Source of the DNA: a virus
Length of the DNA: 30,017 nucleotides
Virus record (IMG/VR): IMGVR_UViG_3300022200_003363
Coordinates: 1 to 30,017 of that record
Reading direction: 5' to 3' (one strand)
The notes beneath the pieces are model-generated. The model saw only the letters and a program-made list of their open reading frames with translations, was not told the DNA's origin and ran no database searches. The position numbers were made by a program, and so were the translations under genes. Positions 1 through 30,017 of this stretch are shown here, one piece after another. Each line of letters opens with the position of its first letter. Positions within the stretch are counted from its first letter, which is position 1.

Positions 1-339
1 GGTGGCGGAGGCGGTTCTGGTGGACTAGCTGCTTTTTTAAACTTTGACATCGGTGGCGGCGGTGGTGGTGTCGGTATATTTGGTCAAGGGTCCAATGGTG
101 CTGGCGGAGCAGGTAGTGAAACAGATGGCGATGGTGGTGGTGGCGGGTCTGGAGGCGCTGCAGGTCTGCCCGGCACGTCCGGCAATGTTGGAGCTGGCGG
201 TGCCTATGGTGGTGGGGGCGCAGGTGCTGACTACTACACTACTTCTAGCACCCCTATTGGTGACGGCGCAGGCGGGGCAGTCAGAATTATATGGGGACCG
301 GGCAGAGCCTTTCCATCAACAAATACAGGTAATTTATAA
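1..339 (+). CDS. Glycine-rich tail/virion protein, C-terminal fragment
   Basis: Frame 1 is open from the first base to TAA at 337-339, giving the last 112 residues of a longer protein whose start lies outside the window. The fragment is dominated by Gly runs and ends with a less repetitive tail, GGAVRIIWGPGRAFPSTNT. From memory, this closing motif (VRIIWG-GR-FPSTN) is common at the end of glycine-rich tail or fibre proteins of marine phages, so a virion surface role is likely; the exact part is not known. The stop overlaps the next start (TAATG), which suggests translational coupling. Base composition is clearly richer in G+C than the genes from about 860 onward. An open frame in +2 at 44-487 is a shadow of this gene. 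Confidence 0.75.
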   Translation, partial: GGGGGSGGLAAFLNFDIGGGGGGVGIFGQGSNGAGGAGSETDGDGGGGGSGGAAGLPGTSGNVGAGGAYGGGGAGADYYTTSSTPIGDGAGGAVRIIWGPGRAFPSTNTGNL

Positions 340-842
340 TGTGGATAAAAGACGGCGAAATATACACAATCCACTCCGAGATCCGCAGGGCGCACCCTCA
401 AGTCTCGATGCCGAAAGAGCTGACCGAGGCCCTGATAGCAGAGCTTGGCTACGAGGTAATTTACACAACCGAGCGCCCGGTGGCTGACGTGGTCGAGGAG
501 CTGCCGCCCGCGTACAACGAGACAACCCAACGCTGGGAGCAGCAGTGGTCCTCCCGCGCATTTACTGAGCAGGAGATCGCCGACAACCTAGCCGCAAAAC
601 GCGAAGGGATGATCGTCACTCCACGCCAAGCCCGACTCGCCCTGCTGGGTGCTGGCAAGCTGGCAGATATTGAAACCGCCATAGCTGCTTTAGATAATCC
701 TACTAAAACAGCAGTACAGATCGAGTGGGAGTACGCTCGTACTATAGAACGGACAAGTGCATGGGTTATTGCAATGACGCAAGCCCTAAATATGACGGAA
801 GAAGAAATAGATACGTTATTTGAAATAGCAACTCAACTTTAA
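339..842 (+). CDS. Tail assembly / fibre-chaperone-like protein
   Basis: This gene encodes 167 residues and starts at the ATG overlapping the previous stop. The N-terminal half (MWIKDGEIYTIHSEIRRAHP..., to about residue 85) is a compact domain with a W-rich segment around YNETTQRWEQQW. The C-terminal half (IVTPRQARLALLGAGKLADIE, then a helical segment with EWEYARTIER) is of a type I associate with small proteins next to phage tail fibres, where they act in fibre assembly; this is family-level recognition, not proof. The first ~300 bases look G+C rich while the last ~180 look like the A+T-richer downstream genes, suggesting a recombination junction inside the gene. Its place between a tail protein and a fibre-like protein supports the call. 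Confidence 0.55.
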   Translation: MWIKDGEIYTIHSEIRRAHPQVSMPKELTEALIAELGYEVIYTTERPVADVVEELPPAYNETTQRWEQQWSSRAFTEQEIADNLAAKREGMIVTPRQARLALLGAGKLADIETAIAALDNPTKTAVQIEWEYARTIERTSAWVIAMTQALNMTEEEIDTLFEIATQL

Positions 843-861
843 GTTAGCTCGGGAGATGTAA

Positions 862-1470
862 GTGAGTAACTACACAAAAAGCACAAACTTTACAGCAAAA
901 GATTCACTACCTCCGGGTGACAGTAGTAAGATCATCCGTGGTTCTGAGTTTGACACAGAGTTTAACGCTATCCAAGCTGCTGTTAACTCTAAGTCGGATA
1001 CTGCATCTCCCACGTTTACAGGCACTGTTACTATTAACGGTGTTGCGTTAACCGCTACAGGTGTTGAACTTAACTATACAGACGGTGTCACATCTAGCAT
1101 TCAAACACAGTTAAATGCAAAAGCACCAATAGCATCTCCTACGTTTACAGGCACTGTAACACTGCCTGCTGTAACTGAAACTGTGTATGCTATTACTGGT
1201 ACTACTCCAGCGATTAGTGCATCTAATGGTACTATTCAAACATGGACACTTAGTGCAAACAGTACACCTACTGATTCATTGTTAGCGGGTCAGTCTGTTG
1301 TTTTACACATTAATGATGGTTCAGCGTACACTATTACATGGACTAGTCTTATAGATCAATGGAAGACTAATAGCGGTTCAGCTCCTGTTCTTGCTACTAC
1401 AGGAGAAACTGTAATAGTAGTATGGAAAGTGGGAACAACTGTATACGGCGCTCGTGTAGGTAATAATTAA
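862..1470 (+). CDS. Tail fibre-type structural protein
   Basis: The gene encodes 202 residues. The start is GTG at 862, chosen because GGGAG at 851-855 gives a Shine-Dalgarno at normal spacing. The N-terminal 30 residues (NFTAKDSLPPGDSSKIIRGSEFDTEFNAI) are typical of phage fibre or tail proteins. Two copies of a SPTFTGTVT element follow (about residues 49 and 93), separated by a GVELNYTDGVTSSIQTQLNAK segment that is widespread in trimeric fibre shafts. The C-terminal 90 residues are Thr/Ser rich and probably form a beta structure. Likely a distal or accessory fibre. It overlaps the following gene by TAATG. Confidence 0.7.
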   Translation: MSNYTKSTNFTAKDSLPPGDSSKIIRGSEFDTEFNAIQAAVNSKSDTASPTFTGTVTINGVALTATGVELNYTDGVTSSIQTQLNAKAPIASPTFTGTVTLPAVTETVYAITGTTPAISASNGTIQTWTLSANSTPTDSLLAGQSVVLHINDGSAYTITWTSLIDQWKTNSGSAPVLATTGETVIVVWKVGTTVYGARVGNN

Positions 1471-2393
1471 TGTTAGCCAAGTTTCTTATTGGTGCTACTG
1501 GTGGTGTCGTTACTGACCTTAATAACATTGTACTTGTTTACGATACTAGATTAAGCTCAGGTACTACTATTTCAGTACCTACTGGAAGCGGTTCTCATAC
1601 AATAGATTGGGGTGATGGTACGTCTAATTCTTATAATACGTCTGGTTATAAAAATCACACTTACTCTGTTAACGATGTCTATATAGTTCAAGTGTCTGGG
1701 ACTGTGACTAGTTTTGGTAACTCTTCAGCACCTACAGCAAATAATGTTAATAAACTACAAGAATGTCTTAGTTTTGGTAATGTTGGTCTTACATCATTAA
1801 GTAGTGCTTTTAGAGATTGTTCTAATCTTACTTCAGTACCATCATCTATTCCAAGTGCTGTTACTGCTTTAACTTCAATGTTTTTTGGCTGTACTTCGTT
1901 CAATGACAACAGCGTTACTAGTTGGAATACTACTAATGTAACTGACATGAATAATACCTTTAGAGACGCTACGTCATTTAATAGGGCAATTGGCAGTTGG
2001 ACGATGACAAATGTTGCTTCTATTAGAAGCATGTTTGAAGGAGCCACTTCGTTTAATCAATCACTTAATTCTTGGAACACTATAAACATTACTGATATGT
2101 CTCGTGCTTTTCAAAGTGCTACAGCGTTTAATAATGCCATTGGTGGTTGGAACACATCTAGTGTAGTAGATATGGGTGCAATGTTTGCTCTTGCGACTTC
2201 GTTTAATCAATACATTGGTGATTGGGATACAAGCAGTGTAACAGACATGGTTTCTATGTTTAACTCTGCTACAGTATTTGACCAAAATTTAACAGGCTGG
2301 TGTGTTACTAACATTACTTCTGAGCCTTCAAACTTCTCTGTTAGTAGTGCTCTTAGCCCTGGCAATAAACCAATTTGGGGCACTTGCCCATAA
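1470..2393 (+). CDS. BspA-like (DUF285) repeat adhesin with PKD-like N-terminus
   Basis: This gene encodes 307 residues. Residues ~20-85 contain DWGDGT (46-51) followed by a HTY strand, the signature of PKD-like beta sandwiches that precede BspA-type repeats. Residues ~98-285 carry tandem ~25-residue repeats of the form MxxMFxxATSFNQxxxxWNTSxVTD, the DUF285/BspA leucine-rich-repeat-like family found on bacterial and mycoplasma surfaces. The end, NLTGWCVTNIT...PIWGTCP, matches the usual close of this family. No signal peptide is seen, so it is more likely a virion-borne receptor-binding protein than a secreted adhesin. The A+T-rich composition and repeats suggest acquisition. The start is coupled to the preceding fibre gene. 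Confidence 0.8.
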   Translation: MLAKFLIGATGGVVTDLNNIVLVYDTRLSSGTTISVPTGSGSHTIDWGDGTSNSYNTSGYKNHTYSVNDVYIVQVSGTVTSFGNSSAPTANNVNKLQECLSFGNVGLTSLSSAFRDCSNLTSVPSSIPSAVTALTSMFFGCTSFNDNSVTSWNTTNVTDMNNTFRDATSFNRAIGSWTMTNVASIRSMFEGATSFNQSLNSWNTINITDMSRAFQSATAFNNAIGGWNTSSVVDMGAMFALATSFNQYIGDWDTSSVTDMVSMFNSATVFDQNLTGWCVTNITSEPSNFSVSSALSPGNKPIWGTCP

Positions 2394-2405
2394 AGGATGT
2401 TGAAC

Positions 2406-2699
2406 ATGGATGAAAGGTGGCACCTGAGCAAGTCTGTATCTTTGGTACACATTGTTACTACAATGGGTGTCATGGCAAGTGCTATGTGGTACTTCGCTAC
2501 TACAGAAAACCGTATTACTTTAGTAGAGAAAGACCAGACTTACTTGAATGCTACAGTATTACGCGTAGAACAACAACAAAGGGATCAAGGGCGTGAGCTG
2601 TCAAATCAAATAAGTAATCTTCGGAATGAGACTAATAGTAACTTTGATAAGTTAGATAAGAAGCTAGATAGGTTAATTGACAGAGAGTTAGATAGGTAA
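2406..2699 (+). CDS. Small membrane protein with coiled-coil tail (possible lysis accessory)
   Basis: I place the start at ATG 2406 (97 residues): AAAGGA at 2392-2397 is then 8 bases upstream, whereas an in-frame ATG at 2397 would overlap that ribosome-binding site. Residues ~8-28 form one hydrophobic segment (VSLVHIVTTMGVMASAMWYF). The remainder is charged with a heptad-like pattern (LRVEQQQRDQGRELSNQISNL, DKLDKKLDRLIDRELDR), predicting a coiled coil. No known family is certain. The position directly before the holin, with stop and start overlapping (TAATG), suggests a holin partner or spanin-like role, which is inference. Confidence 0.6.
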   Translation: MDERWHLSKSVSLVHIVTTMGVMASAMWYFATTENRITLVEKDQTYLNATVLRVEQQQRDQGRELSNQISNLRNETNSNFDKLDKKLDRLIDRELDR

Positions 2700-3096
2700 T
2701 GTTAAACCTTCTTATAGGCCCAATCACAGAGCTACTGTCTAAGGTTATACCTGACAAGACAGAACGTGAAAGGCTTGCCTATGAGATCAGTACGTTAGCA
2801 GAGCGTCAAGCACACGAACAAATGATGGCACAGCTAGAGGTCAATAAGACTGAGGCTGGTCACATATCGTTGTACGTAGCTGGATGGAGGCCATTTATAG
2901 GCTGGTCATGCGGTATAGCTATGGCATTCAACTATATTGGCGTACCTGTGATTGAGACAGTAAGTGTAATAAATGGTACACCTCTGACAATAAACCCGCT
3001 TGATCTTGAAGTAATGATGCCGGTGTTGTTAGGTATGCTAGGGCTTGGTGGTATGCGTTCATACGAGAAGCGTAACGGGGTAGCGAGAGAGAAATA

Positions 3097-3097
<1 letters not shown>
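2699..3097 (+). CDS. Holin, GTA 3-TM type
   Basis: This gene encodes 132 residues. An amphipathic N-terminus (1-50) is followed by AGWRPFIGW (61-69), a hydrophobic stretch (70-90), a short polar loop, and a second hydrophobic segment ending [15 protein letters not shown] (110-124). The AGWRP-F-GW and GMLGLGG-R-YEK pair is characteristic of the GTA_holin_3TM family, which permeabilises the inner membrane so the endolysin can reach peptidoglycan. It begins at an ATG overlapping the preceding stop and overlaps the start of the next gene by one base. No endolysin is recognisable in the window. Confidence 0.8.
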
Positions 3098-6599
<3,502 letters not shown>

Positions 6600-6603
<4 letters not shown>

Positions 6604-7247
6604 CATACCTTCAGCTAGTAAATAACGTCCTACGGCGTATGCGTGAAGACGAAGTAGATACCGTATCACAGAACACTTACAGTAAGATGGTAGGTGACTT
6701 TGTTAACGATGCCTTCAGGCTTGTAGCAGATGCTTGGGATTGGTCTGGGTTCAGGACTACCTTGACGATTGAAACCATCGAGGATGTCTTTAACTACGTC
6801 TTGACAGGATCAGCTAACAACGTCAAAGAGCTATCTTTTTTGAATGATACCTCTAACTGGTTCATGGAGTACAAGTCTCAAGTATGGATGGATAACGTAT
6901 TCCTTAACCAAGACCCTGTAAGGAACTCCCCTCAGTACTTTACGTATAATGGTGTTAACGATGATGGTGATACTCAGATAGATGTCTATCCTATCCCTAA
7001 CGGTATCTACACCCTTCGGTATAACTGTATTCTTCGTCCTACTGAACTAACCACAGATGCTCAGAAAGTCTTAATACCTTCAGCGCCTATCATTCACTTA
7101 GCTATTGCATTGCTTGCACGTGAACGTGGTGAAACAGGTGGTACGGCTGCTTCTGAGTACTTCGGGATTGCTGATAAGTACTTGAGTGATGCTATCGCTC
7201 ATGATGCACACAAGCACCCTGAAGAACTGACTTGGAACTATATCTAA
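6600..7247 (+). CDS. Head-tail adaptor-like structural protein
   Basis: This gene encodes 215 residues and starts with an ATGA overlap of the collagen-like gene. The opening ([20 protein letters not shown]...[24 protein letters not shown]) is a pattern I recognise from conserved structural proteins of short-tailed marine phages, usually located in the connector/tail-tube region. It is followed by a beta-rich middle ([15 protein letters not shown]...) and a helical C-terminus ([18 protein letters not shown]). No enzymatic motif is present. The tight linkage to the next gene, which looks like a nozzle or propeller protein, fits a connector complex. Function is inferred from context and pattern. 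Confidence 0.6.
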
Positions 7248-8764
7248 TGGCTCAAGAACTCAAGAGCATTAACCTTGTAGCTCCCGGCTTTAAAGGTATC
7301 AATACAGAGGACTCCCCTCTTACGATTGATGCTAACTTCGCTGCTATTGCTGATAACTGTGTTATAGACAGGTTTGGTCGTATTGCAGCACGGAAGGGTT
7401 ACAAGGTTCTTACAACAGACAAGACAGAACTAGGAACTGCGGCAGTTGAAGTCATTAAGGTGTTCAGGGACAGTGGTGGTAACACTAAGGTATTCTCTTG
7501 TGGTAACAGCAAAATACTGTCAGGCACTACTACACTGGTGGATGAGACACCAGCCTTATATACAGTGTCTGGCAATAATTGGGATGTAGTTAACTTCAAC
7601 GACAGTATCTACTTCTTCCAGCGTGGACACGAACCACTAGTGTACAGCCATTCCTCTTCTACGTTAGAGGTTATGTCAGATGTCTCTGGGGCTGCTGGTA
7701 CACCTCCTGAGGGTAACGTGGTTATTGCAGCATGGGGCAGACTCTGGGTTGCTGACTTCACTGCTGACAAGTCTACTATCTACTGGAGTGATCTGCTTCA
7801 AGGTCATGTCTGGACTGGTGGTAGCTCTGGCAGTATTGATATCTCAAAGGTATGGCCAGATGGTTACGATGAAATCACAGGACTGGCTGCTTATAATAAC
7901 CAGCTTATCATCTTTGGTAAGCACAGCATTGTAGTGTACGAAGGCGCAGACTCTCCAGCGTCTATGGCACTGCTAGATACTGTTACTGGTATTGGTATCC
8001 GTTGTAGGTGCGGTATTGTAGACACTGGTACTGACCTTCTGTTCCTTAGCTATGATGGACTCAGGAGCTTCGGTAGGACTATCCAAGAGAAGTCCATGCC
8101 TATTGGTGACCTTAGCCGTAACATTAAGCAAGACTTACTACAAGCTATCTTAGCAGAAAATACACCAGTACGTATGGAGTACTCACCAGAGAATTCTTTT
8201 GTACTTCTAGTCTTTCGTTCACAGTCATTGGTGTATTGCTTTGATGTCAGGGGTACGCTAGAGAATGATTCGTATAGGGTTACACGTTGGCCCGGAAGTG
8301 ATATCAAGGCTCTGTACCGTAACGTAGACGGTGTACTGTACATAGGTACTGCTGATGGAGTGTGTACTTACGACACATACCTTGATGGTACCGAAGGTTA
8401 CACGATGAAGTACTACAGTCCTAACCTTACCTTTGGTGACTCTTCTAGGCTGAAGATTCTTAAGAAGATGCGCCCTACTATTATTGGTGGTAGTGGTAGC
8501 GTAGTTAAATTCAAGTGGGGTTATGACTTCTCAGGAAGCTTCAAGACCTTCACTAACACCCTTTCTATTGCAGGTGTAAGCCAATACGGTGTTGATGAAT
8601 TCGGGTTAGGTGAATACTCAACAGGTGTCGTATCAACTACAGTCAACATTAACACTACGGGTGATGGCGCTAGCGTTGTTGTCGGAATGGAAGCAGAGAT
8701 AGAGGGATCGTCTATGTCACTGCAAGAGTATAATATTTGGTCAATGGTAGGTAAATTAGTATGA
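7247..8764 (+). CDS. Tail nozzle / beta-propeller-like structural protein
   Basis: I use ATG 7247 (505 residues), which overlaps the previous stop (TAATG); a TTG five codons upstream is less plausible. The opening (LVAPGFKGINTEDSPLTIDANFAAIADNCVIDRFGRIAARKGY) and the series of short beta-strand blocks (VVNFNDSIYFFQ, AAWGRLWVADF, NNQLIIFGKHSIVVYEG, LFLSYDGLRSFG, VYCFDVRGT, GVLYIGTADGV) indicate a repeated-blade fold, like tail-hub or nozzle proteins of podoviruses. It probably caps or forms the tail tube. No catalytic motif is seen. It overlaps the following gene by ATGA. Confidence 0.6.
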   Translation: MAQELKSINLVAPGFKGINTEDSPLTIDANFAAIADNCVIDRFGRIAARKGYKVLTTDKTELGTAAVEVIKVFRDSGGNTKVFSCGNSKILSGTTTLVDETPALYTVSGNNWDVVNFNDSIYFFQRGHEPLVYSHSSSTLEVMSDVSGAAGTPPEGNVVIAAWGRLWVADFTADKSTIYWSDLLQGHVWTGGSSGSIDISKVWPDGYDEITGLAAYNNQLIIFGKHSIVVYEGADSPASMALLDTVTGIGIRCRCGIVDTGTDLLFLSYDGLRSFGRTIQEKSMPIGDLSRNIKQDLLQAILAENTPVRMEYSPENSFVLLVFRSQSLVYCFDVRGTLENDSYRVTRWPGSDIKALYRNVDGVLYIGTADGVCTYDTYLDGTEGYTMKYYSPNLTFGDSSRLKILKKMRPTIIGGSGSVVKFKWGYDFSGSFKTFTNTLSIAGVSQYGVDEFGLGEYSTGVVSTTVNINTTGDGASVVVGMEAEIEGSSMSLQEYNIWSMVGKLV

Positions 8765-9663
8765 TAAATGGTTACAATCCGACTCAAAGTGGTGGAGTCC
8801 TTAACACCATAGGTAATGTTGCGAGTACTATCGGAGGTGGTCTGCAAAGCGGACTAAAGTTCGCTAATGGCCTCTTCGGAGACTATGGTGACATTATAGC
8901 TGGTGCAGCCGGTACAGGGCTTGTCGCTAAAGCCTACAGTGATCTAGGTGATATCGGTAAAGATGCCTTAGCTGGCTCTAAAGAAATTGCAGACCTAGGT
9001 CTACAGCAGTCTCAGTTCCGTCCTTACACTGTCACTTCTGGGCTGGGTAATACACAGGCAACTGCCAGTGGTCTTAACGTCAACCTATCTCCTGAACAGC
9101 AGGCGATGCAGGCGCAGCTAGGTCAAGGTGCCCAAGGGTTCTTTGGTCAGGCTATGCAAGACACTCAAGGGCGAGAGCAGGATGTCTTCAATCGCCTTAG
9201 GGCTATGCAGTCTCCTGAAGAAGAACGTCAACGTCTAGCACTGGAAGAGCGTCTACAGAACCAAGGTAGGCTAGGTGTCAGGACTTCCATGTTTGGCGGT
9301 ACTCCTGAGCAGTTTGCATTAGACAAAGCACAGGCAGAGGCTAGAAATACTTCTGCTGTTTCAGCAATGGAGCAGGCTCAATTACAACAAAAACAACAAG
9401 CGGATATTGGAACTCAGTTTATGAAAAACCAGTACATTCCGCAAGCAGCTCTTATGGATCAATTTAGTAGTGGTCTACAAAATGCTAACCTCGCTCAGGG
9501 TGCTCAGCTCTACGGTGCTGGACTCTTTGGTGAATCTCGTATGGGTGGTCTTGAAGCACTCCTTGGCTCTGGTCTAGGAAGGGCTAACTTGATTGGTAAC
9601 CTTGGCTCTGGTTTGTTAACTGGTGCCTTCGGTGGTGCTGGCGATTGGTTTAATAAGGACTAA
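8761..9663 (+). CDS. Probable internal virion (ejection) protein, Gly/Gln-rich
   Basis: This gene encodes 300 residues. The N-terminus (1-75) is glycine-rich and mildly hydrophobic (IGNVASTIGGGLQSGLKFANGLFGDYGDIIAGAAGTG). The middle (~90-215) is Gln/Ala/Glu-rich and strongly helical (SPEQQAMQAQLGQGAQGFFG, RLALEERLQNQGRLG, AMEQAQLQQKQQADIG). The C-terminus is again Gly/Leu rich and ends FGGAGDWFNKD. The segment LQQSQFRPYTVTSGLG is familiar from podovirus structural proteins at this position. Such composition and the location between nozzle and large internal protein suggest a protein packaged in the head and ejected with DNA. No enzyme motif is seen. Confidence 0.55.
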   Translation: MINGYNPTQSGGVLNTIGNVASTIGGGLQSGLKFANGLFGDYGDIIAGAAGTGLVAKAYSDLGDIGKDALAGSKEIADLGLQQSQFRPYTVTSGLGNTQATASGLNVNLSPEQQAMQAQLGQGAQGFFGQAMQDTQGREQDVFNRLRAMQSPEEERQRLALEERLQNQGRLGVRTSMFGGTPEQFALDKAQAEARNTSAVSAMEQAQLQQKQQADIGTQFMKNQYIPQAALMDQFSSGLQNANLAQGAQLYGAGLFGESRMGGLEALLGSGLGRANLIGNLGSGLLTGAFGGAGDWFNKD

Positions 9664-9666
9664 GAT

Positions 9667-10737
9667 ATGGCTAGGTTTGGACAAGGTTTAATTCAAGCAC
9701 TGACTAATCCTGCGTATGCAGATCAGTTATCTACAGTAGGTATGATGGCTGGTTCTCTCAAGGGACGGCGTGACGCTGAAGAAGAGGAGAAAGCAAAGCT
9801 TGCACAACAACGTGCAGCTCAGTCGTCTATCTATGCCATGATGAATCAGGGGAATCCTAACGACCCTAACGTAGCTAACTCTGTACTTGAAGTAGCTAAC
9901 AGCCAAGGTCTTGACCTTGAAGATACACAGAAAGCTCTTGTGCAGGCTCAAAAAACTGCAATGGAGCGTGAACGCCTTGAGATGTCTAAGGTCGATGCTA
10001 AATACAGAGCAGCAGATCAAGCATGGCAAGAGGAGCAAAGGCGTATACAAGAAGAACGTACTAAAGTTACTAGCTTCATAGAAGGCGCTATTGCTAATAA
10101 CGCTAATCTTGACAGGGCACTTGATCAAATCCCTCTAGAGCATAAAGCTTTTGCTAGAGAGCAGATAAAGGCTCTAGAAGAGTTCAATCAAGGTAAGCAA
10201 GAGAGGGCTGAAAAGGCTGCTCTTAGAGTCCCTCTTACTGAAGAACAACTTAGTGAATACGAAAGTGTTGTAGGGAAAGAAGCTGTAAATGCTTACAGGC
10301 GAGGTGTTGCAGGGGATATACCTGTTAAGGCAAGAATGACTCTTGAGAATCTTTATAACGATGTTACAAAAGCAGAATTAACGGCTAGGAACTCGGATAA
10401 GGTTGAAAAGATGCTTGCACCGTCTGAGGCAGGTATTGAGAGAGCAAGGGCAGCTATAGACAGAGCTTTTGTTGGTACTGGGATGAGAGGCTTTTTAGGG
10501 TTTGGTACGCCTTCTCCTTTAACAGATGAAGAAAAAGAAATGTTTGCTGTTACAGTTGCATCTCAGGTTAAAACTGACCCTAAGTGGCAGCCTACCGAGG
10601 ATAATTTGTTAAAACTCTGGGAAGAAGTAAAAGCAAAGAATGGTATGGATGTACCAAAAGTAGAGGATGTACCAAAGGTAGATGGAACAACTAGTGCTGG
10701 AATTACATGGACTATAAAAGGCCAATCAAATGGTTGA
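9667..10737 (+). CDS. Probable internal virion protein, helical
   Basis: This gene encodes 356 residues. A short amphipathic N-terminus (MARFGQGLIQALTNPAYADQLSTVGMMAGSLKG) is followed by long charged helices with coiled-coil character (RDAEEEEKAKLAQQRAAQ, 35-60; ALVQAQKTAMERERLEMSK and EEQRRIQEERTKV, 85-135; EQIKALEEFNQGKQERAEKAAL). The C-terminal third contains a compact segment (MRGFLGFGTPSPLTDEEKEMF) and ends TWTIKGQSNG. I do not recognise a family. It starts four bases after the previous stop and its end overlaps the next gene by 8 bases, so it belongs to the same ejection-protein block. Confidence 0.5.
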   Translation: MARFGQGLIQALTNPAYADQLSTVGMMAGSLKGRRDAEEEEKAKLAQQRAAQSSIYAMMNQGNPNDPNVANSVLEVANSQGLDLEDTQKALVQAQKTAMERERLEMSKVDAKYRAADQAWQEEQRRIQEERTKVTSFIEGAIANNANLDRALDQIPLEHKAFAREQIKALEEFNQGKQERAEKAALRVPLTEEQLSEYESVVGKEAVNAYRRGVAGDIPVKARMTLENLYNDVTKAELTARNSDKVEKMLAPSEAGIERARAAIDRAFVGTGMRGFLGFGTPSPLTDEEKEMFAVTVASQVKTDPKWQPTEDNLLKLWEEVKAKNGMDVPKVEDVPKVDGTTSAGITWTIKGQSNG

Positions 10738-13546
10738 AGTTGAGATCGAAGGGATCGGTACAGTTGAACTAGACGATTCTTTTCTTAATGCAACGCCTGA
10801 AGTACAACAAGCTACTATAGAAGAAATCCATGCTCAGCTTAAGAAGCCGGAAAAGCCGAGTGAAGATTCTAGTGTAATAGACAAGGTGATGGGACCACTT
10901 CGTGAGTTTGCTGGAGGGGCTTCTTTTCAGTTTGCAGATGAGCTTGAAGCTGGATTTAGGTCTTTGGTTGATCGTATACCGACCGAAGCAGACCGTATTG
11001 CTCAGGAAATAAACCCAGAAGCTGAACCTGAATATCTCGGATACTCAGACTTCAAGGAAGATATTGCACAAGAAAGAGGCGAGTTCAAGGAAGAGAATCC
11101 TTGGCTTTCACTTGGTCTTGAGTTCGGTGGTGCTATTACTACAGGCGGGGCTGTAAGCAAGCTAGTAGGTCTTGGTAGTACAGTTCGTAGTGCAGCTGTA
11201 AGACAAGGGGGCGCTGGTGCTGTAGAAGCTGGTGTATACGGCTTTGGTTCTGGGGAGACCCTAGAAGAAAGAGTAGAAGCAGCTAGCTATGGTGTTGCAC
11301 TAGGCGCTCCTCTTGGAGCTGGTATTGGTGCAGTTGCACAGAGAATGAATCCTGTCTACCAGAAGAATAAGCTGATAGAAGCTGTAGGTAAGATGGATGA
11401 CACAGAGTTAGCTAGTGTACTCGATCAACAAATGGCTACTAGGGTACTGAAAGCTAAAGTACAAGGTGCTACTCCAAAAGACATTCCTCCACCTGTAGCC
11501 TTAGTGTATGACGTAGCCGATGACTTAAAGATACCCTCTAACAAAGTAAAAGCTCTTGGTAGGAAACTCAAAGGTTTTAACGACCATAGAGGCGACTCTA
11601 TAGAAGACTTAAGGAAAGCTCTTTCTGGTGAAGGGCTTTACCAGTCTATGGAAGAAGCAGCTAAGATAGCAGCTCGTCCGGGTGCTGGAACTAAAGCTGT
11701 ATTTGATTCAGTAGTAGCTCCTGCTAAGAGGATGATGATCAATCAAGTAGGGGAGAAGTTCGCTAACTTCACTAACCGTGGTTTGAACAGAGGTTTGTTG
11801 CAAAGTGCTAAGTATCACGATGAAGTTGTAGGCCCTCTTAAACCTCTTACTAAGTTCCTTGATGAAGCAGATAACGTAGACGCACAGCGTCTTAAGGGCG
11901 CTATCCTAGATGCTGCTATGGGTGAAGATGCCGCTTGGAAAGAAGTTGGTGACACTATCACTTCTATGTTTGGGGAGGATGCTTGGAAAGCATACCAGAA
12001 GTTTGATGAGGCTAACCTTGAGTGGGCTAAACGCTATAACAAGAATATAAACCAGTTCAATCCTGTAACCCGTCACTGGGTACATAGCCAAGTAGTAGGT
12101 GATCAGAGGCCAGCTGGTCTTATTACCTCAGCTACCGACCCTAACACTGCTAGCCGTACTAAGGACGTATCCTCTTTAACGAGGACTCGTAGAGAGGGTA
12201 TTAGGGATAGGCTCGATGATGTAGCTAGGTACGATAATCCTATTCGTACTATGCAAGACTGGATTGACGATAACGCTAATCAAATTAATGTAGCAGAGAT
12301 ATTTCAGCTTCGCCCTAGGGGTCGTAGAGATATAGCTACGGCTACTGATAAGGCATCTGAAAAGATAACTAAACAGGACAGGAAGTCTCTTGTTAAGGGA
12401 GAGAAGAAGGCTGGTTCAGTAGGAGCAGCACTGGCTGAGCGTATGAAGGCAGAAGGCTACTCTGATGTGCAGATAGAGAATGCTCGTCAGTTGATGCACA
12501 ACGTACTGTTTGATGCTCAAAGGGCACCTTCTTCTTTGATACGCAGTATTAGGAACCTAGGTTACGCTGGTACGATCATGAACCCCTACGGTGCTGTACT
12601 TAACCTCCATGACGTATTTAACGGTATGACTGCTATGGGTGTTAGGAACGGAATATCTACACTGTTTCGTAAGTCTGAACTCTCAGCCAAAGACGTAGGC
12701 TTAGCTTCTCAGTACGCAGGGGAGTACGTTAAGAGGCTGGGTAACTTTGATAATAACGCATGGGCTAAGTGGACTAAGTTCACAGAACAGTTAGTAGAGA
12801 AGTCTGGTTTCTTATCTGGTTTCCGTTACTTAGACGGGTTTGGTAAAAGTAAGATAATGCAGATGGCATTGAACCAAGCACGTAATGAAATAAGGAAAGG
12901 TTCTTTCGATAAGACTTGGGAGAATACATTCACCTCTTCAGAAATTATGCAGCTTAAAGCTCAGCTTGCTAAAAGCGATAAGCCCACCGACCTTATGAAA
13001 GAGCTTGCTATGTTTAGGCTGTCTGAGCTTCAGCCTATTAACCCTGCTCAGTCTGCTAGATACTCTTTAGAAAACCCTAACGCTAGGGTGCTCTATATGC
13101 TCAAAGGTTTTGCTATTCGACAGCTTGACTTCTTAAGACGTAATTCTATAGACGAGTGGAAGAAAGGTAACAAAGCAAAGGCTATGGCATTTGCAGCTAA
13201 GTATGCACTAGTATCTGGTGGGGGTTTTGCACTTGTACAAGAAGCAAGACAGCCTGTTAAATTTGATGAGGCTGACTTCAGCCCTGAGAACTTAGCTTCT
13301 TTAGCTGGAAGGCAGATGGCGTCTGTGGGGTCTTTAGGTGCAGCTGGTGCTAGTGATTTTGCGTGGGATAAGTTCTGGGACAACCCTGTAGAGGCTTTTG
13401 CTCAAGGGCTTATACCACCACTGAATATACCTATGGCTGTATGGGATGATAGTAAGTCTATAATTGAAGGTGAGTCTCCTACTAAGGTTCTGTCGATGGT
13501 ACCTGTAGTAGGTAAGGTTATCTTTGAACCCTTGTTGAGTGAGTGA
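10730..13546 (+). CDS. Large internal virion / ejection protein
   Basis: This gene encodes 938 residues. The N-terminus (VEVEIEGIGTVELDDSFLNATPEVQQATIEEI) resembles short modules that open large phage polyproteins. Next comes LREFAGGASFQFADELEAG (about 57-75) and a Gly/Ala-rich hydrophobic region (~125-205, LGLEFGGAITTGGAVSKL, GVALGAPLGAGIGAVAQ). From ~210 on it is helical and basic. A hydrophobic region near 825-840 (AAKYALVSGGGFALVQ) precedes a C-terminus with IPPLNIPMAVWDD. These membrane-active-looking segments fit a protein that is ejected and helps to form a DNA channel through the envelope. No lytic transglycosylase or protease motif is evident. It is the last large gene of the rightward arm. 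Confidence 0.6.
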   Translation: MVEVEIEGIGTVELDDSFLNATPEVQQATIEEIHAQLKKPEKPSEDSSVIDKVMGPLREFAGGASFQFADELEAGFRSLVDRIPTEADRIAQEINPEAEPEYLGYSDFKEDIAQERGEFKEENPWLSLGLEFGGAITTGGAVSKLVGLGSTVRSAAVRQGGAGAVEAGVYGFGSGETLEERVEAASYGVALGAPLGAGIGAVAQRMNPVYQKNKLIEAVGKMDDTELASVLDQQMATRVLKAKVQGATPKDIPPPVALVYDVADDLKIPSNKVKALGRKLKGFNDHRGDSIEDLRKALSGEGLYQSMEEAAKIAARPGAGTKAVFDSVVAPAKRMMINQVGEKFANFTNRGLNRGLLQSAKYHDEVVGPLKPLTKFLDEADNVDAQRLKGAILDAAMGEDAAWKEVGDTITSMFGEDAWKAYQKFDEANLEWAKRYNKNINQFNPVTRHWVHSQVVGDQRPAGLITSATDPNTASRTKDVSSLTRTRREGIRDRLDDVARYDNPIRTMQDWIDDNANQINVAEIFQLRPRGRRDIATATDKASEKITKQDRKSLVKGEKKAGSVGAALAERMKAEGYSDVQIENARQLMHNVLFDAQRAPSSLIRSIRNLGYAGTIMNPYGAVLNLHDVFNGMTAMGVRNGISTLFRKSELSAKDVGLASQYAGEYVKRLGNFDNNAWAKWTKFTEQLVEKSGFLSGFRYLDGFGKSKIMQMALNQARNEIRKGSFDKTWENTFTSSEIMQLKAQLAKSDKPTDLMKELAMFRLSELQPINPAQSARYSLENPNARVLYMLKGFAIRQLDFLRRNSIDEWKKGNKAKAMAFAAKYALVSGGGFALVQEARQPVKFDEADFSPENLASLAGRQMASVGSLGAAGASDFAWDKFWDNPVEAFAQGLIPPLNIPMAVWDDSKSIIEGESPTKVLSMVPVVGKVIFEPLLSE

Positions 13547-13547
13547 T

Positions 13548-13796
13548 ATGAAGACTGAGAAGGTAAAAGCTAAATACCAGAAGAAGTATAACGCTACACC
13601 TGAGGCTAAGAAGAAGAGGGCTTCTGATAACAAGGCCCGTAGAGAGCTAGGTCTCAAGAAGGGTGATCCCCGTGACGCCTCCCGTAAGGGGGGCAAGTTC
13701 GTTGCTGAGCACAGGTCAGAGAACAGATCACGGGGAGGTAGGGTAGGTAACAAAGAAGGGAAAGCGGCAGGAGGAAGGAAATCCCGCCGCACTTAG
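13548..13796 (+). CDS. Small very basic protein, possible HNH-endonuclease remnant
   Basis: Taken from ATG 13548 (82 residues), one base after the preceding stop; a GTG at 13539 would add three residues. Over a third of residues are Lys or Arg. The order KAKYQKKYNATPEAKKKRASDNKARRELG, then a Gly/Asp segment, then HRSENRSRGG and GKAAGGRKSRRT, recalls minimal phage HNH proteins of the pattern (N-K-ARRE ... D-H ... GG ... NLR-S-NRS). In this copy the central D-H-K catalytic segment appears to be missing. It may therefore be a nucleic-acid-binding relative that no longer cuts. It is the terminal gene of the rightward arm. Confidence 0.55.
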   Translation: MKTEKVKAKYQKKYNATPEAKKKRASDNKARRELGLKKGDPRDASRKGGKFVAEHRSENRSRGGRVGNKEGKAAGGRKSRRT

Positions 13797-13811
13797 GTTA
13801 CTTAGCTAACC
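13796..13811. terminator. Hairpin at the convergent gene junction
   Basis: GGTTA (13796-13800) pairs with TAACC (13807-13811) around a 6-base loop. The hairpin covers the stop codons of both converging genes (rightward TAG 13794-13796, leftward TAG at 13806-13808). With only 5 bp and no T run it would be a weak terminator, but it sits where opposing transcripts must end. Low confidence. Confidence 0.25.
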
Positions 13812-14024
13812 CCACACTACCGGAGTACTAGCCAGTTTTTTCATCCATCTGTCGTGAGCTTCTACGATTGCTTCGGTCAGACTCTCCTTTATCTCAGGGT
13901 GTTCCTTTATTAACTTAAAGTACGCCCTTCTATTAATAACCCTTTCTTTCGTGTAAGGGCTAAGATCAAAGTTTATACGTAAGTCAAAAGCGTCACTCAA
14001 TTCTTTTTCTACACTAGATTTCAC
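13806..14024 (-). CDS. Hypothetical protein downstream of nrdJ
   Basis: I place the start at GTG 14024 (72 residues): AGGAGG at 14030-14035 is then 5 bases upstream, while the GTG at 14030 would overlap that ribosome-binding site. The protein is charged and probably helical (YTKERVINRRAYFKLIKEHPEIKESLTEAIVEAHDRWMKKL). I recognise no family. It overlaps the end of the reductase gene, so it is translationally coupled to it, and it is the last gene of the leftward arm. A reductase accessory role is possible but unsupported. Confidence 0.55.
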   Translation of the reverse strand: MKSSVEKELSDAFDLRINFDLSPYTKERVINRRAYFKLIKEHPEIKESLTEAIVEAHDRWMKKLASTPVVWG

Positions 14025-15888
14025 AAGCACCTCCTACACAGGCTAGAGTCTGTGAACCCTCTGTCAAGTCTGAGGATTCAGAGATGTCCCACTGGAACTC
14101 AGTAGGGAAGTTCTTAATCAAATCATTATAGCGTTCCTCTGTGATAGCCTCGTAAGGGGCTTGTTCGTATGTGTGTTCACTATAAGGCAAGAAGCTTACA
14201 CCACTCACGTTGTCGAAGTTATTGTACATCCACTGCCCTATCTCTAAGAACTCATCGTCCCTGTAGTACACAGTGATACTAGGCTTGTGTTCACACCAGT
14301 GCTTCTGGTAGATATCCCACAAGTACAGCTGATCCATACCAGACTCTTCAGATGCAAACACAGCCCCGTTAGGTGCCTTCTTAGGGAAGGAGAACACCTT
14401 GGTAGTGGGTGAGGTTACATCTGTCTCACAGGGCACTCCAGCGTCTTCTAGTACCTTACACAGAGGGTCACGCATATCTGCACGTACTCTACGGATATAG
14501 TGAGGTGCATACCTTGCATGGATACCGCTAGCACTATCGACCAGCTGTGACACAGTTCCTGAGGGCTTAACACAAGTGATAGCAGCAGACTGATTAATTC
14601 CAAGACGTTCTGCCCACTCCTTATTAGTCCTTACAGCTACATCCTTCAGGTTCTCCAGTACTGCCGGGAGGTCTTGGTTAGCGTAAGTGTTAAAGAAACT
14701 GTGATCCATGATGCCTGTCAGTGATACACCTAGTAATGCTTCCTCTTCTGTGTTCTTCTTCCATACACTCCGTAGATACCTGAAGTCTGTCAAGGTAGCT
14801 TGCAGGGTTCCCAGAATAGACGCAATTCGTACCTTCCCTTCGATATCTTTGATAGTATCCTCTGGCCTGAGCACAACCTCTGACAGGTTACAGAACTGAT
14901 TAGGACGAAGGATAATCTCCGAACAAGGGTTAGTACCGAAGTCATAGGTGTTATCCCTACGGCCATTCTTTGCTGCTTGCTTCTGTGAAGCTACCCTTGA
15001 GAAGAAGCCTCGTTCACCAGAACGTGACTCATATAGGCTACTCCACTCGTTAAGGAATGCCTCAAAGTCTGGCTTCTCAGTGTAGCAAGCACTGTTGTTA
15101 GCAAGACCACGGTGTGGGTTATCCATCCACCACTGACCATGCTTAGCCCTACGGATACGATCATCTGTCAGATTACTGAGGCTGATCAGTGCAGAACGCC
15201 GTACTCCTCCGACGACAACGATTTGTGCCACTTTACAGCATAGGTCGTGACATTCAATGGAGTTAAGCTTTCGTCCAGCAGCTCCTCTAAAGACTTCTGT
15301 GGTGAATCGGAATAACTCTGTAAGAGGTTCAGGGCCGCTTGCACGACCTCCAAAGGTTTTGAGTGTTGCACCCGCAGGTCTAACTCTAGATACATCCCAC
15401 TTGGGAATTTTGCCACTGTATAACAGAGATATAAGTTCTCGGTATGATGAAGCCCACCCAATTTTACTATCTGCGACATTAATAACTGTATCTGTGTCAT
15501 ACAATTTCTCTGCTACTTCTGGGAGTTTATTAATGTACTGGCGCTCTACAGAAAACCCTACACCAGTACCACACATAAGAATGTACATAAGCTCATCGAA
15601 GGCACGTGGGTGATCTACGACAAGGTATGAGCAGTTAAAGCCTGCTACATTGTCCCTGTCGAGAGCCTTCCCTGCTGTCATCATGGCCCGCATACTGGGC
15701 ATAACATCACAGTTAAAGATAGCGTGAAAGACCTCATCAGCGGTGTCACGGTCTAGCTGACCACGATCAACGAAGTAATCTATATACCGCTCTACAGTCT
15801 CTCGCCACTCCTCTCGACGCTGTTCCTCTGGAATGTACCGTGCATACCGTGACTTGTGAATGTATTCCTCATAACCAGTCTTAAGCAT
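14014..15888 (-). CDS. nrdJ: Adenosylcobalamin-dependent ribonucleotide reductase (class II, monomeric type)
   Basis: This 624-residue enzyme reduces ribonucleotides to deoxyribonucleotides with a cobalamin-derived thiyl radical. Visible features are the N-terminal FNCSY cysteine (C86), the active-site NPCSEI (N320, C322, E324), a second cysteine in QFCNLSE (C333), CVKPSGTVSQL (439-449) in the phosphate-binding region, and a C-terminal redox pair C617/C622 in CVGGACEI, like the tail of class I and II large subunits. No class I small subunit or class III activase is nearby. It is shorter than the ~740-residue Lactobacillus enzyme but all key residues are present. The start ATG has GGGAGG just upstream. 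One imperfect TATAAC dyad lies within it (15419-15433). It provides dNTPs for the replication genes upstream in the same transcript direction. Confidence 0.93.
   Translation of the reverse strand: MLKTGYEEYIHKSRYARYIPEEQRREEWRETVERYIDYFVDRGQLDRDTADEVFHAIFNCDVMPSMRAMMTAGKALDRDNVAGFNCSYLVVDHPRAFDELMYILMCGTGVGFSVERQYINKLPEVAEKLYDTDTVINVADSKIGWASSYRELISLLYSGKIPKWDVSRVRPAGATLKTFGGRASGPEPLTELFRFTTEVFRGAAGRKLNSIECHDLCCKVAQIVVVGGVRRSALISLSNLTDDRIRRAKHGQWWMDNPHRGLANNSACYTEKPDFEAFLNEWSSLYESRSGERGFFSRVASQKQAAKNGRRDNTYDFGTNPCSEIILRPNQFCNLSEVVLRPEDTIKDIEGKVRIASILGTLQATLTDFRYLRSVWKKNTEEEALLGVSLTGIMDHSFFNTYANQDLPAVLENLKDVAVRTNKEWAERLGINQSAAITCVKPSGTVSQLVDSASGIHARYAPHYIRRVRADMRDPLCKVLEDAGVPCETDVTSPTTKVFSFPKKAPNGAVFASEESGMDQLYLWDIYQKHWCEHKPSITVYYRDDEFLEIGQWMYNNFDNVSGVSFLPYSEHTYEQAPYEAITEERYNDLIKNFPTEFQWDISESSDLTEGSQTLACVGGACEI
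15419..15433. promoter_or_regulatory. TATAAC dyad, imperfect, 3-bp spacer
   Basis: TATAAC-AGA-GATATA, one mismatch, inside nrdJ. It is the leftmost member of the dispersed set. Confidence 0.35.
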
Positions 15889-16105
15889 ATTTCCTCCCTA
15901 GGATAATGTCTGGATTGTTCTTCATGAAGTCTAATACCCTAGCTAGTGCGTACTCTTCCCTAGGGTTATCTAAGTAATTGATCAGCTTGTTGAGGACTAC
16001 TTCAAGTCCTTCTGTATCTACAATTTCTGAGAAGTCAGACATAGTGTACTCATACCATGCCTCTTCCAGATCAGCTTGTGACATAACCACATCTTCAGAC
16101 TGCAT
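15881..16105 (-). CDS. Hypothetical acidic protein
   Basis: This gene encodes 74 residues, acidic and probably all-helical (QADLEEAWYEYTMSDFSEIVDTEGLEVVLNKLINYL, then ALARVLDFMKNNPDIILGRKYA). It starts at ATG with GAGGG about 8 bases upstream and overlaps both neighbours (11 bases with the preceding gene, 8 with nrdJ), so it lies in the same operon. No family is recognised. Confidence 0.6.
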   Translation of the reverse strand: MQSEDVVMSQADLEEAWYEYTMSDFSEIVDTEGLEVVLNKLINYLDNPREEYALARVLDFMKNNPDIILGRKYA

Positions 16106-16331
16106 AATAAGCCCTCACTGCCTCTAATGCACGAATGAACTCTTCAATCTCTATCCCATCCTGATCCATACAGCTATCAAAGATACCCATGTAAGGTGTT
16201 GTAGAACCTTTAGAGCGCAACCTCTCAATATATTTTAGTTGTTGCACCATGTCATGTTTAATTACATCCATGCTCTCTACAAATGCTCTATCAACTACTT
16301 CGCTGTCTAGCTCAATAACGATCTTGTGCAT
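16095..16331 (-). CDS. Hypothetical protein
   Basis: This gene encodes 78 residues. A short beta start (MHKIVIELDSEVVD) leads into helices (FVESMDVIKHDMVQQLKYIERLRSKG) and an acidic end (QDGIEIEEFIRALEAVRAYYAV). GGAG lies 6 bases before the ATG, within the end of the upstream 26-codon gene. I recognise no family; it is part of the leftward operon between the MazG-like gene and nrdJ. Confidence 0.6.
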   Translation of the reverse strand: MHKIVIELDSEVVDRAFVESMDVIKHDMVQQLKYIERLRSKGSTTPYMGIFDSCMDQDGIEIEEFIRALEAVRAYYAV

Positions 16332-16334
16332 ACG

Positions 16335-16415
16335 TTACTCCATACCCAACCAGTATCCGATAATAGCACCAGCTAACATCACCATTGATATATCCAGTAA
16401 CATTGTCTCATACAT
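16335..16415 (-). CDS. 26-residue single-span membrane peptide
   Basis: A short reading frame fills an otherwise empty 83-base gap. It runs from ATG at 16413-16415 to TAA at 16335-16337 and reads MYETMLLDISMV followed by MLAGAIIGYWLGME. Most of it is one hydrophobic span. GGGAGA lies ahead of the start within the end of the MazG-like gene, and the start overlaps that gene's stop (TGATG), so coupling is likely. Three features support it: the precise fit between two genes, the ribosome-binding site, and a membrane-type composition. Function unknown; small membrane peptides of phages often modulate the host envelope, which here is only a guess. Confidence 0.5.
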   Translation of the reverse strand: MYETMLLDISMVMLAGAIIGYWLGME

Positions 16416-16723
16416 CACCTATCTCCCTTACCCTGTATCGTACCATTACGAAGACGCCTGTCGAGCTTCTCTATGTTGGCCTCTGCTACTTCTTCTAGGT
16501 GTATCCCTTCACGTTTGAGTAACACAGCTAGGTTCCAGAGTACATCTCCAGCTTCTGATACAACCTTGTCACGGTCGATAGTTACTGTGTCACCCCGTAG
16601 AAGGGGCTTGATGAACAGATCAGCTAACTCAGCGGATTCTACCATAAGCGAGGCTATAGGGTACATCCTGTTCTTGAACATAGCGAACTGTTCTGCACGG
16701 AGCTGGTATTCATTAAAGTCCAT
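16415..16723 (-). CDS. mazG: MazG-like nucleotide pyrophosphohydrolase
   Basis: This gene encodes 102 residues, the size of single-domain phage MazG-like proteins. It carries the all-alpha NTP-PPase signature: E29-SA-E32 followed by E57-AG-D60 (VSEAGDVLWNLAVL), with the usual end LEEVAEANIEKLDRRLRNG. Such enzymes hydrolyse NTPs or dNTPs to monophosphates. In phages they are thought to clean the nucleotide pool or alter host (p)ppGpp-linked responses. It lies among nucleotide genes, overlapping DUF3310 upstream by 11 bases and coupled to a tiny membrane gene downstream. Confidence 0.85.
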   Translation of the reverse strand: MDFNEYQLRAEQFAMFKNRMYPIASLMVESAELADLFIKPLLRGDTVTIDRDKVVSEAGDVLWNLAVLLKREGIHLEEVAEANIEKLDRRLRNGTIQGKGDR

Positions 16724-17021
16724 CGCTACACAACTCCTTTATTAACCTATCAAGATACCAGCGAGCCTTACGTAAATCTTCTACACCGTTCTTGTAGGAA
16801 TGTCTGTGAATATACTTTATCACGTTACCTTCGCAGTAGGCATAGAAGTTCTCACCTAGCTGTTGTTTTATGTAGTCAATGGCCTCAGTAGAACCATTGT
16901 TGTAGTGTGCTGGTTTTTCTACTACGTCATACTGACCCTTCTCTTCCCACCACTGCTGGCGCTGCTGGCTCTTCTTACTAATACGATCCCACTCTGCTTC
17001 TGTTGCGTCATTGATACTCAT
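16713..17021 (-). CDS. DUF3310 family protein (putative nucleotide kinase)
   Basis: This gene encodes 102 residues. After a charged N-terminus (1-35) the DUF3310 core is clear: PAHYNNGSTEAIDYI (37-51), YAYCEGNVIKYIHRH (60-74) and KNGVEDLRKARWYLDRL (77-93). The family is common in phages and is related to the domain of T7 gp1.7, which has nucleotide kinase activity; activity here is inferred. It starts at ATG 17021 overlapping the phosphoesterase stop (ATGA) with GGAGG 8 bases upstream. Confidence 0.85.
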   Translation of the reverse strand: MSINDATEAEWDRISKKSQQRQQWWEEKGQYDVVEKPAHYNNGSTEAIDYIKQQLGENFYAYCEGNVIKYIHRHSYKNGVEDLRKARWYLDRLIKELCSDGL

Positions 17022-17779
17022 GAGTACTTCCTCCGTAGGAATTCAAGAGAGATAGGCATCTCGTCGAACTGCCCATCGTTTACCTCGTTCAACATCCAGA
17101 TACCTCTCCAGCTACGATTAGTCTGAGGGTTCAGATATTCCTCATCGTGTTGGTAGAAGATACCACCAAAGATACCTGTCATCCTCTTACCATCTGCCCT
17201 AGTAGCGAAGGCTATATCTCGGTCCTGTACATGGCCCATTACACACGACATGTGCTTCTTTGTCAACATCAATCTAGCAGAAGATACAGGTCTACCCATA
17301 ACACCAGAGCAGAAGTAATGACTGTAGGCTACACCGTCTATGATAACTATCTCAAGGAAGGGGTGGACTTCCCATCCGTCCTGCTTAAGCCATAGATCGT
17401 CGAAGCTTATAAGCCCATCTAGCTTACTGTCATCGTTGATAGCCCTCATAATACGGTTCTCGTGGTTACCGAGAAGGAAGACCATCCGTGGATTCCACAT
17501 AGGTTTCTTGTTACGCCTAAGCCTGCTTCTCTCTTGCTCGATAGGCAACAGGAAGTCATCCATAGCATTCTTACCTGCTATTATATCATCGTTATAACGC
17601 CTCCCTTCAAAGCACTTCTTACCTACATCGTAGGTACTCAGAGAAGGCATATCCCAGTGGTCACCTAGGTGGATGATTACATCAGGTTTCTTCTCAGCAG
17701 CGTACATACCAGCCCATTTAAGGTGCTCTGTGGTTGATCCGGGCTTGACTTGTGTATCAGGGATTACTAAGTGTCTCAT
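17018..17779 (-). CDS. Calcineurin-like metallophosphoesterase
   Basis: This gene encodes 253 residues. The metal-binding motifs are in order: D8-x-Q10 (PDTQ, a Q-for-H variant of DxH found in phage members), GDHWD (39-43), GNHE (104-107), H154 (SHY) and GHVQ (182-185, the usual GHxH with Q in place of the last H). It is a two-metal phosphoesterase, but the substrate cannot be read from the sequence; candidates are cyclic nucleotides, nucleotides, 5' caps or DNA ends. It is flanked by overlapping genes (ATGA on both sides). An imperfect TATAAC dyad lies in it (17582-17596). Confidence 0.85.
   Translation of the reverse strand: MRHLVIPDTQVKPGSTTEHLKWAGMYAAEKKPDVIIHLGDHWDMPSLSTYDVGKKCFEGRRYNDDIIAGKNAMDDFLLPIEQERSRLRRNKKPMWNPRMVFLLGNHENRIMRAINDDSKLDGLISFDDLWLKQDGWEVHPFLEIVIIDGVAYSHYFCSGVMGRPVSSARLMLTKKHMSCVMGHVQDRDIAFATRADGKRMTGIFGGIFYQHDEEYLNPQTNRSWRGIWMLNEVNDGQFDEMPISLEFLRRKYS
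17582..17596. promoter_or_regulatory. TATAAC dyad, imperfect, 3-bp spacer
   Basis: TATATC-ATC-GTTATA, one mismatch, inside the phosphoesterase gene. Confidence 0.35.
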
Positions 17780-17973
17780 ACATCCTCCGCAACAAGTTTC
17801 TGATACATTTCCTCATGCACCAATAGCATTGCATCTCTCAGTTGTTGTGAAACTCTATACAGGCCACTTACTTCAGTAGTCCAAACATCATGCTCGGAGT
17901 TTTTAAGCAGTCGTTCGGCTTTAAGGATGGCCTCACAATAATCACGCACAATTTGCTGTCCGTAGTCAGTCAT
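17776..17973 (-). CDS. Hypothetical helical protein
   Basis: This gene encodes 65 residues, helical and charged (IVRDYCEAILKAERLLKNSEHDVWTTEV, then LRDAMLLVHEEMYQKLVAEDV). GGAGG lies 6 bases before the ATG, and it overlaps the next gene by ATGA. No family recognised. It and the following upstream gene use more G+C-rich codons than the surrounding replication genes. Confidence 0.6.
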   Translation of the reverse strand: MTDYGQQIVRDYCEAILKAERLLKNSEHDVWTTEVSGLYRVSQQLRDAMLLVHEEMYQKLVAEDV

Positions 17974-18278
17974 ACATCCTCCGTGGTGGCGAGGGCTTCA
18001 TGTGCCTGCGCTCCCTCGTCTGATCCAAAGTCCCCATATCCCGTTTCGACATAGGCCAGTAATTGCTCCAACGTCTCCCGCATCACCCGCACCTTGTATC
18101 GCTGTGCCACAGCATCAGCCTCCGCAGCGGCGAGTTTGGATTCTAGTCGAGTTATTGCTTCATCCAGAGGCTCACCCAGCCACTCGGCTGCGGCTTCCAG
18201 ATTGGCTGCAAGACCGTCTCGCTCGTAATCGCGTAGCGCAGTAGCCGCCGTGTGCAGCAGGTTTGCTATGTCACTCAT
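17970..18278 (-). CDS. Hypothetical Ala/Glu-rich coiled-coil protein, G+C-rich
   Basis: This gene encodes 102 residues. The N-terminal 50 residues are Ala/Leu/Glu helices (LLHTAATALRDYERDGLAANLEAAAEWLGEPLDEA). A heptad-like stretch follows (ITRLESKLAAAEADAVAQRYKVRVMRETLEQLLAYV), suggesting a coiled coil. The last 20 residues are acidic. No family recognised. Codon usage is visibly richer in G+C than neighbours, suggesting recent gain. It starts at ATG with GGAGA upstream and overlaps endonuclease VII by 8 bases. Confidence 0.6.
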   Translation of the reverse strand: MSDIANLLHTAATALRDYERDGLAANLEAAAEWLGEPLDEAITRLESKLAAAEADAVAQRYKVRVMRETLEQLLAYVETGYGDFGSDEGAQAHEALATTEDV

Positions 18279-18711
18279 GATGGCTGTCTCCTTTTGCTAA
18301 CCCCTTTAGGGCACCTGAGTACTTCTTCGCTATCTTGTCACCAACCTTCATTTGTCTAACTGTCTGCTTGGTCACCCTACTCCTCCTCTTACGCTTAGGT
18401 TTAGGCTTGAGGTGCTTAGGGTGTAGTGGGTTATGAGAGTACTTACCCTCCCAGTACTTCAGGAGATTCTTAAGGAACAGCTTAGGGTCATCTCCTCTTG
18501 ACCGTACCCCTGCCCAGTGGAGTATCTTACCTTCTGCGGCGTTACACGATCTGTGCAACACTTGACGTACATGCCCTGTAACGTGACAGTGGTCTAACGC
18601 AGCTTCGTAGACCTCTATGTACAACCCGCATAGTGGACAGACACTCTTCTGTTTAGCTAGTGCAGCCTCCCTGTAAGTCTTAATCTCAGAGTTTTTAAGG
18701 GTTACACCCAT
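18271..18711 (-). CDS. Endonuclease VII-like (recombination endonuclease, HNH/treble-clef)
   Basis: This gene encodes 146 residues. The family core is visible: CPLCG (C25, C28), ALDHCHVTGHVRQVLHRSCNAAEGK (38-62) with the catalytic D40-H41-x-H43 and the zinc ligands C56-N57. T4 endonuclease VII (gp49) resolves Holliday junctions and other branched DNA before packaging; the same role is likely here. The C-terminal ~60 residues are very basic (KHLKPKPKRKRRSRV) and probably bind DNA; they differ from the T4 dimerisation region. The start overlaps the end of the upstream gene by 10 bases. Confidence 0.88.
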   Translation of the reverse strand: MGVTLKNSEIKTYREAALAKQKSVCPLCGLYIEVYEAALDHCHVTGHVRQVLHRSCNAAEGKILHWAGVRSRGDDPKLFLKNLLKYWEGKYSHNPLHPKHLKPKPKRKRRSRVTKQTVRQMKVGDKIAKKYSGALKGLAKGDSHHE

Positions 18712-18956
18712 TCCATAATCTCTTGGACTGCCATGTCCTTAGCTGCTTCAGCACCGAGTGAAAGAAGGGTATGGGTTACGTTATCACCTATGTTTGACAC
18801 CACCTCTATACCGAACTCAGATGTAACACCTACAGCACAGAGGATACCACCAGCGTCTAGGATGTCGTTCATCTTCTTACGCATCTTAGCCTTACCTTCA
18901 TTCTCCTCTGGCTTTAAACTTACTACCTTCAAGGTACTGTCTGTATCCTTCGTCAT
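18702..18956 (-). CDS. Hypothetical protein overlapping the exonuclease gene
   Basis: This gene encodes 84 residues. The charged N-terminus (MTKDTDSTLKVVSLKPEENEGKAKMRKKMNDILDAG) is encoded partly within the last 59 bases of the upstream exonuclease gene in another frame. The rest alternates short strands and helices (ILCAVGVTSEFGIEVVSNIGDNVTHTLLSLGAEAAKDMAVQEIMEWV). The overlap is unusually long for this genome, so a start further in is possible, but no better ATG is seen before residue 25. No family recognised. Confidence 0.5.
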   Translation of the reverse strand: MTKDTDSTLKVVSLKPEENEGKAKMRKKMNDILDAGGILCAVGVTSEFGIEVVSNIGDNVTHTLLSLGAEAAKDMAVQEIMEWV

Positions 18957-19731
18957 GTTCAGCTCCGATAGTATCTAGTGTGAATATCTCGTCGTAGTCT
19001 CTGAGCATCCAGAGTAGCATACCTTGCTCTTGGAAGTACTCCTTTGTTACCTTCTCTGACTGACCCTCTGAGTAACCCCATTGGTAGTACAGGAAGGTTA
19101 CAAGGGCTAGTGAATCAAAGGCAGTACTGACAGTAGATAGAAGCTTCTTGGCAGTAACTGGCCCTACACCCTTACCCCGTATACCTGCATCATCCTTTAT
19201 CCACTTAGGTAGATTAGGTAACCCCTTGATGTTATCGCAGTTGTCACCTACAAGTAGCTGGTAGCAGAAGTGTCTGGTAGCTTGTAGCTCACTAACCCAG
19301 AACCGTTCTCTGCTAGTTGGATTGTAATGCCATCCGGGTGTGTTCTTTAAGTCTTTATCAGGCGATGATACGATTACTCGACATTCATCTTGGTCACCTC
19401 CGTTAGCTAGGAAGTCTTGGTATAAAAGAATGGAGACCTTATCATCGGCCTCCATCCCATTAACCTGCTCAGCACCTAGCACCTCAATCATATAACGTGT
19501 TATATCACCGAAGTGACTAGGCTTCCTAGCTGATCTGGTACCCTTGTACTCAGGAACCTCATCCCTGAAGTTCCCTTTCCCTTTGATGAATATCTTATAG
19601 TCGGGATCATCACAGTCACGAGTGATCTGCTCTACCTTCTTCTTGATCAGGTGAAGAGCATGACTCAGAGGCTCACTTTCAGCAGCAAAGCCACTTGAGT
19701 AAATCATCTGGTCACCGTCTATAGCTATCAC
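18898..19731 (-). CDS. 5'-3' exonuclease (FEN/PIN-type, T7 gp6-like role)
   Basis: This gene encodes 277 residues with a GTG start that overlaps the previous stop (GTGA). The FEN motifs are in order: D5-G-D7 (IAIDGDQ), YKGTR (62-66), EADD (94-97), SPDKDL (123-128), GDNCDNIKG (162-170) and a helix-three-turn-helix GKGVGPVTAKKLL (186-198). This is the two-metal 5' nuclease fold that removes RNA primers and processes flaps or recombination ends. It sits beside polymerase and SSB genes, as in T7-like phages. A perfect TATAAC dyad lies within it (19491-19504). Confidence 0.9.
   Translation of the reverse strand: MIAIDGDQMIYSSGFAAESEPLSHALHLIKKKVEQITRDCDDPDYKIFIKGKGNFRDEVPEYKGTRSARKPSHFGDITRYMIEVLGAEQVNGMEADDKVSILLYQDFLANGGDQDECRVIVSSPDKDLKNTPGWHYNPTSRERFWVSELQATRHFCYQLLVGDNCDNIKGLPNLPKWIKDDAGIRGKGVGPVTAKKLLSTVSTAFDSLALVTFLYYQWGYSEGQSEKVTKEYFQEQGMLLWMLRDYDEIFTLDTIGAEHDEGYRQYLEGSKFKARGE
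19491..19504. promoter_or_regulatory. TATAAC dyad, perfect, 2-bp spacer
   Basis: TATAAC-GT-GTTATA inside the exonuclease gene, where leftward codons read ITRY. Confidence 0.6.
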
Positions 19732-19958
19732 TCTCTTTCGCCCTTGAACGTATCTACGAAGTGAGTAAGGAGGTCTATCAACTTTTGAGCTTCCTCGTTA
19801 TCACGTATGTAAAGAGCTACGCCACCAGAGTTATAAACTGTTATAGTGTCATCTACCATAACACGGCCATCAAAGCGCCAACTCTCTGTTACACGTACAA
19901 CCGGATCATCATCGTTGATGAACCCAAGGCACTCTACTACCTTATCTGTAGTTTTCAA
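19728..19958 (-). CDS. Hypothetical small protein with a TTG start
   Basis: This gene encodes 76 residues. It appears to start at TTG 19958. The ribosome-binding site AGGAGG lies inside the codons for the acidic end of the upstream SSB-like gene, and the two genes overlap by four bases (TTGA). The protein is beta-rich in the middle (VVRVTESWRFDGRVMVDDTITVYNSGGVALYI) with a helical, acidic end (EEAQKLIDLLTHFVDTF). No family recognised. An imperfect TATAAC dyad lies in it (19832-19845). Confidence 0.6.
   Translation of the reverse strand: MKTTDKVVECLGFINDDDPVVRVTESWRFDGRVMVDDTITVYNSGGVALYIRDNEEAQKLIDLLTHFVDTFKGERE
19832..19845. promoter_or_regulatory. TATAAC dyad, imperfect, 2-bp spacer
   Basis: TATAAA-CT-GTTATA, one mismatch, inside the 76-residue gene. 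Confidence 0.35.
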
Positions 19959-20446
19959 AACAAATCCTCCTCAATCTTCTTTGACGTAGGGGTAGAACGC
20001 TTCTCTACCTTCTCGATCTGTTCATCAAGGGCAGAGCTGGTATCCTCTCCTTCCTCGTAGTGCTTACGCAGACCCTTCATGACCTTGTAGATAGTCTGTG
20101 TCTGCTCAACGAAGAACTTGTAGAACTCAGGTGAACCTGCGGCACCCGGAGAGCCGTGAAGAGATACCTGCATAGCGAGGTTAGCCGCATGACCTAGCTC
20201 CACACCCAGAGTACTGAATCCACCCTTGGCTGGACTAGCACCTGCGGAGCCACCCGAACCACCGGAGATGATCTTCACGTTCTTCATGAACTTACCACCA
20301 CCATTGTCGAAAGACACCTCAGCACCTTTCTCTGGCTGGACCTTAGCCCACTCCATCTTAGTTGAGTACCATGTACCTCCTACCTGAATGCTGTACTTGT
20401 CGAACTTAGTGGATACTGCTTCTACTACGCCAGTTACAATCGCCAT
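19955..20446 (-). CDS. Probable single-stranded DNA-binding protein (OB-like, acidic tail)
   Basis: This gene encodes 163 residues. Residues 1-60 form a short five-strand pattern compatible with an OB fold (VVEAVSTKFDKYSIQVGGTW, EVSFDNGGGKFMKNVKII). A Gly/Ser linker (61-76) leads to a helical domain (80-135) and an acidic end KKIEEDLF. The acidic-plus-terminal-Phe tip is the hallmark by which SSB proteins such as T7 gp2.5 and bacterial SSB contact replication partners. It lies just downstream of the DNA polymerase with its own strong ribosome-binding site (TAGGAGGA). The call is inference from fold pattern, tail and neighbours. Confidence 0.65.
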   Translation of the reverse strand: MAIVTGVVEAVSTKFDKYSIQVGGTWYSTKMEWAKVQPEKGAEVSFDNGGGKFMKNVKIISGGSGGSAGASPAKGGFSTLGVELGHAANLAMQVSLHGSPGAAGSPEFYKFFVEQTQTIYKVMKGLRKHYEEGEDTSSALDEQIEKVEKRSTPTSKKIEEDLF

Positions 20447-20500
20447 AATGTCCTCCTAGGACTGTTGGATTACTAGTATAACACTGTTACTGTTTACTGT

Positions 20501-22426
20501 CTAGTGAGTTTCTGCCCAAGAATTGCCTACTTTGTACTCACCTGTTAGGGGTACGTTGAGACCAAGAACTTGAGCTGCGTCTGTGATTGATTGAACTCCT
20601 ATCTTACCTACCTCCTCTGCTATGTCAAGTGGGCACTCCCATTGCTCTTCATCGTGGTATCTGATGAGGGCCTTAGCCTCCGGGTATAACTCTGTTATAC
20701 GCTTGTGAGCAATTACTAGAGCGTACTTCATGACGATGGCACCACCGCCTTGGAGCTTAGTGTTAAGTAATGAATGTTGTGATCTCGTCAGTAACCACCT
20801 CCCGTCTAGTCCAGTTATGTACTTCTTGCCTTTTGATTCCCAGTCTTTCTCGATAGCTGCCTTGAGCTTCCTGAGACCTTCGTTGTTCTTCCAGAAAGAA
20901 TCATACCACTCCTTGGCTGTGTTCAAGGGTACAGACAGAGACGATGCAAGTCTAGCTGGTTGTGCTCCATACGTGATAGCGTACTTGAATGTCTTAGCTG
21001 TTGCCCTGTCAGGCAGCCCTAGTGCAAGCTGATTCTTTGTGTGGATGTCACCGTCCATGATCTCATCTGCATAGTCAGAGTCGAAGGGGTACACATAGTG
21101 AGCCTCCATACAAGCCTCAAGAGACGAGGCATCCCAGCCTACCATGACCATACCCTCTCTAGGTATGAATAGAGAGCGTACCTCCTTGCCTAACACAGAG
21201 CCTACACGGGGTATGTTAACGATGTCCCTGTGGATGAACCTACCAGTAGGAGTACCTAACGTGTCTGCACTGTGGTGTATAATACCTGTCTCATATAAAC
21301 CGGCGATACCATCAGATGTCTTATAGACCAATCCAGTACCTTTGTCCGAGCGAAGGATATTCTTACGTGACCTGCACGTAAGCCACCTAGTGATCAGGTC
21401 AGACTTCTCAGGCGAAAGAATCTTAGTTAAGTTAGGGCAAGGTTCTTTACTTACTGGGTCAGTAAGCCTAGGAGAAGTCTCTATAGTCCTACCTGCAACC
21501 TTCTTGGTATTCCAGATAGTAGGCTTCCAGCCTTGCTCTAGCAGGTACTTCTTTAGGTCAGTCTGATTACTCAGAGTTAGCTTCCTCTCAGTGATCAGTG
21601 GTTCCTTGATAGGGAGTTCATGGTGTTCGTCGTTCACCTCGGCTACCCAGATCAGCTCACCTCTCTCTGATACAAAGCGTAGGAGCTTACCTCCGCAATG
21701 ACCCTCGATATAACGTGTTATAGCTGATGATAAAGTCCCGTCCTTCTTGAACTGTATCTTAGGTGGGTGTTTAACGGCAGAAGGTGGGAGAGGCATAGTA
21801 GGTAACCACTCCTCAGCTTCCCTCTCTAAGTGCTCCATCGCTATTTCTACCTTCTTAGCTAGAACTAACGCGGAAGATACGTCGAACCTGAACCCGTGCA
21901 TCCCCTGCTCTTTGATCAGCCTAGCTACGTGCTGCTCTAGCTGTAACGGAGTCTTGAAGGAAGAGCCTACACCGAGCTTACTGATCTCTCTTTTGAGGCG
22001 TTCTATTACCTTGGTGGTAAGTATACAGTCAACTTCACAGTAGGTAGATAGCAAAGCTAAAGAACACTTATCGTAGTCAACCTCAAGCTTGCCCTCTCCG
22101 AAGTACTCCTGTGCATAGTTCTCAAGGGAGTGTGACTTCCTGTCGTTGAACACCAGCTTGGACAGGATGTAACCATCTGCGTGTTTAATATCACGCTCTT
22201 TGAACACACTTACTAAGTCTACACCCCATAGCTTCTCGATCATAGGGAAGTCGAAGGCAGACCCATTCCATGTGTATATAACAGAGTTATTAGGAATCCT
22301 ATCTATGTAAAAGCGAAGCGTTGGTGAATCCGTTATACAAAAGAACTTCCCGCCTTGTTCCTTAAGTCCGACCATCCTGATCGTCTTAAAGTCTGTCGTA
22401 GTCTCTATGTCAAGACAGTAAATCAT
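20501..22426 (-). CDS. Family A DNA polymerase with 3'-5' exonuclease domain
   Basis: This 641-residue enzyme replicates the phage genome. Exonuclease motifs: DIET (D6, E8), N54-x4-D59 (NGSAFDF) and Y129-x3-D133 (YCEVD), so proofreading looks intact. Polymerase motif A is WDASSLE (D432), motif B is R474-x3-K478-x3-Y482-x2-TYG, and motif C is HDE (591-593). The residue equivalent to E. coli Phe762 is Tyr482, as in T7. Its size is close to T7 gp5 (about 700). The start lies within the last codons of the primase-helicase gene. Three dyads of the TATAAC type lie inside it (20685, 21709, 22277). Confidence 0.95.
   Translation of the reverse strand: MIYCLDIETTTDFKTIRMVGLKEQGGKFFCITDSPTLRFYIDRIPNNSVIYTWNGSAFDFPMIEKLWGVDLVSVFKERDIKHADGYILSKLVFNDRKSHSLENYAQEYFGEGKLEVDYDKCSLALLSTYCEVDCILTTKVIERLKREISKLGVGSSFKTPLQLEQHVARLIKEQGMHGFRFDVSSALVLAKKVEIAMEHLEREAEEWLPTMPLPPSAVKHPPKIQFKKDGTLSSAITRYIEGHCGGKLLRFVSERGELIWVAEVNDEHHELPIKEPLITERKLTLSNQTDLKKYLLEQGWKPTIWNTKKVAGRTIETSPRLTDPVSKEPCPNLTKILSPEKSDLITRWLTCRSRKNILRSDKGTGLVYKTSDGIAGLYETGIIHHSADTLGTPTGRFIHRDIVNIPRVGSVLGKEVRSLFIPREGMVMVGWDASSLEACMEAHYVYPFDSDYADEIMDGDIHTKNQLALGLPDRATAKTFKYAITYGAQPARLASSLSVPLNTAKEWYDSFWKNNEGLRKLKAAIEKDWESKGKKYITGLDGRWLLTRSQHSLLNTKLQGGGAIVMKYALVIAHKRITELYPEAKALIRYHDEEQWECPLDIAEEVGKIGVQSITDAAQVLGLNVPLTGEYKVGNSWAETH
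20685..20699. promoter_or_regulatory. TATAAC dyad, perfect, 3-bp spacer
   Basis: TATAAC-TCT-GTTATA inside the DNA polymerase gene (leftward codons ITELY). The same 15-mer recurs at 26965 in an unrelated gene. Confidence 0.6.
21709..21722. promoter_or_regulatory. TATAAC dyad, perfect, 2-bp spacer
   Basis: TATAAC-GT-GTTATA inside the polymerase gene; identical to the 14-mer at 19491 in the exonuclease gene. Confidence 0.6.
22277..22291. promoter_or_regulatory. TATAAC dyad, imperfect, 3-bp spacer
   Basis: TATAAC-AGA-GTTATT near the 5' end of the polymerase gene, in a different codon phase (NNSVI) from the site at 20685. Confidence 0.4.
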
Positions 22427-24065
22427 GGACTATGTCCTCGTCAGGGGTAGGGTCAAGTACCACGTTGATCATCCTACCAGTCTTAGTGTCGTACTTCACT
22501 GTATCACACAAGCCAGTGAAACCGAAAGTCCTGTTCTTCAGGATACGGATACGGGAGAAGTCAGAGTCATCACCCTGCTGGTCCCTCTCCATACCTACCA
22601 CTGCCCACGATAGCTGCTCAAGGGCTGCTGAACCACGGAGGTCTGTTAACTCTACCTCACCACCCTTGGCAAATGACTTCTCTCCACCAGTCCTCTTCAA
22701 GTGTACTACCTGAATGAGACCTACACCAGTCTCAACTACCATCTTGGCTAACTGAGTCATAAGGCTGTCGATATCTTTACGCTCGTTGTTGGAGTTACTG
22801 GCAGAGATAACCATACTCAAGTGATCGAGGATGATGAAGTCACACCGCTTGCTTCTAGCGTAGTAGTATAACTTGTTTATAAGGTTCTCGCTGTTCAGGC
22901 CACCGAAGTGCTTGAAGAAGAAAGTCTTACCGTTACCTACCATCCTGTCGTAGTGGGGCTTGGTCTCTTCGTAGCTAGGTGGGGAGAACCGGAACTTGTT
23001 AAGAGGTATGTTCATGTCTAGTGCAATCAGGGCTTGTGCTGCAACTGACATCTGATCCTCAAGGGCTACCACTGCAACTGTACAGTCTTGGTCGATGAGA
23101 GACTTGGCTAGCTCACGTGTCATTGTGGACTTACCTATACCTGATCCTGCACAGATAGTCACAATCTCTGACTTACGTAACCCGTGGAGCTTCTCTTGCA
23201 TACCTATGAAGGGTATCTTGTATCCCTCTTCAAGGGGTTCTAGCAGGGACTCTAGGCTTATGTCTGAGCCTGAGACTATGCCCTCAGGTTCGTACAGAGG
23301 AGCTTTGAGACAGGCATTCCTGAAGGCTTCGCCGTTACCGCTGGTAAGCAGATCGCTAACATCTTTTCCGTACTCCTCTGGGATAGTTACAACATGGACG
23401 GCGGTGAGAGTACTTAACCAGTCTGCTACCTCGACTGCTGCTTTCTTCCCCGGCTCATCGTTATCGAACACTACGAATATCTTTTTGTACCCTGCAAAGA
23501 ATGCTGCCTCGGATGTCATGATCTTATCAAGAGCTGCACCATTAGGCACAGAGACTACATGGTAATCCTTAGGCACACCATACTTGGAGTCCATCAGTAT
23601 AGTCTTAGCTGCTAGGGTATCCTCTTCACCTTCTGTCACTATAAGAATAGGGCTAGACTTAACACAAGCTTGCTTACCGAACAGACCTTCGGGTGTACCT
23701 ACCCAGAAGAACTTCTTCTCAGCTATCTTCCTGCACTTAGCTGCATACATCTCCTTACCGTAGTACGGGTAGTACACAGTGTCAGGCTTACCTGTAGTCA
23801 CATCAACGGATACACGGATATCGTATAACGCTGTTATATCATCAGGGATCATACGGGTAGGGTTACTGCCTACAGGGTATGTCGCTACCTGTGAGATATT
23901 AAGTTTACTCTTTGGTGCTAGCTCTGCTCCCTTACGTTCTTGGTAACCACATGAGAAACACCTAGCACCTCCGTCTTCGTATCGTACTAGGTTATCACCA
24001 GTAGTGTCTCGACCTTCTGACCTGCACTTAGGGCAGGACTCCTTTACGTATTTACTCATACTCAC
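22410..24065 (-). CDS. Bifunctional primase-helicase (T7 gp4-like)
   Basis: This gene encodes 551 residues. A four-Cys zinc ribbon (C11, C14, C36, C39) is followed by a TOPRIM domain (EGEED 145-149; DND 201-203). Then comes a RecA/DnaB-type helicase domain with Walker A GSGIGKST (307-314), Walker B FIILDH (410-415) and VVHLKR (453-458). It primes lagging-strand synthesis and unwinds DNA in 5'-3' direction. The start may be GTG 24065 or ATG 24059; both lie after GGAG, at 4 and 10 bases. The gene overlaps the polymerase by 17 bases. A perfect dyad lies within (23824-23838). Confidence 0.95.
   Translation of the reverse strand: MSMSKYVKESCPKCRSEGRDTTGDNLVRYEDGGARCFSCGYQERKGAELAPKSKLNISQVATYPVGSNPTRMIPDDITALYDIRVSVDVTTGKPDTVYYPYYGKEMYAAKCRKIAEKKFFWVGTPEGLFGKQACVKSSPILIVTEGEEDTLAAKTILMDSKYGVPKDYHVVSVPNGAALDKIMTSEAAFFAGYKKIFVVFDNDEPGKKAAVEVADWLSTLTAVHVVTIPEEYGKDVSDLLTSGNGEAFRNACLKAPLYEPEGIVSGSDISLESLLEPLEEGYKIPFIGMQEKLHGLRKSEIVTICAGSGIGKSTMTRELAKSLIDQDCTVAVVALEDQMSVAAQALIALDMNIPLNKFRFSPPSYEETKPHYDRMVGNGKTFFFKHFGGLNSENLINKLYYYARSKRCDFIILDHLSMVISASNSNNERKDIDSLMTQLAKMVVETGVGLIQVVHLKRTGGEKSFAKGGEVELTDLRGSAALEQLSWAVVGMERDQQGDDSDFSRIRILKNRTFGFTGLCDTVKYDTKTGRMINVVLDPTPDEDIVHDLLS
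23824..23838. promoter_or_regulatory. TATAAC dyad, perfect, 3-bp spacer
   Basis: TATAAC-GCT-GTTATA inside the primase-helicase gene (codons ITALY), between the zinc ribbon and TOPRIM domain. Confidence 0.6.
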
Positions 24066-24192
24066 ATAACTCCTTCAGCATGACCTCTAGGTCTCTCTTG
24101 GTTAGTGTAATGATATCATCACCAGTGTCAATGATTACTACATCTCTCTTGAGTTCAGGGTCATACGAGATTTCCCAGTCTACTCTGTCCAT
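24052..24192 (-). CDS. 46-residue hypothetical protein, coupled to primase
   Basis: A short frame fills the gap between the zinc-finger-like gene and the primase-helicase. It runs from ATG at 24190-24192 to TAA at 24052-24054 and reads MDRVDWEISYDPELKRDVVI then IDTGDDIITLTKRDLEVMLK then ELCEYE. AGGTGA lies just before the start. It overlaps the upstream gene by 13 bases and the primase start by up to 14, so both joints are coupled. The sequence is acidic and looks like a beta-hairpin plus helix. No family recognised. Confidence 0.6.
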   Translation of the reverse strand: MDRVDWEISYDPELKRDVVIIDTGDDIITLTKRDLEVMLKELCEYE

Positions 24193-24389
24193 GACTCACC
24201 TCGCTTATCAATCAGGTAACCTTCTAGAAAATTATCATCCTCGTCTTCAAGCATGAAGGCTGCCTTGATTGCAATTGGTTTGCACACATGACATAACTCT
24301 TCAAACTCTTCTCGTTGAGGTATCCACACTGGGTAGAAGGCTGTATCACAAGCCTTGCACCTAGCGTACTTCATATCATCCAGTTCCAT
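24180..24389 (-). CDS. Small zinc-ribbon-like protein
   Basis: This gene encodes 69 residues. Two Cys pairs, C11-x2-C14 and C33-x2-C36, with a 18-residue loop predict a zinc ribbon (YARCKACDTAFYPVW...EELCHVCKPIA). The remainder is acidic (FMLEDEDDNFLEGYLIDKRGESWTE). Such proteins often bind nucleic acid or polymerase. AGGAGGGG precedes the ATG. Its leader is the TCTAGATA octamer array at 24406-24480, so it may be the first gene of a subtranscript that includes the primase and polymerase. Confidence 0.65.
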   Translation of the reverse strand: MELDDMKYARCKACDTAFYPVWIPQREEFEELCHVCKPIAIKAAFMLEDEDDNFLEGYLIDKRGESWTE

Positions 24390-24405
24390 GTCCCCTCCTA
24401 GATAG

Positions 24406-24480
24406 TCTAGATATCTAGATATCTTATAACAACATATAAATATATCTAGATAAGTCTAGATAAGTCTAGATATCTAGATA
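24406..24480. repeat. Array of six TCTAGATA octamers with two 14-bp palindromes
   Basis: TCTAGATA occurs at 24406, 24414, 24445, 24455, 24465 and 24473. The 24406/24414 and 24465/24473 pairs each make the perfect palindrome TCTAGATATCTAGA (24406-24419 and 24465-24478). Copies at 24445, 24455 and 24465 are spaced exactly 10 bp, about one helical turn. Between the clusters lies an A+T-rich stretch (ATCTTATAACAACATATAAA). The array fills the 115-bp gap ahead of the zinc-ribbon/primase/polymerase genes. It could be an origin with iterons or a cooperative operator. Confidence 0.8.
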
Positions 24481-24504
24481 GGGTAACAGAGTGTAACCTT
24501 AGTG

Positions 24505-25050
24505 TCAAGTCTCACCTCTGAGGAGGGAGGCTACCTTTTTGCCAACAAACTCTGCCCCGTGCTCGTTGATCAGCGTGGCGATACATTCACTTGGATTCTC
24601 TTGGAGTGCCTCAATGACTATCTGTCTCTTCACTGCGTATGGCACAGAACCTACAGTGATTGGTTCACCCTCTTTTACAGTTAACTCAGCGATAGGCGTA
24701 GGCTTAGCTTTTACTTCTACCTTCTCTGCACTGTACAGATGGTTCTTCCTTGAGGTACACTTGACGGTAAATCCCAGAAGTTCACGGCAGATACGCGAAG
24801 TATCGTTGATGATATTGTTTACCTTCTTGCGTCTATCTGCTACTTCGTGCTTGAACTCAGGGTCTTGAACCCAAGGCTCTATAGCCCTCCTGAACTCAGT
24901 GACCTTCTCTGCTAGGTCTGTAGCGATATACGTTTTACCGTGTAGCTTATCAGCTGAGGTACTATGGGCTGATATAATAGTCTCCCTAATATAGCTCTGG
25001 AACTTATCGTTACCCATTACTGCTTCGATTGCGTTGTCTACGAATGACAT
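24505..25050 (-). CDS. Hypothetical protein, 181 residues
   Basis: I place the start at ATG 25050 (MSFVDNAIEAVMGND) because GGAGAT lies at normal spacing; 12 more in-frame codons upstream run through the non-coding leader and dyad. Residues 1-100 are helical (FVDNAIEAVMGNDKFQSYIRETIISAH; DLAEKVTEFRRAIEPWVQDPEFKHEVADRRKKVNNII). The centre is polar (VEVKAKPTPIAELTVKEGEPITVG), and the end is helical again (VKRQIVIEALQENPSECIATLINEHG). No family recognised. Its place next to the CobS-like ATPase, with one dyad in its leader, makes it a possible partner of that system. Confidence 0.65.
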   Translation of the reverse strand: MSFVDNAIEAVMGNDKFQSYIRETIISAHSTSADKLHGKTYIATDLAEKVTEFRRAIEPWVQDPEFKHEVADRRKKVNNIINDTSRICRELLGFTVKCTSRKNHLYSAEKVEVKAKPTPIAELTVKEGEPITVGSVPYAVKRQIVIEALQENPSECIATLINEHGAEFVGKKVASLLRGET

Positions 25051-25078
25051 AAATATCTCCTGATTGTGTATAAGTGTG

Positions 25079-25092
25079 TATAACAAGTTATA
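25079..25092. promoter_or_regulatory. TATAAC dyad, perfect, 2-bp spacer, intergenic
   Basis: TATAAC-AA-GTTATA in the leader of the 181-residue gene, 29 bases upstream of its ATG and beyond its ribosome-binding site. Confidence 0.65.
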
Positions 25093-25107
25093 AGAAAAGC
25101 TTAGGTA

Positions 25108-26196
25108 TTAGCGACCAAAGGCCGCTGCTACGAATTCCTGTACTGCTGACTGCTCAGACTTACTGCACCGTGTGGTGTAGTTCATCCGTATTGCATCCTT
25201 GACTGTTACACCTGCATCGACAAGCTTAGCGATAGCAGTCAAGTTACGTGGTGAAAAGGCAGTAGCTATGTCACCCTTCTTGAATCCTGCGTGGCACAGG
25301 TAGCTGAACTTAGCCAGACGCTCAGCCTCAGTAGGGGTGATAGTGCGTGAAATACCTGCCAGTAGTCTAATTTCTTGTTCTTGTGTGAGATAATCTTGCT
25401 CGATCACTATGTCCCAGCGATTGATGAAGCTGGCATCTTGTACGTTAGATGCACTGTACAAGTCCATGTCTTCGCCGTTACCCTTGGTGTTGTCGGATGC
25501 ACACACTACCCAGAAGTCATCAGGCTTGAGTGTACCACCCGACTTAAGCTCTGGAAGGGCAAGCTCACGACGATCTAGCAGGCGCTGGTACATGACGTTA
25601 GCGAAGCCCGAGGCCCGTGACAGCTCGTCAAGGTTACACAGTGTAGGCTCTGCGAGAGACTTAGGCAGTACACCCATGACGAAGTCCGTGCTCTGCTTAC
25701 CATCGTCGTCTACGTTAATGTGGACCTGACCAAAGATACTAGCCTTGTCAAGCTCCATGTTGTGCTCTATACGAAGGTACGGACGGCCAGTGCTAGCAGC
25801 GTAGTACTCGTACATCAATGTTTTACCTGCACCAGTAGGGCCTACTACGTTAACCTTAAGGCCAAGGCTGATACTCAGACTTAGCGTCTCGAATTCTTGC
25901 ACTGGTGGGATGTAAGGCTCTGGCTTTATAGCACTGTTATAACCCTTGAACTCTGGTACAAGGTGATCAGGTACATACTTAGGCGTCCAGAACATCTCAG
26001 AGAAGGGCACAAGGCGCATAGTCCTGCCATCATCTCTGTTGGCCCATGGGGTGGTGGTGAGAGTAGTTACTTCCTCAGGCACAGGTTCTTTGGCAGCCTC
26101 GACAGCAGCAGCCTCAACAGTACGCTCGCGCTTACGGCCCTCAAGGATCTCAAGGATTTCGTCAGCGATATCAGTAGTAGCACGTGAAGTAGTCAT
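25108..26196 (-). CDS. cobS: MoxR/CobS-like AAA+ ATPase
   Basis: This gene encodes 362 residues. A polar N-terminus (1-60) precedes an AAA+ core: Walker A GPTGAGKT (119-126), Walker B LCNLDE (186-191), sensor-1 ASDN (233-236), R260 in INRWD as candidate arginine finger, and R317 in FSPRNL as sensor 2. Order and motifs resemble CobS, the ATPase subunit of aerobic cobaltochelatase, which many marine phages carry, and more broadly MoxR ATPases that pair with VWA proteins. The adjacent upstream gene is CobT-like, supporting a CobS/CobT-type pair. The symbol denotes similarity, not proven chelatase function: no CobN is seen here. AAAGGAGA precedes the ATG. Confidence 0.82.
   Translation of the reverse strand: MTTSRATTDIADEILEILEGRKRERTVEAAAVEAAKEPVPEEVTTLTTTPWANRDDGRTMRLVPFSEMFWTPKYVPDHLVPEFKGYNSAIKPEPYIPPVQEFETLSLSISLGLKVNVVGPTGAGKTLMYEYYAASTGRPYLRIEHNMELDKASIFGQVHINVDDDGKQSTDFVMGVLPKSLAEPTLCNLDELSRASGFANVMYQRLLDRRELALPELKSGGTLKPDDFWVVCASDNTKGNGEDMDLYSASNVQDASFINRWDIVIEQDYLTQEQEIRLLAGISRTITPTEAERLAKFSYLCHAGFKKGDIATAFSPRNLTAIAKLVDAGVTVKDAIRMNYTTRCSKSEQSAVQEFVAAAFGR
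25927..25941. promoter_or_regulatory. TATAAC dyad, imperfect, 3-bp spacer
   Basis: TATAGC-ACT-GTTATA, one mismatch, inside the CobS-like gene (codons YNSAI). Confidence 0.35.
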
Positions 26197-26217
26197 GGTA
26201 TATCTCCTTTTAAGTAG

Positions 26218-26252
26218 TATAAGTCTGAGTATAACAGGTTATAAGTCTGAGT
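26218..26252. repeat. 13-bp direct repeat with embedded dyad ahead of the CobS-like gene
   Basis: TATAAGTCTGAGT occurs at 26218-26230 and 26240-26252, a 22-bp period, and the perfect dyad 26230-26243 lies between and overlaps them. The block fills the gap between the CobT-like stop and the CobS-like start. The core AAGTCTGAG also occurs on the minus strand in the right-end hairpin array (29832-29840). Confidence 0.6.
26230..26243. promoter_or_regulatory. TATAAC dyad, perfect, 2-bp spacer, intergenic
   Basis: TATAAC-AG-GTTATA, 34 bases upstream of the CobS-like ATG and framed by the 13-bp direct repeats. Confidence 0.65.
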
Positions 26253-27887
26253 TCAAAACAATTTCTTCTTAACAACATCGAACAAACAAGCTTCTAGATC
26301 GTCAAGCCTGTACAGTACCGTGTGATCTGGGTAGAATTTACTGACAGAATCGTCAAGTATACCTATACCATAACACTCGATCTTCTTACTTACTTCTCTA
26401 ACAACATCCTTTGTGAATGTATAGCAATCCCCAGCGTTATCAGCACAGGGCATACCGTCTGACAGTACTAGCAGTATCTTCCTAGGCTCTGGCCTTGCGT
26501 ACAGCTGGGCAGCACCCCATAGGATAGACTCACCGTCTGCATTCTGGATCATCCTGTCCCAACACTTGCCGTACTCCTCGATGAACTTCTTGGGTGAAGG
26601 ACGCTCTGTCCAGTCCTTGAGGATATAGTGCATAGTGCCGTGCTTGAAACATTCTGTAAATCCGGTGATTTTGACCGGGATACCTAGCGGTGTTAATGCC
26701 TCCTGAAGTAAGCATACCGCAGCACCAGAAGCTACGAATTTATCACCTAGCATTGAGCCTGACATGTCTGTAAGTATATGAATTGCCGTACCTTTTACGT
26801 CTATGCGTGACTCTTTACTAGTGAACACATCAAGTGACCCTGTCGGTACACGGTACAAATCACGCTTATCTAACCGCCCACTCTTCTTGTTATGTACAGT
26901 TTGGCTCTGAGTTCGCGACTGAAAAAGCCGGAAGACTTGTCCCGATAATTTCTTACCTGACTCGTATAACTCTGTTATAGCCTCGTTATAAGCTTTGTTT
27001 AAGGTACCCTTAGGTCTGGTAACAAGCATTTTGGTCCAAGGAGTGTAATCCTTGGATGGCTCATGATCATACGTGATAGTGTAGCTGTCCTCGCTTGCCT
27101 TGCCTTCCTTGTGTACATGGGCCATAAGGTCTTTGTAGGACACAGTGCCCTTGGCAGAATCCTCACCATCTTCACCGCCCTTGTCTTTGGCCTTGCCCTT
27201 AGACGACTTCTCCTCTCCCTCGCCCTCTCCCTCCCCTTCCTCAGACTTCTTGTCTTGCTCGGTGTCATGGCCCTCGGTGCCGAGAATCTTTATAACAAGG
27301 TTATACACGTCCTCGGCAGTAACAGCAGCGTTAAGCTCAGCGGTAAGGTGAGAGTACTTATCTGGGTCTGGTACTACACTGGCGAAGTCTACAGCAGGGA
27401 ATGCTACGTCAGGTTGCCAGTCACCACGCGCAGTGTACACCCAGCCAAAAACATTGATGATTAACTCCATGTCAGGGGCGAACCCCTTAGTACGTATATT
27501 GTGCGCACCATCCGCACAGTGATAGGCCTGAGTCCATGAGAGTGCCTCGTCACGTCCGGGCCACATTCCCAATCCATTCTTCTCCTGCCTGTAATCATCC
27601 AATATATTGTAAAGACGGCCAGTCTGACTGTCCATCTTAAACTTCTTCTCTTTGAGGAGGTCTATAGTATCGACCACCTCAGGTGCATGGTGGCCAATCT
27701 CGTGATACACGTACCCTAGCCACACAGTAAGTCTCTGCTTAGACCAGTAAGCGTTGATCTCTGGTACATGGACAGTACGGTTCACAAGGTCAGTCCATGG
27801 CTGAGGATCGGTGGTCATCTTGAGTGATAACTCATTGGTGTTGGCTACCCTCTCGATAGCCTTGAAGGTTGCGTAAGCGTCAATCAT
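26253..27887 (-). CDS. cobT: CobT-like VWA protein with N-terminal HEIGH metalloprotease-like motif
   Basis: This gene encodes 544 residues. The N-terminal domain contains HEIGH (62-66) followed by NILDDYRQE (94-102), the layout of HExxH zinc peptidases with a downstream acidic ligand. An acidic/lysine low-complexity linker (213-247) follows, as in CobT. The C-terminal domain (365-540) is VWA: MIDAS D374-x-S376-x-S378 (TDMSGSM), DGESILWGAAQLYARPEPRKI (451-471) and LSDGMP (475-480). That last block closely follows the CobT consensus I recall (DGEAL-WA--RL--RPE-RRIL-VISDG-P). It probably works with the downstream AAA+ protein as a metal chelatase-like or remodelling complex. Perfect dyads lie at 26965 and 27291. 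Confidence 0.82.
   Translation of the reverse strand: MIDAYATFKAIERVANTNELSLKMTTDPQPWTDLVNRTVHVPEINAYWSKQRLTVWLGYVYHEIGHHAPEVVDTIDLLKEKKFKMDSQTGRLYNILDDYRQEKNGLGMWPGRDEALSWTQAYHCADGAHNIRTKGFAPDMELIINVFGWVYTARGDWQPDVAFPAVDFASVVPDPDKYSHLTAELNAAVTAEDVYNLVIKILGTEGHDTEQDKKSEEGEGEGEGEEKSSKGKAKDKGGEDGEDSAKGTVSYKDLMAHVHKEGKASEDSYTITYDHEPSKDYTPWTKMLVTRPKGTLNKAYNEAITELYESGKKLSGQVFRLFQSRTQSQTVHNKKSGRLDKRDLYRVPTGSLDVFTSKESRIDVKGTAIHILTDMSGSMLGDKFVASGAAVCLLQEALTPLGIPVKITGFTECFKHGTMHYILKDWTERPSPKKFIEEYGKCWDRMIQNADGESILWGAAQLYARPEPRKILLVLSDGMPCADNAGDCYTFTKDVVREVSKKIECYGIGILDDSVSKFYPDHTVLYRLDDLEACLFDVVKKKLF
26965..26979. promoter_or_regulatory. TATAAC dyad, perfect, 3-bp spacer
   Basis: TATAAC-TCT-GTTATA inside the CobT-like gene (codons ITELY); a further single half-site GTTATA follows 6 bases to the right. 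Confidence 0.6.
27291..27305. promoter_or_regulatory. TATAAC dyad, perfect, 3-bp spacer
   Basis: TATAAC-AAG-GTTATA inside the CobT-like gene, in the codon phase YNLVI, different from the site at 26965 in the same gene. Confidence 0.6.
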
Positions 27888-28143
27888 GTACTTCTCCCTT
27901 ATAACAAGTTATAAACCAGTATGATAACGGATCATGCCGTTGATACATAGGCGTAACCCGCTTGTTTGACGACAACCTATAGTGGATAGACACTGCACCC
28001 TCCGCTACTAGGTCATTGATCAACAACTGTGCCTTCTTGCAGCTAGAACCATAAAGTCTGGCCAACTCAGCTACTACGAAGGGATACTTCCCTTTCCACA
28101 TCTCACTGTTATACAGAGAGTCCCTACTTAAGTCCCTATACAT
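27880..28143 (-). CDS. Winged-helix-like small protein (possible regulator)
   Basis: This gene encodes 87 residues. Residues 21-50 (PFVVAELARLYGSSCKKAQLLINDLVAEGAVS) fit a helix-turn-helix in which the second helix follows the GSS turn. The next 15 residues (IHYRLSSNKRVTPMY) could be a wing. It is therefore a candidate DNA-binding protein, though not assigned to a family. Its start has GAGGAAGAAAGG and an imperfect dyad (28157-28170) 14 bases upstream. Its 3' end carries a perfect dyad (27900-27913) just ahead of the CobT-like start, overlapping that gene by 8 bases. Autoregulation through the dyad is an attractive but untested idea. Confidence 0.55.
   Translation of the reverse strand: MYRDLSRDSLYNSEMWKGKYPFVVAELARLYGSSCKKAQLLINDLVAEGAVSIHYRLSSNKRVTPMYQRHDPLSYWFITCYKGEVHD
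27900..27913. promoter_or_regulatory. TATAAC dyad, perfect, 2-bp spacer
   Basis: TATAAC-AA-GTTATA in the last codons of the winged-helix-like gene and directly ahead of the ribosome-binding site of the CobT-like gene; identical to the 14-mer at 25079. Confidence 0.65.
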
Positions 28144-28156
28144 ACCTTTCTTCCTC

Positions 28157-28170
28157 TATAAATTGTTATA
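28157..28170. promoter_or_regulatory. TATAAC dyad, imperfect, 2-bp spacer, near-intergenic
   Basis: TATAAA-TT-GTTATA, one mismatch, 14 bases upstream of the winged-helix-like start codon; its right end touches the stop codon of the upstream gene. Confidence 0.45.
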
Positions 28171-28369
28171 GGCCGCAAGCTTCCTCGGCCTCTTTAATCA
28201 GGTTGTAATGGTATATCTTGACATAATCAGGGTATTGGTCCTCGAACTTTGCCCTTCTACGCTTGATGGTATCGCAAAGATCATCGTCCAAGTCTGCCCA
28301 TCCCCGGATAAACTCTCGGTTCAAGTAATCCATCGCCGCTTCAAACTGCTTGTACTCTAACTCTGTCAT
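28166..28369 (-). CDS. Hypothetical helical protein
   Basis: I use ATG 28369 (67 residues); the TTG two codons upstream lies too close to the GAGGG site. The protein is acidic and helical (YKQFEAAMDYLNREFIRGWADLDDDLCDTIKRRRAKFEDQY, then VKIYHYNLIKEAEEACGL). No family recognised. It lies between a tiny membrane gene and the winged-helix-like gene. Confidence 0.55.
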   Translation of the reverse strand: MTELEYKQFEAAMDYLNREFIRGWADLDDDLCDTIKRRRAKFEDQYPDYVKIYHYNLIKEAEEACGL

Positions 28370-28371
28370 AG

Positions 28372-28464
28372 TCAATACCCTCTGCTAATCAGCCAGTCAT
28401 TAGTGAGGTACAGCGTAAGTCCCCACAAAAACACGTTGAATGCTACCATATAGAATGTATTCAT
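28372..28464 (-). CDS. 30-residue single-span membrane peptide
   Basis: A short frame occupies the 132-base gap between neighbours. It runs from ATG at 28462-28464 to TGA at 28372-28374, reading MNTFYMVAFNVFLWGLTLYL then TNDWLISRGY. Residues 4-20 are a hydrophobic span. GAGGTGG lies upstream, and the stop is two bases before the next start. A perfect dyad (28484-28497) lies about 20 bases upstream. Function unknown; it is similar in style to the 26-residue peptide at 16335-16415. Confidence 0.5.
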   Translation of the reverse strand: MNTFYMVAFNVFLWGLTLYLTNDWLISRGY

Positions 28465-28483
28465 CTTGCCACCTCGATCTTGT

Positions 28484-28497
28484 TATAACCTGTTATA
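28484..28497. promoter_or_regulatory. TATAAC dyad, perfect, 2-bp spacer, intergenic
   Basis: TATAAC-CT-GTTATA within a tandem of GTTATAACC units (28482-28500), about 20 bases upstream of the 30-residue membrane peptide gene. Confidence 0.65.
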
Positions 28498-28507
28498 ACC
28501 CTAGGCC

Positions 28508-28948
28508 TCAAACTTCGAGGCCCAGTTCGATAGCAGCTTCCAGTAGTTTAGCGGCCAGCTTCTCCCGGATTTCCAATTCGCCTTTGTAACGACCAGCCAG
28601 TGTATTAGCCAATTCACGCAATGGACACCCGGCCTTTTCCCGTGTGGCTGCGTATGTCAATTCGCCATCCTTCACTATCAATGCCCCGGCCTCGATGCCC
28701 AGCTCTTTGTGTACCTGCTTTGAACAGCGAGAGAACAGGGTCCGAATATTGGCCATCTTCCCTTCCTCGGCCATTCCCTGCCACAGTGCCACAAGGCCAG
28801 CAGCTCCCTCATTCTTGCCTGATTCGATCCAGACAGTGTAATCATTCCGAATCATACCGCTGACATTTTCAAGAACCTGCCCTGTGAGGATCATTGCTCT
28901 GATATTCTCGGAAACTTGCTCGGCTGTCAGTTGAATTGAATTGGTCAT
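28508..28948 (-). CDS. Hypothetical protein directly downstream of the structured leader
   Basis: This gene encodes 146 residues and is helical, with no recognised family (LTAEQVSENIRAMILTGQVLEN; AAGLVALWQGMAEEGKMANIRTLFSRCSKQVHKELGIEAG; LRELANTLAGRYKGELEIREKLAAKLLEAAIELG). Codons are more G+C-rich than in the replication genes. AGGGA lies about 9 bases ahead of the ATG. That site comes directly after the last helix of the putative structured RNA (28965), so the RNA is either its 5' leader or a separately processed transcript. It is the first gene of the leftward arm in this window. Confidence 0.6.
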   Translation of the reverse strand: MTNSIQLTAEQVSENIRAMILTGQVLENVSGMIRNDYTVWIESGKNEGAAGLVALWQGMAEEGKMANIRTLFSRCSKQVHKELGIEAGALIVKDGELTYAATREKAGCPLRELANTLAGRYKGELEIREKLAAKLLEAAIELGLEV

Positions 28949-28964
28949 GTTTGCGATTCCCTTT

Positions 28965-29043
28965 GTCTAGTTTCGGCCTTATGGCCATTCTCAAGTACGG
29001 CGAAGCACCGCACGACTAGACCACGATCCTTTTCTGGACCGTG
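28965..29043 (-). ncRNA. 3' domain of the RNA: three-way junction plus abutting 8-bp hairpin
   Basis: In the leftward transcript CACGGUCC pairs with GGAUCGUG around AGAAAA (29043-29022, one G-U). The next base begins GUCUAGU, which pairs with ACUAGAC (29021-29015 with 28971-28965). The junction contains a GUGCGG/CCGUAC hairpin (29013-28995, one G-U) and a GGCC/GGCC hairpin with an AUAA loop (28986-28975). This is the best-supported part of the structure. Confidence 0.65.
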
Positions 29044-29510
29044 ACCCCAATACTTTATCCTATGATCAGTAATCCGAAGTAAATCACCTGAGTAGCTACC
29101 TAATTGTTATTGTTGGCATCAGCTCCGCTTTTCCTGTTTGCACTGGTGGGGTTGATCTAAACCAGACAGGGAGAATCCATTCCCGGCATCCGCAGCATCC
29201 GATAAACTTACCGAACATAGGGAGTATCGAGTCTTTACCTCAGAGCGGCCGTCTCACGGGCCATTGCTGGGTCGAGTTCTGTTTGGCATTTTAGAGTCGA
29301 TGCCTACCTTGTCGGGGTACTCCTCGGGGGGCGCGGAACCAATCGCCAGCCTTTCGGCCTTTACCACGGAGCGGTGACTACAGTACTGGGGCCAACGTCA
29401 CTCGGACGACTTACGGTGCGCGCCTTTGATACTCCCGGCTTCGGCATCCTGCCTGCTACCCTGTACTGCCAGACCAGAATAGCAGATTGGGGAACCGATA
29501 CAATGGTCTG
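28965..29510 (-). ncRNA. Candidate large structured noncoding RNA (~546 nt)
   Basis: Helices seen by eye are: 29504-29510/29470-29476; 29428-29436/29220-29228 (9 bp, long range); 29419-29424/29330-29335; 29397-29401/29374-29378; 29356-29359/29348-29351 with a GAAA tetraloop; 29300-29304/29285-29289; 29166-29170/29133-29137 continued by 29161-29165/29143-29147; 29082-29087/29069-29074; 29036-29043/29022-29029; and a three-way junction closed by 29015-29021/28965-28971 holding two hairpins. In at least four hairpins the imperfect pair is G-U when read leftward but A-C when read rightward, fixing the strand. No open reading frame of 60 codons occurs here. It is not recognised as tmRNA, RNase P, 6S or an intron. 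In size it resembles large phage-associated RNAs such as ROOL or GOLLD, but identity is not claimed. Confidence 0.6.
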
Positions 29511-29520
29511 ATCATTTATT

Positions 29521-29551
29521 AGATGAATAGTCGATATTCACCAGATGAATA
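29521..29551. promoter_or_regulatory. Phased TGAATA / TATTCA / TGAATA hexamers
   Basis: TGAATA at 29524, TATTCA at 29535 and TGAATA at 29546 alternate in orientation with an exact 11-bp period. The first and third are part of a 9-bp direct repeat AGATGAATA (29521, 29543). They lie just before the predicted 5' end of the structured RNA on the leftward strand, where a promoter or its operator would be expected. Confidence 0.5.
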
Positions 29552-29616
29552 CAAGGGCAGACTTACGCGATTACCATATAAGGCAGTGCTATGCAATGCC
29601 ATGAGAGTACTTTCGC

Positions 29617-29634
29617 GGTATAACATGTTATACC
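29617..29634. promoter_or_regulatory. TATAAC dyad extended to an 18-bp palindrome
   Basis: GGTATAACATGTTATACC is perfectly palindromic over 18 bp, the longest member of the set. It lies about 107 bases upstream of the predicted 5' end of the structured RNA on the leftward strand. Confidence 0.65.
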
Positions 29635-29823
29635 AGATCGGGTTGATATTGGGCTGTATTGGGCTGGTATTGTTATGCAAGTGACTCTGTGAGGCGCTGT
29701 GATGCGCTGTATTGGACGCGGGCTGTACTGCATACCGTGCTATAGGTTTTTGCACTGTGGCTTGTGCGGGCTTGTGTGAAGCCAGAACATTTGATTGTGT
29801 CAAACAAGTATCTGCTATCCTAG

Positions 29824-29903
29824 GTCTGAATCTCAGACTTAACTGTATGGATGTACAGTAGTTCCACAGCTGTATGTATATACAGTATGTCTGAATGCCA
29901 GAC
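29824..29903. repeat. Four-dyad hairpin array
   Basis: Two near-identical dyads, GTCTG-AATCT-CAGAC (29824-29838) and GTCTG-AATGC-CAGAC (29889-29903), flank two others: ACTGTA-N6-TACAGT (29842-29859) and CTGTAT-N4-ATACAG (29870-29885). The outer-inner-inner-outer symmetry, with related inner sequences, suggests a multi-site operator or structured leader upstream of the leftward genes. Confidence 0.6.
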
Positions 29904-29992
29904 TTGGGGCTTGGGGCTTTGTAGGGTACACCCAACACATGCGCATTCTCTAATGTAACGCTTGGCATGTATGCAGTGAACACATAGGTGAC

Positions 29993-30014
29993 CTAGTGAT
30001 CTAGTGATATAGTG
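29993..30014. repeat. CTAGTGAT tandem at the window edge
   Basis: CTAGTGAT is present at 29993-30000 and 30001-30008, followed by a partial ATAGTG. The window ends here, so the full extent of the array is unknown. Confidence 0.5.
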
Positions 30015-30017
30015 GAC

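Follow-up and report, generated by a model that had tools for sequence, protein, structure and literature searches.

A candidate structured leader RNA preceding the replication genes of uncultured phages

The window, meaning the whole stretch of DNA analysed here, covers 30,017 bases of an uncultured phage (record IMGVR_UViG_3300022200_003363). Genes from position 44 to 13,800 are read rightward and encode a holin, a tail fibre, and other virion proteins; a tail-fibre-like gene of 1168 aa matches collagen-like tail families and contains, at 5751–6500, a stretch in which both GC and AT are strongly skewed (about 0.5). Genes from 28,948 down to 14,014 are read leftward and specify, after a first gene without a Pfam or PHROG match, CobT- and CobS-like proteins, a primase-helicase, PolA, an exonuclease, a metallophosphoesterase-like protein, and a class II ribonucleotide reductase. 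The CobT-/CobS-like pair (25108–27887) heads the replication operon of a phage whose reductase is B12-dependent. A search of the five genomes for a T7-like RNA polymerase gene was negative, with CRP-125 serving as positive control, and transcription by the host polymerase is therefore the default assumption.

Directly before the first leftward gene lies a non-coding element (Table 1). A sequence-only reading of the window had proposed a large structured RNA here, at 28965–29510, describing a region that lacks reading frames and is richer in G+C than its surroundings. Both descriptions hold: there is no gene-length frame within these limits, and the G+C fraction is 0.54 compared with about 0.45–0.49 in the flanks. 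The boundary was misplaced, and the element probably extends from about 29615, adjoining the TATAACATGTTATA palindrome, to about 28965; for tabulation, its ends were set from beside the palindrome to the base preceding the first ATG.

Table 1. Features around the start of the leftward operon and in related phages; positions refer to the window unless a relative is named.
Feature	Position	Strand	Description or basis
First gene of leftward operon, 146 aa	28508..28948	-	ORF list; directly downstream of RNA element
CobT-like VWA protein, synteny anchor	26253..27887	-	Pfam CobT_C, E 3e-19; also in relatives
Candidate structured leader RNA, whole element	28949..29615	-	Homologous non-coding element at same place in L092 and L187; ends approximate, inferred
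Homologous element in relatives	L092 ~715-1232; L187 ~1585-2138		Same place, sequence similarity
Palindrome TATAACATGTTATA	29619..29632	.	Presumed 5′ side of RNA; copy at same place in L187 (1568)
P4 hairpin	29237..29272 (window 29272-29237)	-	6-bp outer helix, one-base bulge, inner 3-bp helix, octaloop CGUGAGAC
H-A hairpin	29022..29043	-	8-bp stem, core 5 bp at 29040-29025, hexaloop AGAAAA
H-C hairpin, UGGCC-AUAA-GGCCG	28974..28987	-	L092 has same loop at near-same position
Three-way junction closed by 7 bp	28965..29021	-	Holds GUGCGGUG/CGCCGUAC hairpin and H-C; fold of 29060-28949
9-bp long-range helix	29220..29436 (29436-29428 with 29228-29220)	-	Present in the window

The individual helices named in that reading can be traced in the window: the three-way junction (29021–29015 pairing with 28971–28965), the abutting 8-bp hairpin, here called H-A (29043–29022), a GNRA hairpin (29362–29346), and a two-step bulged helix, identified here with hairpin P4. 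The further argument that helices occur at a density above chance did not survive. The minimum free energy of the leftward strand is −203.7 against −192.9 ± 8.0 for shuffled sequences (z −1.35), with 2 of 20 shuffles folding as well, and sub-windows of 250 nt give unremarkable values (z −1.8 to +0.3). The claim of a structured RNA would thus not be sustained by the window alone; it is sustained by conservation in relatives.

No relatives were found by single-protein scans, and a scan of genome contigs gave none of use; they were found by aligning operon proteins (CobT and primase) with distant phage homologues and then scanning IMG/VR. Sufficient sequence upstream of the operon was available for four relatives (L092, L187, L198, and L199), which have the gene order CobT–CobS–primase–PolA–exonuclease in common. 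Two of these, L092 and L187, carry a non-coding element of 520–560 nt directly before the operon's first gene. In L092 the first gene (1233–1731) and CobT (2517–4222) are each split over two frames, probably through sequencing or assembly frameshifts.

The elements of L092 and L187 are homologous to each other, with 74% identity over 112 nt (E 5.8e-12) and alignment z-scores of 13–15 (global 13.5), and both fold better than their shuffles (z −3.5 and −2.9, respectively). Measured against dinucleotide shuffles, the window element aligns to that of L092 with z about 5 and to that of L187 with z 2.4–3.0, similarity to the latter being weak outside the hairpins. Structural alignment with a home-made LocARNA-like program raised the middle part of the element above shuffles in the comparison with L092 (z 3.55), but not the last 180 nt in comparisons with L092 and L187 (z 0.0 and 0.7). 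Wider searches with the primary sequence were negative: an exact 18-mer scan of viral contigs gave no match, nor did BLASTN of the element against phage records, and BLASTN with the L187 element returned chance matches only.

In L198 and L199, which have the same operon, the element is absent both by sequence and by model. Long non-coding stretches nevertheless precede the operon in these phages (L198 7920–8690, with internal repeats; L199 7670–8790), and their folding z-scores reach −5.6 and −7.0, respectively. They are unlike the window RNA and perhaps represent a different element in the same place.

Hairpin P4 is shared by the three elements. Its sequences are ACCCAGCAAUGGCCCGUGAGACGGCCGCUCUGAGGU in the window, GGAUAGCAACUACCCGUGAGACGGUGUUCUAGUCC in L092, and GGCUAGCGCACUGCCCUUGAUCCGGCGUCCUAUGCC in L187; all nine pairs form in all three genomes, five of them changed on both sides (3 of 500 shuffles do as well), and the one-base bulge falls at the same place. 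The pattern occurs once in each genome, at −324, −320, and −373 from the first ATG in the window, L092, and L187, respectively, and is seen in none of 3000 shuffles. P4 was chosen after a 12-mer common to the window and L092 had been seen, a coincidence that 1.5% of shuffles match on its own. A model built from L092 and L187 alone, with the window left out, finds P4 (29272–29237, minus strand) as its sole match in the 30-kb window (E 0.0041), and this match tops the 654 kb searched (21 versus 15.5 bits). Folding of the window alone assigns the P4 pairs probabilities of 0.6–0.99. Beyond the three genomes, the P4 model found no further match in about 1.6 Mb of other phage loci, and of the 10 stretches returned by a scan with a 15-base P4 pattern only that in L092 is real, the others lying mostly in open frames and not exceeding background.

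H-A and the AUAA-loop hairpin H-C came from comparisons separate from that which yielded P4. All five core pairs of H-A form in the three genomes, four of them changed on both sides (8 of 500 shuffles), with stems GGUCC/GGAUC, CAUCC/GGAUG, and CUAUC/GAUAG and loops AGAAAA, AAAAAA, and AAAAAA in the window, L092, and L187, respectively. A generic search (any 5-bp stem, loop ARAAAA) gave one match per genome, in each case on the transcribed strand; relative to the first ATG these stand at −87, −118, and −138 in the same order, and only 0.07% of shuffles contain the H-A pattern in the last 200 nt. H-C has a counterpart in L092 (GGGC-AUAA-GCCC at −47) and is missing from L187. It forms one arm of the three-way junction, which ends just before the Shine–Dalgarno sequence of the first gene and is represented in L092 by a GUGC..GUAC hairpin followed by the AUAA hairpin. 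Three hairpin loops (CGUGAGAC, A-rich, and AUAA) are common to the window and L092 at matching places, where 0.04 would be expected (0 of 300 shuffles). An additional 5′ hairpin with loop GAACCRG is common to L092 and L187 and absent from the window. Conservation therefore extends to only some of the helices originally named, namely P4, the 8-bp hairpin, and the junction arm with the AUAA loop; the 9-bp helix spanning some 200 nt exists in the window but has no counterpart found in L092 or L187, leaving it unsupported.

P4 and H-A follow each other in the same order, on the same strand, and at roughly similar distances from the first ATG in the three genomes, and their paired changes are those that a conserved structured RNA would be predicted to show, with the reservation that covariation support from only three sequences has low power, below R-scape grade. 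That the element is an ordinary non-coding spacer whose likeness to L092 and L187 is accidental, as its ordinary folding energy and weak overall similarity might suggest, is extremely unlikely in view of the leave-one-out P4 match and the independent hairpins at matching positions. Compensatory changes cannot separate RNA from DNA, and the hairpins might also act as single-stranded DNA, for example as an initiation or packaging site near the putative origin considered below. This alternative is very improbable: the leftward, transcribed strand folds better than its complement (z −1.35 versus +0.13), a G–U pair in H-A would become A–C on the other strand, and the element abuts a ribosome-binding site.

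In the window, L092, and L187 alike, the element reaches up to the ribosome-binding site of the operon's first gene, and a scan of the window found no terminator between the two. A cis-acting leader is accordingly the best reading: the element lies on the same strand as the operon, before its first gene, as a putative leader would. We therefore regard it as on balance probable that the stretch from about 29615 to 28965, read leftward, is a conserved structured RNA forming the 5′ leader of the early/replication operon and acting in cis. The proposal of a large structured RNA at the operon head is thus retained for reasons other than helix density, namely homologues in two phages and two hairpins with compensatory changes on the same strand and in the same place.

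The leader would be transcribed together with the operon. Its folded 5′ domain would differ from phage to phage, its 3′ half, with P4, H-A, and H-C, would be better conserved, and it would stop a few bases short of the first gene's ribosome-binding site. Its action on operon expression would most likely be in cis, whether as a site bound by a protein of phage or host origin, as an antitermination element, or as an element of stabilising or translational control.

ROOL and GOLLD RNAs assemble into a homo-oligomeric RNA cage, and the element might likewise be a trans-acting large phage RNA, processed from the operon transcript or started upstream of it, and free or oligomeric. Its size (520–650 nt), its non-coding nature, and the presence of several hairpins whose A-rich or GNRA loops might serve for docking are compatible with such a role. 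We consider it unlikely, given that no Rfam family matches, that the window has no tRNAs and no terminator between the element and the first gene, and that the element abuts the ribosome-binding site in three genomes.

The TATAACATGTTATA palindrome at the presumed 5′ side of the element is a candidate promoter or operator element. The corresponding 14-bp palindrome TATAACNNGTTATA has 10 matches in the leftward region (19491–29632) against 1.3 expected, with copies at, for example, 25079, 26230, 27900, 28484, and 29619, and several stand 10–35 nt before start codons, just before Shine–Dalgarno sequences. It is common in L092, L187, L189, and L006, nearly absent from L198 and L199, and absent from L182–L186 and L188, and is possibly a site for a phage regulator or a promoter element. 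Palindromes of a second type, AGTCTGANNNTCAGACT, occur close to where the operon begins, at 29823–29839 and 29888–29904 in the window and upstream in L198 and L199. The stretch 29701–29950 folds far better than shuffles (z −4.8).

Exact DnaA boxes (TTATNCACA) are clustered 300–500 bp upstream of the RNA in L092 (five in 95 bp, 179–273) and L187 (four in 58 bp, 1218–1275) and nowhere else in those loci, which suggests a DnaA-type origin in these phages. Two boxes are also present in L199 (8418–8438), and a tandem pair lies within the window operon (25065–25083). Transcripts linked to origins are known from ColE1 (RNA II) and from T4 and T7, and the leader transcript might similarly help to start replication, as a primer or in an R-loop, beside the DnaA-box cluster. 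The cumulative GC skew of the window, with its minimum at the RNA and its maximum near 14 kb, fits an origin at the RNA, and the phage encodes both PolA and a primase-helicase. The skew also simply follows gene strand, however, no DnaA-box cluster was found upstream of the RNA in the window, whose contig ends before the corresponding place, and the boxes of the relatives lie on the 5′ side, whereas priming in ColE1 takes place at the 3′ end of the RNA. An origin-linked function is accordingly judged quite improbable. A broader proposal we hold to be doubtful, if somewhat less so: a new class of large phage RNA, conserved in its 3′ half and variable in its 5′ domain, would lie with a DnaA-type origin on one side and the replication operon on the other and would link replication initiation to the expression of replication genes.

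Large structured phage RNAs are few and their functions largely open. Should the cis-acting leader be confirmed, an RNA with a constant place before the replication genes would bring with it a target operon and hence a guessable, testable function, in a setting of uncultured phages with CobT-/CobS-like proteins and a B12-dependent reductase; it would also add a family missed both by Rfam and by folding-energy searches.

The Rfam search recommended by the sequence-only reading was run on the elements of the window, L092, and L187, and no family matched. Group I and group II introns, RNase P, tmRNA, and riboswitches are without a match in all three, including the cobalamin riboswitch, which was considered on account of the CobT-/CobS-like genes and the B12-dependent reductase. 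The window contains no tRNA and no tmRNA (ARAGORN for tmRNA), and no description of such an RNA was found in the open-access literature. The suggestion of a new class stands in so far as nothing in Rfam matches; that of ROOL or GOLLD, made alongside it, falls, since the Rfam covariance models give no match, whether the gathering score or an E-value of up to 10 is applied, and there is no tRNA neighbourhood.

ROOL and GOLLD are large structured non-coding RNAs of phages and prophages, of unknown function, often close to tRNA islands and, in the case of GOLLD, often longer than 800 nt (PMC12286853). The candidate described here, known from its sequence, resembles them as a large, non-coding, and apparently structured RNA of phage genomes, but differs in heading a replication operon and in escaping the Rfam models. 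The ColE1 RNA II preprimer is a folded transcript of about 550 nt tied to an origin at which a PolA-type polymerase comes into play; similar length, a putative origin nearby, and a phage-encoded PolA invite the comparison, whereas the DnaA boxes are here on the opposite side and Rfam gives no sequence match. The put RNA of HK022, a structured antitermination leader of an early phage operon, offers a comparison for a putative leader of this kind, with put sites far shorter than the element. The latter is thus most likely a new RNA family within a general kind already known, narrowly distributed and, on present sequences, represented so far in three uncultured phages.
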